This document shows, piece by piece, positions 1 through 64,000 of a stretch of 64,000 nucleotides of DNA (positions are counted from its first letter, which is position 1; each line of letters opens with the position of its first letter). The notes below the pieces were generated by a model. That model saw only the letters and a program-made list of their open reading frames with translations. It was not told the DNA's origin and ran no database searches. A program made the translations under genes and the position numbers. The stretch is from assembly GCF_000802385.1 (NCBI RefSeq), contig NZ_JTDN01000001.1, forward strand, positions 1,371,501-1,435,500, read 5' to 3'. Source of the DNA: Croceibacterium mercuriale. Lineage in GTDB: Bacteria > Pseudomonadota > Alphaproteobacteria > Sphingomonadales > Sphingomonadaceae.

Positions 1-138
1 ACGCCGGGGGTGGCGGGCACCGTCGACTTCCAGCACATCAAGGGCCATTATTACCAGAGCCACCGGATGATCAATCCGACCGGTGTGGTGCCCGTCGGCC
101 CCGAGCTGGACCTCGACACGCCGCACGGACGGGCCTGA
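1..138 (+). CDS. Glutathionyl-hydroquinone reductase, C-terminal fragment (cut by window edge)
   Basis: Only the last 45 residues are inside the window; the reading frame is open at base 1 and ends at a TGA. The visible tail contains the pattern DFQHIKGHYYQSH followed by INPTGVVPVGP, which is the typical C-terminus of the YqjG/PcpF family of glutathione S-transferase-like enzymes. Members of that family reduce glutathionyl-hydroquinones in the cytoplasm and help clear quinones. A lipoprotein gene starts shortly after. The assignment rests on this short tail only, so the family is likely but the exact substrate cannot be stated. Confidence 0.72.
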   Translation, partial: TPGVAGTVDFQHIKGHYYQSHRMINPTGVVPVGPELDLDTPHGRA

Positions 139-164
139 TCGTGGCTGCCGATCGCCGAACCCCC

Positions 165-677
165 ATGTCGGAGGCCGCTCACCACAAGCCGGGCCTCATC
201 CCTCTGCGCCTGCTTCCACTCGCCCTGTTGCTGTCCGCCTGCGACAACAGCGCGGCGCCTGCCCCTGGCCCGGCGGAACTGGCGCAACCCGCTGCGGCAC
301 CACCGGTCAAGGATGCCAGTGTGCCCGGGCCGATCGATCTGGAGCCAGCGCCAGCGCCAGCGGGAACGACGGAGATCGTGGCGACCGAGACAATCGTCGT
401 GCAAGGGCAACCGGCGTGCCTGTTCACCGTGCGCTATCCTGGCGCAGGCGATCGGGAGGTATCCTGGAACGGTGACGAATGTGGTGCAGTCAAGGGCGCC
501 ATCGTCACGCCGGATCTGCTGGCGGCTGGTGGCCAGCTCGCCGACCTGTCGCCAGCAGCTCGCCGGGACATGGAACGGATGAGGAGCGGCGTGTTCGTGG
601 TTGAAGGCGAGTTCAGCGCCTCCGCCTACCCGCTGAACGTGGCGGACCGCATCTACGAAGTGCCTTATGCAGACTGA
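165..677 (+). CDS. Putative small lipoprotein, unknown function
   Basis: The protein is about 170 aa when started at the ATG given here; a GTG eight codons earlier (141) is the alternative and neither has a good ribosome binding site. A short basic start is followed by a hydrophobic segment and the lipobox LLSAC, so it is probably exported and lipid-anchored. An Ala/Pro-rich linker follows. The C-terminal half has two cysteines, in QPACLF and GDECGA, that could form a disulfide. I do not recognise a named domain. It lies 26 bp after the upstream reductase and could share its transcript. Downstream it converges on the ornithine decarboxylase gene. Confidence 0.6.
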   Translation: MSEAAHHKPGLIPLRLLPLALLLSACDNSAAPAPGPAELAQPAAAPPVKDASVPGPIDLEPAPAPAGTTEIVATETIVVQGQPACLFTVRYPGAGDREVSWNGDECGAVKGAIVTPDLLAAGGQLADLSPAARRDMERMRSGVFVVEGEFSASAYPLNVADRIYEVPYAD

Positions 678-721
678 CAGCAAGCGGCGCCGACCTTTGC
701 GGCCGGCGCCATCCTGTCAGA

Positions 722-1927
722 TCAACGCAGGCTCACCACGTTGTCGCTGCGCTTCGGTTCCTGCCGGGTGCCGGTATAGAGGCTCACCATCGGCTCATCC
801 GTCACCACCACCGCCTGTGCCGCGCCGAAGCCGTTGAAGCCGGTCTTCATCGCCGCGCCATAGGCACCCAGCATGCCGATCTCGAAATAGTCATCCGCCT
901 GGATGTCGGCCGGCAGGTCGAACGGACCCTTCATGTAGTCGGCATCGTCACAGGTGGGGCCGTAAAACGCAAAATCGGCCAGCGGCTGAGTGAGATCGTC
1001 CTCCAGTGCCTGCACCGGAAAACGCCAGTCGACATGCGCGGCATCGAACAGCGCGCCATAGGCGCCGTCATTGATGTACAGTTCGTCGCCCCGCCGCTTC
1101 TCCACGCGGACGATCACGCTGGAATATTCCGCGCTCAGCGCCCGGCCCGGCTCAGCCCACAGCTCCGCATTGTAGGAGATAGGCAGCGCCTCGAAATGGC
1201 GGTGGATGATCGCGAAGTAATCTTCCAGCGGCGGCGGGTTCATGCCCGGATAGGCGCTGGGGAAACCACCGCCGACGTCGATGATGTCCACCGTGACGGA
1301 GGCCTGCGCAATCGCCGCGCGCACGCGATCAAGCGCCTGCACATAGGCGAACGGCGTCATCGCCTGGCTGCCGACATGGAAGCAGATGCCGAGCGCGTCG
1401 CAATGCTGGCGGGTAGCCTGCAGCAGCGGCGCGGCATCGACCAGGTCGACCCCGAACTTGGAGGCAAGGCTCAGCTCCGAATGTTCGGAGGAGACGCGCA
1501 GGCGCACCAGCAGGTTCAGATCTTCTGCCGCCGCGCCGTCCGAAGCCGAAGTGGCTTCCACGATCTTGGCCAGTTCCTCCAGCGTATCCAGGCTGAAAGT
1601 CCGCACGCCATGCGTGTGATAGGCCTCGCGGATGGCGCCGATCGTCTTCACCGGGTGCATGAAGCACAGGGTGGCTTCCGGAAGCAGGGCACGCACCAGC
1701 CGCACTTCCGCAATGGAGGCGACGTCAAAGGTGCGGATGCCGTTTTCCCACAGCAGCACGATCAGGTCAGGCGAGGGATTCGCCTTGACCGCATACATCG
1801 TGGTGCCCGGAAAACGCTGCGCAAAGAACTGCGCCGCCCGCGCCGCGGCATGCGGGCGGTTGAGCATCACCGGTTCGTCCGGAACGAGGTCGCGGACTAC
1901 AGACCGTGCGTCAGGATAGCTGTGCAA
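722..1927 (-). CDS. Ornithine decarboxylase (fold type III PLP enzyme)
   Basis: The predicted 401-aa enzyme decarboxylates ornithine to putrescine, the entry step of polyamine synthesis; some family members also accept lysine or diaminopimelate. The order of motifs fits the alanine-racemase-fold decarboxylases. The PLP lysine is K48 in YAVKAN, FHVGSQ is near residue 184, the glycine loop is GGG 219-221, and EPGR is at 259-262. The substrate-side Cys is C326 in GPTCDDADYMKGP. The GPTCD sequence followed by an acidic run favours ornithine/lysine over diaminopimelate. It is transcribed alone, with a promoter and a structured leader upstream (see separate entries), so expression is probably controlled at the RNA level. 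Confidence 0.9.
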   Translation of the reverse strand: MHSYPDARSVVRDLVPDEPVMLNRPHAAARAAQFFAQRFPGTTMYAVKANPSPDLIVLLWENGIRTFDVASIAEVRLVRALLPEATLCFMHPVKTIGAIREAYHTHGVRTFSLDTLEELAKIVEATSASDGAAAEDLNLLVRLRVSSEHSELSLASKFGVDLVDAAPLLQATRQHCDALGICFHVGSQAMTPFAYVQALDRVRAAIAQASVTVDIIDVGGGFPSAYPGMNPPPLEDYFAIIHRHFEALPISYNAELWAEPGRALSAEYSSVIVRVEKRRGDELYINDGAYGALFDAAHVDWRFPVQALEDDLTQPLADFAFYGPTCDDADYMKGPFDLPADIQADDYFEIGMLGAYGAAMKTGFNGFGAAQAVVVTDEPMVSLYTGTRQEPKRSDNVVSLR

Positions 1928-1929
1928 TT

Positions 1930-2000
1930 CAAGGGACCCCCAAACGGTTTGTTCAACAAGGCTGCCTTGCGGTTAGGAAGTCCCCATGGGGCAGCGGAGG
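1930..2000 (-). promoter_or_regulatory. Structured 5' leader of ornithine decarboxylase, candidate speF-type RNA element
   Basis: Between the predicted transcription start (about 1997) and the start codon there are about 70 nt. They contain a CCCCATGGGG palindrome, a GGGAC/GTCCC pairing between 1980-1984 and 1933-1937, and a short CCGCAAGG-type hairpin. Alphaproteobacterial ornithine decarboxylase genes are known to carry the conserved speF leader motif. Position and partner gene agree, but I could not align it to the published consensus. Confidence 0.42.
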
Positions 2001-2004
2001 CGGG

Positions 2005-2033
2005 CATATAAGAGCGAATCGACAGATCGCCAA
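2005..2033 (-). promoter_or_regulatory. Sigma70-type promoter for ornithine decarboxylase
   Basis: Read on the minus strand there is TTGGCG (2028-2033), a 17-bp spacer and TATATG (2005-2010). Spacing is ideal and the predicted start, near 1997, falls just before the palindromic leader. Confidence 0.55.
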
Positions 2034-2159
2034 CGGTTTTTGTGTGACCGCCAAAAGGCACATGTTGTCAGCGGTTTGTGCAAAGGATCGATCCCGCTTT
2101 CCCCGGCATGCCCCGTGTATCCGGGACAGGGCGTGACGATGCCAGGACAAGGCCCGGGA

Positions 2160-2504
2160 TCAGTGCAGCGGATTGCCGTCCGGCGCGGGCGAGCGCGGCG
2201 ACAGGAGAATGATCATGCCATCCGCGCCGGTTACCCCCAGGATCAGCACTTCCGACTGGAAGCCGGCAATGTTGCGGGGTGCGAAATTGACGACGCAGCA
2301 GAGCTGCGTGCCTATCAGTTGTTCCGGCGGATAGGCGGTGATCTGAGCGCTGGACCACCGGCTGCCGAGTTCGCCCAGGTCGATCCGGACCTTCCATGAA
2401 GGATTGCGCGCCTTCGGGAACGGCTGGACGTCCAACACCGTGCCGATGCGGATGTCGAGCCGTTCGAAAGCCGCATAGTCGACCTGTTCCCTGACCGGCA
2501 TCAT
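2160..2504 (-). CDS. csaA: CsaA-like tRNA-binding-domain protein
   Basis: The 114-aa protein consists of one OB-fold tRNA-binding domain of the CsaA/YgjH type. The family signature runs from FERLDIRIGTV near residue 13 through FPKARNPSWK to the C-terminal CCVVNFAPRNIAGFQSE. Homologues dimerise, bind tRNA and have been described as export-related chaperones; the physiological role is uncertain. The gene starts 6 bp after the stop of the upstream oxidoreductase, so it is probably co-transcribed with the minus arm of the sugar locus. That may be readthrough rather than a functional link. Two adjacent ATG codons are possible starts. Confidence 0.82.
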   Translation of the reverse strand: MMPVREQVDYAAFERLDIRIGTVLDVQPFPKARNPSWKVRIDLGELGSRWSSAQITAYPPEQLIGTQLCCVVNFAPRNIAGFQSEVLILGVTGADGMIILLSPRSPAPDGNPLH

Positions 2505-2510
2505 TGAGCC

Positions 2511-3500
2511 CTATCCGGCGGCGTAGATGCGGTCGAGCACCTGCGCCACGTCCACCAGCCGTGCCGCCTGCGGATCGAACCGCGTGCTTCCAGCCAGTTG
2601 CCGCGCCCATGCCGAAGCAGCCCGTGTGCCCCAATCGTCCGGCGGGCTGGCAATGGGATGGGCCTGCGTGCCGTGATGCCGGAAGGCGGCAAAGTCGTAG
2701 AAGCTGCCATCCACATTACGGAACGTGACCGCCCCTTGTGTGCCGTAGAACGCCGCCTCGATCACCGCATCACGGCCGGCCGGCAGGTTCCACGAACAGG
2801 CGAGCTGCACCGCAGCGCCGGTGGCAAGGTCCAGCCGTGCGGTTGCGAAATCTTCCACCCGGTCAGGCACCTGCCCCAGCGGCGCACCGCCGGCGAACAG
2901 GCGCGCGGTGACGTGCTCCACCGCAGGGAAATCCAGCAGCCACAGCGCCAGATCGATCAGGTGGACACCCAGGTCGATCACGCAGCCGCCGCCCGATTGC
3001 GCCCGGTCGTAGAACCACGGCTTGTCAGGTCCGTAGGCATTGTGGAACGTCAGATCGACGGCATAGATCGTGCCCAGCTCTCCGCTGCGGATCGCCTGCG
3101 CCATGGCCTCGGTCGCGGCGGTGTGGCGGTAGGACAGGTCGACGCCGAGCAGCCGGTCTGCCGCCTGCGCCGCATCCACCACCGCCGACACCTCGCCGGC
3201 ATCGCGGCCCAGCGGCTTCTGACAGAACACCGCCACGCCGCGCCCGAGCGCCTCCACTGATTGCGCCGCATGAAGAGCGGACGGGCTGGCGATCACCACC
3301 CCGTCCAACCCCAGGTCCAGCATCGCCTGCAGGGATGGCAGCGCGACCGCCCCCGGAGCAATGGCCTGTGCCTGCGCAACGCAGTCCGGCGCAGGATCGC
3401 AGATCGCCACCGCCTCCATCAAGCCGGTGTCGACAATGGCCTGCATGCGGTGTCGGCCGATCCAGCCGGTGCCGAGAAAGCCGATGCGGGGCTTGCTCAC
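2511..3500 (-). CDS. Gfo/Idh/MocA family oxidoreductase
   Basis: The 329-aa protein has an N-terminal Rossmann NAD(P)-binding fold with GFLGTGWIGR at about residues 7-16. The family loop appears as CQKPLGRD, a variant of the usual EKP with Gln in place of Glu. The second domain carries GVHLIDLALWLL, where the catalytic Asp/His pair of sugar and inositol dehydrogenases is normally found. Relatives oxidise or reduce sugars, nucleotide sugars and inositols. Because inositol-phosphate synthase lies in the same operon, an inositol- or glycoside-directed redox step is a reasonable guess, but substrate cannot be read from sequence. Its start overlaps the end of the dehydrogenase gene by 4 bp. Confidence 0.85.
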   Translation of the reverse strand: MSKPRIGFLGTGWIGRHRMQAIVDTGLMEAVAICDPAPDCVAQAQAIAPGAVALPSLQAMLDLGLDGVVIASPSALHAAQSVEALGRGVAVFCQKPLGRDAGEVSAVVDAAQAADRLLGVDLSYRHTAATEAMAQAIRSGELGTIYAVDLTFHNAYGPDKPWFYDRAQSGGGCVIDLGVHLIDLALWLLDFPAVEHVTARLFAGGAPLGQVPDRVEDFATARLDLATGAAVQLACSWNLPAGRDAVIEAAFYGTQGAVTFRNVDGSFYDFAAFRHHGTQAHPIASPPDDWGTRAASAWARQLAGSTRFDPQAARLVDVAQVLDRIYAAG

Positions 3501-4465
3501 AGGGTCACCAGGGCTTTGACGAAACCTTCCGGCTTGTCGCGGGTCGCATCCAGTGCATCCCCCAGCCGCTCCAGCGGGTAGCTGTGCGTGTAGAGCGGCG
3601 CGGGATCGAAGCTGCCATCGGCCACTGCGGCGATCGCCTCGCGCAATCCGCGCATCTGAACGGCCGGGTCGCGTTCATGCGCGTTGGCGACGTCGATCCC
3701 CTTCCAGTTCCACATCTGCATGGAAACCTGCCGTGGTCCATCCTGGTGATAGCCGGCGATCACCAGCCGCCCGCCGAAGCCGGTCAGCTCGCCAGCTAAG
3801 TCGAGCGGCCATTGCTTGCCGACGCACTCGATCACCCGCTCGCACATCGCCTCGCCGGTCAGCTGCTTGACCTGGTCGATGATGGCGTAATGATCGTGCA
3901 TGAAAATCGTCTCGGCCGCGCCGTAGTGCCGCGCCAGATCCAGCGACTCCTGCCGCCGGCTGATGGCGATCACCCGCGCGCCGGCGCGACTGGCCAGATG
4001 ACACAGCACCGCGCCCAGGAAGCCGATGCCGACGATCGCCACCGTCTGTTCCGGCCGGATATCGCTGCGGTGGAAGATGTTGAAGGCGCAGCCGAGCGGC
4101 TCGCCCGGGAAGGGCTGGCCATCCAGTTCCGGCGGCAGCTTCGCTGCCATGTCCGCCCGCACGATGTCGCTTTCGGCGAAAGAGCGATAGGAAAGCGCAG
4201 CCACTCGATCACCGGTGACCAGTCCGCTGACCCCCGGACCGACGGCCTCCACCCTGCCCCAGCCCTCATGGCCCAGATCACCCGGTTCGCGGGGATAGTC
4301 CATACACTCGAGACCGGCCCATGGTTCCAGATTGCTGGCGCACACGCCGCAACCTTCGAGCCGGATGCGCACCTCGCCCTCGCCAGGTTGCGGGATGGGC
4401 ACGTCGTTGCGCAGTTCGATCGTGCCGGGCGACGCCAGCACCGCCGCCTTCATCATTTCTGTCAT
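3497..4465 (-). CDS. Zinc-type medium-chain alcohol/polyol dehydrogenase-like protein
   Basis: This 322-aa MDR-superfamily enzyme has the catalytic zinc region CGVCASN (C42) and GHEGWG (H66-E67). The NAD(P) loop is VGIGFLGAV near residue 145. The lobe that carries the four-cysteine structural zinc in classical alcohol dehydrogenases is missing, which explains the short length. MDR enzymes of this shape oxidise alcohols, polyols or sugars, or reduce enones. It sits between inositol-phosphate synthase (9 bp upstream) and the Gfo/Idh oxidoreductase (4-bp overlap). Two redox enzymes acting in turn on a hydroxyl, as in epimerisation through a keto intermediate, would suit this pairing. That is inference. 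Confidence 0.82.
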   Translation of the reverse strand: MTEMMKAAVLASPGTIELRNDVPIPQPGEGEVRIRLEGCGVCASNLEPWAGLECMDYPREPGDLGHEGWGRVEAVGPGVSGLVTGDRVAALSYRSFAESDIVRADMAAKLPPELDGQPFPGEPLGCAFNIFHRSDIRPEQTVAIVGIGFLGAVLCHLASRAGARVIAISRRQESLDLARHYGAAETIFMHDHYAIIDQVKQLTGEAMCERVIECVGKQWPLDLAGELTGFGGRLVIAGYHQDGPRQVSMQMWNWKGIDVANAHERDPAVQMRGLREAIAAVADGSFDPAPLYTHSYPLERLGDALDATRDKPEGFVKALVTL

Positions 4466-4474
4466 GGTCAGCAG

Positions 4475-5581
4475 TCAGACCGCAGCGATGAATGTTTCGA
4501 GTTCGGCATAGGCGCGGTCATCCGGCATCTGCTCGGGCGGATGCTTGCAGAAATAGGCCGCAGCCGGCAGCACCGGCCCGGCCAGACCGCGATCCTTCGC
4601 CAGCTTGGCACACCGGATCATGTCGATCGCCACGCCGGCCGAGTTCGGGCTGTCCTCCACCGAAAGGCGCAGTTCCAGGTTCATCGGCACACCGCCGAAC
4701 AACTGCCCTTCCATGCGCAGGAAACACACCTTGTTGTCGTTCTGCCAGGCAACATAGTCGGACGGGCCGACATGGATGTTGTCGTCCTCCATCCGCACCG
4801 CAGCGACCGACTGTACGGCCTCCGTCTTGCTCTCCTTCTTGGAAGCGAGGCGGCTGCGCTCCAGCATGTTGAGGAAGTCGGTATTGCCGCCGGTATTGAG
4901 CTGGTAGGTGCGGTCGAGCTTCACGCCACGCTTGGCAAACAGGTCGGTCAGCACGCGATGCACGATGGTCGCGCCCAGCTGCGCCTTGATGTCGTCACCG
5001 ATGATCGGCACGCCCGCTGCCCGGAACCGTTCCGCCCAGGTAGCGTCGCTGGCGATGAACACGGGAATGTTGTTCACGAAGGCCACGCCCGCTTCCAGCG
5101 CGCATTCGGCATAGAACTCGGTGGCGTGCTGCGATCCCACCGGCAGGTAGTTCATCAGCACATCCGCCTCGCTCTCGCGCAGCGCATCGATCACTGCCTG
5201 CCGATCCGGTTGCGGCGCGTCTGCGACGGCAAAGGTCCGGTCCTCCGGATAATTGGCCATGTGGTCGGCCACGCCGTCCAGCACCGTGCCCATCTGCACG
5301 ATCGTGCCGGTACGCTCCACCTGCGGACAGAAGACGGCCGTGCAGTTCGGCTTGGCAAAGATCGCCTCCGCCACGTCCTGCCCCACTTTGCGCCGGTCCA
5401 CGTCCCATGCCGCGACGATCCGCACGTCTTCCGGGCGGTAGCCGCCCAGATTATGGTGCATTAGGCCAGTCAGGTCGTTGGCTCCGTTGCGGTAATGGGC
5501 GAGCCCCTGCACCAGCGAGCTGGCGCAATTGCCCACGCCCACCAGCGCAACGCGGATACCGCGGGGATCAGGCGAAAGCAT
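4475..5581 (-). CDS. ino1: Inositol-3-phosphate synthase (myo-inositol-1-phosphate synthase)
   Basis: The enzyme turns glucose 6-phosphate into 1L-myo-inositol 1-phosphate with internal NAD recycling. At about 368 aa it matches the short archaeal/actinobacterial form. Visible hallmarks are the N-terminal NAD loop VGVGNCASSL, the MNYLPVGSQ segment, the central NTGGNTDFLNM block and the SKKESKTEAV active-site lysines, followed by GPSDYV. An ATG 23 codons earlier exists, but it would overlap the preceding gene. The chosen ATG has AAGGAT about 10 nt upstream and matches the family N-terminus. This activity is uncommon in Proteobacteria. Its place in a sugar-transfer operon suggests inositol is a building block of the product. 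Confidence 0.9.
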   Translation of the reverse strand: MLSPDPRGIRVALVGVGNCASSLVQGLAHYRNGANDLTGLMHHNLGGYRPEDVRIVAAWDVDRRKVGQDVAEAIFAKPNCTAVFCPQVERTGTIVQMGTVLDGVADHMANYPEDRTFAVADAPQPDRQAVIDALRESEADVLMNYLPVGSQHATEFYAECALEAGVAFVNNIPVFIASDATWAERFRAAGVPIIGDDIKAQLGATIVHRVLTDLFAKRGVKLDRTYQLNTGGNTDFLNMLERSRLASKKESKTEAVQSVAAVRMEDDNIHVGPSDYVAWQNDNKVCFLRMEGQLFGGVPMNLELRLSVEDSPNSAGVAIDMIRCAKLAKDRGLAGPVLPAAAYFCKHPPEQMPDDRAYAELETFIAAV

Positions 5582-5603
5582 CAGCGGCAATCCTTCTTGT
5601 TCG

Positions 5604-6530
5604 TCATGCGGGCACCCCGATACGCGGCGGGGTAGCAGTCGCGGGAGCATAGCGTTCGACCATCTGCTGACACCAGTCGGCGAAGGCCTGCGGTTCGCGC
5701 GCCGGGCTGGTATGATGTGCCTCCACGCCGAGATGCTCGGGCGTGAAGCAGAAGGTCACCAGCGTGTCGAATGGGGCCAGCGCCTCCATCTGCCGGTCGA
5801 ACCAGTCGAGCGCGTCAGGGCGGAAGCTGTCGGCCCACGACAGGCCGGTGCGCAGCTTGCGCACGCCCAGTTCGCTCATCCAGCGAACCGCATCGTCCAG
5901 CCGCGGATCGTGGAAGTGGAACCACTGCATCAGTCCCATCCGGTCCGCAAACGGCCGATAGGCTTCCAGGCCCGGCTTGGGCGTTCCGTCTTCCCGGATC
6001 AGGCCCATGTAGAAGTGGCGGTAATAGCTGGACCCTTCCGCCTCCCGGTGACGCGTTTCCGCGCCCCAGCTCTGCGGCAGGTCGAACAGCGAATACCAGT
6101 ATACGTTGGGCACCCGCCCGATCAGCAGCTCGGCAGTCTTCTCCACTCCGAACTGCTGCACCTCCTCCGCGCCGAACGAGCCGACGCCTACTTCCGTGGC
6201 CCAGATCTCCTTGTCCGGCACCACCGCCTCGATCTCGGCGATCTTGTCGGGCCAGGCGTGGATCGGCCACAGGTTCCAGTCGAGCGGGAAGCCATGCACG
6301 GCAACCACGTCCACCTCGTCCAGCGCGCCATGCGCGCGCATCCGGTTGGTCCAGTGGGGATCGATCGGCGACATGCCACCCAGCACGCGCTTCACCGACG
6401 GGTTCACGGAGCGGATCGCGCGGCCGGCGCGGATCACCGTATCGGCGTATATCGACCAGTCGGGGTCAAGCTCCGGATTCCAGTGCGACTTGTTGTTCGG
6501 CTCGTTCCAGAGCATCACCGCTTCGATCAC
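5604..6530 (-). CDS. Glycoside-hydrolase-like TIM-barrel protein (clan A type, apparently circularly permuted)
   Basis: The 308-aa protein starts at a GTG whose last base joins the upstream TGA (4-bp overlap). The acid/base motif WNEPN sits at residues 8-12 (E10) instead of the middle of the chain. The predicted nucleophile is E113 in WATEVG, followed by strand-8-like YWYSLFD. Residues 172-195, ending GLIREDGTPKPG, look like the usual end of a GH39/GH5-type barrel. Yet about 110 residues follow that look like strands 1-3 and helices 1-3 (LGVRKLRTGLSWAD, then VTFCFTPEHLG, then FADWCQQMVERY). No signal peptide is seen, so it is probably cytoplasmic. It may hydrolyse or transfer glycosyl groups, perhaps xylosyl; the substrate is unknown. 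Confidence 0.78.
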   Translation of the reverse strand: MIEAVMLWNEPNNKSHWNPELDPDWSIYADTVIRAGRAIRSVNPSVKRVLGGMSPIDPHWTNRMRAHGALDEVDVVAVHGFPLDWNLWPIHAWPDKIAEIEAVVPDKEIWATEVGVGSFGAEEVQQFGVEKTAELLIGRVPNVYWYSLFDLPQSWGAETRHREAEGSSYYRHFYMGLIREDGTPKPGLEAYRPFADRMGLMQWFHFHDPRLDDAVRWMSELGVRKLRTGLSWADSFRPDALDWFDRQMEALAPFDTLVTFCFTPEHLGVEAHHTSPAREPQAFADWCQQMVERYAPATATPPRIGVPA

Positions 6531-7336
6531 GTATTCGGACCCCTGTCAGGATAGACCGCCGCCGGCCCCAGATGGCTGTAAGGCACATCGGCCACGCGGC
6601 AGAGATAGACTTCGGCTTCGGGCTGAACCTCGATCGTGAAGCCGGCCGCGCGCAGCATGGCCTTGCTGCACGCCATGTTCGGCGCCCACCAGTTGGTCCA
6701 GTCGTCGGCGAAGCGGCGTTCGATGAAGTGCATCTTGGGATAGCCGGGATCGTCGAAGAAGGCCGGCGGATCCCAGGTACCCGGCACATGGAAGGGATGA
6801 TCCTCCGGGAGCTCGATCTCGGCCTCGCCGCCCTGCTGCATGGTCTGGAACAGCATGGTGCCGCCGGCCACATGCTCGCGGATCAGGTCCAGCGCCAGCA
6901 GCGGATGGCGCAGGTGGTACAGCACACCCATGAAGATGACCCAGTCGAACTTCTCGCCCAGCGCCGCCACGTCGTAGACCGACAGGTTGCGGAACTCGAT
7001 GTCCCGGTAACCCTGCATCTGCGCCGCGAACCGCGCCTGCGCCAGGTAGCGGTCGTCGCTGTCGATCCCGACCACGCGCCCGGCACCACGCCGCTTGAAC
7101 TCGAGCGAGTAGAAGCCCGCATTGCACCCGATGTCGAGCACCGATTGCCCGCTCAGATCATCAGGCAGCACATGGGCAAAATTGCGGAACTTGCTGGCCG
7201 GGTAGTCGGGCAGAAAATGATCAGGCGCGGTCTGGATGCCGTGCGGCAGATGGAGGTTCTGGAACCAGGGCGCCAGCCTGTCGACCTGCGCGCGCATCGC
7301 TTCGGGCGCGAGCATCTGTTCGGCGTCGCGGCTCAT
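6527..7336 (-). CDS. SAM-dependent methyltransferase, glycan-locus type
   Basis: The 269-aa class I methyltransferase has motif I VLDIGCNAGFYSLE at residues 66-79, an acidic GIDSDDRY for the ribose, and a later FMGVLYHLRHP block. The N-terminal region WFQNLHLPHGIQTAPDHF recalls CmoB-like enzymes. It resembles the TIGR04290 group of methyltransferases, which I recall from glycosyltransferase-containing loci; the exact assignment needs a profile search. A much longer upstream extension is open but has no family resemblance, so the ATG before SRDAEQ is used. It is the first gene of the minus arm and overlaps the glycosidase-like gene by 4 bp. It probably methylates a sugar or cyclitol hydroxyl of the locus product. 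Confidence 0.84.
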   Translation of the reverse strand: MSRDAEQMLAPEAMRAQVDRLAPWFQNLHLPHGIQTAPDHFLPDYPASKFRNFAHVLPDDLSGQSVLDIGCNAGFYSLEFKRRGAGRVVGIDSDDRYLAQARFAAQMQGYRDIEFRNLSVYDVAALGEKFDWVIFMGVLYHLRHPLLALDLIREHVAGGTMLFQTMQQGGEAEIELPEDHPFHVPGTWDPPAFFDDPGYPKMHFIERRFADDWTNWWAPNMACSKAMLRAAGFTIEVQPEAEVYLCRVADVPYSHLGPAAVYPDRGPNT

Positions 7337-7423
7337 GCCGGCGCCTCGGCGTAATCGTCGGCCTTGCGAAAAATCATTCGTCCCCCGTGCCCTCACTTGC
7401 CGGAATGCACCGGCCCCCATCCT

Positions 7424-7441
7424 GCATGTACGATAACATGC
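7424..7441. promoter_or_regulatory. Inverted repeat in divergent control region (candidate operator 1)
   Basis: GCATGT (7424-7429) and ACATGC (7436-7441) form a perfect 6-bp inverted repeat with a 6-bp AT-rich centre. It lies between the divergent methyltransferase and glycosyltransferase genes. The symmetry suits a dimeric regulator, but no regulator gene is nearby. Confidence 0.4.
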
Positions 7442-7463
7442 TTTGTTGCTGCTTGTTCCCGCA

Positions 7464-7485
7464 CGGTTCCACCGCAGCGGAACCG
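7464..7485. promoter_or_regulatory. Inverted repeat in divergent control region (candidate operator 2)
   Basis: CGGTTCC (7464-7470) and GGAACCG (7479-7485) form a perfect 7-bp inverted repeat with an 8-bp centre, 22 bp past the first palindrome and just ahead of the plus arm. It could be an operator or an RNA hairpin in the leader of the plus-arm transcript. Confidence 0.38.
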
Positions 7486-7512
7486 CAGCTACTTTCATCA
7501 ATTGGTCTACGC

Positions 7513-8436
7513 ATGGCAGCAGAGTTGATGCAACGCTGGACGCAGGCCATGCGTGACCGGCGGTTCGATGTGGCGTGGAACCTGTCTGCCGATGCACTCG
7601 CCCTGCGCGATCCGGCAAGTCGTGACGATCCATCGCTGCCGTACCATCAGCGATGGGTGTGGGACGGCCGACCCGTCGACGGGCGTGATGTGCTGGTGCG
7701 GTGTTATCACGGGCTGGGGGACACGATCCAGTTCGCCCGCTTCCTCCCGCTGCTGGCGTCACGCGCGCGGAATGTGACGGTGGAGATGCAGCCCGATCTG
7801 CTGCCACTGTTCAGCCACTGGATGGACCGGATCGGCTTTCACCCGTTTGATCTCGCGCACCCTCTGCCGCCGGCCGAGTGCAACCTGGAGATAATGGATC
7901 TGGCCTTTGCCCTGCGGGCCGCGCCGGACGTTCATGCGGCGCCGTACCTGCCACAGCGCTGGCAGGGCAGCGGCACCGGCACGATCGGACTGTGCCACGC
8001 GGCCGGCGGGTGGGATGCGGATCGCAACCTGCCGGCGATGCTGCTGCAGCCCTTGTGCGAGAGGCATGATTGCACGTTGCTGATGCCGCAACCAACTGGC
8101 CCGACAGCTGCGCTGCCGGTGCGCAATCCCGCCGGTTGTCCGGGCGCGATCGCCGATACTGCTGCGCTGATCGCCACGATGGACCTTGTTGTAACGGTCG
8201 ACACGATGATCGCGCATCTTGCCGGAGCAATGGGGGTACCGGTCTGGGTGATGCTGAAGCACGAACCGGACTGGCGCTGGAATCCGGCGCAAAGCGTGTC
8301 ATGCTGGTATCCCGGTACGCGCCAGTTCGTCCAGACCGAGGTTGGCGACTGGGCCGGCGTTGTCCGGCGGATCGAAGGTGCGCTGGCAGATCGCCCGCAC
8401 CATGCACCGCCTTCCGTGGCACTTGCGGGAACTTAG
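7513..8436 (+). CDS. Heptosyltransferase-like (GT9-fold) glycosyltransferase domain protein
   Basis: The 307-aa protein contains RCYHGLGDTIQFARFLPL (about residues 63-80) and, near the C-terminus, VVTVDTMIAHLAGAMGVPVWVML. Both segments are typical of the GT-B domain that follows TPR repeats in many alphaproteobacterial proteins annotated as TPR/heptosyltransferase-like. Here the TPR part is missing; only a short helical N-terminus precedes the catalytic domain. It heads the plus arm. The start is uncertain: the ATG chosen begins the conserved region, while upstream ATGs (for example 7438) would add a Cys/Pro-rich stretch that also contains the palindromes. It probably transfers a sugar in the locus pathway. 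Confidence 0.72.
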   Translation: MAAELMQRWTQAMRDRRFDVAWNLSADALALRDPASRDDPSLPYHQRWVWDGRPVDGRDVLVRCYHGLGDTIQFARFLPLLASRARNVTVEMQPDLLPLFSHWMDRIGFHPFDLAHPLPPAECNLEIMDLAFALRAAPDVHAAPYLPQRWQGSGTGTIGLCHAAGGWDADRNLPAMLLQPLCERHDCTLLMPQPTGPTAALPVRNPAGCPGAIADTAALIATMDLVVTVDTMIAHLAGAMGVPVWVMLKHEPDWRWNPAQSVSCWYPGTRQFVQTEVGDWAGVVRRIEGALADRPHHAPPSVALAGT

Positions 8437-8550
8437 ATGATGAAGAAGGATTATTGATCCCGGCCGGGGATGTGCGAGATTGGCGCAATCGGCGCGTGAT
8501 CGCAAGACGCCGCTTGTCGGCTCGCCTGGATGGTGAACGGGGGGATTGTA

Positions 8551-9669
8551 GTGAGTGAACGGGTTCTGGTCACGGGCGGTGCTGGCTTCATCGGCCGGTT
8601 CGTGTGTGACGAATTGCTGCGGCGCGGACACAAGGTCCGGGTGCTCGACAGCCTGATCGAACAGGTACACGGCGCTGATGCACGCCGGCCCGACGCTCTC
8701 TCCCGCGATGCCGAATTCGTCCACGCGGATGTACGTGATGCCGGCAAGGTGGCCGAGGCTCTGCGCGGGGTCGACAGCGTGGTCCACCTGGCGGCCGAGG
8801 TCGGCGTCGGCCAGTCGATGTACGAGGTGGAACGCTATACCTCGACCAACGATGTGGGCACTGCCGTCCTGTTCGAGAAGCTGATCGACCAGCCGGTGCG
8901 ACGCGTCGTCACAGCCTCCTCCATGAGTATTTATGGCGAGGGTCTGTACCGCGACGCAGATGGCGGTCTGGTAGAGGATGCCGCACGCAAGCCCCTGCGC
9001 GACGGTCAGGCAAACTGGGAGCCGCTCGACAATCATGGGCGCCCGCTGGCCCCGGTCGCCACGCCCGAGTGGAAGCGGCCCAGCCTGTCGTCGATCTACG
9101 CGCTGAACAAGTATGTGCAGGAACGCACCACCCACATCATGGGCGATCCCTACGGCATCGAGAGCGTGTGCCTGCGGCTGTTCAACGTCTATGGTCCGGG
9201 TCAGGCACTGTCCAATCCCTATACCGGCGTGCTGGCGATCTTTGCCTCCCGCCTGCTGAACGGCCAGCCGCCGATGATCTTCGAGGATGGCGAGCAGCGC
9301 CGCGACTTCGTGCATGTGCATGACGTGGCCCGCGCCTTCTGCGATGCGCTGGTCCTGCCGGAGGCAGTGGGCGGCACCTTCAACATCGGCTCGGGGCGGG
9401 ATCGCTCCGTACGGGAAGTGGCGCATGATCTTGCCCGCGCGATGAACCGCAATTCCATCGAGGCGGAGATCGTGGGCAAGTCGCGCACGGGCGACATCCG
9501 TCACTGTTTCTGCGACACCAGCCTCTCGGAACAGAAGCTGGGCTTCGCCGCGCGCGAGGACTTCGTGGAACGGCTCGCCGAACTGGCCGAGTGGGTCGGG
9601 CAGCAGACCGCGGTCGACCACGTTGCCAAGGCGCGGAGCGAACTGGAAGCTCGCGGGCTGGTCGCATGA
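8551..9669 (+). CDS. NAD-dependent sugar epimerase/dehydratase (extended SDR)
   Basis: The 372-aa protein has the NAD loop TGGAGFIG near the start, SSMSIYGEG holding the catalytic Ser region, and SIYALNKY with the catalytic Tyr-x3-Lys. The substrate-binding RLFNVYGPGQ follows. The MSIYGEG pattern and overall layout are closest, by memory, to dTDP-rhamnose 4-epimerase and UDP-glucose 4-epimerase-like proteins. A GTG start with a G-rich ribosome site is chosen over an ATG 21 bp upstream that lacks one. Its stop overlaps the next epimerase gene by 4 bp. It presumably inverts a sugar carbon on a nucleotide-sugar donor used by the glycosyltransferases downstream. Confidence 0.85.
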   Translation: MSERVLVTGGAGFIGRFVCDELLRRGHKVRVLDSLIEQVHGADARRPDALSRDAEFVHADVRDAGKVAEALRGVDSVVHLAAEVGVGQSMYEVERYTSTNDVGTAVLFEKLIDQPVRRVVTASSMSIYGEGLYRDADGGLVEDAARKPLRDGQANWEPLDNHGRPLAPVATPEWKRPSLSSIYALNKYVQERTTHIMGDPYGIESVCLRLFNVYGPGQALSNPYTGVLAIFASRLLNGQPPMIFEDGEQRRDFVHVHDVARAFCDALVLPEAVGGTFNIGSGRDRSVREVAHDLARAMNRNSIEAEIVGKSRTGDIRHCFCDTSLSEQKLGFAAREDFVERLAELAEWVGQQTAVDHVAKARSELEARGLVA

Positions 9670-10736
9670 GCGGCGGCGAGCAGACGATCCTCGTCACCGG
9701 AGGCGCTGGCTTTGTCGGCTCCAATCTGGCGGACCGGCTGGCCACCGGCGGCCGGCGCGTGCGGATCTACGATTCGCTGAACCGTCCGGGCGTGGAGGCC
9801 AATCTCGACTGGCTGACCAGCCGTCACGGCGAGCTGATCGAGCCGGTGATCGCCGACATCCGCGATGCGGACCGCATGCTGCAGGCCGCTCGCGGCGTCG
9901 ATGCGGCATTTCACTTCGCGGCGCAGGTGGCGGTCACGACCAGCATGGCCGATCCGCGGGCTGACCTGGACATCAACATCCTCGGCACCTTCAACCTGCT
10001 GGAAGCGGTGCGCGCACAGGCGGCCCATGCGCCGGTCATCTTCGCATCCACCAACAAGGTCTATGGCGACCTGTCGGATTGCCCGATGCGGCCGAGCCCG
10101 CATGGCTACCACCCGGATCACCCTGATCTGCCGGTGACCGGCATCGGTGAGGACCGCCCGCTCGACTTCCACACGCCGTACGGCGTGTCGAAGGGGGCGG
10201 CGGACCAGTATGTGCTGGATTACGCCCGGTCGTATGGCCTGCGGACGGCCGTGCTGCGGATGAGCTGCATCTACGGTCAGCGACAGATGGGGACAGAGGA
10301 CCAGGGCTGGGTCGCGCATTTCCTGATCCGCGCCATGCGGGGCGAGACGATCACCCTGTTCGGTGACGGTTATCAGGTGCGCGACATCTGCGACGTGCGC
10401 GACACGGTCGACGCCTATCTGGCAGCGCTGGACCGGATCGACGCGATCAGTGGCCGGGCCTTCAACTGGGGCGGCGGGGCGAACAACGCCGTCAGCCTGC
10501 TGACCGTAATCGACGAGATCGGCCGGGTCATCGGCCATGCGCCCAAGGTGGAGTTTGCCGACTGGCGCCCGGGCGACCAGCGCTGGTACGTGTCCGACAC
10601 CGCCCGCATCGACAAGGCCCTGCAACTGTCGCAGCGGCGCGGCTGGCGCGACGGACTGCGCGATCTTGCCGCCTGGCTGGAAACGCAACACGCGCCAGCG
10701 CAGCCCGTTCCGGCTATGCAGGCTGCCGCGCTTTGA
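9666..10736 (+). CDS. NAD-dependent epimerase, CDP-paratose 2-epimerase-like
   Basis: This 356-aa extended SDR begins TILVTGGAGFVGSN and carries FASTNKVYGDL, in which the NKVYGD sequence is characteristic of CDP-paratose/CDP-tyvelose 2-epimerase relatives rather than ordinary GalE. The catalytic TPYGVSKGAADQY (Tyr-x3-Lys) and RMSCIYGQRQMGTEDQGW follow, the latter also typical of that group. It is chained by 4-bp overlaps to the genes on both sides, the downstream one starting at TTG. True CDP-paratose is unlikely without the other 3,6-dideoxyhexose genes. Other members of the group act on UDP- or GDP-sugars, so the donor is left open. Confidence 0.85.
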   Translation: MSGGEQTILVTGGAGFVGSNLADRLATGGRRVRIYDSLNRPGVEANLDWLTSRHGELIEPVIADIRDADRMLQAARGVDAAFHFAAQVAVTTSMADPRADLDINILGTFNLLEAVRAQAAHAPVIFASTNKVYGDLSDCPMRPSPHGYHPDHPDLPVTGIGEDRPLDFHTPYGVSKGAADQYVLDYARSYGLRTAVLRMSCIYGQRQMGTEDQGWVAHFLIRAMRGETITLFGDGYQVRDICDVRDTVDAYLAALDRIDAISGRAFNWGGGANNAVSLLTVIDEIGRVIGHAPKVEFADWRPGDQRWYVSDTARIDKALQLSQRRGWRDGLRDLAAWLETQHAPAQPVPAMQAAAL

Positions 10737-11824
10737 CGGTTCGCAAGATCCTGATGACTGTCGATACGGTCGGCGGCGTCTGGCAATATGCCACCGACCT
10801 GGCTGCCGCCCTGACTGCACTAGGGCAAGAGGTCACGCTGGCTATCCTTGGCCCGCCTGCAAGCCCGGATCAGGTGCGGACCGCAGAAGCTGCCGGCTGT
10901 GAAGTGCAGGAAACCGGCCTTCCGCTGGACTGGCTGGCCGACGGCCCGGCGCCGGTGCAGGATGCCGCCCGCCAGCTGGTGCAACTGGCGCGATCCGCCG
11001 ACGCCGACCTGATCCATTGCAATCACCCCGCTTACGCCGCCGCGGCAGGGTGGCCAGCGCCGGTGATCGCCGTCGCGCATGGCTGCGTCTCCACCTGGTG
11101 GCGGGCTGCGCGTGGCACACCGGTCACGGAAGCGTTCCGCTGGCATGCGGACCTGACCCGGCAGGGCCTGCTTGCAGCCGAGATCGTCGTGGCGCCAAGC
11201 GCCAGTTACGCCCGCGATGTCCAAGTGACCTATGCCCTGCCCCGCTTGCCCGTTGCAGTACACAATGGGCGGGCCTCGCGCCCGCGCGCCCTGCCGGCCC
11301 GCGACGACCTGTTTGCGCTGACCGTCGGCCGCTTGTGGGACGAGGTGAAGCAGGCCTCTCTCCTCGACCGGGTTGCTGCGCAGATCGACCTGCCGTTCCT
11401 CGCCGCCGGATCGCTGACGGCACCCCACGGGGAGCAGGCCCTGCTGCAGCATCTGCAGACGCTCGGCGCCATCCCTGCCGCGCAACTCGATGCCCTGCTG
11501 GCTGCCCGGCCGATCTTCGTGTCGGCAGCAAGTTTCGAACCGTTCGGCCTTGCCGTGCTGGAGGCTGCGGCTGCCGGCTGCGCACTGGTGCTGGCGGACA
11601 TGCCCTCGTTCCGCGAGCTGTGGGATGGTGCGGCCATGTTCGTACCGGTCGCATCGGAGGACGCCTATGCAGAAGCGATCGCGACGCTCGCCGGCGACCC
11701 TGCCAAGCGAGAGCAAATGGGTCGCAGGGCGCAGGAACATGCGCTGCGCTACACGCCCGAGCATACGGCAGCGGCGATGACCGCGTTGTACGATCAGGTG
11801 CAGCCGCATCGGGTGGCAGCATGA
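10733..11824 (+). CDS. Glycosyltransferase family 4
   Basis: The 363-aa GT-B retaining glycosyltransferase has an N-terminal acceptor domain (TVDTVGGVWQYATDLAAAL) and a C-terminal donor domain with FEPFGLAVLEAAAAG, the E-x7-E motif of GT4. The start is a TTG overlapping the previous stop; an ATG at 10754 is a possible alternative and would remove seven residues. GT4 members include the mycothiol enzyme MshA, which glycosylates inositol phosphate. With inositol-phosphate synthase in the same locus, an inositol acceptor is conceivable but unproven. It is followed with a 4-bp overlap by the first CgeB-like gene. Confidence 0.86.
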   Translation: MTVRKILMTVDTVGGVWQYATDLAAALTALGQEVTLAILGPPASPDQVRTAEAAGCEVQETGLPLDWLADGPAPVQDAARQLVQLARSADADLIHCNHPAYAAAAGWPAPVIAVAHGCVSTWWRAARGTPVTEAFRWHADLTRQGLLAAEIVVAPSASYARDVQVTYALPRLPVAVHNGRASRPRALPARDDLFALTVGRLWDEVKQASLLDRVAAQIDLPFLAAGSLTAPHGEQALLQHLQTLGAIPAAQLDALLAARPIFVSAASFEPFGLAVLEAAAAGCALVLADMPSFRELWDGAAMFVPVASEDAYAEAIATLAGDPAKREQMGRRAQEHALRYTPEHTAAAMTALYDQVQPHRVAA

Positions 11825-12948
11825 GGATCGTATACTTCACGCACTCGCTCGCCTCCTGCTGGAATCATGGCAACGCCCATTTCCTGCGGGGTGTGCTGGA
11901 TGAGCTGGTCGAACGCGGCCACGACGTTGCCGCGTACGAGCCGGAGAACGCCTGGAGCCTGGCCAACCTGCTGGCGGATCATGGCGAACCAGGGCTGGAG
12001 CCGTGGCGCCGCCTCTATCCGCGGCTTGCCTCCACCACCTACGCGCCGGGTACCGACATGGACGAGCTGGTAGATGACGCGGATCTGGTGATCGTACATG
12101 AATGGAACGATCACGATCTGGTCGCGCGGCTGGGCGCCCTGCGCAAGGCCGGTGCGCCGTTCCGCCTGCTGTTCCATGACACGCATCATCGCGCTGTCAG
12201 CGCGCCGGCGGAGATGCAGGCCTATGACCTGTCCGGTTACGACGGGGTTCTGGCGTTCGGCGAGACGCTGAGCGAGGTGTATCGCGGCTGGGGCTGGCAG
12301 GGCCGGGTCTGGACCTGGCACGAAGCGGCCGACACGCGCCGCTTCCATCCGCCAGCTGCGGAAGGCGAGCGCACCGGCCTGGTATGGGTCGGCAACTGGG
12401 GCGATGGCGAGCGCACGCTGGAACTGGAACATTTCCTGTTCGCGCCGGCGCAGGCTGCCGGCCTGCCGCTCGACATCTATGGCGTCCGCTATCCTGAGGA
12501 GGCTCGCGCCACACTTGCCCGCTATGGCATCGCCTATCATGGCTGGGCCGCGAACGCCCGTGCCCCGGAGATCTTTGCCCGCCATCTGGCGACCGTGCAT
12601 GTGCCGCGGCGCTTCTACACCACGGTGCTGCCCGGCATCCCCACGATCCGCGTGTTCGAGGCGCTCGCATGCGGCATTCCGCTGGTGAGTGCGCCATGGA
12701 GCGATGCGGAAGGGCTGTTCCGGCCCGGCATCGACTACCTGACCGCGCAGGACGGGGCGGAGATGACCCGTCACCTGACCGCCCTTGCCGCCGATCCGGA
12801 CCTGCGCGCCGAACTGGTGGCGCACGGTCTCGAAACCGTCCGCGCGCGCCATACCTGCGCGCACCGTGTGGACGAGCTGCTGGCGATCGCCGCCACGCTC
12901 GGCCTTCCTACCAGTGCTGCGGCAGAGCCCGAAAGGACCCCCGCATGA
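11821..12948 (+). CDS. CgeB-like glycosyltransferase 1
   Basis: The 375-aa protein opens RIVYFTHSLASCWNHGNAHF and has a C-terminal GT-B donor domain with GIPTIRVFEALACGIPLVSAPW, the signature of the CgeB/Glyco_trans_1_2 group named after a Bacillus spore-coat maturation protein. A central VIVHEWNDHDLVARLG segment and HDTHHRAVS follow the family layout. It is the first of three consecutive paralogues, each overlapping the next by 4 bp (ATGA), so all three are made from one transcript and probably act in one pathway. Donor and acceptor sugars are unknown. Confidence 0.84.
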   Translation: MRIVYFTHSLASCWNHGNAHFLRGVLDELVERGHDVAAYEPENAWSLANLLADHGEPGLEPWRRLYPRLASTTYAPGTDMDELVDDADLVIVHEWNDHDLVARLGALRKAGAPFRLLFHDTHHRAVSAPAEMQAYDLSGYDGVLAFGETLSEVYRGWGWQGRVWTWHEAADTRRFHPPAAEGERTGLVWVGNWGDGERTLELEHFLFAPAQAAGLPLDIYGVRYPEEARATLARYGIAYHGWAANARAPEIFARHLATVHVPRRFYTTVLPGIPTIRVFEALACGIPLVSAPWSDAEGLFRPGIDYLTAQDGAEMTRHLTALAADPDLRAELVAHGLETVRARHTCAHRVDELLAIAATLGLPTSAAAEPERTPA

Positions 12949-14030
12949 AGATCGCCTTCTATGGCTCCAGCCTGCTCTCCTCCTACTGGAACGGCGCCGC
13001 GACCTATTATCGCGGGATTCTGCACGCCATGGCCAAGCGCGGGCACGAGATCACCTTTTACGAGCCTGACGCCTTCGACCGCCAGCAGCATCGCGACATC
13101 GACCCGCCGGAATGGTGCCGCTCGGTCGTCTATGCCGCCACCGAGGATGCGCTGGTTGGCGTGCTGGCGGAGGCCGGGGCGGCGGACATCGTGGTCAAGG
13201 CCAATGGCGTGGGCGTGTTCGACCGGGAGCTGCTGGAGGGCATCCTGCACCATGCCGCGCCTGATGCGCTGAAGATCTACTGGGATGTCGATGCCGCCGC
13301 CACGCTGGACGAGATGCGCGGTGCGCCCGACCACCCGGTGCGGGCGGCCCTGCCCCACCTGGACCTGGTGTTCACCTACGGCGGCGGGCCGCCGGTCATT
13401 GCCGCATATGAAGGCTTCGGCGCGAAGCAGTGCGTGCCGATCTACAACGCGCTGGACCCGGCGACGCACTATCCCGTTCCGCCTGACCCGCGCTTCGGCT
13501 GCGACTTGGGCTTCCTGGCCAATCGCCTGCCCGATCGCGAGGCACGGGTGGAGGAGTTCTTCCTGAAGGCCGCCGCCCTGCTGCCCGACCGGCAGTTCAT
13601 GATCGGCGGCAATGGCTGGCACGACAAGGGGATGCCGGCCAATGTCCGCGCGATCGGCCATGTCGGCACAGGGTCGCACAACGCCTTCAACTGCACGCCG
13701 CGTACCGTGCTGAATGTGGCGCGGGACAGCATGGCCGATATCGGCTTCTCCCCCGCGACCCGCGTGTTCGAGGCGGCGGGTGCCGCAGCCTGCCTGATCA
13801 CCGATGCCTGGGAAGGAATCGAGCAGTTCCTGCAGCCGGACAGCGAGGTGCTGGTCGCCCGTGACGGACAGGACGTGGCCGACCACCTTGCCGCGCTGAC
13901 GCAGGATCGCGCCCATGCGATCGGGCAGGCGGCACTGACCCGCGTGCTGAGCGAGCACACCTATGACCGACGCGCCGTGGAAGTGGACCGGGTGCTGGAC
14001 GGCCTGCGCCAGCGGGAGCCGGTCGCATGA
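12945..14030 (+). CDS. CgeB-like glycosyltransferase 2
   Basis: The 361-aa protein starts KIAFYGSSLLSSYWNGAATYYRG and shows a family-typical middle (IYWDVDAAATLDEM, VFTYGGGPPVI) that resembles the two neighbours. The donor domain has FSPATRVFEAAGAAACLITD near residue 265. The similarity of all three start regions (short strand, SS.W.G, then a helix ending in RGH) supports origin by tandem duplication. No signal peptide or membrane segment is present, so it is cytosolic or peripheral. It overlaps both neighbours by 4 bp. Confidence 0.84.
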   Translation: MKIAFYGSSLLSSYWNGAATYYRGILHAMAKRGHEITFYEPDAFDRQQHRDIDPPEWCRSVVYAATEDALVGVLAEAGAADIVVKANGVGVFDRELLEGILHHAAPDALKIYWDVDAAATLDEMRGAPDHPVRAALPHLDLVFTYGGGPPVIAAYEGFGAKQCVPIYNALDPATHYPVPPDPRFGCDLGFLANRLPDREARVEEFFLKAAALLPDRQFMIGGNGWHDKGMPANVRAIGHVGTGSHNAFNCTPRTVLNVARDSMADIGFSPATRVFEAAGAAACLITDAWEGIEQFLQPDSEVLVARDGQDVADHLAALTQDRAHAIGQAALTRVLSEHTYDRRAVEVDRVLDGLRQREPVA

Positions 14031-15106
14031 AGCTGGTCGTGCTCGGCCTCAGCCTGTCCTCCTCGTGGGGCAACGGCCATGCCACCACCTTCCGCGCGCT
14101 GCTCGCCGCCTTTGCCGCGCGCGGGCACGAGGTGCTGTTCCTGGAACGCGACGTGCCCTGGTATGCCGGGAACCGCGATCTGCCGGATCCGTATTTCTGC
14201 CGTCTGGCCTATTACACCAGCATGGCCGATCTGGAGCACTGGGCTGACGAGGTGGCGGGCGCGGATGCGGTGATGGTCGGCTCCTATGTGCCCGATGGCG
14301 TGGAGGTCGGCCGCTGGGCGCAGGCCACCGCGCGCGGGGTCACCTGCTTCTATGACATCGACACCCCGGTCACGCTGGCGAAGCTGGCACGCGGCGATCA
14401 CGAATATCTCTCGCCTGAGGTGATCCCCGGCTACGACATCTATTTCAGCTTCACCGGCGGCCCGACGCTGCAACGGCTGGAACAGGAGTTCGGATCGCCT
14501 CAGGCGCGAGCGCTTTACTGCTCGGTCGATACGGCGCGCTACCAGCCGCTGGATGTGCCCAAGCAGTGGGACCTGTCCTATCTCGGCACCTACAGCCCGG
14601 ACCGGCAACCTACACTGGAGCGGCTGCTGCTGGAGCCTGCGCGCAAGTGCCCGGACAAGCGATTTGTCGTGGCCGGACCGCAATATCCGTTCGACATCGA
14701 CTGGCCGGCCAATGTTGAACGGATCGAGCATCTGCCCCCGGCAGAGCACCCGGTCTTCTACGCCGCGTCGCGCTTCACTCTGAACGTCACCCGTGCGGAC
14801 ATGATCGCTGCCGGATGGAGTCCGTCCGTCCGCCTGTTCGAGGCTGGCGCCTGCGGAACGCCGATCATCTCCGACCGGTGGCCGGGGATCGAGGACGTGT
14901 TTACGCCAGGCGAGGCAATCGTGCTGGCCGACACCGCCGGTGAGGTGATCGCCGCACTGGACGGAGAGGCCTCCGACATGGGCGAAGCGGCGCGGCAGGC
15001 GGTGCTTGCCGGGCACAGCGCGGAGATCCGCGCGCAACAGCTGGAACAAGACCTGCACGCACGGCAACACGACCGCGCGGCATCCACAAGAAAGGTAATG
15101 GCATGA
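14027..15106 (+). CDS. CgeB-like glycosyltransferase 3
   Basis: The 359-aa protein begins KLVVLGLSLSSSWGNGHATTF and contains CFYDIDTPVTLAKL and SFTGGPTLQRLEQEFG, the CgeB-type acceptor half. It ends with GWSPSVRLFEAGACGTPIISDRWPGIE, the donor-binding half. This is the most canonical CgeB sequence of the three. The C-terminal tail is Gln/Arg/His-rich. It overlaps the UDP-xylose synthase gene by 4 bp, which makes a pentose donor attractive but not certain. Confidence 0.85.
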   Translation: MKLVVLGLSLSSSWGNGHATTFRALLAAFAARGHEVLFLERDVPWYAGNRDLPDPYFCRLAYYTSMADLEHWADEVAGADAVMVGSYVPDGVEVGRWAQATARGVTCFYDIDTPVTLAKLARGDHEYLSPEVIPGYDIYFSFTGGPTLQRLEQEFGSPQARALYCSVDTARYQPLDVPKQWDLSYLGTYSPDRQPTLERLLLEPARKCPDKRFVVAGPQYPFDIDWPANVERIEHLPPAEHPVFYAASRFTLNVTRADMIAAGWSPSVRLFEAGACGTPIISDRWPGIEDVFTPGEAIVLADTAGEVIAALDGEASDMGEAARQAVLAGHSAEIRAQQLEQDLHARQHDRAASTRKVMA

Positions 15107-16110
15107 GGAACCCGGGCGAGGCACAGGCTGGCGGCACGGTGCTGGTGGCGGGGGGCGCAGGCTTCATCGGCTCGCACCTGTGCGCGGCACTGCTGGATGC
15201 AGGGGCGCATGTCACCTGCCTGGACAACATGCAGACGGCCCTGCCGTCCAATCTGGAGCGGCTGCAATTGCGCGATCGCTTCAGCTACGTAAAAGCCGAC
15301 ATCACGCAGCCATTGCCGGCCGCGATCACCGACACCCGCTTCACCCACATCTACAACCTGGCCTGTGCCGCATCCCCGCCGCTGTACCAGGCGGACCCGG
15401 AGCACACGATGCTGACCAACGTGGTCGGCACGAACCAGCTGCTGCGCCTGGCGGAGCAGACCGGCGCCCGTTTCCTGCTGACCTCCACCAGCGAGGTCTA
15501 TGGCGATCCGGAAGTGCACCCCCAGCCGGAGGATTATCGCGGCAACGTGAACTGCACCGGCCCCCGCGCCTGTTACGACGAGGGCAAGCGCGCCGCCGAG
15601 ACGCTGGCGTTCGACTATGCCCGGATGGGCCGGGCCGATGTGCGGGTCGCACGCATCTTCAACACCTACGGCCCGCAGATGCGGATGGATGACGGGCGGG
15701 TCGTCTCCAACCTGATCTGCCAGTCGCTGGAAGGCGAAAAGCTGACCATCTATGGCAGCGGCAACCAGACGCGCAGCTTCTGCTACGTTGCGGACACGGT
15801 CGATGCGCTGGTGCGGCTGATGGAGAGCGAGATGGCGCAGCCCGTGCCGGTGAACATCGGCACGCAGGCAGAGATCACCGTGCTGGAACTGGTCGCCGCA
15901 ATGGAAGCGGTGGTCGGCCGCAGCCTGGACATCACCTATCACGATCTGCCGCAGGACGATCCGCAGCGTCGCCGGCCGGACATCTCGCGCGCCCGCGAAC
16001 TGCTGGGGTGGGAGCCGACGACGCAGCTCGCCACAGGCCTGCGCCGCACGTATGAATGGTTTGCGCAAGAGATCGCCGCAACCCGGCCGCTGGAGCAGCA
16101 GGTCGCCTGA
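15103..16110 (+). CDS. uxs: UDP-glucuronate decarboxylase (UDP-xylose synthase)
   Basis: The 335-aa extended SDR converts UDP-glucuronate to UDP-xylose using bound NAD. It shows the NAD loop AGGAGFIGSHL, the ACAASPPLYQ segment specific to UXS-type enzymes, LTSTSEVYGDP with the catalytic Ser/Glu region, and YDEGKRAAE with the Tyr-x3-Lys pair. The substrate clamp RIFNTYGPQM and the late RRRPDISRA are also typical. The first nine residues are not conserved, but the ATG overlaps the preceding stop and is therefore preferred. It is the last gene of the plus arm and stops 3 bp from the convergent FrhB-like gene. It should supply UDP-xylose to one of the glycosyltransferases. Confidence 0.9.
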   Translation: MRNPGEAQAGGTVLVAGGAGFIGSHLCAALLDAGAHVTCLDNMQTALPSNLERLQLRDRFSYVKADITQPLPAAITDTRFTHIYNLACAASPPLYQADPEHTMLTNVVGTNQLLRLAEQTGARFLLTSTSEVYGDPEVHPQPEDYRGNVNCTGPRACYDEGKRAAETLAFDYARMGRADVRVARIFNTYGPQMRMDDGRVVSNLICQSLEGEKLTIYGSGNQTRSFCYVADTVDALVRLMESEMAQPVPVNIGTQAEITVLELVAAMEAVVGRSLDITYHDLPQDDPQRRRPDISRARELLGWEPTTQLATGLRRTYEWFAQEIAATRPLEQQVA

Positions 16111-16113
16111 GAT

Positions 16114-17502
16114 CTAGCGACTGGTGCCGTCGATGCGATCGAGCAGACGGCCCAGTCGCCCGCGACCATAGGTAAGCGCGCCATACAGCGCGACCATCCA
16201 GCGGGTCGGCGTCTGGTAGATGGCACGGTCGCCATTCCTGAGCGACATGGCAAACAGCCGATGGCTTGCCCAGCTGATGGTACGGCGCATGGCATAGACC
16301 GCGCGCCGGCGCCGCGGCACGCCGGCTGTTGCCGGTGCAACCCGTTTGACCGGCATCAGTCCTTCAGCACGGGACCTGTGCGCCAGCCGCCAGGCCAGCC
16401 CTTCGCGCCGGTGGCGGAAGCCCGCTGCCTGCGTGTCGGCCACAAAGTTTGTATCCACCTCCTCCAGCGCCAGCCGCCCATCGCCGATCGCCTCGTTCAC
16501 GATGGCGAGCAGTTGGGGGGAGCGGGTCACCACCACGTTGGTGCCGCGTCCGTCACTGGAATACGGCTCCACCCAAGCATCGCCGAAGGAGATGTCGGCG
16601 GTTTCCGCCACCACATCGTCGCAGAAATTGCAGGCGCTGTTCTGGAAGAAGCCGGAGCCCCAATCCCCCTCCACCAGGTGCCACCAGTCCTGTTCGACCG
16701 CATTGCCATCGCTCAGGGAGAGCTGCGTCCGGTACCAGTTGGCCGGTCGGTCGGCGTTCTTCACGCGGTAATTGACCGCCTTCACCGCCGCCGGCTCGGC
16801 CCCCATCTGTTGCGCGAAGCTGTCCACCAGCCGCGCGCTCTTCATGTGGCCGCAGAACAGCCCGAGCATGTGGGTCACCCGCGCCTCCAGCACTGGATCG
16901 TCGGCGCGCGCGAGGTGCACCGCCTTGATGAAGCACGGTATGCCGATCACGGCGTAGCGGCCGGGCACGCGACGGATCTCGTCCAGCACCTGCGCCATGT
17001 CCACGGGGTAGTACCGGCTCTTGGCCCCCTGCCCCAGCTCCTCCGCGGTACGCGAGATGCGGTAGCGGAACAGCCGGTCCTCGACGACACGATCCGATGG
17101 GGCAACGTGCGCTACGCCATCGACCAGCCCTCGCCTGAGCAGCTCCGCCGCGACCCAGCTGACCATCCCGCCGGAGGAGCCGTTATCGCGGAAGCCCGGT
17201 TCGGCCACATGCCCGACATGGCATTGCTCCACCCGCCCCAGGCGCGGATCAAGCACCGGTGCGGCCGGGAAGCGATCGGCAGCGATCACGTCCTCGTTCG
17301 CGGCGGTGGGAGAAAAGGGGCAGATCGCCGCCTGCCGTGCCGTCGGCTGGTGCAGCCAAGCCGGGGGTCCGTCGGGCTTCAGCTGCCCGAACTCGTCCCA
17401 TCCCATCGTGGCCGGTGCATCGCTGGCGCAGCCGCCGCAACCGATGCACAGGCCCGATGCGATAACGTCGCCCGGGCTGATGGCAGCCGGGAGATCAGCC
17501 AA
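16114..17502 (-). CDS. FrhB-like (F420 hydrogenase beta-type) iron-sulfur protein of glycan loci
   Basis: The roughly 462-aa protein has an N-terminal cluster motif CIGCGGC (C19, C22, C25) followed by an ICPF segment, then the FrhB/FdhB fold with GSSGGMVSWVAAELL, IGIPCFIKAVH, GLFCGHMKSA and CNFCDDVVAETADISFGDAW. Proteins of this fold transfer electrons to F420 in archaea, but many bacterial relatives lie beside polysaccharide pyruvyltransferases, as here, and act in glycan modification in an unknown way. The start is taken as TTG overlapping the end of the pyruvyltransferase gene; CTG six bases upstream is possible. No ATG gives the cluster motif without a long unrelated extension. The function is unproven. 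Confidence 0.78.
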   Translation of the reverse strand: MADLPAAISPGDVIASGLCIGCGGCASDAPATMGWDEFGQLKPDGPPAWLHQPTARQAAICPFSPTAANEDVIAADRFPAAPVLDPRLGRVEQCHVGHVAEPGFRDNGSSGGMVSWVAAELLRRGLVDGVAHVAPSDRVVEDRLFRYRISRTAEELGQGAKSRYYPVDMAQVLDEIRRVPGRYAVIGIPCFIKAVHLARADDPVLEARVTHMLGLFCGHMKSARLVDSFAQQMGAEPAAVKAVNYRVKNADRPANWYRTQLSLSDGNAVEQDWWHLVEGDWGSGFFQNSACNFCDDVVAETADISFGDAWVEPYSSDGRGTNVVVTRSPQLLAIVNEAIGDGRLALEEVDTNFVADTQAAGFRHRREGLAWRLAHRSRAEGLMPVKRVAPATAGVPRRRRAVYAMRRTISWASHRLFAMSLRNGDRAIYQTPTRWMVALYGALTYGRGRLGRLLDRIDGTSR

Positions 17503-18625
17503 GGACAGTGGCGAGAAAGGCGGAGGATTGCACCCGCATGTCCGACAGCCGATCGGTGACAGCCGGCGCCAGCGGTGTTTCCAGCAGGGTGCCGACACGC
17601 TCCGCCGCGTGCTCCTCCACCCGTCGGTCCCCGGTGCCGGCAACCTCCATCAGGTCGCGCAGCTTGTTGGCGCGATAGGACGAAGCGACGCAGGCGAATG
17701 GCCGGCCATTCAGCAGCGCGAACACGCAGCCATGGAAGAAGTTGGTCGCCAGGGCACTGGTCGCCGCCATCGCTTCCGCGAACTCCTGCGGCGATGCATC
17801 CAGCCATTGCTCATGCGCCCAGTCGTTGCGGTAGCCGATGCTAACCAGCCGCTGGCCCCGCGCATCGGCATGCGCCCGCACGGCCCGGGCGTACCAGTCC
17901 GGAAAGTTGTGGCCATAGACCAGAATGAAGGAGTCCATCGCCCGCTCCAGCCGGGCAACCGGGAACTGCAGCACCGGATCCAGCACCAGCGGCGCTTCCA
18001 GCCCGATGGCATCCCGCACCAATGCCTGCGCGTTGTGGTCCCGCACGGAGATGGCATCCAGTGCACCCAGCCGCTCGGCCCAGTCCGGGCCCAACCCGTT
18101 CGCGGCGTCATAATTGCCGAAGCTCGCGGCGTAGGACATCACGCGTCCGGCCCGCAGACCTTCCCCATAGAACGGCCGGCTGCCGCCGTACCACGGATGG
18201 TGCAGGTTCCAGACCTCGTCACTGCCGATCACGGCCGTGTCGACCCGGGGCATGGTATGCGGCTGTTCCAGCTCGAACGGGGCGGACAGCGGCAGGCGAT
18301 CCACCGCCTCCAGCAGCTTGCGCGCCTTGCGGCCGTAGGCGGACAGGTCGGATCGCGGCGACCGATGCGGCAGCAGCGGCTGGAAGGCGCAGCGCCATTC
18401 GCGCCGGCGGACTTCCTCGCTCTGATGGTCGAGCAGCACCGCCTGGTGCCCGCCCACACGGAGCCCTTCCACCAGGCTGCGTGCCTGCCAGTACGACCCA
18501 TAATTGATGCAGCGGTGAAAGGTCAGGACGCCGACCACGCCATCGCCCGCCCGTCCGGGCACGGCCGTAGTGGCTTGAAGGGGTCGTTCCCCGATCGTCT
18601 CGTCCAGCCAGCGCCCCATCGTCAT
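17495..18625 (-). CDS. Polysaccharide pyruvyltransferase family protein
   Basis: The 376-aa protein carries GVLTFHRCINYGSYWQARSL near residue 33 and VIGSDEVWNLHHP near residue 135, both hallmarks of the PF04230-type family. It also has SYAASFGNY and a later ATNFFHGCVFALLNGRPFA with the catalytic-site His. Family members move pyruvate from phosphoenolpyruvate onto a sugar as a ketal; some instead process cell-wall glycans or bacillithiol-like compounds. The gene overlaps the FrhB-like gene by a few bases and the two are clearly one unit. It faces the sugar locus, so it may decorate the same product, but it is on the opposite strand. Confidence 0.85.
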   Translation of the reverse strand: MTMGRWLDETIGERPLQATTAVPGRAGDGVVGVLTFHRCINYGSYWQARSLVEGLRVGGHQAVLLDHQSEEVRRREWRCAFQPLLPHRSPRSDLSAYGRKARKLLEAVDRLPLSAPFELEQPHTMPRVDTAVIGSDEVWNLHHPWYGGSRPFYGEGLRAGRVMSYAASFGNYDAANGLGPDWAERLGALDAISVRDHNAQALVRDAIGLEAPLVLDPVLQFPVARLERAMDSFILVYGHNFPDWYARAVRAHADARGQRLVSIGYRNDWAHEQWLDASPQEFAEAMAATSALATNFFHGCVFALLNGRPFACVASSYRANKLRDLMEVAGTGDRRVEEHAAERVGTLLETPLAPAVTDRLSDMRVQSSAFLATVLG

Positions 18626-18677
18626 CGGCGTCTAGACGCGCCGGACGATGCTTTGCAAGGCCCGTACCCGGGCATGA

Positions 18678-19319
18678 TCATCGGCCAAGGTAACGGCCGG
18701 GCTTGTGCCAAGCGATCAGGATCATGTTGATCGCCAGGATGCTGAGCGCCGACCAGCCGATCCGTTCGGGCGGGATCGCCAGCAGGGCGGAGCCGACGAT
18801 GAAGGTATCGACCAGCAGCTGGAACCGGCCCACGCTCCACCCGCGGGTGCGGTGGAGATACAGCGCCAGGGTGGTGATGCCCCCTGCCCCGCAATTGTGC
18901 CGCACCAGTGCCAGGATGCCCATGCCCGCACAGGTCCCGCCCGCCAGTGCGGCGAAGGCCGGGTGAACGTCGGCGATGTGGATCGCCTGCTGCGCGACGG
19001 CGGCGATGCCGAAGATCAATCCGCTGGCGACCACCGTCTTGATCACATACTCGCGCCCCAGCACCTGCCCGCCGAATGCCAGGAACGGCAGGCTGATCAG
19101 GAAGAACAGCGGACCCACGCCCAGCGGCAGGACATAGGACATCAGCAGGGCGATGCCCGCCACGCCCGCCGTCACGATGTTCGCGGCCTGCATCAGCACC
19201 AGCCCGACCGCCAGCAACGTGCAGCCCGTGATGATGGCGTAGATGTCCTCCAGCGGCGTATGCTCGTTGGGGTCGCGCAGCATGCCTTCGGGATCGAGCG
19301 GGTTGGTTTCGTTTGTCAC
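18678..19319 (-). CDS. YitT-family membrane protein, short form
   Basis: The protein, about 213 aa from the GTG chosen here, has five or six hydrophobic segments, starting TGCTLLAVGLVLMQAA and ending ALSILAINMILIAWH. The loops TAGVAGIALLMSY and NCGAGGITTLALYLHR are typical of the YitT/DUF161 family of inner-membrane proteins. The cytoplasmic DUF2179 domain found at the C-terminus of Bacillus YitT is missing. Starts at 19283 (ATG) or 19355 are also possible. Transport substrate is unknown. It lies upstream of the pyruvyltransferase pair on the same strand and is divergent from ettA. Confidence 0.75.
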   Translation of the reverse strand: MTNETNPLDPEGMLRDPNEHTPLEDIYAIITGCTLLAVGLVLMQAANIVTAGVAGIALLMSYVLPLGVGPLFFLISLPFLAFGGQVLGREYVIKTVVASGLIFGIAAVAQQAIHIADVHPAFAALAGGTCAGMGILALVRHNCGAGGITTLALYLHRTRGWSVGRFQLLVDTFIVGSALLAIPPERIGWSALSILAINMILIAWHKPGRYLGR

Positions 19320-19429
19320 GGGCGGGCCGCTACAGGACGGATGCCCTGCCGCCAAGCGGGTTGCCCCTGACGGCGCCAGCGCCTATTTGCCGGGCCAGTT
19401 CCCTTTACCTTTGTTCGAGATAGAGACGC

Positions 19430-21109
<1,680 letters not shown>

Positions 21110-21237
21110 TCTGGCACGCTGTTGCTTTTCGTTCAGATAACTAGCTGGTTCAGTTAACGGAAAGCCGACTCACTCTATCTCTCCTGTATCGGCCGCAGCC
21201 ACTCACGCGGCGCAACCGCATACGGGAGAGTTCAGCG

Positions 21238-22176
21238 ATGCGCGTGACAGACCTATTGAAGATGGTGGGCTATGCCGCACTTGCGGCAGGGCTAACCGTA
21301 CCCCCCGTTGCTGCACAGGCGCAGGACCGGGGCGACCGCCGCGGCGACCGGATCGAACGGCGCAGCGAGCAGCGTGCCGGCCGGATCGACCGCGGAAGCG
21401 AGCAACGTGCCCGTCAGGTTGATCGCAGCAGCGAGCGGCAGGCCCAGCGCATCGAGCGCCGGGGCGATCGCCAGGCACAGCAGAGCCGTGTCCAGGGCCG
21501 CTATGGCGAGGGCCGGCAGATCGACCGGCGTGCCGAAGCCGTGGCGCGCCGGGTGGAACAGGTCGGTGACCGCAACGCCCGCCGCATCGAACAGCGGGGC
21601 GACCAGCGGGCGAACCGGGTGGAACAGCGCGGCGATATCCGCGCTGACCGCGCCCGGGGCGAATGGAACGGCAATCGCCAGGACTGGAACCGCAATAATG
21701 GCAACCGGGCGGACTGGAACCGCAACGACCGTGGGAACGACCGCGACCGCTATGACAACCGCCGGAACGATAACCGCGGCTATGATCGCCGGAACGACAA
21801 TCGCAGATACGATGGGCGGCGCGACAATGACCGCCGTGGCAACTGGGCCGGCAATCGCAACGATCGGCGATGGGATCGCGGCTGGCGCAACGACAACCGG
21901 TACAACTGGTCCAATTACCGGAACTCCAACCGGGCGCTCTATCGTGGTGGCAGCTACTACTCGCCCTATCGCGACTGGTCGTATCGCCGGCTGAACATCG
22001 GTTTCACGTTGAACAGCCTGTTCTTCGGCAGCCGCTACTGGATCAACGATCCGGGGCAGTATCGCCTGCCGCCCGTCTACGGCCAGTATCGCTGGGTTCG
22101 GTATTATGACGACGTGCTGCTCGTCGACACCTATTCGGGCGAAGTGGTGGACGCGATCTACGACTTCTACTGGTAA
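21238..22176 (+). CDS. RcnB-like secreted protein with Arg/Asn-rich repeats
   Basis: The 312-aa protein has a signal peptide (about residues 1-28, ending VAAQAQ). Roughly 110 residues of degenerate R-I-x-R-R-x-E-Q-R-A repeats follow, with the look of a charged helix. Next is an Asn/Arg/Asp/Trp/Tyr-rich disordered part (residues 140-230). The C-terminal domain NIGFTLNSLFFG to YDDVLLVDTYSGEVVDAIYDFYW matches the RcnB/PF11776 fold found in periplasmic proteins. E. coli RcnB affects nickel/cobalt balance; for these long alphaproteobacterial forms the role is unknown. A GGGAGAG ribosome site lies 7 nt before the ATG. The upstream 128 bp hold a GTTCAG direct repeat and probably the promoter. Confidence 0.75.
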   Translation: MRVTDLLKMVGYAALAAGLTVPPVAAQAQDRGDRRGDRIERRSEQRAGRIDRGSEQRARQVDRSSERQAQRIERRGDRQAQQSRVQGRYGEGRQIDRRAEAVARRVEQVGDRNARRIEQRGDQRANRVEQRGDIRADRARGEWNGNRQDWNRNNGNRADWNRNDRGNDRDRYDNRRNDNRGYDRRNDNRRYDGRRDNDRRGNWAGNRNDRRWDRGWRNDNRYNWSNYRNSNRALYRGGSYYSPYRDWSYRRLNIGFTLNSLFFGSRYWINDPGQYRLPPVYGQYRWVRYYDDVLLVDTYSGEVVDAIYDFYW

Positions 22177-22213
22177 ACCGGCTTCTGCCGGTGCGAGTGG
22201 CCCGGCAGGGCGG

Positions 22214-22241
22214 AGCCTCCGGTCGGAAACGGCCGGGGGCT
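22214..22241 (+). terminator. Hairpin terminator after the RcnB-like gene
   Basis: A 12-bp stem (two G-U pairs) closes on a GAAA tetraloop and is followed by TTGCC. The T tract is weak, so termination may be partial and could allow readthrough into the oxygenase gene. Confidence 0.5.
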
Positions 22242-22286
22242 TTGCCGCTTGTCAGCGGGCTGCCTGGATGGAACAGGATGGCTGGC

Positions 22287-22976
22287 ATGAATGAAGATCC
22301 CGACCACCTGATCGACGAAAGCAACCACCCGGACAAGGCGCTGCTCCGCCGGATTGGCCGCACCCTGCGCGAACGGCTCGCCACCAACCCGGCTGCGTAC
22401 CGCATCCCGACCGAGAAAGCGGAACTGTGGGCGATAGGCGATGTCCTCTCGGCGGACGAGTGCACGCAATTGATGGCGATGATCGATGCCACCGCTACGC
22501 CTAGCGGCGCCTTCGGCACGCCGTATGAATCCGGCTACCGCACCAGCTATTCCGGCGATGTCGACGCCCACGCCCCGTTCGTAAAGCGCATCCAGCGGCG
22601 GATCGACGATCTGCTGGGGCTGGAGCCGGATACGGGCGAGACAATCCAGGGCCAGCGGTACGAGATCGGGCAAGAGTTCCAGCACCATACGGACTGGTTT
22701 CCGTCCAACACCGCCTACTGGGCGACGGAGCGCGCCCGCGGTGGACAGCGGGCGGTTACCGCGATGGTGTTCCTGAACCAGGTGGAAGGCGGCGGCACCA
22801 CCGACTTCCCGCGGCTTGACCTGTCCATCACCCCGGCACCGGGCGTGCTGCTGGTCTGGAACAATGCGAGGCTGGACGGCACCCCCAATCCGTGGACGAT
22901 CCACGCCGGCCGCCCCGTGACAGCCGGCGTAAAGTACATCATCACGAAATGGTATCGGGCTCGCCGCTGGCTGTAA
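22287..22976 (+). CDS. 2-oxoglutarate/Fe(II) dioxygenase, prolyl 4-hydroxylase-like
   Basis: The 229-aa protein belongs to the P4H-alpha-like dioxygenases. The iron ligands are visible as H134-x-D136 in HHTDWF and H206 in WTIHAGRPV, and K216 in GVKYIITKWYR would bind the 2-oxoglutarate carboxylate. Bacterial relatives hydroxylate proline in proteins such as EF-Tu, or free metabolites; the target here is not known. The ATG chosen has AGGATGG just upstream; a GTG at 22191 would add about 30 non-conserved residues. The 3' end overlaps lysK tail to tail by 35 bp. Confidence 0.85.
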   Translation: MNEDPDHLIDESNHPDKALLRRIGRTLRERLATNPAAYRIPTEKAELWAIGDVLSADECTQLMAMIDATATPSGAFGTPYESGYRTSYSGDVDAHAPFVKRIQRRIDDLLGLEPDTGETIQGQRYEIGQEFQHHTDWFPSNTAYWATERARGGQRAVTAMVFLNQVEGGGTTDFPRLDLSITPAPGVLLVWNNARLDGTPNPWTIHAGRPVTAGVKYIITKWYRARRWL

Positions 22977-24570
22977 GCGCTTCCGCGATCAAACTGCGGG
23001 TGCTGTCGATGCCGTACAGCGCGATGAAGCTGCCCATGCGCGGTCCTTGCGGCGATCCCAGCAGCGTCTCGTACAGGGCCTTGAACCAGTCGCGCAGGCT
23101 TTCGAAACCGAACTCCGGCTGCTTGCCGATCTCGTACACCATCGTCTGCAACGCTTCGGCATCCGCGTCGGGCGCCGCCGCAAGCTGCCGGTCCAGCTCA
23201 GTCAGAGCCGCCGCCTCGTCCGAGGTCGGCGCGCGCCGCTGCAGCGTGGGGGCGACGAAATCGCGGTTGTAGGCCAGCGCCGTGCTGACCAGAGTGTCCA
23301 GCTGCGGGTGCTGCGCCGGATCGGGGTCGGCGATATAATTGCCAAGATAGGACCAGACCTGCTCGCGCGTGGCCCCTGCCCCCAGCACGCCCACCAGGTT
23401 CAGCAGGAGGCCGTAAGTCACCGGCAGCGTGTCGCCCGCGCCGCCAGCCTCGCCGTTGGCGCGCAGCAGGTGCCACGCCGGATTACCCAGCTGCTGCTCC
23501 AGCGGCTGTTGCGCAATCTTGGCGCGGAACTGCCAGTACTCGTCCACGGCACGGGGAATCACCGCGTGGTGCAAGCTCTTGGCGCTCTTGGGATTGGGGA
23601 AGATGTAGAAGCCCAGCGATTCCTCGCTGCCATAGGTCAGCCAGTCCTCGATCGTCAGGCCATTGCCCTTGGACTTCGAGATCTTCTCGCCCTTCTCGTC
23701 CAGGAACAGCTCGTAGATCAGCCCTTCCGGTCGCCGGCCGCCCAGCACGGCGGCGATCTTGCCGGACTGGGTGACACTGTCGGTCAGGTCCTTGCCACAC
23801 ATCTCGTAATCGACGCCCAGCGCGACCCAGCGCATCGCCCAATCAACCTTCCACTGCAGTTTCGCCCGACCGCCCAGTACGGATTGCTCGACCATGCGGC
23901 CGTCATCCTCAAACCGGACGATCCCGGCCTCTGCGTCCAGCACCTCCACCGGCACCTGCAGCACCTGCCCGCTGGACAGGCTGATCGGCAGCACCGGAGA
24001 GTAGGTGCGCCGGCGCTCCTCCCGCAAGGTGGGCAGCATGACGTCCATGATCGCCTGATGGTGACGCAGCACGTTGCGCAACGCATCATCCAAGTCGCCG
24101 GCATTGTACCGGTCAGATGCGGAAACGAATTCGTAATCGAAGCCGAAGCGGTCCAGGAAGCTGCGCAACATCGCGTTGTTGTGGTGCGCGAAGCTTTCAT
24201 GCGTGCCGAACGGATCGGGAATGCGGCTGAGCGGACGGCCCAGATTGTCGGTCAGCATCTGCCCGTTAGGCACATTGTCGGGCACCTTGCGCAGACCATC
24301 CATGTCGTCGCTGAACGCCACCAGCCGGGTGGGCGCCGGCGTGCCATCCGTGCTGGCGACGATCTCGTAGGCGCGGCGGACCAGGGTGGTGCGCAGCACT
24401 TCCTGGAAGGTGCCGATATGCGGCAGGCCGCTGGGGCCGTAGCCGGTCTCGAACAGCACGGGCTGCCCGTCCGGCCGGCCGTTCGGATACCGCTTGAACA
24501 GCTTGATGGCCTCCTGGAAGGGCCAGGCCTTGGAGGTGCGGGCGGCGGCGATCAGTGCTTCGTCGAACAT
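22942..24570 (-). CDS. lysK: Lysyl-tRNA synthetase, class I
   Basis: This 542-aa enzyme charges tRNA-Lys. It is the class I (archaeal-type) form standard in Alphaproteobacteria, not the class II LysS. It has the HIGH-type motif GPSGLPHIGTF near residues 45-55 and the KMSKS-type motif KISKSKGNG in the middle, followed by the alpha-helical anticodon-binding half. The start used is MFDEAL, which matches the family; an ATG 12 codons earlier is less likely. Its last 35 bp lie inside the 3' end of the dioxygenase gene, so both share sequence for stop and tail. No other lysS is in the window. Confidence 0.93.
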   Translation of the reverse strand: MFDEALIAAARTSKAWPFQEAIKLFKRYPNGRPDGQPVLFETGYGPSGLPHIGTFQEVLRTTLVRRAYEIVASTDGTPAPTRLVAFSDDMDGLRKVPDNVPNGQMLTDNLGRPLSRIPDPFGTHESFAHHNNAMLRSFLDRFGFDYEFVSASDRYNAGDLDDALRNVLRHHQAIMDVMLPTLREERRRTYSPVLPISLSSGQVLQVPVEVLDAEAGIVRFEDDGRMVEQSVLGGRAKLQWKVDWAMRWVALGVDYEMCGKDLTDSVTQSGKIAAVLGGRRPEGLIYELFLDEKGEKISKSKGNGLTIEDWLTYGSEESLGFYIFPNPKSAKSLHHAVIPRAVDEYWQFRAKIAQQPLEQQLGNPAWHLLRANGEAGGAGDTLPVTYGLLLNLVGVLGAGATREQVWSYLGNYIADPDPAQHPQLDTLVSTALAYNRDFVAPTLQRRAPTSDEAAALTELDRQLAAAPDADAEALQTMVYEIGKQPEFGFESLRDWFKALYETLLGSPQGPRMGSFIALYGIDSTRSLIAEALTASGEPDTIS

Positions 24571-24719
24571 GAGCGTGCCTTTCGCGGATGCCGGCCAAGT
24601 CCGCAAGGGGCGGACCGGCTTGCAGCGGACGGGTGCGATGTGCGGCCGCGATCGCCCGGAGACTGGCGGAATCCAACGCGACGCTCAGGCTGGCAGTATG
24701 GACGTGCGCCCGTGTATAC

Positions 24720-25088
24720 CTACGCCGCCAGCGCGCCTGCCAACCGGTCGCGGATCGCCTGCAAGGATGTCCGCAACCGCACGTTTTCCGTCATGGACGC
24801 TGTCGAGGGCGTCGTCGCATGGACCTGATCGACCGGTGCGGCCTGCTCCTGTTCGATTGCACCCCGTGCACCCTTCAGGGTGTAGCCGGCCCGGTTGACC
24901 AGCGCATCGATCCGCATGACGAGCGCGACATCGTCGCTGCGGTAATAGCGCCGGCCACCGCTGCGCTTGAGCGGCTGCAGCATGGGGAACTGCTGTTCCC
25001 AGTATCGCAGCACGTGCTGCTTTACCCCCAGCATCGCGGAAAGCTCGCCAATGGTGCGCAGTGCGCCGGGTTCCTTGCCATCCTTCAT
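24720..25088 (-). CDS. MerR-family transcriptional regulator
   Basis: The 122-aa protein has an N-terminal winged-helix MerR domain (RTIGELSAMLGVKQHVLRYWEQQFPML to RRYYRSDDVALVMRIDALV). A short helix follows, with an Ala/Gln-rich C-terminus. No metal-binding cysteines are present. In many Alphaproteobacteria a MerR gene of this kind follows fabH-ihfA, as here (23 bp after ihfA), and it is probably co-transcribed from the rpmF/plsX operon. Its targets are unknown. Confidence 0.88.
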   Translation of the reverse strand: MKDGKEPGALRTIGELSAMLGVKQHVLRYWEQQFPMLQPLKRSGGRRYYRSDDVALVMRIDALVNRAGYTLKGARGAIEQEQAAPVDQVHATTPSTASMTENVRLRTSLQAIRDRLAGALAA

Positions 25089-25111
25089 GATCAGTCCCGG
25101 CCAGCGCCCCG

Positions 25112-25417
25112 TCAGGCAGCGCCGATGCGATCCTTCAGCTTCTGGCTTGCACGGAAGGTCATCACGCGGCGGGGCGTGATCGGCACTTCGATGCCGGTCT
25201 TGGGATTGCGCCCGACGCGTTCGCGCTTGTCACGCAGCACGAAGCTGCCGAAGCTGGAGATCTTCACATTCTGCCCTTCGGACAGTGCACAGCACATCTT
25301 GGCCAAGATAGCCTCGACCAGGTCGAGACTTTCGGCGCGGGACAGGCCCAGCTTGCGGTTCAACGTCTCGGCCAGATCAGCCCGCGTCAATGTGCCCACA
25401 GAACGCATCATGTGCAT
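25112..25417 (-). CDS. ihfA: Integration host factor subunit alpha
   Basis: The 101-aa DNA-bending protein has the HU/IHF fold: [22 protein letters not shown], then [28 protein letters not shown] with the DNA-intercalating Pro region, and [16 protein letters not shown]. It would pair with IHF-beta, which is not in the window. Of three near ATGs the first is used because GGGGGA lies 7 nt before it. Its place between fabH and merR is conserved in Alphaproteobacteria. Confidence 0.93.
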
Positions 25418-25541
25418 GCCATATTCCCCCGGAAAGTGCCGCAGTCCCCGCAGCTAACTTGCCCGAATCGGCATCCATGCGCAATAACGGCTTGGCGCGA
25501 ATCCGCTGCAACTGCTCACATTTGTCAGTCGTTGCAGCCGG

Positions 25542-26507
25542 TTATAGACGCAGCAGGCTGGCACCCCAGGTGAAGCCGCCGCCCATCGCCTCCAGCATGA
25601 CCAGGTCGCCATCCTTGATCCGGCCATCCTGCCGCGCCACGGCGAAGGCCAGCGGCACCGAGGCGGCGGAGGTATTGGCATGGCGGTCGACAGTCACGAC
25701 CATGCGCTCCATCGGCAGGCCCAGCTTGCGCGCGGTCGCGTCCAGGATGCGGAAATTCGCCTGATGCGGGACGACCCAGTCGATATCGGCCGGCTGGTGC
25801 CCGGTCTCGGCCAGCACCTCGGCCAGCACTTCGGCCAGGTTCACCACCGCGTGGCGGAACACTTCCCGGCCCTTCATCCGCAACTTGCCCACCGTGCCGG
25901 TGGTGGATGGCCCACCATCGACATGCAGCAGGCCGCGATGCTGGCCATCGGCATGCAGCCGCGTGGCCAGGACACCCGGTCCGTCCGGATCGGCCACCTC
26001 CTGCGCCTGCATCACGAAGGCGCCCGCGCCATCGCCGAACAGCACGCAGGTGGTGCGATCTTCCCAGTCCAGAATGCGGCTGAAGGTCTCCGCGCCGATC
26101 ACCAGCGCGGTTGTCGCCATGCCGGTACGCAGCATCGCATCTGCCGTGCCCAGCGCATAAAGGAACCCGGAACAGACCGCCGCAACATCGAACGCCGCAC
26201 CGGCGCAGCCAAGCTCGTGCTGCACCAGCGTGGCGGTGGCGGGGAATGTCTGGTCGGGTGTGGCAGTCGCCAGCACGATCAGGTCGACCGCGGCGGCATC
26301 GATGCCGGCATCCGCCAACGCAGCGCGCGCGGCGGCGATGGCCAGCGTGCCGGTGGTCTCGCCCTCGCCCGCAATGTAGCGCTGGGTGATGCCAGTTCGC
26401 TCGCGGATCCATTCGTCGCTGGTGTCCAGCTGCGCCGCCAGCTCGTCATTGCTGACCACCCGGCGGGGCAAGGCATGACCGACACCGCGGAAGACGGAGC
26501 GGATCAT
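25542..26507 (-). CDS. fabH: 3-oxoacyl-ACP synthase III
   Basis: The 321-aa condensing enzyme starts fatty acid synthesis by joining acetyl-CoA with malonyl-ACP. The catalytic triad is visible as C112 (AAVCSGF), H248 (VPHQAN) and N278 (HANTSAAS). The N-terminal [10 protein letters not shown] substrate loop and the final [12 protein letters not shown] are typical. The ATG overlaps the plsX stop (ATGA), so translation is probably coupled. It follows rpmF-plsX, the classical order. Confidence 0.95.
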
Positions 26508-27604
26508 TGCGCCGCCTCGGCCTCCGGCTTGTCAGCCGGGTTGCTGTCGATCACGGTCGAGGATGCGACGCGGGCTCGCAGGCGGTCCGTGCCAAGCTCC
26601 TGCAGATCGGCCATGATGCGCTGCGTCAGGTCTTCTTCCAGCAGGCGGGCCGACACGGCGACCGCATTGGCCACACCCGCGGCGGTAGCACTGCCATGCG
26701 ACTTCACGACCACGCCGTTCAGGCCCAGAAAGACCGCGCCATTGTGGTTGTTCGGATCGAGATGGTGGCGCAGCAATTCCGTTGCCGGCCGCGAGATCAG
26801 GAAGCCGATCTTCGAGCGGAGCGACGAGCGGAACGCATCCTTCAGCAGGTCGGTGACAAAGCGCGCCGAACCCTCGATCGCCTTGAGGGCGATATTTCCG
26901 GAAAAACCATCCGTCACCACGACGTCGACCGCGCCGCGGTTGATGGTGTTCGCTTCCACGAAGCCTTCGAAATCGAGCGACAACCCATGCGCCGCGCGCA
27001 GCGCCTGCGCGGCATCCTGCAGGTCGCCGGTGCCCTTCGTGTCCTCGGTACCGATATTCAGCAACCGGACACGCGGCCGCTCGCGCCCCGTGACGATGCG
27101 GGCATAGGCGGCGCCCATGATGGCGAACTGCACCAGGTTCTGTGCGCTACACTCGGTGTTGGCGCCCAGATCCAGCATGATCACATCATTGTCGCCCAGC
27201 GTGGGCATCAACGCCGCCAGCGCAGGGCGGTCGATACCGGGCATGGTGCGCAGCGCGACCTTGCTCATCGCCATCAGCGCGCCGGTATTGCCGGCGCTGA
27301 CTGCCGCTCCGGCCGCTCCACGCTTCACCGCGTCGATGGCAAGACCCATCGACGTGGTCCGCGCGCGACGCAGCGCCTGGGTCGGTTTCTCGTCGCCAGC
27401 GACGACATCGTCGCAGTGCAGGATCTCGGACGCAGCGCGCAGGCCCGGATGCTGATCCAGGGCCTGCTCGATCTTGTTTCCATCGCCGACCAGCAGGAAC
27501 TGGAATTTTTCATGACGCCGACGGGCCAGGGCCGCGCCGGATACCATCACGTGCACGCCCTCGTCACCACCCATCGCATCGACGGCGATACGCGGAAGGC
27601 TCAT
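26504..27604 (-). CDS. plsX: Phosphate acyltransferase PlsX
   Basis: The 366-aa peripheral membrane enzyme makes acyl-phosphate from acyl-ACP and phosphate for phospholipid synthesis. Diagnostic segments are [11 protein letters not shown] at the start, [43 protein letters not shown] and [17 protein letters not shown] longer in-frame extension would run into rpmF; the ATG before SLPRIAV has AGGAGCAGG upstream and is preferred. It lies 26 bp after rpmF and overlaps fabH by 3 bp. Confidence 0.95.
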
Positions 27605-27630
27605 GCGTACCTGCTCCTGCTCACCGACGA

Positions 27631-27810
27631 TCAGGAAGCAGCAGCGATGATTTCGCGTCCATTGTAGTGGCCGCAGGCGACGCACAGATTGTGCGGACGC
27701 TTCAGCTCACCGCAATTGGTGCACTCGTGGAAGGCATCGACCTTCAGTGCATCGTGCGACCGGCGGTTACCGCGACGGTGCGGGGAAGTTTTCCTTTTGG
27801 GGACGGCCAT
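27631..27810 (-). CDS. rpmF: 50S ribosomal protein L32
   Basis: The 59-aa protein starts [14 protein letters not shown] and contains the zinc-type motif CTNCGE followed by CVACGHY, the full set of four cysteines. Length and sequence are standard for L32. An AGGAACAGG ribosome site precedes the ATG. It opens the rpmF-plsX-fabH-ihfA-merR unit and links ribosome and lipid synthesis, as in many bacteria. Confidence 0.95.
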
Positions 27811-27961
27811 TGCGGCACCTGTTCCTTGAATTGGCTAATCAATGTTGCGACCGCCCTATGCCGCCGCTGCCCCGCGCGCAAGCACGACAGGACAGGCGGC
27901 ACATAGATGCGGCGAAGGCGCGCGCTATAGCGATTCCACGCCGCGACGCAACCTTTGCTGC

Positions 27962-27978
27962 GGCCCCGCACGGGGGCC
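27962..27978 (-). terminator. Hairpin downstream of rpmE
   Basis: GGCCCC and GGGGCC pair around a 5-nt loop, 6 bp beyond the rpmE stop. There is no T run on the minus strand, so this may be a weak or Rho-assisted terminator that separates rpmE from rpmF. Confidence 0.4.
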
Positions 27979-27984
27979 ACGGAC

Positions 27985-28212
27985 TTACTTCTTCTTGAGC
28001 GACAGCCCGCCGAAGCGCTTGTTGAACTGCGCCACGCGGCCACCCGTATCCAGCTGACGCGTGCCACCGGTCCAGGCCGGGTGGCTGGTGGGATCGATGT
28101 CGAGCGCCAGCGTGTCGCCTTCCTTGCCCCAGGTGGAGCGGGTCTCGAACACGGTGCCGTCGGTCATCTGCACCTTGATCATGTGGTAGTCGGGGTGAAT
28201 CTCGGCCTTCAT
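27985..28212 (-). CDS. rpmE: 50S ribosomal protein L31
   Basis: The 75-aa protein begins [20 protein letters not shown] and ends in Lys-rich GGLSLKKK. It lacks the CxxC zinc motif of the classic L31 and matches the cysteine-free form. A much longer upstream frame is open but is not L31-like. It follows fabZ at the end of the envelope block, where lipid A genes would be expected in many other Proteobacteria. Confidence 0.93.
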
Positions 28213-28304
28213 GGCATTAGTCCTCGTGCATGGGGCCGGTACCGACCGGCCGCGCAATGGGATGGAAGCGGCGCCCCTTAGTGCCAAGGGGCGCGGTTGG
28301 CAAG

Positions 28305-28781
28305 TCAGGCCGGTGCATCGGCGATCATGGCGGTAAAGCTCACCTCGCAGGTGACCTTGCCATCCACGCTCGCGACGCCGCGGAACTTGCATACACGGGC
28401 GCGCTTCTGGACGAAGCTCACCTCCAGTGACAGCAGACAGCCCGGTTCGACCGGGGCGCGGAACTTGGCTTCATCGATCGCCATGAAATAGACGAGCTTG
28501 CCGCTGCCGGCGAGATTCATGGTCTCGACCGCGAGGATGCCGGCCGCCTGGGCCAGCGCCTCGATCTGCAGGACGCCGGGCATGATCGGGCGGCCAGGGA
28601 AGTGCCCTTGGAAGAAGCTCTCGTTGAAGCTGACCGCCTTGATCGCCCGGATACGTTCGTCCTGCACCAGCTCCGCCACCCGGTCGACCAGCAACATGGG
28701 GTAGCGATGCGGCAGTGCCGCCAGGATGCCCGCAATATCCATGCTGCAAGCTTCCGTGGCGGCCGGCACGTCCTCTGTCAT
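28305..28781 (-). CDS. fabZ: 3-hydroxyacyl-ACP dehydratase FabZ
   Basis: The 158-aa hot-dog-fold enzyme removes water from 3-hydroxyacyl-ACP in fatty acid elongation. [12 protein letters not shown] leads to [20 protein letters not shown], with the catalytic H60 and E74. Its ATG overlaps the skp stop by one base. The usual neighbours lpxD (before) and lpxA (after) are absent; rpmE follows 92 bp away. Confidence 0.95.
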
Positions 28782-29449
28782 CAGCGGCCCTCGACCGGCG
28801 TCGCCGCGGCGGCAGGGGCCTGCGCCTGTGCCTGCGCTGCCTGCTCTTCACGCAGCTGCGGCGGCACCCAGCCCTCCGGCGGGACGATCTGCGCCGACGG
28901 CAGGAGGGTGTTCAGCTGGTCCAGCACCGCCTGGTTCATGTTGTAGGCCGCGTCGGCATACAGCACGGTGTCGGGCGTCAGCACCAGGGTGACGCTGCGG
29001 GCGCGGGCCGCATTCTCGATCGCGGCGGGCAGCTGCGCCTGGATCTGCTCTTCGACATAGGCCTGGCTCAACGCCACGGGACCCAGGATCTGCTGCAGCT
29101 CGCGCTGACCGGACTGCTCGAGCTGCTGGATCGTGGCGGCCTGCTGCTGCAGCTGCTGCTGGTTGGCGTTCGGCTGCTGGCTGGCGGTCTGCAGCTGCGT
29201 GAACAGCGGCTCCAGCTGCTGCTGGATCGCGGTACGGAGCTGGTTGGCCTGGTCGATCTGTGCCTGGTAGGTGGTCTGGCGCTGCTGCTGTGCCGTGCGG
29301 TAGGCGTTGGAGCTGGCGACCACGGCCTGGATGTTCACGACGCCGATACCCTGCTGGGCTTGCGCCGCGACAGGCGCGACGATGGCGGGCGCGGTCAGCG
29401 CGGCGAGAGCGAGGCCTGCAGCCAGCGCGGGCTTGAAAAGCTTGGTCAT
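28781..29449 (-). CDS. skp: OmpH/Skp-family periplasmic chaperone
   Basis: The 222-aa protein has a signal peptide ending VAAQAQ, then [19 protein letters not shown], the typical first strand and helix of Skp. A long Gln-rich coiled coil (QQQ runs around residues 105-125) and a return helix follow. Skp trimers hold unfolded outer-membrane proteins for BamA. An Ala/Gln-rich tail (TPVEGR at the end) extends beyond the E. coli length. One-base overlaps on both sides tie it to bamA and fabZ. Confidence 0.88.
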
Positions 29450-32160
29450 CAGAACTGGGTTCCCACGTTGAACGAAAAGAGCTGTGTGTCGTCGCCTTCC
29501 GCCTTCAGCAGCGGATAAGCGGCGTTGATCCGGAACGGCCCGAACGGTGAATTCCAGTCCACCCCGATGCCGATGGCGACGCGCGGCTTGGGCGTGTCGC
29601 CAAAGAACTGCTCGACGAAGGGCGGCAGGTTACGGCCGCGTGCCTGGTTGATGTCACCCGTGGGCGAACGCGGGTTGGTCACGATCGTCGTGATCGCCTG
29701 GCCGGCCGCGTTGGTGCCGACCTGATTGTACAGCGCATTGCCGGCCTCGTCGCGCTCCGGGATCAGGATGCCACCCGGGAACGGCGAATTGGTAAGCGCC
29801 GGCCGGTTCACGTTGAACACTGCACCGGCATCCAGGAAGATCGACGGCCGCAAGCCAAGCTCGCGCGCGCCGGAGCTGAGCGGGATCTCCAGCTCGGCCT
29901 GGAACAGGTACATGGCGTTGCCGCCCAGTGCGTCATCCGTGTTGCCACGGTCGCGCAACGGCAGCAGCACGCCATTGCCCTGCGCGTCGGTGACATAGCC
30001 GCTGGCGCCCTGCTCGTAGAAGCGGCGGACCACGCGCGGGCCGACGCCGCGGATGTCGAAGCCGCGCATTTGCGGCTCGCCCAGGAAGAAGCGGTCGGTC
30101 AGCAGCACATTGCCGCCATTGCCCAGCCCCTTGATGTAGCCGCCCTGTGCGCTGACGTTGAAGATGAAGCCGCTGCCGATGTTCCAATACTTGTCGGCGT
30201 TGGCGGTGATCCGCGCATATTTCACGGTACCGCCAAGGCCTGCGACATCGACGCTCAGCAGGACGTTCTCACCCGATGTCGGGCGCTGCCGGCTGTTCAG
30301 CGTCGAATAGATCAGCGATCCGCCCAGGATGGAGCTGGTACGGGTGCCGATCGCGTCGCAGAGGAAACGGCCTGCGATCAGCGGTGCGCACTCGCCGTCG
30401 ATGAAGTACAGGTCCTCGTCGAGGGTGATGTCGTCATAGTTGAACGTGTAGCGCGCAACCGCGGTCATGTATTCGGTCAGCGGCACGCCGACACGGGCAG
30501 AGAAGCCGGTCTGCGCCTGTTCGTAGGTGGCGCTCTGACGGCTGAGATAGCCGTTGTTGAAGTCGCGACGGTATATATCGACACCGGCCGAGATGTTCTT
30601 GTCGAACAGATACGGCTCGGTGAAGCTGATGTTGCCGGAGCGCGAATACCGGGAATAGCTGGCCGACAAGCCGACCGTCTGCCCGCGACCGCGGAAGTTG
30701 CGCTGGCGGATGGAACCCTGGAAGATGAAGCTTTCGATCGAAGAGAAGCCGGCCGACAGGGACAGCTCACCCGTGGCCTGTTCCTGCACGTTCGCATCCA
30801 GGATGATGCGGTCGGCGCTGGAGCCATCAACCTGGCTAACCTCGAAGTTCTCCTGGAAGTAGCCCAGCGAGTTGATGCGCGCGGTCGAACGCTGCACCTG
30901 CAGCGAGTTGAACGCATCGCCTTCGGTGATGCGGAACTCGCGCCGGATGACCTTGTCCTGCGTCAGCGTGTTGCCGTTGACGTTCACCTGCTCGACATAG
31001 ACGCGCGGCGCTTCGTTGATCGTGAAGCGGACGTTCATCGTCAGCTCTTCCTGGTTGCGGCTGAACTGCGGCCGCACATCGGCGAAGGCGTAGCCGAACG
31101 TGCCGGCCAGTTCCGTCATCTGCTCGATCGTGTCCTCGACCAGCTTGGCATCGTACCAGTCGCCCGCCTTCATCGGCAGGTTGCCGGTCATGCGGTCCGA
31201 GTCGAAGTCGCGTAGCTGGCTGTCCACTTCCACTTCGCCGAACTTGTAGCGCTGCCCTTCCTCGACCACGTATGTGATGATGAAGTCGCGCTTGTCCGGT
31301 GTCAGCTCGGCCACGGCCGACACTACGCGGAAGTCGGCATAGCCGTTCTGCAGGTAGAAGGCGCGCAGCTGCTGCTGGTCGAAGGCGAGCCGATCGGGAT
31401 CGTAGCTGGTGGCGGAGGAGAAGATGCGCAGCGGGGCGGCAACCTTGGTCACCATCTCGTCACGCAGGTCGCCATCGCTGAACGCCTCGTTGCCGAGGAT
31501 GTTGATCTGGCGGACCTTGGACTTGGGGCCCTCCGTGATCTCGAACACCACATCCACGCGGTTCTGGTCGAGCTGCACCATCTGCGGCTCCACCGTGGCG
31601 GCGAAGCGGCCCTGGCGCTTGTACAGCTCGATGATGCGGGCCACGTCGGCGCGCACCTTTGACCGGGTGAAGATCTGCCGGGGTTCCAGCTGGATCTCGG
31701 GCAGGATCTTGTCATCCTTGATCCGGCGATTGCCTTCCAGGACGATGCGGTTGATCACCGGGTTCTCCACCACGGTGATGACCAGATTGCCAACTTCGTT
31801 GTCGATCCGGTAGTCGGAGAACAGCTCGGTCGCGGCGAGATCCTTCAGCGCCTGATCCGCCGCGGCGGCGGTGTAGACGTCGCCGGTCCGCAGCTTGATG
31901 TAGCTGAGGATGGTCTGGGGTTCGAGGCGCTGGGCGCCCGCGACCGCAATCGAGCGGATCACATCACCCTGCGGCGCCGGCGCCGGTGCCGCCGTGGCGG
32001 CCGGCGCCGTTCCGGTTACGGGCGGCGTGGCCTGCGTTGTGGCCGATGCGGCCGGTGCCTGCTGCGCCCATGCGCTCACCGGCATCCCGGCCAGCACTGT
32101 GCAGCCGAGCAGCGCCGCCATCAGAGGCAAGGCAGTCACTTCAGTATTCCTGGCGGTCAT
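29449..32160 (-). CDS. bamA: Outer membrane protein assembly factor BamA
   Basis: The 903-aa protein has a signal peptide, an Ala/Pro/Thr-rich linker, five POTRA domains (from about residue 70; IRSIAVAGAQRLEPQTILSY is the first) and a C-terminal 16-strand barrel. The barrel segment PQMRGFDIRGVGPR includes the conserved RGF-type lid motif, and the protein ends in an aromatic (NVGTQF). It inserts beta-barrel proteins into the outer membrane. The ATG chosen starts the signal peptide; 55 upstream codons are open but unlike the family. It lies 213 bp after rseP, so an extra promoter in that gap is likely. Confidence 0.95.
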   Translation of the reverse strand: MTARNTEVTALPLMAALLGCTVLAGMPVSAWAQQAPAASATTQATPPVTGTAPAATAAPAPAPQGDVIRSIAVAGAQRLEPQTILSYIKLRTGDVYTAAAADQALKDLAATELFSDYRIDNEVGNLVITVVENPVINRIVLEGNRRIKDDKILPEIQLEPRQIFTRSKVRADVARIIELYKRQGRFAATVEPQMVQLDQNRVDVVFEITEGPKSKVRQINILGNEAFSDGDLRDEMVTKVAAPLRIFSSATSYDPDRLAFDQQQLRAFYLQNGYADFRVVSAVAELTPDKRDFIITYVVEEGQRYKFGEVEVDSQLRDFDSDRMTGNLPMKAGDWYDAKLVEDTIEQMTELAGTFGYAFADVRPQFSRNQEELTMNVRFTINEAPRVYVEQVNVNGNTLTQDKVIRREFRITEGDAFNSLQVQRSTARINSLGYFQENFEVSQVDGSSADRIILDANVQEQATGELSLSAGFSSIESFIFQGSIRQRNFRGRGQTVGLSASYSRYSRSGNISFTEPYLFDKNISAGVDIYRRDFNNGYLSRQSATYEQAQTGFSARVGVPLTEYMTAVARYTFNYDDITLDEDLYFIDGECAPLIAGRFLCDAIGTRTSSILGGSLIYSTLNSRQRPTSGENVLLSVDVAGLGGTVKYARITANADKYWNIGSGFIFNVSAQGGYIKGLGNGGNVLLTDRFFLGEPQMRGFDIRGVGPRVVRRFYEQGASGYVTDAQGNGVLLPLRDRGNTDDALGGNAMYLFQAELEIPLSSGARELGLRPSIFLDAGAVFNVNRPALTNSPFPGGILIPERDEAGNALYNQVGTNAAGQAITTIVTNPRSPTGDINQARGRNLPPFVEQFFGDTPKPRVAIGIGVDWNSPFGPFRINAAYPLLKAEGDDTQLFSFNVGTQF

Positions 32161-32373
32161 TCCCGTCGGTTCCAATCCGTCTGCATGAACTTGGCAATCA
32201 TGCCCGGCTGTCTCGCCACCCCCGCGAAATCGTGCCGGTCCGCCCTTGCAACTCAAGCTCGCGCCCTTGCCCCATGCAAGACGGGCGATCAAGCAAGCGT
32301 TGGGGAAAAGCGTGCCGCGATACAATCTTCAATTCCGGTCCGTCTGCCCCGCGACAAGGCAGACGGTCGCGGC

Positions 32374-33489
32374 CTAACGCCCCCACAGCGGCAGCGTCGC
32401 CACATCGTTGATGGTCACGAACAGCATCAGCGCCAGCACGAAGGCTATGCCGGTGCGGAATGCCCATTCCTGACTGCGCTGGCTGGCGGGTTTCCGGCGG
32501 ATCGCTTCCGCTGCGTAGAACGCCAGGTGCCCACCATCCAGCGCCGGAATTGGCAGCAAGTTAATGAATGCCAAGTTAATTGAGATCAGCGCCGCGAAAT
32601 GGATGAATTGCGGCCAGCCGAGGCTGAGCTGCTCGCCGGAAAACTTGGCGATCTTGATCGGGCCGCCCAGCTCTTCCACCGAACGGCGCCCGCTGATGAT
32701 CTGCCAGATGCCCAGCACCATCGTTTCCATGATCTGCCCGGTCTGCCGGACCGCCAGCACGACAGACTCGCCAGCACCGACCGGCACCAGCCGTCCGCCG
32801 CCCGCGCCGATGCCGATCTGCCCGATCCTGAACTGGTTGCCGAAGCGGTCCTGCTCGGTCACCGGGCGGATGGTGAAACTGTAGCTCAGCTGCTCTCCGC
32901 CGCGATCGACCACCAGCGTCACCGGTTCGCCCGGATGCGGCGCGATGCGGCCGGGCACCTCGTCGAAGCCGGCGATCGGATCGCCATCGATGCTGACGAT
33001 CCGGTCACCTATCGCGATGCCGGCCCGGGCAGCCGCGCCGTCCTGGGCCAGAACCTGCACCACCGGCGCGACCTCCAGCCGGCCATAGGCGAGGTTGAGC
33101 CCCGCCAAGATCGCGATCGCCACCACGAAATTCACGGCCGGGCCAGCGGCCACGATCAGCGCTTTCTGCCCCAGCGTACGCGCCTGAAAGGTCTGCGCCC
33201 GTTCGGCGGCGGGGAGCGCCAGCCATTCGGGCGAAGGCTGGCTAGCCGGGTTCATGTCTCCGGCAAACTGCACATAGCCGCCCAGTGGCAGCGCCGACAG
33301 CTTCCAGCGGGTGCCGCGCCGGTCGGTGTAGCCGATCAGCTCCTTGCCGAACCCGACGGAGAAGGCGTCAGCCTTCACCCCGCACCAGCGGCCGACAAGA
33401 TAGTGCCCAAGTTCGTGCAGCGTCACCAGGGGCCCCAGCACCAGCAGGAAGCCGAGCAACCACATCCAGAGCGGCGGTGTCTCGATCAT
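32374..33489 (-). CDS. rseP: RIP metalloprotease RseP (site-2 protease)
   Basis: The 371-aa inner-membrane protease has HELGH at residues 25-29 (zinc ligands H25 and H29, base E26) in the first membrane helix, and NLLPIPALDGGHL in the third, which carries the catalytic Asp. One PDZ domain is visible (VVQVLAQDGAAARAGIAIGD), where E. coli RseP has two. It cuts anti-sigma factors and signal-peptide remnants. The ATG 4 bp after the dxr stop matches the family start; the 35 codons before it are part of dxr. Confidence 0.94.
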   Translation of the reverse strand: MIETPPLWMWLLGFLLVLGPLVTLHELGHYLVGRWCGVKADAFSVGFGKELIGYTDRRGTRWKLSALPLGGYVQFAGDMNPASQPSPEWLALPAAERAQTFQARTLGQKALIVAAGPAVNFVVAIAILAGLNLAYGRLEVAPVVQVLAQDGAAARAGIAIGDRIVSIDGDPIAGFDEVPGRIAPHPGEPVTLVVDRGGEQLSYSFTIRPVTEQDRFGNQFRIGQIGIGAGGGRLVPVGAGESVVLAVRQTGQIMETMVLGIWQIISGRRSVEELGGPIKIAKFSGEQLSLGWPQFIHFAALISINLAFINLLPIPALDGGHLAFYAAEAIRRKPASQRSQEWAFRTGIAFVLALMLFVTINDVATLPLWGR

Positions 33490-33493
33490 GGGG

Positions 33494-34648
33494 TCAGGCA
33501 GGCTCCAGCATGGCGCTTGCCTGCCGGCGCGCCAGACTATCGACGGCGAGCACGTCATCCAGACAGGCTGGCGGCGGAGGGCAGCAGTTTTCAAGCACTT
33601 GCGCCACGATTTGCGCGATCTGCGTGAACCTTATCTGACCGGCCAGGAAAGCGGCCACCGCCACTTCGTTCGCGGCGTTCAGCACGGCAGGCGCGGCGCC
33701 GCCGGCGATCACCGCCTCACGCGCCAGCCTGGTCGCCGGGAAGCGCATCTCGTCCGGCGCCAGAAAGGTCAGCTGGCCGATCGCAGGCAGGTCGAGCGGA
33801 GCGCAGGGCGTGTCCATCCGCAGAGGCCATGCCAGGGCCGATGCGATCGGTACGCGCATGTCTGCGGGGCCGAGCTGTGCCAGGGTGGACCCGTCGCGAT
33901 ATTCAACCATGGAATGGATAACGCTTTGCGGATGAACCACGATCCGCAGCCGTTCATGCCCGACCGGGAACAGGTGGTATGCCTCGATGAACTCCAGCCC
34001 CTTGTTGAACATGGTGGCGGAATCGACGCTGATCTTGGCTCCCATGGACCAGTTCGGATGGGCCACCGCCTCGGCCGCCGTGGCGGCTTCCAGCCGCGCC
34101 ATCGACCATTCGCGCAAGGGTCCGCCGCTGGCGGTCAGCGTGATCCAGCGGACATCCGCGATATCGTTGCCTGCCAGGCACTGGAAGATGGCGTTGTGCT
34201 CCGAGTCGACGGGCAACAGGGTGGCGCCGTACTGGCGAACAGCCGCCGTCATGACCTCACCAGCGGAAACCAGCGCTTCCTTGTTGGCGAGTGCCACTGT
34301 GCCGCCGGTGCGGATCGCCGCCATCGTGGGGGCGAGCCCGGCGCAGCCGACAATGGCGGCAACGGTCAGGTCCGCACCGCGGGCTGCCACCTCCACCAGC
34401 GCCGCGTTGCCGCCGGCCGCTTCAATGTCGCTGCCGGCCAGGGCGGCGCGCAGCTCGGGCAGGCAGCCTTCGTCCGCGACCACTGCCACCCGGGCATTGT
34501 GGAGCCGGGCCAGCCGCGCAAGCTCGGCCGCCTGGCAGTTCGCGGTCAGCGCCTCGACCCGCCACCGCTGAGGATCGCGGGCAACCAGATCCAGTGTGGA
34601 GGCGCCGATGGAACCCGTCGCGCCGAAAATGGAGATGGAGCGGGTCAT
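33494..34648 (-). CDS. dxr: 1-deoxy-D-xylulose-5-phosphate reductoisomerase
   Basis: The 384-aa enzyme catalyses the second step of the MEP isoprenoid pathway, giving methylerythritol phosphate with NADPH. Motifs include the NADPH loop FGATGSIGASTLDLV, LANKEALVSAGE, the metal-site VDSEHNAIFQCL, and MGAKISVDSATMFNKGLE. An ATG eight codons earlier is possible; the one used begins the conserved part. It links functionally to uppS two genes upstream, which uses the isoprenoid chain. Confidence 0.95.
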   Translation of the reverse strand: MTRSISIFGATGSIGASTLDLVARDPQRWRVEALTANCQAAELARLARLHNARVAVVADEGCLPELRAALAGSDIEAAGGNAALVEVAARGADLTVAAIVGCAGLAPTMAAIRTGGTVALANKEALVSAGEVMTAAVRQYGATLLPVDSEHNAIFQCLAGNDIADVRWITLTASGGPLREWSMARLEAATAAEAVAHPNWSMGAKISVDSATMFNKGLEFIEAYHLFPVGHERLRIVVHPQSVIHSMVEYRDGSTLAQLGPADMRVPIASALAWPLRMDTPCAPLDLPAIGQLTFLAPDEMRFPATRLAREAVIAGGAAPAVLNAANEVAVAAFLAGQIRFTQIAQIVAQVLENCCPPPPACLDDVLAVDSLARRQASAMLEPA

Positions 34649-34655
34649 GCCCGGG

Positions 34656-35429
34656 TCACCAGGCATTGCCATAGGTGCCGAGCAGACCCACGATCAGCGC
34701 CACCGGCAGGATCCCGTCGACCCGGTCCAGCACTCCGCCGTGCCCAGGGATCAGACGGGAGGAGTCCTTCACCGCCGCCTTGCGCTTCAGCCAGCTCTCC
34801 AGGAAATCGCCCGCCTGCGCCGCGATGGCGAGGGCGGCACCGATCAGCGCACCGGCCAGCAACTGATTTGGTGCGATGCCGACCGGCTCGTTCGGGGCCA
34901 GCGCCTGCATCGCCCGATCGAGCATCGTGGCCACCAGCGCCAGCCACAGACCGGCGGCGACCATGCCCCCGGCAAGACCGGCCCAGGTCTTCGACGGGCT
35001 GATACGCGGCGCGATGCGCGGCCCGCCGATCGTGCGGCCGCTGAAATAGGCACCCGTATCGGTGGCAATCACCGTGACCACCGTCACCACCAGCATGAAC
35101 CGTGGCATCTGGATCAGGAACGCCGCAGCAAAACCGATATACAGCGCAGCAACAGCAATCCCGGCCAGACGCAGGCGCCAGCCATAGGCGGCGCGCAGCA
35201 CAAGCCGCACGGCTTCTGCCAGCGCCAGCACCGCGACGAGCGCGACGAAAATCTGCAATACCGCGCCGCCCATCGCCAGCGCCCCGCCCGCCAGCAGCAG
35301 CATGACGATGGCAGAGGCAAGCCGCTTGGGCAGGTCGCCCGTGCGCACCGCCAGCGGCACGGCGGCATAACGGAGCGCGCGGGCCTTCAGCCGGTCGCGC
35401 TTGCGCCTGTGAGACTCAGCGTCCGCCAA
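34656..35429 (-). CDS. cdsA: Phosphatidate cytidylyltransferase
   Basis: The 257-aa multi-pass membrane enzyme makes CDP-diacylglycerol. The family signature is present as [16 protein letters not shown] near the C-terminus, preceded by [13 protein letters not shown] and [16 protein letters not shown]. No ATG precedes the first membrane helix, so the TTG inside the end of uppS (14-bp overlap) is the most plausible start; this is an inference. It supplies the substrate for pssA at 39910-40830. Confidence 0.9.
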
Positions 35430-36156
35430 AGCGCCGCTCCCGATTGGCGAAGCTCGACAGCGCTTCTTCCAGATGCGCCGGCGTGAAGTCAGGCCACAGC
35501 ACTTCGGTGAACCACATCTCCGCATAAGCCGCCTGCCACAGCAGGAAATTGGACAGGCGCACTTCCCCGCTGGTGCGGATCAGCAGGTCCAGCGGCGGCA
35601 GGTCGGCGGTATCGAGGTTGGCGGCGATGCTGTCAGCGGTGATCACCCCGGTTGCGGCCGCCTTGGTCGCCGCACGCGCAATCTCCTGCTGCGAGCCGTA
35701 GTTGAGCGCGACAGACAGGGTGCGTGATCCGCCGGAGGTGCGGGCCAGCGCATCTTCCAGCATGTCCACAATGTCAGGCGCCAACACCTTGTAATCGCCG
35801 ATGATCTTCAACCGGACATCATTGGCGATAAACTCCGGCAGGTCGGACCGGATGAAGCTGCGCATCAGCCCCATCAGGTCGCTGATCTCGTCCTCCGGCC
35901 GCTTCCAGTTTTCCGACGAGAAGGCATACAGCGTCAGGCAGTCCAGCCCCATCGGCGCAAGCGCACGGACCAGTCGCCGCACTGCTTCCACCCCGCGCCG
36001 GTGCCCCATCGCCCGCGGCAGGTGGAAACGGCGCGCCCAGCGACCATTGCCGTCCATGATGATTGCGACATGACGTGCGCCATGCCCCGCCCCTGCACGC
36101 GTGCCGGGCGCCGCGGCGGCGTCCAGCGCGCCCAGCGGAGCCACCTTGTCGCTCAC
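35416..36156 (-). CDS. uppS: Undecaprenyl-diphosphate synthase (cis-prenyltransferase)
   Basis: The 246-aa cytoplasmic enzyme makes the C55 carrier lipid for cell wall and polysaccharides. [12 protein letters not shown] (D35), [25 protein letters not shown] and the closing [26 protein letters not shown] are all family blocks; the last reads GEVR where GEQR is usual. The ATG overlaps the frr stop (ATGA). Confidence 0.95.
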
Positions 36157-36713
36157 CGCTGCAGGATTTCCTTCTCCTTCGCCTCGCTGGCGGCGTCCAC
36201 ATCCTTGACGAAGCGATCGGTCATGGTCTGGACCTCGTCCTCCAGCCGCTTGCGATCATCCTCGCTGATCTGCTTCTTCTTCTCGTCTTCCTTCAGCAAT
36301 TCCATCGCATCGCGGCGGACATTGCGAATGGCGATCTTGGCACCCTCGGCATACTTGCCAGCCAGCTTGGCCAGTTCCTTGCGGCGCTCCTCCGTCAGGT
36401 CAGGCAGGGGCAGGCGCAACGTCTGGCCATCGATCATCGGATTGAGGCCCAGATTGGACCGGGCAATGCCCTTCTCCACCGGGATCACGTTGGACCGGTC
36501 CCATACCTGCACGCTCAGCATGCGCGGCTCGGGTGCGGATACGGTGGCCACCTGGTTCAACGGCATCAGCGCGCCGTAGACTTCCACCATCACCGGGTCG
36601 AGCAGCGCCACATTGGCGCGGCCGGTGCGCAGGCCCGACAGATCGCTCTTCAGACTGTCCACCGCACCGCTCATGCGCCGCTCGACGTCGGCCTTGTCAT
36701 ACTTCTGCGCCAT
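36153..36713 (-). CDS. frr: Ribosome recycling factor
   Basis: The 186-aa protein separates ribosomal subunits after termination, together with EF-G. DLSGLRTGRANVALLDPVMVEVYG and RDAMELLKEDEKKKQISEDDRK are diagnostic. Its start overlaps the pyrH stop by one base, in the conserved pyrH-frr order. Confidence 0.96.
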   Translation of the reverse strand: MAQKYDKADVERRMSGAVDSLKSDLSGLRTGRANVALLDPVMVEVYGALMPLNQVATVSAPEPRMLSVQVWDRSNVIPVEKGIARSNLGLNPMIDGQTLRLPLPDLTEERRKELAKLAGKYAEGAKIAIRNVRRDAMELLKEDEKKKQISEDDRKRLEDEVQTMTDRFVKDVDAASEAKEKEILQR

Positions 36714-37447
36714 CAGGCTTCCCCTTGCACGATCGTCTGGACACCTTCGCCCGCCAGCACACGCGCCAGATTGCCCTTTTCGCGGATCGAGAACACCACA
36801 ATCGGGATCCGGTTGTCACGGCACAGCGCCACGGCAGAGGCATCCATGACCTTCAGATTGTCACCCAGAACCCTGTCATAAGTGACTGCTTCAAAACGTT
36901 TTGCAGCCGGATCCTTCTTCGGATCGGCATCATAGACACCATCCACGCTGGTGCCTTTCAGCAGCGCATCGCACTGCATCTCGGCCGCGCGCAAGGCGGC
37001 GCCGGAATCGGTGGTGAAATAAGGCGCGCCAACGCCCGCGGCGAAGATCACGACCCGGCCCTTGGCCAGGTGCCGCTCCGCCCGACGGCGGATCACCGGC
37101 TCGCACACCTGATCCATCTGCACCGCGGATTGTACGCGGGTTTCGACACCCAGCTGCTCCAGCGCGTTCTGCATGGCGAGCGCATTCATGACCGTCGCCA
37201 GCATGCCCATGTAGTCAGCCTGCGCCCGCTCCATGCCCTGGGCCGCGCCAGCCATGCCGCGGAAGATGTTGCCGCCGCCGATCACCAGGCAGATCTCCAG
37301 CCCGCTTTCCTTGGCAGCCTTCACTTCCCCTGCGAGCTCCGCCACGAAGGCGGGATCGATGCCGAACTGCTTCTCGCCCATCAGCACCTCGCCCGACAGC
37401 TTCAGCAGGACACGTCGGACGGGCGGCATCTGCACGGAAACGGACAT
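36713..37447 (-). CDS. pyrH: Uridylate kinase
   Basis: The 244-aa enzyme phosphorylates [45 protein letters not shown] and [12 protein letters not shown] are the usual blocks of the bacterial PyrH family. It begins a new transcription unit: a terminator lies between tsf and pyrH and a promoter with good spacing lies about 60 bp upstream. Confidence 0.96.
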
Positions 37448-37507
37448 GAAGGCAGGGTACTCCGGGCATTGGCAACAAGCGGGCGGTCGGCGGAAATTTG
37501 CTGCGCC

Positions 37508-37535
37508 CTTATAGAGCGCGCAAGTGGGCTGCCAA
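37508..37535 (-). promoter_or_regulatory. Sigma70-type promoter for pyrH-frr-uppS-cdsA and downstream genes
   Basis: On the minus strand TTGGCA (37530-37535) is followed by a 16-bp spacer and TATAAG (37508-37513). It lies just downstream of the tsf terminator and about 60 bp before the pyrH start. Confidence 0.6.
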
Positions 37536-37568
37536 GGGGTTCACCGGCAGGAGCTACGGCCCATATGA

Positions 37569-37605
37569 AAACGGCCGCCGGAGCACGTCGCTCCGGCGGC
37601 CGTTT
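37569..37605 (-). terminator. Strong hairpin terminator after tsf
   Basis: A perfect 16-bp stem (AAACGGCCGCCGGAGC with its complement) closes a 5-nt loop and ends in TTTTC on the minus strand. It begins 18 bp after the tsf stop and divides rpsB-tsf from pyrH. Confidence 0.85.
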
Positions 37606-37623
37606 ATGCAGTCGTCGGCTGGA

Positions 37624-38550
37624 TCAGCCCTTGACGGCGGCAGCGACTTCGGCGGCGAAGTCGGTCTGCTCCTTCTCGATGCCCTCACCCAGCTGATAAC
37701 GGACATAGTCGACCAGCTTGATCGGCGTACCGGCATCCTTGCCGGCCTGCGCCACCACGTCGGCGATGGGCGTCTTGTTGTCCATGACGAACAGCTGGCT
37801 GAGCAGCGCGTTTTCCTTGGCGAACTTCTTCACCGCGCCGTCGACCATCTTTTCCTGCACGGCTTCCGGCTTGCCGCTCTCGGCCGCCTTCTCGCGCGCG
37901 ATCGCACGCTCACGCTCGATCACGTCGGCATCCAGGCTGTCGGCATCCAGTGCCTGCGGGAATGCCGCGGCGATGTGCATGGCGATCTGCTTGCCCAGCG
38001 GCTCCAGCACGTCGGCGCCGGCTTCGCTCTCCAGCGCGACCAGCACGCCGATCTTGCCCAGGTTCGGCGCCTGCGCATTGTGCATGTAGGGCACGACCAT
38101 GCCGCTGCTGACGGCCACGCTCTTTGCGCGGCGCAGCTGCTGGTTCTCGCCAATGGTGGCGACGTTGTCGGTCAGCTTCTCGCCGACCGTACCGCCGCCG
38201 GGATAGCCAGCCGCCTTCAGCGTCTCGACGTCGTCGCTGTCCTCCGTCAGCGCAACACCGGTGACCTTGCGGACGAAGTCCTGGAACTGGTCGTTCTTGG
38301 CCACGAAGTCCGTCTCGGAGTTCACCTCGACCGCAACACCCTTCAGGCCCTCGACGGCAACGCCGACCAGACCTTCGGCCGCGGTGCGGCTGGACTTCTT
38401 CTGCGCGGCGGCCAGACCGCGTGCACGCAGGGCGTCCACGGCGGCTTCCACGTCGCCATTGGTTTCGGACAGCGCCTTCTTGCAGTCCATCATGCCCGCG
38501 CCGGTCCGTTCGCGCAGGTTCTTGACGTCAGCGGCGGTGTAAGCTGCCAT
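37624..38550 (-). CDS. tsf: Translation elongation factor Ts
   Basis: The 308-aa nucleotide exchange factor for EF-Tu has the UBA-like N-terminus [23 protein letters not shown] and the core motif [13 protein letters not shown]. The C-terminal [16 protein letters not shown] is also typical. It follows rpsB, with a hairpin-forming spacer between them. Confidence 0.96.
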
Positions 38551-38578
38551 GATCGGTATTCCTCTTGAATGTTAACGG

Positions 38579-38621
38579 GCGCCGGCCCGGGCACATCCGC
38601 ACGGATGGCTCAGGCCGGCGC
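38579..38621 (-). terminator. Nested hairpin between rpsB and tsf (attenuator-like)
   Basis: GCGCCGGCC (38579-38587) pairs with GGCCGGCGC (38613-38621), and an inner CATCCG/CGGATG hairpin sits inside. There is no T tract, so it may set the ratio of rpsB to tsf mRNA or protect the 3' end rather than stop transcription fully. Confidence 0.45.
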
Positions 38622-38647
38622 TCTGGTCCGTCAATGTGACGGAGGCC

Positions 38648-39448
38648 TTACGCCTCGGCAGGCGCGGCCGGTGCTTCCTGAGCGGCGGGCTCGGGCGCAG
38701 CAACCTCAGCCTCTTCGGGCGGCAGGTCCATGGCGCCGAAATCGGTGCCCGAATCGACCACGCCCTGCGTCCGGCCCTGGCTGGCTGCGGCGGCGATCGC
38801 CTCGCAGTACAGGCGCACGGCGCGGCTGGCATCGTCATTGCCCGGGATCGGGAAGGCGATCCCGCTGGGGTCGACATTGGTGTCGAGCACGGCAACGACC
38901 GGGATGCCGAGCACGTTGGCTTCCTTGATCGCCAGCTCTTCCTTGTTGGCGTCGATCACGAACATCACGTCCGGAATGCCGCCCATGTCGCGGATACCAC
39001 CCAGCGACATCTCCAGCTTGTCGCGCTCGCGCGTCAGCTGCAAGACTTCCTTCTTGGTCAGGCCGGCCGTGTCGCCGCCCAGCTGCTCTTCCAGCGTCTT
39101 CAGGCGCTTGATGGACAGGCTGATCGTGCGCCAGTTGGTCAGCATGCCGCCCAGCCAGCGATGGTTGACGAAGTGCTGGCCGCAGGCACGCGCGGCCTGG
39201 GCGATCGGCTCCTGCGCCTGACGCTTGGTGCCGACGAACAGCACCTTGCCGCCCGCACGGGTGGTGGCCGACACGAAGTCCAGCGCCCGCGCCATCAGCG
39301 GCACGGTCTGCGACAGGTCGATGATGTGGACGCCGTTGCGCGCGCCGAAGATGTACGGCTTCATCCGCGGGTTCCAGCGGTGCGTCTGGTGGCCGAAGTG
39401 AGCGCCGGCTTCAATCAGTTGGTGCATGGAGACGGTGGGTACCGCCAT
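38648..39448 (-). CDS. rpsB: 30S ribosomal protein S2
   Basis: The 266-aa protein starts [29 protein letters not shown] and has the S2 blocks [36 protein letters not shown] and [12 protein letters not shown]. The C-terminal 30 residues are an Ala/Glu/Pro-rich acidic tail, common in Alphaproteobacteria. A GGAAGGAAC ribosome site lies before the ATG. The upstream 289 bp (39449-39737) hold its leader and promoter; I see no other gene there. Confidence 0.96.
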
Positions 39449-39737
39449 AAGTAAGTTCCTTCCGGTTTGACCTCTGGAAGACTGGGAACCCCGTTCGCGC
39501 GCGAGGCACGAGCAAGGCACCGGTATGTCGGCCTTCCATGTGAATTTGCCCCCGCAGCTGCCTGCTCTTGCGAGTCGGGCACGAACGGTGACGGGGCTGC
39601 CCTTATGCGATCGGCCGCCCCGGGGCCAGCGCAAAAGCGCGCCGACAAACCGAAGGCCGGAACGCTTGACGCCGCAGAACATATGGGGAACACTGCACTT
39701 GTGAGTCGGTCAGCATGGTCGACTGCGGAGCCCGAGG

Positions 39738-40028
39738 ATGACCGATATGTTCGCCCTGCTGTTTGCCGCTGGCGCGTTTGGCGCGTTGCTGATGATCTCC
39801 GACGCCCTGCGTACGATGGCAGGCGGCGCCCGGCTGCTGCTGGGTCCGCACGGCTTGGCCGCGCAGGTGCATCATCGCATGGTGACGATCCCGCGCTCCG
39901 CCACCGGCCTTACTTGCCCAGCGGCGGGTCTTCCGTCGACACAACGCCGGCGGGCGACGTTGCCGAATGCGCGCCGTGTGGCGCGACCGGCACTTGTGCC
40001 GGCCGCTGTGCGTTCCGCTGCCGCCTGA
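39738..40028 (+). CDS. Small hypothetical membrane protein, antisense overlap with pssA
   Basis: The 96-aa frame begins MTDMFALLFAAGAFGALLMISDALR, a plausible membrane anchor, followed by a basic, Arg/Ala-rich part. GAGG lies directly before the first ATG and is well spaced for the second ATG at 39747. The last 119 bp are antisense to the end of pssA and their composition looks like shadow coding. The N-terminal half may be a real gene. No family is recognised. Confidence 0.4.
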   Translation: MTDMFALLFAAGAFGALLMISDALRTMAGGARLLLGPHGLAAQVHHRMVTIPRSATGLTCPAAGLPSTQRRRATLPNARRVARPALVPAAVRSAAA

Positions 40029-40830
40029 GCCGGCCGTACCGGATGATGCCCACCGGGATCAGCGCCAGGTAGATGATGCACAGCACCGCCAGCGTGGCCC
40101 ATGGCTCCGTCAGCAAGGCGGCGAACAGCAGGCCAGCAACGGCAATGGCGCCCAGCCGGATGCTGGAATGGGGCCGGAACGAAGTCCAGCTGAGCGTTGC
40201 AAGGTTGGAGATCATCAGACCGGCTACGACCGCCGTCCATACCGCCACCAGCACGGGCGACCGGAATACCGGTTCCCCGCTCGCCAGCCACAGATAGAGT
40301 GGCAGAAACGCAAGGCCGGCCCCCAGCGGGGCCGGCACACCGGTCAGGAAGCCGGCGGATTTGTGCGGTTGCTCCTCCAGATCGATCCGTGCGTTGAAGC
40401 GGGCGAGCCGCAAGGCGCAGCAGATGGCGAAGGCCAGCGACGCAAACCAGCCGAAGCGCGGCAGGTCCTGCAGCGACCACAGGAACAGCACAAGCGCGGG
40501 CGCCATGCCGAAGCTGAGCGAATCAGCCAGGCTGTCCAGCTCCGCCCCGAAGCGCGACTGCGCTTTCAGCAACCGGGCGATGCGGCCGTCGATCCCGTCC
40601 AGCATGCCGGCCAGGATAATGGCGAAGACCGCGCGTTCCCACTCGCCGGTTATGCCGAAGCGGATGCCCGTCAGGCCGGAACACAGGGCGGCGGCGGTGA
40701 TCGCGTTGGGAACGAGCGCCCGCAGCGCCAGACCGCGTGCCGGCCTGCGCACCGCGTGCCCCGCCCCGCCGAGGCGATCGTCATCCTCGCTCGCCTTGGG
40801 ACCCAGCCAGCCATCGTCAGCCTGATTCAT
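39910..40830 (-). CDS. pssA: CDP-diacylglycerol-serine O-phosphatidyltransferase
   Basis: The 306-aa membrane enzyme joins CDP-diacylglycerol and serine. The CDP-alcohol transferase motif is intact: DGRIARLLKAQSRFGAELDS followed by LADSLSFG. About seven hydrophobic segments follow, and the tail is hydrophilic. The ATG used is preceded by CGGAGCAAGC and lies 19 bp after psd; a start 13 codons upstream is possible. With psd it makes phosphatidylethanolamine. Confidence 0.93.
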   Translation of the reverse strand: MNQADDGWLGPKASEDDDRLGGAGHAVRRPARGLALRALVPNAITAAALCSGLTGIRFGITGEWERAVFAIILAGMLDGIDGRIARLLKAQSRFGAELDSLADSLSFGMAPALVLFLWSLQDLPRFGWFASLAFAICCALRLARFNARIDLEEQPHKSAGFLTGVPAPLGAGLAFLPLYLWLASGEPVFRSPVLVAVWTAVVAGLMISNLATLSWTSFRPHSSIRLGAIAVAGLLFAALLTEPWATLAVLCIIYLALIPVGIIRYGRLRRQRNAQRPAQVPVAPHGAHSATSPAGVVSTEDPPLGK

Positions 40831-40849
40831 GCTTGCTCCGTTCCGGCCG

Positions 40850-41602
40850 TCATTGGCTAAACCCTTCAATCAGGTGCTGCTCGCCAAGTTCCGCCAGAAT
40901 GGTTTCCCCGCAGATGGTCTTCTGGCCCAGCACGACCCGCGCATCGGTGCCGGCCGGCAGATAGACATCCACGCGGCTGCCGAAGCGGATCAGGCCGATA
41001 CGCTGGCCGGCGGCGACGATGTCGCCCGGCTTGACGAACGGCACGATCCGGCGCGCGATCAGCCCGGCGATCTGCGTGCAGCCGATCGTCACGCCATCAG
41101 CCCGTTCGATCAGCAGGTGCTGCCGCTCATTATCTTCACTTGCCTTGTCCAGGTCGGCGTTCACGAACTTGCCGGGGATATAGACGACCCGCCGCACGGT
41201 CCCGGCCGTGGGCGCACGATTGATGTGCACGTCGAACATGGACATGAAGATGGAGATGCGCGTGACCGGCGCGGCGCCGAGACCCGGGCGCCCGGCGGCA
41301 TCAGGGGCCTGCAGCTCGAGCGGCGGCGGCACGATGCCGATCATCGTCACCAGCCCGTCCGCCGGGGCGATCACCAGGTTCTCGCCCTGCGGCACGACCC
41401 TGACGGGATCGCGGAAGAAGGCGAATACGCCGGCAGACAGGCACAGCAGCGGCCAGCCGACGATCTCCCAATCCAGACCAAGCAGGAAGAACAGGGCAAT
41501 CGCGACCGTGATCAGCCCGAACTTGCGCCCTTCCGGATGGACCGACGGCCACGACCATGCAGCCGAGCCGCGCCCACGATTATCAAGCAGTTCGCCAGCC
41601 AT
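40850..41602 (-). CDS. psd: Phosphatidylserine decarboxylase proenzyme (short form)
   Basis: The 250-aa proenzyme is cut within [11 protein letters not shown], between G208 and S209, so that the Ser becomes the pyruvoyl cofactor. [16 protein letters not shown] is the family block with the substrate-side His. Two N-terminal hydrophobic segments anchor it. The short form without the mitochondrial-type extension is usual in Alphaproteobacteria. It precedes pssA in one operon. Confidence 0.94.
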
Positions 41603-41690
41603 CGGCGGTGCTTAGGGCCATGCCCGGCGCATCACAAGCCGTCGGCGCGTTTCACCGCTGACGGGTCTCGGCTGATCGGATGGGGCCGGC

Positions 41691-41779
41691 TGGTGGACAG
41701 GGCTGGATTCGAACCAGCGTACGCTCTCGCGGGCAGATTTACAGTCTGCTGCCATTAACCACTCGGCCACCTGTCCACC
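41691..41779 (-). tRNA. tRNA-Tyr (GTA anticodon)
   Basis: The 89-nt sequence folds as a class II tRNA. Acceptor arms GGTGGAC and GTCCACC pair, the anticodon loop is CTGTAAA (GTA), there is a long variable arm, the T-arm is GGTTCGAATCC, and the 3' CCA is encoded. Confidence 0.96.
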
Positions 41780-41937
41780 GGATTAGCCGGTCACGAAGGC
41801 ACTGCTGCCGCCGATATTGCGAGCCCCCGTTACGGGGCCACCCGGCCGAGTGAAGCGCGCCAATGCCGAAGGCGCGCTTGCCTGTCAATGCCCCTGCTGG
41901 CAGGAGCCGCCACCATGCACGGACAAGGGAACGATTG

Positions 41938-42726
41938 ATGGCCAAGCGTGGCGAGAAGAGCAATCTGCGCGGGCGCGCCGGACGAATGCAGGGCGGGCGC
42001 GGGTCTGGCCGGGCATCGACCGGTGCGGTGCGCCTGTGGGGGCGCCATGCGGTCGAGGCGGCGCTGATGAACCCGCAGCGCCAGCATCGCAAGCTGTGGG
42101 CCACGCGCGAAGGCATCGCCTCGCTCGATGGCGAACTGCCGGCGGACTTCCCGCTGGAATATGCCGAGGTGGCGGATCTGGGCCGGCTGGTGGCGCGCGA
42201 TGCACCCCACCAGGGACTGGTGCTGGAGTGCGCCCCGCTGGAGGAGCTGCACCTTGCCGATGTGCTGGACAGCCAGCCCATGCGCCCCGTTGTGGTGCTG
42301 GACCAGGTGACCGACCCGCACAATGTCGGTGCGATCCTGCGGTCTGCCGCAGCCTTCGATGCCTGCGCGCTGGTCACGCAAGACCGCCATGCCCCGCCGG
42401 AGAGCGGCGTGGTGGCGAAGTCGGCATCGGGCGCGCTGGAGATCGTGCCGTGGGTGCGTGTGGTGAACCTGGCGCGTGCGCTGGAGGAGCTGGCGGAGGC
42501 GGGCTACTGGCGCCTTGGTCTCGCCGGCGAAGCAGACGCCACGCTGGGTGACGCGCTACCGGCCGGGCCGGTTGCCTTCGTGCTGGGCGCGGAAGGTGAA
42601 GGCATGCGGCAGAACATCGCCGGGCATTGCGATGCGCTGTGCCGGTTGCCGATCAGCGCAGCCATGGAAAGCCTGAACGTCTCGAACGCCGCCGCGATCG
42701 CGCTCTACGCCGCCGCGGCCCGGTAG
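41938..42726 (+). CDS. rlmB: 23S rRNA (guanosine-2'-O)-methyltransferase, RlmB/TrmH family
   Basis: The 262-aa SpoU-family enzyme has a basic, disordered N-terminus of about 30 residues, then WGRHAVEAALMNP and the three knot motifs: LDQVTDPHNVGAILRSAAAF, VAFVLGAEGEGMRQ and LPISAAMESLNVSNAAAIALY. RlmB methylates G2251 of 23S rRNA; the closely related tRNA enzyme cannot be fully excluded. The start begins the basic tail, since the earlier ATG at 41863 has no family support. Its stop codon is inside a tandem 29-bp repeat. Confidence 0.9.
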   Translation: MAKRGEKSNLRGRAGRMQGGRGSGRASTGAVRLWGRHAVEAALMNPQRQHRKLWATREGIASLDGELPADFPLEYAEVADLGRLVARDAPHQGLVLECAPLEELHLADVLDSQPMRPVVVLDQVTDPHNVGAILRSAAAFDACALVTQDRHAPPESGVVAKSASGALEIVPWVRVVNLARALEELAEAGYWRLGLAGEADATLGDALPAGPVAFVLGAEGEGMRQNIAGHCDALCRLPISAAMESLNVSNAAAIALYAAAAR

Positions 42727-42774
42727 TGGCGGCGGGGCCTGCACGGGCCCGGTAGTGGCGGCGGGGCCTGCACG
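42717..42774. repeat. Perfect tandem duplication, 2 x 29 bp, covering the rlmB stop
   Basis: Copies 42717-42745 and 42746-42774 are identical. The first contains the rlmB TAG stop; the second forms the left arm of the terminator that follows. It looks like a recent slippage duplication. Confidence 0.9.
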
Positions 42775-42784
42775 GCCCCGCCGC
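42758..42784. terminator. Hairpin terminator between convergent rlmB and HU genes
   Basis: An 11-bp GC stem around loop TGCAC lies between the rlmB stop and the HU stop (42791). No T run is present on either side, so efficiency is uncertain. The first repeat copy can form a shorter version of the same hairpin. Confidence 0.55.
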
Positions 42785-42790
42785 ACCTGA

Positions 42791-43063
42791 TCAGTTGACC
42801 GAATCCTTCAGCGTCTTGCCAGCCTTGAACTTGGGCTGGCTGGACGCCTTGATCGTCATGGGCTCCCCAGTGCGCGGGTTGCGCCCGGTGGATGCCTTGC
42901 GCTTGGAAACGGTGAAGGTGCCAAAGCCGACCAGACGCACTTCGTCGCCCTTGGACAGCGTCGCGGTGATGGTCTCGAACACGCTCTCGACGGCCTTCGT
43001 CGTGTCGGTGCGAGACAGCCCGCTGGCCTCGGCAACCGCGACGATCAGGTCATTCTTGTTCAT
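42791..43063 (-). CDS. hupB: DNA-binding protein HU
   Basis: The 90-aa histone-like protein reads MNKNDLIVAVAEASGLSRTD, then VRLVGFGTFTVSKRKASTGRNPRTGEPM and KFKAGKTLKDSVN, a standard HU-beta. A G-rich site precedes the ATG by 12 nt; an ATG 22 codons upstream is not HU-like. HU follows lon in many Proteobacteria, on the same strand as here. Confidence 0.95.
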   Translation of the reverse strand: MNKNDLIVAVAEASGLSRTDTTKAVESVFETITATLSKGDEVRLVGFGTFTVSKRKASTGRNPRTGEPMTIKASSQPKFKAGKTLKDSVN

Positions 43064-43217
43064 GTGCGAAACATTCCCCCCGTAACTCTGCCAGTGACTC
43101 GGTCTCTCCGGCGCAAGACGCCATCTCACCCTGCATCGACCCGCGAGTCAAAGCAGAAGCGGCAGAAAACCGTACGCGCCGCCTTCGTCCGATCGCCGGG
43201 CGAAAGCAAGAGGGGGG

Positions 43218-43244
43218 GATGTGCGGCCCACCGTGCCGCACATC
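43218..43244 (-). terminator. Perfect hairpin after lon
   Basis: GATGTGCGGC and GCCGCACATC pair over 10 bp around a 7-nt loop, starting 19 bp past the lon stop. It is followed by a C run rather than T on the minus strand. The rest of the 200-bp HU-lon gap shows nothing else clear. Confidence 0.5.
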
Positions 43245-43263
43245 ATTTGTCACGTCCGCCGTG

Positions 43264-45660
43264 TCAGTGTGCGGTGGAGAGCGGCGCGGGCACCTGCTGC
43301 CCTGCGACCGGCGGCTGCGAAGCGAGATCGTCCGCCTCCGTCCATTCGATGGCCTCCGGCCGCTGTACCAGCGCCAGGGCCAGCACCTGATCGACATGCT
43401 CCACCGGTACGATCTCCAGCCCGGCTTTCACGTTGGCGGGGATCTCCGCCAGATCCTTCTCGTTCTCGGCCGGGATCAGCACCGTGCGGATACCGCCACG
43501 CAAGGCTGCGAGCAGCTTCTCCTTCAGGCCGCCGATCGGCAGCACCCGGCCCCGCAGCGTAACCTCCCCGGTCATCGCGACATCCGGCCGCACGGCGATG
43601 CCGGTCAGCGTGGAGACGATGGACGTCACCATGCCGACGCCCGCACTCGGACCATCCTTGGGCACCGCCCCTTCGGGCAGGTGGATGTGGATGTTCTTGC
43701 GCGCGAACAGCGACGGCTTGATGCCATAGGCCGGGCTACGCGCCTTCACGAAGGAGAACGCGGCCTGCACCGACTCGGTCATCACCTCGCCCAGCTTGCC
43801 GGTGGTGCGGACTTCGCCCTTGCCGGGGGTGGTCACGCTCTCGATGGTCAGCAGTTCGCCGCCAACCTCCGTCCAGGCCAGACCGGTCACGGCGCCGACC
43901 TGCGCATCCTCGTCCGACATGCCGTGGCGGAACTTGCGCACACCGGCAAACTCGCCGAGATTATCGGGCGTGATCCGGACGCTGGTGGTCTTCTTCTCCA
44001 GGATCTGCCGCAGGCTCTTGCGCGCCAGGCGGGCAATCTCGCGCTCCAGGGTCCGCACGCCGGCTTCGCGGGTGTAGTACCGGATCAGGTCACGCAGGGC
44101 CTCTTCCTCCAGGAAGAACTCCTCGCGCTTCAGCCCGTGCTGGCTCACCTGCTTCTCGATCAGGTGACGCTGGGCGATCTCGACCTTCTCGTCTTCCGTG
44201 TAGCCTTCCAGCCGGATGATCTCCATCCGGTCCAGCAGCGGCTGCGGCAGGTTCAGGCTGTTGGCCGTGCACACGAACATGATGTCCGACAGGTCGATGT
44301 CGAGCTCCAGGTAATGGTCCTGGAACTTGGCGTTCTGTTCGGGATCCAGCACCTCCAGCAGCGCGCTGGCGGGGTCACCGCGAAAATCCTGGCCCAGCTT
44401 GTCGATCTCGTCGAGCAGGAACAGCGGGTTGCTGGCGCCGGCCTTGCGCAGGTTCTGCACGATCTTGCCCGGCAGGCTGCCGATATAGGTACGCCGATGA
44501 CCGCGGATCTCCGCCTCGTCCCGCACGCCGCCCAAGGACTGGCGGATGAACTCGCGCCCGGTGGCCTTGGCGATCGACTTGCCCAAGCTGGTCTTGCCCA
44601 CGCCCGGCGGGCCAACGAGGCACAGGATTGGCCCCTTAAGCTTGTTGGTCCGCGCCTGCACCGCCAGATACTCGATGATCCGGTCCTTGACCTTGTCCAG
44701 CGCGTAATGATCCTGGTCCAGCACCTCCTGCGCGGCGGCGATGTCCTTCTTCAGCCGGCTCTTCTTGCCCCAGGGCAGGCCCAGCAGCACGTCCAGGTAA
44801 TTGCGCACCACGGTCGCCTCGGCGCTCATCGGCTGCATGGTCTTGAGCTTCTTCAGCTCCGCCACGGCCTTGGCCTTCGCTTCGGTCGACAGCTTCAGGC
44901 TGTCGATCTTCTGCTGCAGTTCGGCAAGCTCGTTCGTCTCGCTCTCCTCGCCGCCCAGTTCCGACTGGATCGCCTTCAGCTGTTCGTTGAGGTAATATTC
45001 CCGCTGCGTCTTCTCCATCTGGCGCTTCACGCGCCCGCGGATCTTGCGCTCGACCTGCATCACGGACAGCTCGCCATCCATGATCGACAGGATCATCTCC
45101 AACCGCTTCACGGCGCCGGGCTCGGTCAGCAGCGATTGCTTGACGGACACCTTGGCCTGCAGCGCAGCGGCGATCGCATCGGCCAGCTTGCCGGCCTCCT
45201 CGATCTGCGACAGCTCTTCCTCGATATCGTCGGGCAGCTTCTTGTTGTGCTTGGCGTAATCGCCGAACTGCTCCAGCGCGGACCGCATCATGGCGGTCGC
45301 CTCGTCACCCTCGGTGGCGGCCTCGTCCTCCATCGGCTGCACCGTGGCGACGACATGGTCTTCCAGCGTCTCCAGCGTGTCCAGCCGGGCACGCGACTGG
45401 CCTTCCACCAGCACACGCACCGTGCCGTCGGGCAGCTTCAGCAGTTGCAGCACCTGCGCGATGACGCCCACGTCATACAGGTCGTCCGCGCCCGGATCGT
45501 CGCAGCCGGGATCGAGCTGGGAGAGCAGGAAGATGTCCTTGTCGCCTTCCATCGCCGCTTCCAGCGCGGCGACCGAACGCTCGCGGCCGACGAACAGCGG
45601 CACGACCATGCCGGGAAACACGACAATGTCCCGCAAGGGGAGCAGCGGATAGGTAGTCAT
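43264..45660 (-). CDS. lon: ATP-dependent protease Lon
   Basis: The 798-aa protease-chaperone has the N-terminal substrate domain ([15 protein letters not shown]), then AAA+ Walker [14 protein letters not shown] and Walker B LFLLDEID. The C-terminal serine protease domain has the catalytic Ser in [10 protein letters not shown] and the Lys in [13 protein letters not shown]. It degrades damaged and regulatory proteins. It is divergent from a small secreted protein gene. The 209-bp upstream region has an AATGT-N4-ACATT palindrome (45737-45750), but no convincing heat-shock promoter was found by eye. Confidence 0.96.
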
Positions 45661-45869
45661 AGATCAGATCCCGTCAGTGCAGGCGCATCCTGGCGCCATG
45701 CTTGTTGCGGATATGGGCGCCACACTTCGCGACTGCAATGTGCGAACATTCCGCTGCGGATTGCAATTGTTGGCCAACCACAAGGCAGGTTTTGGACGCA
45801 GGTGCCGCAAGGCCCGGCGCCTGTTCGGGCCGGTGATGTGCCCTCGCAATCAAGGTCCGATCGTGTAGC

Positions 45870-46280
45870 ATGTCGCGTGCAATGACCGGCCAGAGCCATC
45901 CCGCAAGCAATCGCATCCGGCCCACGGCGTTCCTGCTGTGGGGTTGGGCGCTGCTGCTGCTGGTACTGCTGTCGGCCGCGCCGACGGGCGCGCAGCCTTG
46001 CGCCCGGCTGATCGGATCGGCGTTCGATCCGTCGACCGTGTCGGTGACGGTGCGGCCCAGCACGCGGGAGGAAAGCACCGGGATCAAGCTGCGCTGGGCC
46101 GGCCCGACCGACGATGCGCCTGATCTGCCTCCACGCCTGCTCGCGACACTGGATCTTGCCGCTGCAAGCCAGGCGTTCGTATCCGCGCAGGAACTACCCG
46201 ACATAGCGGTGCCGGCTCCCGCTTCCGTATCAGGCCCGCTCTCCCGCTCGCACCCGGCAAGAGCGCCGCCGATCTCCTGA
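45870..46280 (+). CDS. Hypothetical secreted or membrane-anchored protein
   Basis: The 136-aa frame has a hydrophobic segment LLWGWALLLLVLLSAAPTGAQP that would serve as a signal peptide, then a 90-residue Ala/Pro/Ser-rich part with two cysteines. No family is recognised and no strong ribosome site precedes it; ATGs at 45870 and 45882 are equal candidates. It sits between lon and a YbaL-type antiporter, divergent from lon. Coding status is uncertain. Confidence 0.45.
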   Translation: MSRAMTGQSHPASNRIRPTAFLLWGWALLLLVLLSAAPTGAQPCARLIGSAFDPSTVSVTVRPSTREESTGIKLRWAGPTDDAPDLPPRLLATLDLAAASQAFVSAQELPDIAVPAPASVSGPLSRSHPARAPPIS

Positions 46281-46349
46281 ACCGTGATCGTGCCCGGAGC
46301 CGCGCCCTCGCGCCCGCTCCGTCCCTTGCCTCTCCTTGCGGAGGTCAGA

Positions 46350-46460
46350 ATGAGATTCCGACGGAACAAGCCACCCCGCTGGTTCGCGCCCGCGCTGATT
46401 GCCGGCGTGACAGGAGCCTGCGGGCTGTTCGCGCTGCTGTTCACCACAACAGTCAACTAG
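46350..46460 (+). CDS. 36-residue single-pass membrane mini-protein
   Basis: MRFRRNKPPRWF forms a basic head, then APALIAGVTGACGLFALLF a membrane helix, then a short polar tail. A GGAGG ribosome site lies 5 nt before the ATG, the best in this stretch. The next gene starts 49 bp later. The basic-inside pattern predicts a cytoplasmic N-terminus. No function is known; it could be a small subunit of the antiporter or an unrelated membrane peptide. Confidence 0.55.
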   Translation: MRFRRNKPPRWFAPALIAGVTGACGLFALLFTTTVN

Positions 46461-46509
46461 GTCGCCATGCAGGGCCTTCGCCCGGCCCTGCATGATCGAG
46501 GATCACCGG

Positions 46510-48168
46510 ATGCCGCACCACTCTCCGCTCATCGCCACCATTGTGGCCGGACTCGTCGCCGCCTTCTTCATGGGGGCGATTGCCCATCGCCTGCGCATCT
46601 CACCAGTGGCGGGCTACCTGGCGGCCGGCGTACTGGTCGGGCCGTTCACACCCGGCTTCGTCGCGGATGTCGCCCTTGCCAACGAGCTGGCGGAGCTTGG
46701 CGTCATCCTGCTGATGTTCGGCGTGGGCCTGCACTTCTCCTTGCGGGACCTGCTGTCGGTCAGGCACATCGCCGTACCCGGTGCGCTGATCCAGATCGCG
46801 GTGGCAAGCTCGCTCGGCCTCGGTCTGGCGCTGTCCCTCGGCTGGTCGCTGGCGGCGGGGCTGGTGTTCGGGCTCGCCCTGTCGGTGGCCAGCACGGTGG
46901 TGCTGCTGCGGGCGATGCAGGCGCGCGACCTGATCAACACGCAGCGGGGCCGCATCGCGGTCGGCTGGCTGATCGTCGAGGATCTGGCGATGGTCATCGC
47001 CCTGGTCCTGCTGCCCCCGCTGGCCGAGCTGATCAGCGGAGGAAGCCCGGGTGGCAGCGGCATCGCGCTGACCTTCGGACTGACCCTGCTGAAGGTGAGC
47101 GGCTTCATCGCCTTCATGCTGCTGGTCGGTCGGCGGATCATCCCGCGTGCGCTGCACTGGGTCGCGCATACCGGATCGCGGGAGCTGTTCCGGCTAGCGG
47201 TGCTGGCGATTGCGCTGGGCGTGGCGTTCGGCGCCGCCGTCGCCTTTGACGTGTCGTTTGCGCTGGGCGCGTTCTTCGCCGGCATGATCCTTGGCGAGAC
47301 GCAGCTGTCCCGCCGCGCGGCGGAAGAAACGCTGCCGCTGCGCGACGCCTTTGCGGTGCTGTTCTTCGTGTCGGTGGGCATGCTGTTCGATCCCGCCGTG
47401 GTGGTGGAGCAGCCCTGGCCGCTGCTGGCCACCGTGGCGATCATCATCTTCGGCAAGTCCGTGGCTGCCTTCGGGATCGTCCGCGCATTCGGCCATACCA
47501 ACCGCACCGCGCTGACGATCTCGGCCAGCTTGGCGCAGATCGGGGAGTTCTCCTTCATCCTGGCCGGGCTCGGCACCGATCTCGGCGTGCTGCCGCCAGA
47601 GGGGCGCGACCTGATCCTGGTGGGCGCGATCCTGTCGATCTTCGCCAATCCGCTGGTCTTCACCGCCGCTGCCGGACGCATCGAGCGGGTCAGGCAGGCC
47701 GAAGCGGACGAGAGCGAAGCCATCGAACGCGCGCGCGAACGTGACCGGCGCGAGCATGTCGTGCTGATCGGTTATGGCCGCGTCGGGCGCCTGTTCGCCG
47801 AAGGCGCGCGGGCCAGCGGCCGGGCACTGGTGATCATCGAGGATCAGGCCGATGTCGTTGCCCATGCACTGCGGGACGGGTTCACGGTCGTCCGCGGCAA
47901 TGCCACCTCGTCCGCCATCCTGCGGGAAGCTGGCATTGCGGAGGCCAGCAAGCTGGTCATCGCCATTCCCGAAGGCTTCGAAGCGGGGGCCATCGCCGTC
48001 AGCGCGCGGGCAGCGAACCGGCTGGTGACGATCTTCGCCCGGGCTCATTCGGACGAGGAGGTCGCCCATCTGGAGCGCCACGGGGCCGACCATGTGGTGA
48101 TGGGGGAGCGAGAGATCGCTCGTCGGCTCATCGCCATGCTGGCAATGAGCCGTTCGAACGCGCTCTAG
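46510..48168 (+). CDS. ybaL: YbaL/KefB-type cation:proton antiporter with RCK domain
   Basis: The 552-aa CPA2-family transporter has about 12 membrane helices (from PLIATIVAGLVAAFF to residue about 385) and then an NAD-binding RCK/TrkA-N domain (VVLIGYGRVGRLFAEGARASG and VVRGNATSSAILREAGI). LVGPFTPGF and FDVSFALGAFFAGMILGET are typical helix ends. It probably exchanges K+ or Na+ for protons. The ATG at 46510 has GAGGA upstream; the one at 46492 is weaker. It converges with ebfC. Confidence 0.88.
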   Translation: MPHHSPLIATIVAGLVAAFFMGAIAHRLRISPVAGYLAAGVLVGPFTPGFVADVALANELAELGVILLMFGVGLHFSLRDLLSVRHIAVPGALIQIAVASSLGLGLALSLGWSLAAGLVFGLALSVASTVVLLRAMQARDLINTQRGRIAVGWLIVEDLAMVIALVLLPPLAELISGGSPGGSGIALTFGLTLLKVSGFIAFMLLVGRRIIPRALHWVAHTGSRELFRLAVLAIALGVAFGAAVAFDVSFALGAFFAGMILGETQLSRRAAEETLPLRDAFAVLFFVSVGMLFDPAVVVEQPWPLLATVAIIIFGKSVAAFGIVRAFGHTNRTALTISASLAQIGEFSFILAGLGTDLGVLPPEGRDLILVGAILSIFANPLVFTAAAGRIERVRQAEADESEAIERARERDRREHVVLIGYGRVGRLFAEGARASGRALVIIEDQADVVAHALRDGFTVVRGNATSSAILREAGIAEASKLVIAIPEGFEAGAIAVSARAANRLVTIFARAHSDEEVAHLERHGADHVVMGEREIARRLIAMLAMSRSNAL

Positions 48169-48213
48169 GGTCAGGGCATCTCGACCCCGGCGTGCACCGG
48201 AACCTGTCCGGCC

Positions 48214-48555
48214 TCAGCTGAAGCCCGGGATGCTCAGGCCCGGCGGCAGGCCCATGCCGGACTGGATCGCCTGCATCTCCTGCCCGGCGGCCTGGTCGGC
48301 CTTGGTGCGGGCATCGTTGAAGGCCGCGGTGACCAGGTCTTCCAGCATCTGCTTGTCCTCGGGCACGATCAGGCTGTCGTCGATCGCCACGCTCAGGATG
48401 CGGCCCTTGGCGGTGCAGCGGATCTTCACCAGTCCGCCACCGGCCGTCCCCTCGACCTCGACCGAGTCGAGCTTGGCCTGCGCCTCGTTCATCTGCTTCT
48501 GGATGGTTTCGGCCGCCTGCTGCGCTGCCTGCATCATCTCTTCCATCGACTTCAT
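48214..48555 (-). CDS. ebfC: YbaB/EbfC nucleoid-associated protein
   Basis: The 113-aa protein has KSMEEMMQAAQQAAETIQKQMNEA, VEVEGTAGGGLVKIRCTAKG and LEDLVTAAFNDARTKADQ, standard for this dimeric DNA-binding family. It follows dnaX with an ATGA overlap, the conserved order. The recR gene that often comes next is not here; a convergent antiporter gene takes its place. Confidence 0.94.
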   Translation of the reverse strand: MKSMEEMMQAAQQAAETIQKQMNEAQAKLDSVEVEGTAGGGLVKIRCTAKGRILSVAIDDSLIVPEDKQMLEDLVTAAFNDARTKADQAAGQEMQAIQSGMGLPPGLSIPGFS

Positions 48556-50333
48556 TGTGCTCTGCTCCGTGTTGCGACGCCCGCGGGGGCGCGTTCCTCT
48601 TCGATCAGTTCGGCGCCTGGGAAGGCGGCAAAGGCGGCCTGCACCAGCGGATCCGCCAGCACCCGCTCCCGCTCCGCATGCTTCAGCGACTCCGCCTCTT
48701 CCCGCAGCGAAGGCGCACCCTCGCCCTCGCCGCGCTCGACCTGCCACTTGATGCCGGTCGCCTCGCGCAGCGCATCGCGCAGGTCGGCGGTCGGCTCGTC
48801 ACCGATGCCGGGCACCAGCTGATAGACCAGCCGCCCGGGCGCCAGTTCCACCACGCGCAACCAGTCGCGCATCAGGTTCGCCACCCGCAACCGTCCGCGA
48901 TCCTCCACCTGATCGCACAGGGCAGCCCAGTCGATCGACGGAACCGACGCTTCCGCCTGCACTGCAGCGGGCGCACTGCCCTCGCCCGCCGGAGCAGCCG
49001 GGATCGCCGGCGCTCGGGCCAGCATGTCGCTCAGCTGGCTGGCCAGCGTGCCGGGGTCGGGCAGGTCGGCCGCATGGGTCACACGCAGCAGCGCCATCTG
49101 CGCGGATGCCAGCGGATCGGGCGCAGCACGCACCTCGTCATGCCCCTTCAGCAGCAGCTGCCACAGACGGTGGACCTGCCCGGGTGACAGGCGCGCGGCC
49201 CAGCCTTCCACATCGGCGCGTTCCTCCAGCGTGGGGGCACTGCTGGTGCCGCCGCCGACCTGCGTCACCGCCACCTGATGCGTCAGATCCATCAACGAGC
49301 GGACCAGCGCCAGCGGATCGACGCCGAGCGCATATTGCCGCTCCACCTCGTCCAGCATGGCGCCGGCTTCGCCGCCCAGCAGGGACGCGAACAGCCGCCG
49401 TCGGGCGCTCTTGTCCGCCAGGCCCAGCATGTCGCGGACCCGTTCTTCCGTCACCACGCCGCCCGTGTCGGCATCGGCATGGGCGATCGCCTGGTCCAGG
49501 ATCGACAGCCCGTCCCGCACCGAACCCTCGGCCGCGGCAGCGACCATGCCCAGCGCCTCGTCCTCCGCCTCCACGCCTTCCTGCCGGCAGATGGAGGCAA
49601 AATGTTCGCGCAGGGTGGCCGCCGGAATGCGCCGGAGATCGAACCGCTGGGTGCGGCTGAGCACCGTCACCGGCAGCTTGTCGACTTCCGTGGTGGCAAA
49701 CAGGAACTTCACGTGCGCCGGCGGCTCCTCCAGCGTCTTGAGCAGCGCGTTGAACGCGCTGTTCGACAGCATGTGAACCTCGTCGATGATGTAGATCTTG
49801 TAGCGGGCGCTGACCGCGGCGTAGCGTACCGCCTCGATGATCTCGCGCACATCGTTGACGCCGGTGTGGCTGGCGGCGTCCATCTCGATCACGTCGATAT
49901 GGCGCCCTTCCGCGATGGCGCGACACGGCTCGCACTGACCGCACGGGTCGATGGTCGGGCCGCCCTGACCGTCCGGCCCGACGCAGTTGAGCGCCTTGGC
50001 GATCAGCCGGGCGGTGCTGGTCTTGCCCACGCCGCGCACGCCGGTCATCAGGAAGGCGTGCGCCAGCCGGCCCCGGGCAATGGCGTTGCCCAGCGTGCGG
50101 ACCATCGGCTCCTGCCCGATCAGCTGGCTGAAGGTCTGGGGACGATACTTGCGCGCCAGCACGCGATAGGCCTGGCCTTCCGCCGTCGATGGTTGCGGCG
50201 CGGCGGGAGCGGGCGGCGACGCGGGCGCCGGATCGCCGAACATCGCGGCTTGGCCGGCAGCCTCCAGCTCCGCCACGGCGGGGCGCTCCGGTTCCTGCGG
50301 GCTGTCCCCGATGGGCGGGGAATCACCGAACAT
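48552..50333 (-). CDS. dnaX: DNA polymerase III subunit gamma/tau
   Basis: The 593-aa clamp-loader ATPase has an N-terminal Pro/Ala-rich extension of about 50 residues. Next come YRVLARKYRPQTFSQLIGQE, Walker A TGVRGVGKTSTAR, a zinc site with CGQCEPC, Walker B IYIIDEVHMLS and the SRC-type SRTQRFDLRR. The C-terminal third is tau-like. I see no obvious A-rich slippery site for a gamma frameshift. The ATG is chosen by position; a GTG 18 bp upstream is possible. It ends in overlap with ebfC. Confidence 0.94.
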   Translation of the reverse strand: MFGDSPPIGDSPQEPERPAVAELEAAGQAAMFGDPAPASPPAPAAPQPSTAEGQAYRVLARKYRPQTFSQLIGQEPMVRTLGNAIARGRLAHAFLMTGVRGVGKTSTARLIAKALNCVGPDGQGGPTIDPCGQCEPCRAIAEGRHIDVIEMDAASHTGVNDVREIIEAVRYAAVSARYKIYIIDEVHMLSNSAFNALLKTLEEPPAHVKFLFATTEVDKLPVTVLSRTQRFDLRRIPAATLREHFASICRQEGVEAEDEALGMVAAAAEGSVRDGLSILDQAIAHADADTGGVVTEERVRDMLGLADKSARRRLFASLLGGEAGAMLDEVERQYALGVDPLALVRSLMDLTHQVAVTQVGGGTSSAPTLEERADVEGWAARLSPGQVHRLWQLLLKGHDEVRAAPDPLASAQMALLRVTHAADLPDPGTLASQLSDMLARAPAIPAAPAGEGSAPAAVQAEASVPSIDWAALCDQVEDRGRLRVANLMRDWLRVVELAPGRLVYQLVPGIGDEPTADLRDALREATGIKWQVERGEGEGAPSLREEAESLKHAERERVLADPLVQAAFAAFPGAELIEEERAPAGVATRSRAQ

Positions 50334-50529
50334 GTCTGCTGAATCGATCACGACCCGCAATCTAGTGAGCGCGACCCGGCCTGTCGAATGAAGGGCGAAG
50401 TTGACACATCTGACAGTGTCCAGGGATCCCCGGCGGACCTGCGCGCCGATGGGGACCAGGATGGCTCTGCGGACGCAGCCAGCCATCGCAGGCGGCGCCT
50501 GTGTAGGACAGCGATGTTTTGCATGAAAT

Positions 50530-50626
50530 AGGAGCCGGGCGACCCGCTGCCATCCGTTGTGGCTGCTTCCTTCCGGACCTGACCAAGTTGGCGGACGCGA
50601 ACGTCCACCCGACTCCCGCGGCTCCT
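50530..50626 (-). ncRNA. ffs: Signal recognition particle RNA, small bacterial type (4.5S)
   Basis: On the minus strand the RNA starts GGAGCCGCGGG and ends CCCGGCTCC, forming the closing helix. Inside lies the invariant SRP domain IV core GGTCAGGTCCGGAAGGAAGC, the binding site for Ffh. Length is about 97 nt. Location next to dnaX is usual in Alphaproteobacteria. The 195 bp between it and the dnaX start hold no gene that I can see. Confidence 0.93.
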
Positions 50627-50780
50627 ATGCCGCGCAAAGCCCGACCGATCAAGACGGCCGATCCAAAAAGTCCGGACCGGCGCATGCCGGCCCGGTGTTG
50701 CAATCATGCCGCACTGCAGCGGAGAAGTTGCCGCCGAAACGTTCCCGGAAGAGGCATGTTTTTGATTTACTCTCATAAAA

Positions 50781-50843
50781 TCAACAGCTTGTTTGCTCTG
50801 TCAACAGCTGCTCCATGATGCGGCACATGCGAAGCGTGTCGCA
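50781..50843 (+). promoter_or_regulatory. Repeat-rich control region upstream of the TonB receptor
   Basis: TCAACAGCT occurs at 50781 and 50801, exactly 20 bp apart (two helical turns). TGCGGCAC (50819-50826) and GTGTCGCA (50836-50843) form an inverted repeat with one mismatch. The stretch from about 50758 is unusually AT-rich for this genome. Together these look like a promoter with regulator sites. Nothing else is seen in 50627-50954. Confidence 0.45.
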
Positions 50844-50954
50844 TAGCTGTAACATTCTATGTATCTAGCCGGTCGCAAGGGCGGCTCGTGGACATCGGTT
50901 CACGTGATGCGCTCAGCCGACATTCCATCACCATCGCAGGCAGGAACCACTGCA

Positions 50955-53510
50955 ATGAAGAACATCCTTTTCGGCGGCTGCTCGATCCTGGCGCTCGTGC
51001 TGCCCGCGACCGTCCACGCGCAGTCCGCAGCCTCCAGTGAAGTCGAAGGCAATGCGATCATCGTCAGCGGCTCCGTCACCCGCAACGTCGAAGGCATCCT
51101 GATGCCGAGCACGCCGCGCGCCAAGCAGGTGCTGACGCAGGAGCAGCTGGAGCGCAACGGCCCGGGTCAGACCGTACTCGATTCGATCAACATCATCCCG
51201 GGCGTCACGTTCACCAACAACGACGCCTACGGCTCCGGCGGCGGCCAGCTGTCGATCCGCGGCTTCTCCGCCGACCGCATCAGCCTGACCTTCGACGGCC
51301 TGCCGCTGAACGACACCGGCAACTACGCCATCTATTCCAACCAGCAGCTCGACCCGGAGATCATCGACAACGTCAATGTGAACCTGGGTTCGACCGACAT
51401 CGACAGCCCGACTGCTTCGGCCAGCGGCTCGACCGTCAACTATCAGAGCCGCACGCCCAGCGAGGACATGGGCGCCATGCTCTCCGTCTCCGCCGGCGAT
51501 TTCGACATGTTCCGCATCTTCGGCATGATCGACACCGGTGCGCTGACCAGCAGCGGCTTGCGCGCGTTCATCTCTGCCAGCAAGCAGGACTACGACAACC
51601 CGATCAACAATTACGGCGTGGTCGACAAGACGCAGTTCAACGCCAAGATCTACCAGCCGCTGGCGGGTGACGACTATGTGTGGATCGCGGGGCATTATAA
51701 CGAGAACCGCAACAACTTCTTCGGATCGGTTCCCCTGCGCAACGACGCCAACCGCGTGGTCGGCCCGGGTTCCGGCAACCGCTTCCCGAACAACCGTGAC
51801 GAGGCGACCTACGACATCAGCGCTCCGTGCGCCGTCAATCTGACCGCCCGTCCGGGCCAGGTCGATCTGCCGAATGTCTGCGGCACCGAGTTCGACCGCC
51901 GCTACAACCCGTCCAAGACGGGCAACATCCGGGCCGCCGGCCGCTTCACGCTGACCGACCAGCTGGTGCTGACGGTCGAGCCGAGCTTCCAGTGGACCCG
52001 CGCCAATGGCGGCGGCACCACGTCTGCGTTCGAAAGCCTGACACCTGCGAGCGCTGTCGGCGGGGTTCCCCGCGGCCTGACGGGCAATGTGGGCGGTTCG
52101 TTCTACTTCGGACGTGACCTGAACGGGGACGGTGACATCCTCGACCGCGTGACGGTCATCCAGCCCAGCCAGACCCGCACGAACCGGTATGGCGTGATCT
52201 CCAACCTGATCTACGACATCACCCCGGATCACACGGTGCGTCTGGCCTACACGCTGGACTACGGCGATCACCGCCAGACGGGCGAAGCCGGCCTGGTCTA
52301 TGGCAATGGCGAGCCGCTGAGCACCATGCCGGCCTATGACAACCCGCTGACCGATGCGGCCGGCAACGTGCTGCAGAAGCGCGATCGCGAGAGCAAGGCG
52401 ATCCTGCACCAGGTGTCGGGCGAGTATCGCGGCAGCTTCGCCGAGGGCCGCTTCAACGTGGTCGCCGGTCTGCGCGCGCCGTTCTTCAAGCGTGACCTGC
52501 AGAACAACTGCTTCACCACCAGCGACAGCGGCTTCGTCGACTGCTTCGCCACGGAAGCAGCCAACGCAGCCTATGCCGCGGCGCGCCCGACCGTCCAGGG
52601 TCCGCAGCAGCGCGAGCTGGACTACAACAAGGTCCTGCCGAGCGCCGGCTTCACCTTCGACCTGACCGATCCGATGCAGGTGTTCTTCAACTATTCCAAG
52701 GGTCTGCAGGTCCCCGGTACGGACGCGCTGTACAACTCCTTCTTCTTCGCGCCGGACGCCGGCCCGGCCAATCCGGCCCCGGAAACCACCGACAATTTCG
52801 ACCTGGGCGTGCGGTACACCACCGGCATGGTGCAGGCGATGGCGGTGGGCTGGTACACCAAGTATGCCAACCGTCTGGCTTCGGCCTACGATCCGGAAAC
52901 CGACCGCAACGTCTATCGCAACCTGGGCGATGTGGAGAAGTACGGGATCGACGGCAGCCTGAACGTGACGCCGATCCCGGAGCTGTTCATCGGCCTGTTC
53001 GGCTCCTACCTGAAGTCCGAGATCAAGGATGACGTGCAGAGCGGTACGAACGCGGCCGGCCCGATCTTCATCGCTACCGCAGGCAAGCGTGAATCCGGCG
53101 CGCCGGAATACAGCTACGGTGCGCAGGCTCGCCTGATGCTCGGCCCCGTCGACCTGGGCGCCACCGCCAAGCGGACCGGTGGCCGGTTCATCTACGACAC
53201 CAACCTGCCGGTTTATGCCGGAACCGCGGCGGCTCCGGTCGAGGTGTTCGGTGCGCAGACCCCGGCCTACTGGCTGGTCAACCTGGATGCTCGCGTGAAC
53301 ATGGAGTGGGCCGGCCTGAATGACCGCACTTTCGTGCAGCTGAACGTCTACAACCTGTTCGACGACCTGTACGCCGGCACCTACACGGCGGGTCTGAACC
53401 AGGGCAACGTGCTGGGCGCAGGCGTGATCACGGGTACACCGGGCAGCGTTCCCAACGTGCAGATCGGTGCCCCGCGCACCGTGTCGGTGTCTCTCACCGC
53501 TGCGTTCTGA
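50955..53510 (+). CDS. TonB-dependent outer membrane receptor
   Basis: The 851-aa protein has a signal peptide (KNILFGGCSILALVLPATVHAQ), a plug domain with QEQLERNGPGQTVLDSINIIPGV and GGGQLSIRGFSADRISLTFDGLP, and a long beta-barrel. The barrel ends VQLNVYNLFDDLYAGTYTAG and a final aromatic, SLTAAF. It should import a large ligand in a TonB-dependent way; the plug does not identify it as a known siderophore or vitamin receptor. The ATG before the signal peptide is used. A terminator follows directly and then a nucleotidase gene. Confidence 0.92.
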   Translation: MKNILFGGCSILALVLPATVHAQSAASSEVEGNAIIVSGSVTRNVEGILMPSTPRAKQVLTQEQLERNGPGQTVLDSINIIPGVTFTNNDAYGSGGGQLSIRGFSADRISLTFDGLPLNDTGNYAIYSNQQLDPEIIDNVNVNLGSTDIDSPTASASGSTVNYQSRTPSEDMGAMLSVSAGDFDMFRIFGMIDTGALTSSGLRAFISASKQDYDNPINNYGVVDKTQFNAKIYQPLAGDDYVWIAGHYNENRNNFFGSVPLRNDANRVVGPGSGNRFPNNRDEATYDISAPCAVNLTARPGQVDLPNVCGTEFDRRYNPSKTGNIRAAGRFTLTDQLVLTVEPSFQWTRANGGGTTSAFESLTPASAVGGVPRGLTGNVGGSFYFGRDLNGDGDILDRVTVIQPSQTRTNRYGVISNLIYDITPDHTVRLAYTLDYGDHRQTGEAGLVYGNGEPLSTMPAYDNPLTDAAGNVLQKRDRESKAILHQVSGEYRGSFAEGRFNVVAGLRAPFFKRDLQNNCFTTSDSGFVDCFATEAANAAYAAARPTVQGPQQRELDYNKVLPSAGFTFDLTDPMQVFFNYSKGLQVPGTDALYNSFFFAPDAGPANPAPETTDNFDLGVRYTTGMVQAMAVGWYTKYANRLASAYDPETDRNVYRNLGDVEKYGIDGSLNVTPIPELFIGLFGSYLKSEIKDDVQSGTNAAGPIFIATAGKRESGAPEYSYGAQARLMLGPVDLGATAKRTGGRFIYDTNLPVYAGTAAAPVEVFGAQTPAYWLVNLDARVNMEWAGLNDRTFVQLNVYNLFDDLYAGTYTAGLNQGNVLGAGVITGTPGSVPNVQIGAPRTVSVSLTAAF

Positions 53511-53542
53511 TCACCATCGGCCCCTTGGCCGGCGGACATTTG

Positions 53543-53580
53543 CGGGGAGGCGTCTTGCGGCGCCTCCCCGTTTTTGTTTT
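53543..53580 (+). terminator. Intrinsic terminator after the TonB receptor
   Basis: CGGGGAGGCG pairs with CGCCTCCCCG over 10 bp around an 8-nt loop, followed by TTTTTGTTTT. This is a textbook Rho-independent signal. Confidence 0.9.
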
Positions 53581-53614
53581 GTCGCCGGCAACGATCTTGC
53601 CAGGAGTCTGCCTC

Positions 53615-55318
53615 ATGTTCCGTCCCCTCGCACCCTGCCTGCTGCTCTCGCCCGCCATCCTGCTGGCATTGGGCGCCTGCACCACCCTGCCCACCCCCTC
53701 GCCCGCCGGCGGCCAGCAGGCGACGGCGACCCTGCAGATCCTCGGCCTCAACGACCTTCACGGCAATCTGGAGGTGCCCACGCAGCCGACCACCTGGTTC
53801 GGTACGCCCGCCAACGTGCCCGGCGGGCAGCAGACTGCCGTGCTGGGCGGCGCAGCGCGGCTGGGGGCGCAGCTGGCGGCCATGCGGCAGGGCCAGCCCA
53901 ACACCGTCACCGTGGCGGCAGGTGACCTGATCAGCGCCAGCCCGCTGGTTTCGTCCTATTACCTGGACGAGCCCAGCATCGCCGCGCTCAGCCAGATGGG
54001 GCTGGAGCTGGCGGCCGTCGGCAATCACGAATTCGACCGCGGCACGGCCGAGCTGACACGCCTGCAGCAGGGCGGCTGCGAGCAGAACACGCCCAAGCAG
54101 CCGTGCGCACTGGAACCGTTCACCGGCGCCACCTTCCAGTATCTGGCCGCCAACGTGCTGGACGAGAGCGGCGCCACGCTGTTCCCCGGCACGGCGCTGC
54201 GCCAGTTCGGCGATGTCACGGTCGGCTTCATCGGCATGACGCTGAAGGAAACGGCGCAGGTCTCCTCCCCCGCCGGCACCGCCGGCTGGCGCTTCGCGGA
54301 CGAGGCGGAGACGGCCAACCGGCTGGCGGCCGAGCTGCGGGCCGGCGGCGCCGATCTGGTCGTGCTGCTGCTGCACCAGGGTGCAACGGTGGAGGGCATG
54401 TTCCGCGCGGATGACTGCGCGGGTCTGGACGGCCCGGTGCTGCCGATCCTGGAGCGCCTGACGCCGGCCATTCCGCTGGTCGTTTCAGGCCACACGCACA
54501 ATGCCTATGTCTGCCGCATGCCGCTGGCCGGCGGGGGCGAGCGGTTGCTGACCAGCGCCGGGCGCTATGGCGGCTTTGTGACCGACATCCGCGCCGGACG
54601 CGACGCTGCCGGGCGCTGGACCATGAACGCGGTCAACGTGCCGGTCACCGGGGTCGCGGGCGAACAGACCGGCATCGCCGCGCTGGTGGCCCGTTACGCC
54701 GATGCGACCCGCGCCGTGTCTGACCGGGTGATCGGACGGATCGACGGCTCTCTGGGCCGCGGGGAGCAGGTCGACAGCCCGCTGGCCCGCCTGGTTGCCG
54801 ATGCACAGCTTGCCGCCACCAGCGGGGCCGAGCGTGGCGGGGCGGACATCGCCTTCATCAACCAGGGCGGCGTGCGTGCGGCGTTCCAGCCGGCGGCCGA
54901 CGGAACGGTCACCTTCGGCCAGCTCTATGCGCTGCAGCCCTTCGGCAACACGCTGGAGGTGCTGGAGCTGACCGGTGCCGATCTGGTGGCGCTGCTGGAG
55001 CAGCAGTTCCGGGAAGGCCAGGATGGCGGCACCATCCTGATCCCGTCGCGCGGCTTCACCTTCGTCTTTGACCCCGCACTGCCGGTCGGGCGGCGCATCA
55101 CCAGCGCCACGCTGGGCGGCGCCGCGATCGACCCGGCGCGCACCTACCGCATCACGGTGAACAACTTCCTGGCAAGCGGCGGCGACGGCTTTACCGTGCT
55201 GCCGACGGCCAGGAACGTGGCGCACGGCGGAGTCGACCTGGACGCGCTGACCGCCTTCATCACCGGCGACGTGGCCGTCGATCCGGTGGCGCGGGTCACC
55301 CAGGCACCCGGCGCCTGA
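53615..55318 (+). CDS. 5'-nucleotidase/metallophosphatase lipoprotein (UshA-like)
   Basis: The 567-aa protein has a signal with lipobox LALGAC (C22), so it is lipid-anchored in the envelope. The metallophosphatase domain shows LNDLHGN (D47, H49), GDLISASPL, AVGNHEFDRG and VSGHTHNAY. The second domain shows INQGGVRAAF and YALQPFGNTLEVLELTG, typical of the UshA C-terminal substrate domain, and ends ASGGDGFTVL. It likely releases phosphate from nucleotides or related esters. AGGAG precedes the ATG by 9 nt. It follows the receptor gene but is separated by a strong terminator. Confidence 0.92.
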   Translation: MFRPLAPCLLLSPAILLALGACTTLPTPSPAGGQQATATLQILGLNDLHGNLEVPTQPTTWFGTPANVPGGQQTAVLGGAARLGAQLAAMRQGQPNTVTVAAGDLISASPLVSSYYLDEPSIAALSQMGLELAAVGNHEFDRGTAELTRLQQGGCEQNTPKQPCALEPFTGATFQYLAANVLDESGATLFPGTALRQFGDVTVGFIGMTLKETAQVSSPAGTAGWRFADEAETANRLAAELRAGGADLVVLLLHQGATVEGMFRADDCAGLDGPVLPILERLTPAIPLVVSGHTHNAYVCRMPLAGGGERLLTSAGRYGGFVTDIRAGRDAAGRWTMNAVNVPVTGVAGEQTGIAALVARYADATRAVSDRVIGRIDGSLGRGEQVDSPLARLVADAQLAATSGAERGGADIAFINQGGVRAAFQPAADGTVTFGQLYALQPFGNTLEVLELTGADLVALLEQQFREGQDGGTILIPSRGFTFVFDPALPVGRRITSATLGGAAIDPARTYRITVNNFLASGGDGFTVLPTARNVAHGGVDLDALTAFITGDVAVDPVARVTQAPGA

Positions 55319-55323
55319 TATGA

Positions 55324-55359
55324 CAAAGCCCGCTTCCGACAGATCGGAAGCGGGCTTTG
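55324..55359. terminator. Bidirectional hairpin terminator
   Basis: A perfect 16-bp stem (CAAAGCCCGCTTCCGA and its complement) with a 4-nt loop lies between the nucleotidase gene and tRNA-Arg on the opposite strand. A/T ends on both sides allow use in both directions. Confidence 0.85.
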
Positions 55360-55362
55360 TAA

Positions 55363-55439
55363 TGGTGCACCCGGAAGGATTCGAACCTCCGGCCCCCAGA
55401 TTCGTAGTCTGGTGCTCTATCCAGCTGAGCTACGGGTGC
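55363..55439 (-). tRNA. tRNA-Arg (ACG anticodon)
   Basis: The 77-nt cloverleaf has acceptor arms GCACCCG and CGGGTGC, D-arm AGCTCAGCTGGATAGAGC, anticodon loop CTACGAA (ACG, read as inosine after editing), T-arm GGTTCGAATCC and an encoded CCA. Confidence 0.97.
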
Positions 55440-55486
55440 CCTCGGGAGGGCGCCGAATAGCAGGCCGATCCCGGTTGGCAAGGGCT

Positions 55487-55867
55487 TTATGCAAGCAAGT
55501 GCAGCATTTGTTTGTCCAGCGGCGCCAGCGGCAGCGCGGCGGCGGCTTCGCGGGTGAACCAGCCCCATTCCTGACCCTCCAGCCCGGTCACCTCACCCTT
55601 CGCCGACCAGGCGCCGAACAGCAGCAGGACCAGCCTGTCGTCCTCGGCAAAGGTCAGCGGCACAAGGGCCGCCGGATCGATGCCGATGGCCAGTTCTTCC
55701 GCCACCTCGCGGACCAGGGCCGCGCGCGAGGTTTCACCGGGCTCCACCTTGCCGCCGGGAAACTCCCACAATCCGCCATGATGCTTGCCGACGGGTCGGC
55801 GGGCCAGCAGCAGGCGACCATCCGCATCCTCCAGGCACAAGGCTACCACCAGCATCGGCTGTTCCAC
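55487..55867 (-). CDS. mutT: Nudix hydrolase MutT (8-oxo-dGTP diphosphatase)
   Basis: The 126-aa protein has a complete Nudix box, [22 protein letters not shown] (starting at G38), and [17 protein letters not shown] just before it, which is the MutT nucleotide-binding part. [16 protein letters not shown] near the end fits as well. It cleans 8-oxo-dGTP from the nucleotide pool; other Nudix substrates cannot be ruled out. It lies alone, 47 bp from tRNA-Arg. Confidence 0.88.
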
Positions 55868-55956
55868 CGCGAGTCACTCCCTTGCCGTCACAACCGGTTC
55901 TTTACTTGCGCCGTGCCATGTGGCGACCATCGCAAGTGCAAGAAGGGTCAGGCCGC

Positions 55957-56157
55957 GTGACACGTCCATATCGAGCAAGGCAATGGTTGCGCCGGCTGCA
56001 CGCCGATCGGTCGGGTGCGACCGCGATCGAGTATGCGATGATCGTCGCCCTGATCGCGCTCGCCATCTTCAGCTCCGTCAGCTTCGTCGGCGAGCAGAAC
56101 ACCGCGTCGTTCGAGCGGACGGCCGGTGCCGTCGAAGATGCGGCGGGACCGGGTTAG
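55957..56157 (+). CDS. Flp-type IVb pilin-like protein
   Basis: The protein is about 66 aa from the GTG chosen. A basic head (WLRRLHADRSG) leads into ATAIEYAMIVALIALAIFSSVS, the prepilin motif with the E5-equivalent Glu and hydrophobic helix. Cleavage after the Gly of DRSG is expected. The tail, FVGEQNTASFERTAGAVED, differs from the next pilin. Starts at 55882 or 55918 would add a non-conserved leader. It lies before a second Flp gene; no Tad assembly genes are in the window. Confidence 0.75.
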   Translation: MTRPYRARQWLRRLHADRSGATAIEYAMIVALIALAIFSSVSFVGEQNTASFERTAGAVEDAAGPG

Positions 56158-56245
56158 CAAAAAATCAACCGGCAGGGGTCAATGTGCAAATGCTTGATTC
56201 GCGAACGGGTCGGGCGATCGGGTAGTGCACACCAGGAGACCATCG

Positions 56246-56428
56246 ATGAAGTTTTTGAAGAAGCTGCGTAAGAACGAGGATGGCGCCACGGCCATCGAAT
56301 ACGGCCTGATCGCAGCGCTGGTCGCTGTCGGCCTCATCACCGCGCTCGGTACGCTGCAGGGCGGCCTGTCCGGCATCTTTACGAATGTCGGCACCAAGCT
56401 GAACACCGAGGCGACCAAGGCCGCGTAA
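56246..56428 (+). CDS. flp: Flp family type IVb pilin
   Basis: The 60-aa prepilin reads MKFLKKLRKNEDG, cut after Gly, then ATAIEYGLIAALVAVGLITALGTL, a classical Flp helix, and a short tail ending NTEATKAA. AGGAG stands 7 nt before the ATG and a strong terminator follows, so this is a well-formed, probably highly expressed gene. The Tad secretion genes that would assemble it must be elsewhere. Confidence 0.92.
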   Translation: MKFLKKLRKNEDGATAIEYGLIAALVAVGLITALGTLQGGLSGIFTNVGTKLNTEATKAA

Positions 56429-56446
56429 TCAGCGCCGACATCGAGA

Positions 56447-56478
56447 AAAAGGGCGGCACCTCCGGGTGTCGCCCTTTT
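56447..56478. terminator. Bidirectional terminator between flp and the M48 protease gene
   Basis: A 14-bp stem (AAAAGGGCGGCACC with GGTGTCGCCCTTTT, one G-U pair) has loop TCCG and A/T ends on both sides. It serves flp on the plus strand and the protease gene on the minus strand. Confidence 0.88.
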
Positions 56479-56488
56479 CCATGGGCGA

Positions 56489-57976
56489 TCAGTTCGACCG
56501 CACTACGATCTTGTACTGCTGCCCCGGCACCAGCTCCGCATTGCCGGACAGGCCGTTGAGCACGCGGAAACGCTCCACCTGGCCATTGGTGTACGCCATC
56601 CGGCGCGCCAGGCTCTGCACGCTGTCGGCCCGGGCGGCGGTCACCACCTCGATCCGGCGCGGCACCACTTCCGCCGCCTCCGCCGCGCTGATCCGGCGCA
56701 TGGAGTTGAACATGGGGTTGAACACCCCTGCCCCGCCCACCGGGCTGATCGTGGCGAAATGGAACGCCTGGCTGTTGCTGAACTGATAGGCGAAGACCAC
56801 CACGTCCACCTGCTGCTGTCCGGAATTGACCCGCGCCGTGCCATAGACCGCCGGCAGGCTGTTCACCGTGGTGCGCTGCAATGCCTGCGGCGCCAGCGCG
56901 CCACCCTGACCGGCGAGGGACTGGAACACCTGCTGCACATAGGTGTCGAGATTGCCGCTGAACGGCGCGCTCGCCAGCTGACCCTGCCCGTTGCCGCCGG
57001 TGATCGATACCGCCTGCGCGCCGTTCGACATGGTGAAGCCCTGCGGCACGCTGAAGGTCAGGCGGAACTGCGGGTGAATGAAGCTCTGCCCCTCGATCAC
57101 GCCCTGCGCCGGGTCGTCATCATAGGTCAGCCCGTTGATGCGGCTGAGGAAGTTTTCCCGGTTCAGCACGCCACCGGCCTGCGGCCCGGCCATGTTGCGC
57201 GCCGCGGCGACGCGGCTGGCCGGATCGGGGTGGGTGGAGGCCCATTCGGGCACGGTCGCCTGCTGACCCTGCAGCTGCTGGTCCAGCGCGTTCTGGCGGG
57301 CAAGGCTTTCGAGCACGGTCGACATCGCGGACGGATCGTAGCCGGCCGTGCGCAGGTAATTGACGCCCAGCTGGTCCGCCTCGGTTTCCTGCGAGCGGGA
57401 ATAGCTCAGCGTTGCAAGCTGCGTTCCGGTGTTCAGCAGGTTCGCCGCACCGCGACCCAGCGCCGAATCGCCCAGGAGCACGCCCGAGACCACCTGCCCC
57501 AGCACACCCAGCAGCTGGTTGCGCTGCGCGGTCTGCTGGCGTCGGGCGGAGTGGCGGGCGGCGACATGGCCGACCTCGTGCCCCAGCACGCCGGCCAGCT
57601 CCGCCTCGTTGTTCATCAGTCCGACCAGCTGGCGGGTGACGTAGACGTAGCCGCCGGGCACCGCGAAGGCGTTGTTGATCGAGGAGTTCAGCAGCGTGAC
57701 GCGGAAGGCGTCGGGCGTGGTGGCAAGGCCGGATTGCACGGCGATGTTCTGCCCCACCTGCACCACGTAATCGGCCTGCGGGCCACGCACCGCGCCGCCG
57801 AACTCCTGCACGAACTGCTCGTGATACTGCGCGCCCTGCTGCGCCTCCGCCTGACTGATCGGCGTGCCGGGCTGGATGGAGGAACCGGGCATCGTAGCGC
57901 AGGCGCCCAGCGACAGCGAGGCGACGCCGGCGAGCACCGCGCCGGTGAAGCGACGGGTGAGGTTGGATTGTGGCAT
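56489..57976 (-). CDS. M48-family metalloprotease lipoprotein (BepA/LoiP-like) with C-terminal LysM-like part
   Basis: The 495-aa protein has a lipobox LSLGAC (C26). The zinc site HEVGH is at residues 133-137, with a third ligand in SQETEADQLGVNYL. THPDPASRVAAARN is typical of periplasmic M48 quality-control proteases. After a middle domain of unknown type, the last 55 residues (RIEVVTAARADSVQSLARRM to LVPGQQYKIVV) look like a LysM-type or related peptidoglycan-binding end. It probably degrades misassembled outer-membrane proteins. Confidence 0.88.
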   Translation of the reverse strand: MPQSNLTRRFTGAVLAGVASLSLGACATMPGSSIQPGTPISQAEAQQGAQYHEQFVQEFGGAVRGPQADYVVQVGQNIAVQSGLATTPDAFRVTLLNSSINNAFAVPGGYVYVTRQLVGLMNNEAELAGVLGHEVGHVAARHSARRQQTAQRNQLLGVLGQVVSGVLLGDSALGRGAANLLNTGTQLATLSYSRSQETEADQLGVNYLRTAGYDPSAMSTVLESLARQNALDQQLQGQQATVPEWASTHPDPASRVAAARNMAGPQAGGVLNRENFLSRINGLTYDDDPAQGVIEGQSFIHPQFRLTFSVPQGFTMSNGAQAVSITGGNGQGQLASAPFSGNLDTYVQQVFQSLAGQGGALAPQALQRTTVNSLPAVYGTARVNSGQQQVDVVVFAYQFSNSQAFHFATISPVGGAGVFNPMFNSMRRISAAEAAEVVPRRIEVVTAARADSVQSLARRMAYTNGQVERFRVLNGLSGNAELVPGQQYKIVVRSN

Positions 57977-58100
57977 TTGCGCAAGGCTCCCTGATGTGCG
58001 GCGGCCGCACGCTCCCTGCCGGCGCGGCCTTGTTCTGCTCGTATCAGGCGAACCGGCGGGTTGGAGGTATGTTCCCCGCGCGAAGGCGCACAGGGCGCAT

Positions 58101-58250
58101 CTACGACGGCTTCGCCGCCCCGGCGGCCCGGCAACGGTCCGAGCAGAACTTCACATTGTCCCAGTCGCGCGCCCACTTCTTGCGCCACGCGAACGGGCGC
58201 CCGCAGGCCACGCAGATCTTGGTCGGCAGGTTGACCTTCTTGTGCACCAT
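58101..58250 (-). CDS. DUF2256 mini-protein
   Basis: The 49-aa protein reads [20 protein letters not shown], then [20 protein letters not shown]. Two CxxC-type pairs, C13/C16 and C36/C40, form a treble-clef-like zinc site. This is a complete DUF2256 protein. The family is widespread and often lies near DNA photolyase-type genes, but function is unknown; here it is 35 bp downstream of accA and may be co-transcribed. Confidence 0.9.
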
Positions 58251-58285
58251 GACGCTTCAACGCCCCGGCTGCACAAAGGTCTCCC

Positions 58286-59266
58286 TCAGCGCTTGCCCTT
58301 CCTGGCCTGGGGTGTGACGCCCATGCCCATCGACAGAAAGCGGTCCTCCCGCTGGCGACGCAGATCGGCCGGAGGCACCTCGCCCAGAAGATCGAGCTCC
58401 TCGCCGATCGCGTCGGCCAGCGCCAGCGCCGCCGTACGCCCATCGCGCTGGGCACCGCCGCGCGGCTCCGGCACGATGCGGTCGATCACGCCAAGCTCTG
58501 CCAGTTCCTGCGCGGTCATGCGCATCGCTTCGGCCGCCTGCGGTGCCTTCTCGGCCGTGCGCCACAGGATGGAGGCGCAGCCTTCAGGCGAGATCACCGA
58601 GTAAACCGCATGTTCGAACATCAGCACCCGGGATGCGCTGGCCAGCGCCACCGCCCCGCCGGAGCCGCCCTCCCCCACGATCGCCGCGACCAGCGGGGTG
58701 GGCAGTGCCAGACATGCTTCGGTCGAGCGGGCGATGGCTTCGGCCTGGCCGCGCTCCTCCGCCTCGATCCCCGGGAAGGCGCCGGATGTGTCGACCAGCG
58801 TGACCACGGGCAGGTTGAACCGGCCGGCCATCTCCATCAGGCGGATCGCCTTGCGATACCCTTCCGGCTTGCCCATCCCGAAATTGTGGCGGATGCGGCT
58901 GTGGGTGTCGTTGCCCTTCTCATGGCCGATCAGCATCACGCGCCGGCCACCCAGCGTGGCCAGCCCGCCCATGATCGCCTGATCATTGCCGAACAGGCGG
59001 TCCCCGCCCAGTGGCACCCAGTCTTCGAAGGCGTAGGACAGGTAATCGCGGAAGTGCGGCCGTTGCGGGTGGCGGGCCACCTGCGTCTTCTGCCACGGCG
59101 TCAGCCCGGCATACAGCCCGGCCAGCATGTCCGCGCTCTTGCCTTCCAGCCGCGCAATCTCGGACGAGATGTCGACATCGCCGCTTTCCCCCGCGGTGGT
59201 GCGCAGGTCGGCGATGCGGCTGTCGAGCTCTGCCAGCGGCTTTTCGAAATCGAGATAGGAGATCAT
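58286..59266 (-). CDS. accA: Acetyl-CoA carboxylase carboxyltransferase subunit alpha
   Basis: The 326-aa subunit reads [18 protein letters not shown], with a helical start, the GHEKG segment followed by [22 protein letters not shown] and [12 protein letters not shown], the oxyanion and biotin-site loops. It transfers carboxyl from biotin to acetyl-CoA with AccD, which is not in the window. An ATG 12 codons earlier is less likely. It is next to xerD on the same strand. Confidence 0.95.
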
Positions 59267-59276
59267 GGCAGCAGCG

Positions 59277-60170
59277 CTAAGGCGAGTGGGCGCGTGCTGC
59301 AAGGGGATGACGCTCGTTCACCAGCGCCACCAGCCTTGCGGCATCCACATGAGTGTAGATCTGCGTGGTGGAAATGTCGGCATGACCCAGCAGTGTCTGC
59401 AGCACGCGCAAATCGGCGCCGCCCTCCAGCAGATGGGTCGCGAAGGCATGACGCAGCACATGCGGGCTGACCCGCGCAGGGTCGATGTCGGCGCGGGCGG
59501 CCAGTTCACGGATCAGCTGGTACAGCCGGATGCGCGTCAGATGCCCTGCAACCGCACCCGCGCGCCCCGGGAACAGATGGCGCGTGCCAGTGGGGCGTAC
59601 CGCTAGCCAGTCGCCCAGCGCAGCCTTCGCGCGGGTTGAGACCGGCACCATGCGTTGCCGCCCGCCCTTGCCGATGAGGGTCACGAACGGCGCGTCCCGC
59701 GGCACGGCCGCCATCGGCAGGGACACCAGCTCCGTGGCGCGCAGGCCGGAGCCGTAGAGCATCTCCAGCAGGGCCAGCATCCGCAAGGCCGGCGCGGTGC
59801 CGATGGCGGCCTCAGCCTCGGCTGTGGTGAACAGGCGGGCGACCTCCGCGTGGTTCAGGATACGTGGCAGGGGCCGCCGGATGGCCGGTCGCGGCAGGGC
59901 GGTGGAGGGATCGTCGGGTCGCAGCCCTTCCTCCACCAGAAACAGGTAGAACTGCCGCAGGGCGGATGCCTTGCGGGCCAGCGTGGCGGGGGACAGGTCG
60001 GTCCATTCCGCGGCGAGGCGCCCGAGGTCGCCCTCTCCCGCCTCGGCCAACGGGCCGATCAGCTGCTCCGCGCCGGCCAGGTCGCTGCGATAGGCCGCCA
60101 GCGTGTTGGCGGCGGCACCGCGCTCTGCCGCCAGCATCGCCAGGAAAGCGTCGGTGGCAGGGGCGCTCAC
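59277..60170 (-). CDS. xerD: Tyrosine recombinase XerD
   Basis: The 297-aa recombinase carries the complete catalytic set: R144 (SGLRATELV), K168, H237 and R240 ([20 protein letters not shown]), H263 ([15 protein letters not shown]) and Tyr 272. The N-terminal SAM-like domain binds DNA. It resolves chromosome dimers at dif with XerC. No attachment sites or mobile genes surround it, so it is the housekeeping form. Confidence 0.93.
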
Positions 60171-60194
60171 GACCGAACGATCACGGATGCGTGA

Positions 60195-62069
60195 TCATGC
60201 GCGGGCGACCGCCTCCGCCGCGATCATCCGGGCCTCAGGCTCCAGCCCGACCTGTGACAGCGCGCGCACGATGTGAAACAGCTGGCGCGCGGTCATCCGG
60301 TCCCAGCCGTCGCCCTGCATGCCCACGCCGGCCAGCAAGGCAACGAGGGCGGCGTTGCGGTACTGCGCGGCGGCATCGATCCGCCGGCTCCAGGCACCTT
60401 CCAGCCGCAGACTGGTGCCCATGTCGCTCAGCAATCCCTGCGCCGTCCCCTCGTCCAGCCGACCCAAGCCCGCCAGCCCCGCGACCAGGAAACGGCCCTT
60501 GCGCCCTTCGCTGCTGCCGTCATCGCCGATGAAATCGTCCAGTGCACCTTCATCGACCCCGGACGCGCCCGGCGTGCCCACCGCCAGCAGTGCCCAGCCG
60601 AGGCTGCCCTCCGGCACCACCTCGGCCCAGCGGGCGGCGTTGCGGTCAAGCCCGGCGGACAGCATCGCGCCGATCAGCTGCGGCGCCTCGTCCACGGCGG
60701 TGGCCAGGACCGGCAGGCGCGCCGCGGCGTAGGCGGTCAGCACCTGCCCGGCATAGGGATCGCTGCCGGTCCACAGCTGGCGCATGGCGGCGACCCGGTC
60801 GGACGGCTGGCGCGCGACATAGGCCAGGCGCAACGCCTGCGCCCGGTCGCGCGGGGCGCCCTCCATGGCGGGCTCGTCAAACGCCTGCGACCACAGATCG
60901 ACCATGGCGGAAGACGACAGCACGCCGGCCGCGCCCGCGCCATCCGCCGCGGCGATGCGCGCGGCGAGCGGGGTGGCCGGGATATGCACATCGGCCATCC
61001 GCAGGCGGGCGGGCGCCCCGGACAGCAATGCGTCCGGCACCTCGATCCCCAGCGTGCGGGCCAGGCCCAGGCGCCAAGGGTCGAGCGCGTCGACATTGTC
61101 CCACTCGATCGTCACGGAACGGCGCCCGGCGCCCGCTGAACCGGCATAGCGCTGCGCCAGCCGCACATCGATCGGGCGGGCATCACTGCCGTTCAGCATC
61201 CGGCGCAGCGCCCGGTCGGCATCCTGCGTCTCGCCCGCGTGGGCATCGCAGATGTGCCGGGCCATCAACCACGGCGCATCGTCGCGCAGGGTGCCATGCA
61301 CGCCCATCACCGGGCAGATGCCGAGGATATCGCCCGTGCCCAGATATGCGGTCAGGGCCACGGCCCCCAGCCCCGGCGAGTAGGCGGCAGATTCGATATC
61401 CTGCACCAGCGCGCGGGCAGCGGCCGGTTCGCCCAGGCGGTTCAGCAGGTCGGCCCGCAGCGCGGCAAAGGCGACCGGGTCCATGCCCAGCGGCGCATCC
61501 ATGCGGCTGGCGAGGGTCCGGCGCAGCAGGATGTGCCCCCAGCGCGACACCAGCGGGCCCTGGGTGCCGATCAGCGCCGCGCGCACCAGCGCGGCCGGTT
61601 GCCGGGACAGCGCACCCGGGCCGAAGCCACCCTCGGCCTGATCGATGACGCCGACCTGCCGCAGTGCCCGGCGGGCGCCGGGCGGGATGTCATATTGCGG
61701 CGCCAGGCCAAACAGAGCGTCGAACTCCGCATCGCTCATCCGTTCCAGCTCACGGACGGATGGCAGGCGCCCTCCGGCCAGGGTGGGGATGCCGATGGCG
61801 GCGGGCGGCGGCGGGGTGACCGCGCGCGGCAGCGGCTGGACCACGGCGGAGGAGGTCGGCGAAGGCGCGCTCGCCCGCGGCGACGGGCGCGGTGCCGGCT
61901 GCGCGGGACGTGCCGAAGGCGCGGGAGCTGGCGCCGGACTGGGCGCGGGCGCAGGGGCCGGCTGGCCGAAGCCGGGCGGCAGCAGCGATTCCGGGGCGGC
62001 CATCGCCAGGCCGGACGACACCGCCAAGGCAGCCCCGCTCAGCAGGGCGATCCAGGTGCCGCGCCTCAT
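60195..62069 (-). CDS. Large secreted helical protein, unknown function
   Basis: The 624-aa protein has a signal peptide (RRGTWIALLSGAALAVSSGLAMA), a 65-residue Pro/Ala/Ser linker and then about 530 residues rich in short Ala/Leu/Arg helices, like an alpha-solenoid. Examples are REARRLMSD-type helices such as LPSVRELERMSDAEFDALFG early and LSQVGLEPEARMIAAEAVARA at the end. I recognise no catalytic motif. It lies between xerD and a small membrane protein gene with which it overlaps by 4 bp, opposite aroK. From memory this position holds a similar protein in other Sphingomonadales. Confidence 0.8.
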   Translation of the reverse strand: MRRGTWIALLSGAALAVSSGLAMAAPESLLPPGFGQPAPAPAPSPAPAPAPSARPAQPAPRPSPRASAPSPTSSAVVQPLPRAVTPPPPAAIGIPTLAGGRLPSVRELERMSDAEFDALFGLAPQYDIPPGARRALRQVGVIDQAEGGFGPGALSRQPAALVRAALIGTQGPLVSRWGHILLRRTLASRMDAPLGMDPVAFAALRADLLNRLGEPAAARALVQDIESAAYSPGLGAVALTAYLGTGDILGICPVMGVHGTLRDDAPWLMARHICDAHAGETQDADRALRRMLNGSDARPIDVRLAQRYAGSAGAGRRSVTIEWDNVDALDPWRLGLARTLGIEVPDALLSGAPARLRMADVHIPATPLAARIAAADGAGAAGVLSSSAMVDLWSQAFDEPAMEGAPRDRAQALRLAYVARQPSDRVAAMRQLWTGSDPYAGQVLTAYAAARLPVLATAVDEAPQLIGAMLSAGLDRNAARWAEVVPEGSLGWALLAVGTPGASGVDEGALDDFIGDDGSSEGRKGRFLVAGLAGLGRLDEGTAQGLLSDMGTSLRLEGAWSRRIDAAAQYRNAALVALLAGVGMQGDGWDRMTARQLFHIVRALSQVGLEPEARMIAAEAVARA

Positions 62070-62197
62070 TGTCCGCTCTCCAGCACAACCGGCTGCTCGA
62101 TCATCCGCTGTGGCTCCCGCCCGCCATCGATCCAGGCCAGCAGCACGAACAGCGCCACCAGACCAATCGACACCTGCATTATGGTTTTCCGGCGCAT
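62066..62197 (-). CDS. 43-residue membrane mini-protein, partner of the 624-aa protein
   Basis: MRRKTIMQVSIGLVALFVLLAWIDGG gives one membrane helix with a basic cytoplasmic start; a 20-residue periplasmic tail (EPQRMIEQPVVLESGQ) follows. The stop overlaps the ATG of the secreted protein (ATGA), which implies coupled translation. Function is unknown. Confidence 0.7.
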   Translation of the reverse strand: MRRKTIMQVSIGLVALFVLLAWIDGGREPQRMIEQPVVLESGQ

Positions 62198-62264
62198 CGC
62201 CACTGTGTCTGTACTTCCCCGCACGCTTGCGCCGGCGGTTAGCGCAACTATAGCGCGCACGGCA

Positions 62265-62846
62265 ATGACCATCGAGCCCAGCAGCCCGAACGACGCCACA
62301 ATCCGTGATCTCGCCACGCGGCTGCAGACCCGTATCGACCGCCCGATCGTGCTGGTCGGCATGATGGGCGTGGGCAAGACCAGCGTCGGCCGCCGGCTGG
62401 CGCAGGCGCTGCAGATGCCCTTCAGCGATGCCGACGAGGAGATCGAGCGCGCCGCGCGGATGAGCGTCAGCGAAGTGTTCGGTCGCTTCGGCGAGGCGTA
62501 TTTCCGCGACGGCGAGCGGCGCGTGATCGCCCGGTTGCTGCAAGGGGGGCCCGGCATCGTCGCCACCGGCGGTGGCGCCTTCGTGCAGCCGGATACCCGC
62601 GCCATGATCATCGAGCGCGGCATCGCCGTCTGGATGGACAGCGACACTGCAACCCTGGTGGAACGGGTGAGCCGCAAGGACACCCGCCCGCTGCTGCGCG
62701 GCGGCGATCCCGCCGAAATCCTGGCACGGCTGAAGGCGGAGCGGGAGCCCGCCTACGCCCTGGCGCCGCTCAAGGTCCTGAGCGGGAACGGCCCGCAGGC
62801 CGACACCGTGCACCGCATTCTGGAGGCGATCGACACATGGCTGTAA
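62265..62846 (+). CDS. aroK: Shikimate kinase
   Basis: The 193-aa P-loop kinase phosphorylates shikimate. Walker A is GMMGVGKTSVGRRL (residues 32-45), with FSDADEEIER binding shikimate, GEAYFRDGERRVI, ATGGGAFV and the lid arginine in RKDTRPLL. The ATG chosen is the first that keeps the family N-terminus. Its last 10 bp overlap aroB, the usual aroK-aroB coupling. Confidence 0.95.
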   Translation: MTIEPSSPNDATIRDLATRLQTRIDRPIVLVGMMGVGKTSVGRRLAQALQMPFSDADEEIERAARMSVSEVFGRFGEAYFRDGERRVIARLLQGGPGIVATGGGAFVQPDTRAMIIERGIAVWMDSDTATLVERVSRKDTRPLLRGGDPAEILARLKAEREPAYALAPLKVLSGNGPQADTVHRILEAIDTWL

Positions 62847-63943
62847 TCCCCGTGGCCCTTGCCGGCCGGTCCTACGATGTGCGTGTCGGCACCGGCCTGC
62901 TGCCCGATCTGGCCGCCCGGTGCGGCACGCTGCTGCGCAAGACCCGGGTACCGGTGGTGACCGATGCCAACGTCCATGCCCGCTGGGGCGAGACGGTGGC
63001 GCGGGCGCTGGAGGATGCGGGCAAGGAGGTGCGCTGGCTGGTGCACGCGCCGGGGGAGCAGGCCAAGAGCTGGGAGGGCCTCGCCCGTACGGTCGACTGG
63101 CTGCTGGCGGAGGAGGTGGAGCGCGGCGACCACATCCTGGCGCTGGGCGGCGGAGTGATCGGCGATCTGGCGGGCTTCGCCGCCGCCATCACGAAGCGCG
63201 GCTGCGGCTTCATCCAGCTGCCCACCAGCCTGCTGGCGCAGGTCGATTCCTCGGTCGGCGGCAAGACCGCGATCACCACGCCTGCGGGCAAGAACCTGGT
63301 CGGCGCGTTCCACCAGCCCGCGCTGGTGCTGGCCGATCTCGACACCCTGACCACGCTGCCGCCGCGCGAGCTGCGTTCCGGCTTTGCCGAGGTGCTGAAA
63401 TATGGCGTGCTGGGCGATCGGGCGTTCTTCGACTGGTGCCGGGCGCATGGCGGCGCCGTGGTGGGCGGTGATCTCATGATGCAGCAACATGCCGTTGAGC
63501 AGAGCGTCGCCGCCAAGGCGCGCATCGTGGCGGAGGACGAGCGCGAGACGACCGGCACGCGCGCGCTGCTCAATCTGGGCCACACCTTCGGCCACGCGCT
63601 GGAGGCGGAAACCGGCTATGGCCAGGACCTGCTGCATGGCGAGGCGGTGGCGCTGGGCATGGTGCTGGCAGCGCGCTACTCCGCGCGGATCGGCCACCTA
63701 GCGGCAGAGGAGGCGATACTGGTGGCTGAGGCGGTCGGCGCGGCCGGCCTGCCGGTAGAGATCGCCCGCCTGCAACTCGACACGGATGGTACCGGGCTGG
63801 CGAAGCACATGCTGCACGACAAGAAGATGGATGCGGGCACCCTGCCCTTCATCCTGCTGCGCGCAATCGGCGAGGCGTTCCTGGACCGCGCGGTGTCGCT
63901 GGACGACGTGGCGGTGTTCCTGGACGAACAGCTGCGGGGCTGA
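62837..63943 (+). CDS. aroB: 3-dehydroquinate synthase
   Basis: The 368-aa enzyme closes the ring of DAHP in aromatic amino acid synthesis with NAD and a metal. ALGGGVIGDLAGFAAAITKRG, LPTSLLAQVDSSVGGKTAI, LRSGFAEVLKYG and NLGHTFGHALEAETGYG (metal ligands) are the diagnostic blocks. It overlaps aroK and ends in a hairpin. Confidence 0.96.
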   Translation: MAVIPVALAGRSYDVRVGTGLLPDLAARCGTLLRKTRVPVVTDANVHARWGETVARALEDAGKEVRWLVHAPGEQAKSWEGLARTVDWLLAEEVERGDHILALGGGVIGDLAGFAAAITKRGCGFIQLPTSLLAQVDSSVGGKTAITTPAGKNLVGAFHQPALVLADLDTLTTLPPRELRSGFAEVLKYGVLGDRAFFDWCRAHGGAVVGGDLMMQQHAVEQSVAAKARIVAEDERETTGTRALLNLGHTFGHALEAETGYGQDLLHGEAVALGMVLAARYSARIGHLAAEEAILVAEAVGAAGLPVEIARLQLDTDGTGLAKHMLHDKKMDAGTLPFILLRAIGEAFLDRAVSLDDVAVFLDEQLRG

Positions 63944-63967
63944 CGCGCACCTGCAAGGGCGCGTCAG
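63940..63967. terminator. Hairpin at the aroB stop
   Basis: CTGACGCGC and GCGCGTCAG pair over 9 bp with a 10-nt loop; the left arm includes the aroB stop. There is no T run. It probably marks the boundary between convergent genes. Confidence 0.5.
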
Positions 63968-63975
63968 CCGGACAG

Positions 63976-64000
63976 TCACCGCATCAGCACCAGCTCTTCC
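63976..64000 (-). CDS. Possible C-terminal end of a convergent gene (cut by window edge)
   Basis: Reading the minus strand, seven codons ending in Glu-Glu-Leu-Val-Leu-Met-Arg precede a TGA at 63976-63978. The hairpin between this and aroB supports a convergent gene running out of the window. Too short to name. Confidence 0.3.

Follow-up and report, generated by a model that had tools for sequence, protein, structure and literature searches.

A conserved two-arm locus of Croceibacterium mercuriale with a predicted circularly permuted GH39/PslG-like glycosidase and a putative stress-type promoter

The window, a stretch of 64,000 nucleotides of Croceibacterium mercuriale DNA, carries a divergent locus composed of two arms. 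The locus was compared with 80 homologous loci, several of them incomplete, and the counts given for each gene refer to presence within <=10 kb of the glycosidase gene in these loci. All minus- and plus-arm genes named in a first-pass annotation were present as open frames and their families were checked with Pfam and NCBIfam, several start codons being chosen by homology. The minus arm encodes, in order of transcription, a SAM methyltransferase of the TIGR04290 family (6527..7336, minus strand; 358.5 bits, cut-off 300; 77/80 loci), a putative glycosidase (5604..6530, minus strand), an inositol-3-phosphate synthase (MIPS; 4475..5581, minus strand; PF01658, 122.7 bits, cut-off 27; 45/80 loci), a zinc-type MDR dehydrogenase (3497..4465, minus strand; PF00107/PF08240; 54/80 loci) and a Gfo/Idh/MocA oxidoreductase (2511..3500, minus strand; PF01408, 60 bits, and PF22725, 94.7 bits; 56/80 loci).

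The plus arm starts with a gene for a GT9-like protein (7513..8436, plus strand; PF01075, 23.6 bits, cut-off 22; 30/80 loci), located between the methyltransferase and SDR1, an NAD-dependent sugar epimerase/dehydratase (8530..9669, plus strand; PF01370, 166.7 bits; 62/80 loci). It is followed by SDR2 (9666..10736, plus strand), whose closest solved relative is CDP-tyvelose 2-epimerase (E 8.5e-73), and by a GT4-family glycosyltransferase (10733..11824, plus strand; PF13439, PF00534; 60/80 loci). Three further glycosyltransferases, which we take to be CgeB-like, come next: the first (11821..12948, plus strand; 58/80 loci) has only weak glycosyltransferase matches in NCBIfam. Pfam, used for the second (12945..14030, plus strand; 57/80 loci) and third (14027..15106, plus strand; 58/80 loci), gave PF13524 matches of 124.7 and 125.2 bits, respectively. 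The last gene encodes a UDP-glucuronate decarboxylase (UDP-xylose synthase; 15103..16110, plus strand; 42/80 loci), and its phmmer match to UXS1 structures (E 8e-97) gives good support to the UDP-xylose part of the earlier proposal. Overlaps of 4 bp, previously noted at most junctions, occur at 8 of the 11 within-arm junctions; the other three are gaps of 9, 22 and 93 bp.

The two arms are real as first described, but the right border had been set too short and should reach about position 18,625. This extension adds an FrhB/FdhB-like protein (F420 hydrogenase beta-like; 16114..17502, minus strand; PF04432, 109 bits, and PF04422, 68 bits; 21/80 loci) and a polysaccharide pyruvyl transferase (17495..18625, minus strand; PF04230, 78 bits; 20/80 loci). 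Both genes are convergent with the plus arm, and Paracoccus yeei and Sinorhizobium meliloti have both of them in the corresponding locus. The permuted barrel and the stress-type promoters described below likewise go beyond the first-pass annotation. A histidine phosphatase is found in 65/80 relatives, most of which have it at the place occupied by the GT9-like gene in C. mercuriale. Import-type ABC genes are present in the flanks of homologous loci.

By model and homology, the glycosidase-like protein is a GH39/PslG-like barrel that has undergone a natural circular permutation. Strand beta-4 comes first in its chain and beta-1 to beta-3 come last, the strand numbering being taken from the PslG match. 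The same order holds in all 80 relatives tested: the canonical N-terminal third sits behind the C-terminal two-thirds in 80/80 free homologues, and once they were reordered, the mean best-domain score rose from 89 to 126.5 bits. When aligned with PslG, the native profile split into two pieces in swapped order, scoring 6.6 and 23.4 bits (30.9 bits together; the C-terminal piece by itself gave no more than the 6.6 bits), whereas the reordered profile gave one unbroken collinear alignment (4-286 with 25-320; 45.5 bits, E 5e-11). Collinear homology to a solved GH39/PslG-like member thus appeared after reordering and not in the native order. Pfam matches were of low score. PF11790 (glycosyl hydrolase catalytic core) reached 21.6 bits (cut-off 21) over profile positions 66-208 only and matched 34/40 members at E 0.01. 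PF01229 (GH39) did not match the C. mercuriale protein at E 0.01; it matched 2/40 native members (best E 0.0023) and 2/4 reordered members (best E 0.0011).

The AlphaFold model (pLDDT 85.4, pTM 0.86) predicts a complete (beta/alpha)8 barrel of eight strands, in which beta-4 to beta-8 precede beta-1 to beta-3. With the PslG-based strand numbers, the candidate catalytic glutamates fall on beta-4 (NEP) and beta-7, as in clan GH-A; residues 11-15, directly behind Glu10, are modelled with low confidence. A truncated or mis-started gene was considered and rejected because the 'missing' N-terminal third lies at the C-terminus, the start codon is at the same place in 75/80 relatives and the model has eight strands. 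Among 14 loci whose upstream frames were read, a stop codon lies directly upstream of the start in L003 and five codons upstream in L007, and no conserved barrel sequence was seen by eye in the remaining ones. The divergence of the protein from characterised families and its low Pfam scores would also fit a permuted barrel that serves as a non-catalytic scaffold or sugar-binding protein, a reading that we consider improbable: both candidate catalytic residues (E10 and E113) are invariant in 40/40 permuted sequences, and both are kept in 7/7 canonical domains.

The predicted enzyme thus has in common with PslG and GH39 (clan GH-A) the (beta/alpha)8 barrel, NEP and TE on strands beta-4 and beta-7, respectively, a full-length collinear match once reordered, and a gene inside a glycan biosynthesis locus. 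It differs from them in its permuted chain with new ends at beta-4, in its size of 308 aa with no further domain, and in its association with MIPS and the methyltransferase. The gene has a GTG start that overlaps the methyltransferase stop by 4 bp, and the chain of the free glycosidase opens with a barrel strand, so that an N-terminal signal peptide would not fit in front of it. The permuted glycosidase is probably cytosolic, unlike PslG, and translationally coupled to the methyltransferase. In the open-licence PMC literature, no report of a measured activity was found, and titles on circular permutation of GH/TIM barrels included nothing on this family and one paper on barrel design.

Elsewhere, the glycosidase domain occurs in normal order, fused N-terminally to the SDR2 epimerase (7/7 examined), with Tistrella mobilis and Paracoccus sp. 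AK26 among the hosts. These fusions share with the permuted type the same domain (~30-33% identity), both glutamates and a similar neighbourhood, but they have the normal barrel order and show neither MIPS nor histidine phosphatase in the stretches read. Searched against solved structures, the canonical fusion profile gave nothing significant (best E 0.15).

In Alphaproteobacteria, the genes of the locus, a widespread cluster with at least 582 relatives, travel as a set. TIGR04290 was found above cut-off in 16/397 genomes of the phylum, and 16/16 of these also have the glycosidase domain, free or fused (hypergeometric 1.3e-27 for 397 genomes, relatedness ignored). The domain is permuted in 13 of them, one of which has both forms, and present only as a fusion in 3. 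Weak matches to the glycosidase profile in other classes (G095, G112, G172, G224, G289, G312, G356; E 1e-10 to 2e-4) were left out of the family. CgeB-like 2 is absent near the glycosidase in 23/80 loci, and 10/10 such genomes tested carry the gene elsewhere. This co-occurrence supports the idea of a single pathway put forward in the first-pass annotation; in the genomes examined the genes did not fail to co-occur, and no Wzx/Wzy-type product was named in the annotated loci examined.

TIGR04290 itself is listed in NCBIfam as a hypothetical equivalog without function. In Azospirillum and Bradyrhizobium, the related loci additionally encode a TIGR04295 radical SAM protein, unlike the C. mercuriale locus, among whose genes none was found. 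In the open-licence PMC literature, nothing was found on TIGR04290, nor on MIPS, CgeB, methyltransferase and glycosyltransferase combined. The S. meliloti copy might, as a guess, be the ndi locus or have tags near SMb20240-SMb20253 (tag numbers estimated). No relevant paper on it as the ndi locus was found in open-licence PMC, and the passage found in PMC12239276 is not about this locus.

An inositol moiety had also been proposed, and this stands for the permuted type of locus but not for every type. MIPS occurs in 13/13 genomes with the permuted glycosidase and in 0/4 fusion-only genomes (Fisher 4e-4, relatedness ignored), against a base rate of 34/397 genomes. The enzyme scored 458.6 bits against TIGR03450 (mycothiol-type MIPS), below the equivalog cut-off of 638. 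Since fusion-type loci have no MIPS, inositol need not belong to the core product. MIPS might even serve general inositol needs, such as inositol phospholipid, and merely sit in the cluster, the product then being free of inositol. Besides its absence from fusion-type loci, such a role would account for the 35/80 loci without MIPS within <=10 kb, given that 20/20 such genomes tested carry it further away, and for the 21/34 MIPS-bearing genomes that lack the permuted glycosidase. It is at odds with the presence of MIPS in every permuted-glycosidase genome and with the many loci in which MIPS and the phosphatase adjoin the methyltransferase and glycosidase, and we regard it as unlikely. A search for the histidine phosphatase, run without a positive control, gave no match in the C. 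mercuriale genome, and release of free inositol in this host is therefore putative.

No flippase, polymerase, glycan exporter or initiating sugar transferase is named in 6/6 annotated homologous loci, although this relies on product names and the gene tables are incomplete. An ordinary capsule or O-antigen locus was disfavoured, though kept as a rival, because the annotation of these six relatives names no gene for export or polymerisation. In this rival reading, the locus would make the repeating unit of an exopolysaccharide or lipid-linked glycan destined for export, with the flippase, polymerase or export machinery encoded elsewhere and the glycosidase acting as a PslG-like, biosynthesis-linked endoglycosidase. 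Among solved structures, the glycosidase is closest to PslG, a periplasmic protein encoded within an exopolysaccharide operon; four glycosyltransferases suffice for a repeat unit; and the pyruvyl transferase, which belongs to the locus in many hosts, is equally at home in exported polysaccharide loci. Against this stand the six loci without a named export gene and the start of the free glycosidase at a barrel strand, which contrasts with the periplasmic location of PslG. Such an exported glycan is possible but rather doubtful.

In the divergent region, the methyltransferase start is preceded at a distance of about 100 bp by a sigma-EcfG-like promoter, GGAACAAGCAGCAACAAAGCATGTT (7435..7459, minus strand). 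Sites were searched with GGAAC-N15-18-[CT]GTT, which we take to be the sigma-EcfG consensus, and were found in 39/63 homologous divergent regions versus 0.76 expected, with a density of 4.1 per kb versus 0.041 elsewhere in the same loci. They also occur in 6/7 fusion loci (regions picked by eye). The C. mercuriale locus has a single site serving one arm only (minus), and with 68 TGTT-type sites in the host genome versus 35 for a reversed control pattern, a lone site would not stand out. Sites were absent from 9/9 Paracoccus loci and from 15 of the 54 other loci; lack of the stress system in Paracoccus was rejected as a cause, NepR, the anti-sigma factor of the general stress system, being present in 8/8 Paracoccus genomes tested. 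NepR is likewise encoded in the C. mercuriale genome. The enrichment of these sites in the divergent region, seen in most groups, points to the general stress response, by which the locus is probably switched on. As in the PhyR-NepR-EcfG regulon, EcfG-type sites lie in the divergent promoter region and NepR is in the genome; the nine Paracoccus loci, in contrast, have no such site. Nothing joining EcfG with this pathway was found in the open-licence PMC literature.

Taken together, these features are compatible with a stress-regulated biosynthetic unit of Alphaproteobacteria that makes an unusual sugar compound by the pathway proposed here, a reading with about an even chance of being right. 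Judging from the enzyme families, MIPS would convert glucose-6-phosphate to inositol phosphate, and SDR1, the tyvelose-2-epimerase relative SDR2 and the decarboxylase would supply sugar nucleotides including UDP-xylose. The GT4 enzyme and the three CgeB-like transferases would assemble an oligosaccharide, which the TIGR04290 enzyme may methylate and to which the pyruvyl transferase may add pyruvate in some hosts, while the two dehydrogenases could adjust a hydroxyl of a sugar or of inositol. With lower confidence, the permuted glycosidase would act as a retaining enzyme, either trimming the oligosaccharide or transferring it to inositol. Likewise tentatively, in fusion-type loci the normal-order domain next to SDR2 might play the equivalent part, with no inositol supplied locally. 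The product is most likely a methylated oligosaccharide or glycoside, induced by stress, that contains xylose and a 2-epimerised sugar and, in the permuted type, inositol. It may be soluble or lipid-linked, as the first-pass annotation had it, or polymeric. It is conceivable, though quite unlikely in full, that an undescribed class of glycosides (a methylated, inositol-based, xylose-bearing oligosaccharide) is a conserved alphaproteobacterial stress output, that the permuted clan GH-A enzyme is the inositol-specific transglycosidase finishing it, and that the unpermuted, 2-epimerase-fused sister makes an inositol-free version.

A fixed natural permutation of a GH-A-type barrel, with the unpermuted form in sister loci and both forms in one genome, would be a rare natural experiment, and the pair bears on the ways in which barrels can be reconnected and on the functional effect. 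To our knowledge, the downstream chemistry of the alphaproteobacterial general stress response is poorly known, and the locus offers a concrete metabolic output for testing this response. Homologous loci occur on megaplasmids of rhizobia and in isolates associated with plants and humans, so that a product could matter for survival under stress in a range of settings.

All the genes named in the first-pass annotation were found as open frames in the window, several of their starts being our choice by homology. The 4-bp overlaps that it described do link most of them, at 8 of the 11 within-arm junctions; at the remaining three, 9, 22 and 93 bp separate the genes. Just past the UDP-xylose synthase (UXS) gene, the opposite strand encodes an FrhB-like protein (PF04432/PF04422) and a polysaccharide pyruvyl transferase (PF04230) (16114-18625), genes that Paracoccus yeei and Sinorhizobium meliloti also carry as part of this locus. 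The genome assembly comprises 3.48 Mb in 10 contigs. The closest named relative of the glycosidase (5604-6530) is from Croceibacterium ferulae (fetched locus L093, 94% identity), placed in Erythrobacteraceae, Sphingomonadales. A bacterial small SRP RNA is located at 50525-50619 on the minus strand.

Each window gene was sought within 10 kb of the glycosidase in 80 glycosidase-bearing loci from named genomes. These were the 80 best among 582 confirmed relatives, a set in which near relatives are over-represented and several loci are interrupted by contig ends. The TIGR04290 methyltransferase was found in 77 of these loci, SDR1 and SDR2 in 62 each, GT4 in 60, CgeB-like 1, 2 and 3 in 58, 57 and 58, Gfo in 56, the MDR dehydrogenase in 54, inositol-3-phosphate synthase (MIPS) in 45, UXS in 42, the FrhB-like protein in 21 and the pyruvyl transferase in 20. 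CgeB-like 2 was present elsewhere in the genome for all 10 tested (all Sphingomonas) of the 23 loci with no local copy, and MIPS was encoded further off in 20/20 genomes tested, out of 35 loci lacking it.

Distant matches of the glycosidase were N-terminal domains of proteins annotated as epimerase/SDR (Tistrella mobilis, Paracoccus sp. AK26). In the alignment with the Tistrella protein the halves are swapped, residues 5-185 of the window enzyme matching 120-297 and residues 191-294 matching 8-113, and this pattern was also seen within single long open frames of five genomes in a 397-genome search. With a canonical profile (A3) built from seven canonical (fusion) domains, the profile start fell after the profile end in all 80 free proteins; after they had been reordered by script, the best-domain score averaged 126.5 bits (89 before) and the profile span 269 positions (177 before). 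Where the glycosidase alignment begins, 75/80 relatives carry ATG, GTG or TTG, and in 62/80 there is a 4-bp overlap between this start and the stop of the methyltransferase. The permutation is, as judged from sequence, old and fixed; it probably had a single origin. To our knowledge, no permuted clan GH-A family was previously known, and searches of an open-licence literature collection listed no paper that seems to describe one.

In a search of the Protein Data Bank, the native profile matched PslG, a GH39-related glycosidase of solved structure, in two pieces (30.9 bits in all): query 4-155 with chain positions 133-302 (23.4 bits) and query 201-297 with 25-131 (6.6 bits, alone not significant). 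The reordered profile, built from four sequences only, matched it in a single stretch (4-286 with 25-320, 45.5 bits, E 5.1e-11). The canonical fusion profile had no significant match there (best E 0.15), which leaves the permuted family as the basis for placing the enzyme near PslG. The AlphaFold model of the glycosidase (pLDDT 85.4, pTM 0.86; low confidence at residues 11-15, 158-168 and the tail) contains eight strands (2-7, 47-50, 75-80, 108-114, 143-146, 199-201, 225-231 and 255-261), predicted by the PslG match to run from beta-4 to beta-8 and then from beta-1 to beta-3. Glu10, in an NEP motif, and Glu113 are invariant across 40 sequences, and so are their counterparts in 7/7 canonical domains.

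Loci with the free permuted glycosidase were termed type P and those with the canonical enzyme fused to SDR2 type F. A survey of 397 genomes of the phylum tested co-occurrence independently of selection by glycosidase. TIGR04290 exceeded its cut-off in 16 genomes, all with the glycosidase domain, free and permuted in 13 and only as the fusion in 3 (hypergeometric probability 1.3e-27, genome relatedness ignored). A seventeenth genome (G445) had the fusion and no methyltransferase. MIPS was present in 13/13 type P genomes versus 34/397 overall and 0/4 fusion-only genomes (Fisher 4e-4 for MIPS against glycosidase form within the family). Seven type F stretches were read, of which two are short. 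All seven encode SDR1, GT4 and one or more CgeB-like proteins; UXS occurred in all five long ones, both dehydrogenases in five and the methyltransferase in four; neither MIPS nor a histidine phosphatase was found in the seven, nor MIPS in two fusion-type plasmid records, where the search covered plasmids only. One of the 13 genomes (G421) bears both types on different contigs (L156, L155), its second-contig module encoding methyltransferase, MIPS, phosphatase, permuted glycosidase, FrhB-like protein and pyruvyl transferase, with no transferase core of its own within the stretch read. Most simply, the permuted enzyme would belong to the version of the pathway that depends on inositol. The earlier proposal of a single pathway for a methylated glycoside with inositol and a pentose is thus supported in part: the genes do co-occur, SDR1, SDR2, GT4, three CgeB-like proteins, methyltransferase and glycosidase being united in one stretch in 53/80 loci, but the inositol synthase is tied to the permuted type.

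A gene for a protein resembling small histidine phosphatases, missing from the window, is present in 65/80 loci; it was not found in the window's genome by a search run without positive control. A protein of about 582-586 aa starting MLVYGDA, which matches no Pfam family at E 0.01, is found repeatedly in loci of rhizobia and Roseomonas and in some of Sphingomonas type (L118:12330-14078, L035:704-2464). A DUF6165 protein and a relative of the window's GT9-like protein (7513-8436) form a recurrent pair in varying places (L032:2558-3882); by eye, no DUF6165 gene was noticed next to the GT9-like gene of the window. A B12-binding radical SAM protein (TIGR04295) in Azospirillum, Bradyrhizobium and Tistrella loci (L034:6706-7998, L037:17529-18815) suggests extra C-methylation there, and Bradyrhizobium loci additionally hold a nucleotidyltransferase, an extra CgeB-like protein and a phosphopentomutase (L037:11434-15147). 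The locus is on plasmids or megaplasmids in Paracoccus, Sphingobium, Roseomonas, Azospirillum, Sinorhizobium and Bradyrhizobium, some of them predicted to be mobilizable or conjugative.

Regulation was examined in 87 loci, the 80 above and 7 from plasmids. In 63 of them SDR1 and a plus-strand gene diverge across 40-1500 bp; these 63 are related, not independent, and two are both from S. meliloti. The pattern GGAAC-N15-18-[CT]GTT, which we take to be the sigma-EcfG consensus, occurred in 39/63 divergent regions versus 0.76 expected from dinucleotide shuffles (41/63 versus 1.4 in an earlier, looser scan), with 57 sites in 13.9 kb of divergent regions versus 51 in 1,237 kb outside them in the same loci. 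Sites were on both strands in 15 loci and on one in 24; 15 non-Paracoccus and 9 Paracoccus loci had none. In regions picked by eye (130-1954 bp), 6/7 fusion-type and 4/7 other loci had sites, those of L152 and L157 being directed away from the nearest locus gene. The sole site in the window (7435-7459, minus strand) is upstream of the methyltransferase gene; by itself it would prove little, because the pattern occurs 68 times genome-wide versus 35 for its reverse. NepR, the anti-sigma factor of the EcfG system, was found in this genome and all 22 others tested, G317 falling below the cut-off. Paracoccus is the exception, with NepR present and the EcfG-type site absent.

UXS is near UDP-glucuronate decarboxylase 1 structures (E 8e-97). 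Because the closest solved relative of SDR2 is CDP-tyvelose 2-epimerase (E 8.5e-73), its likely product is a 2-epimerised NDP-sugar. The matches of SDR1 are a mixture of epimerases and dehydratases; for the Gfo and MDR proteins all solved relatives are distant, and CgeB-like 3 has no close one. From these enzyme families, the locus product would be a methylated oligosaccharide that contains xylose, a 2-epimerised sugar and, in type P, inositol, and it would be pyruvylated in some hosts; the glycosidase may act as a trimming enzyme or a transglycosidase. The new findings are the natural permutation of the barrel, the link between this permuted form and inositol synthesis, the existence of an unpermuted sister in fused form, and promoters of stress type.
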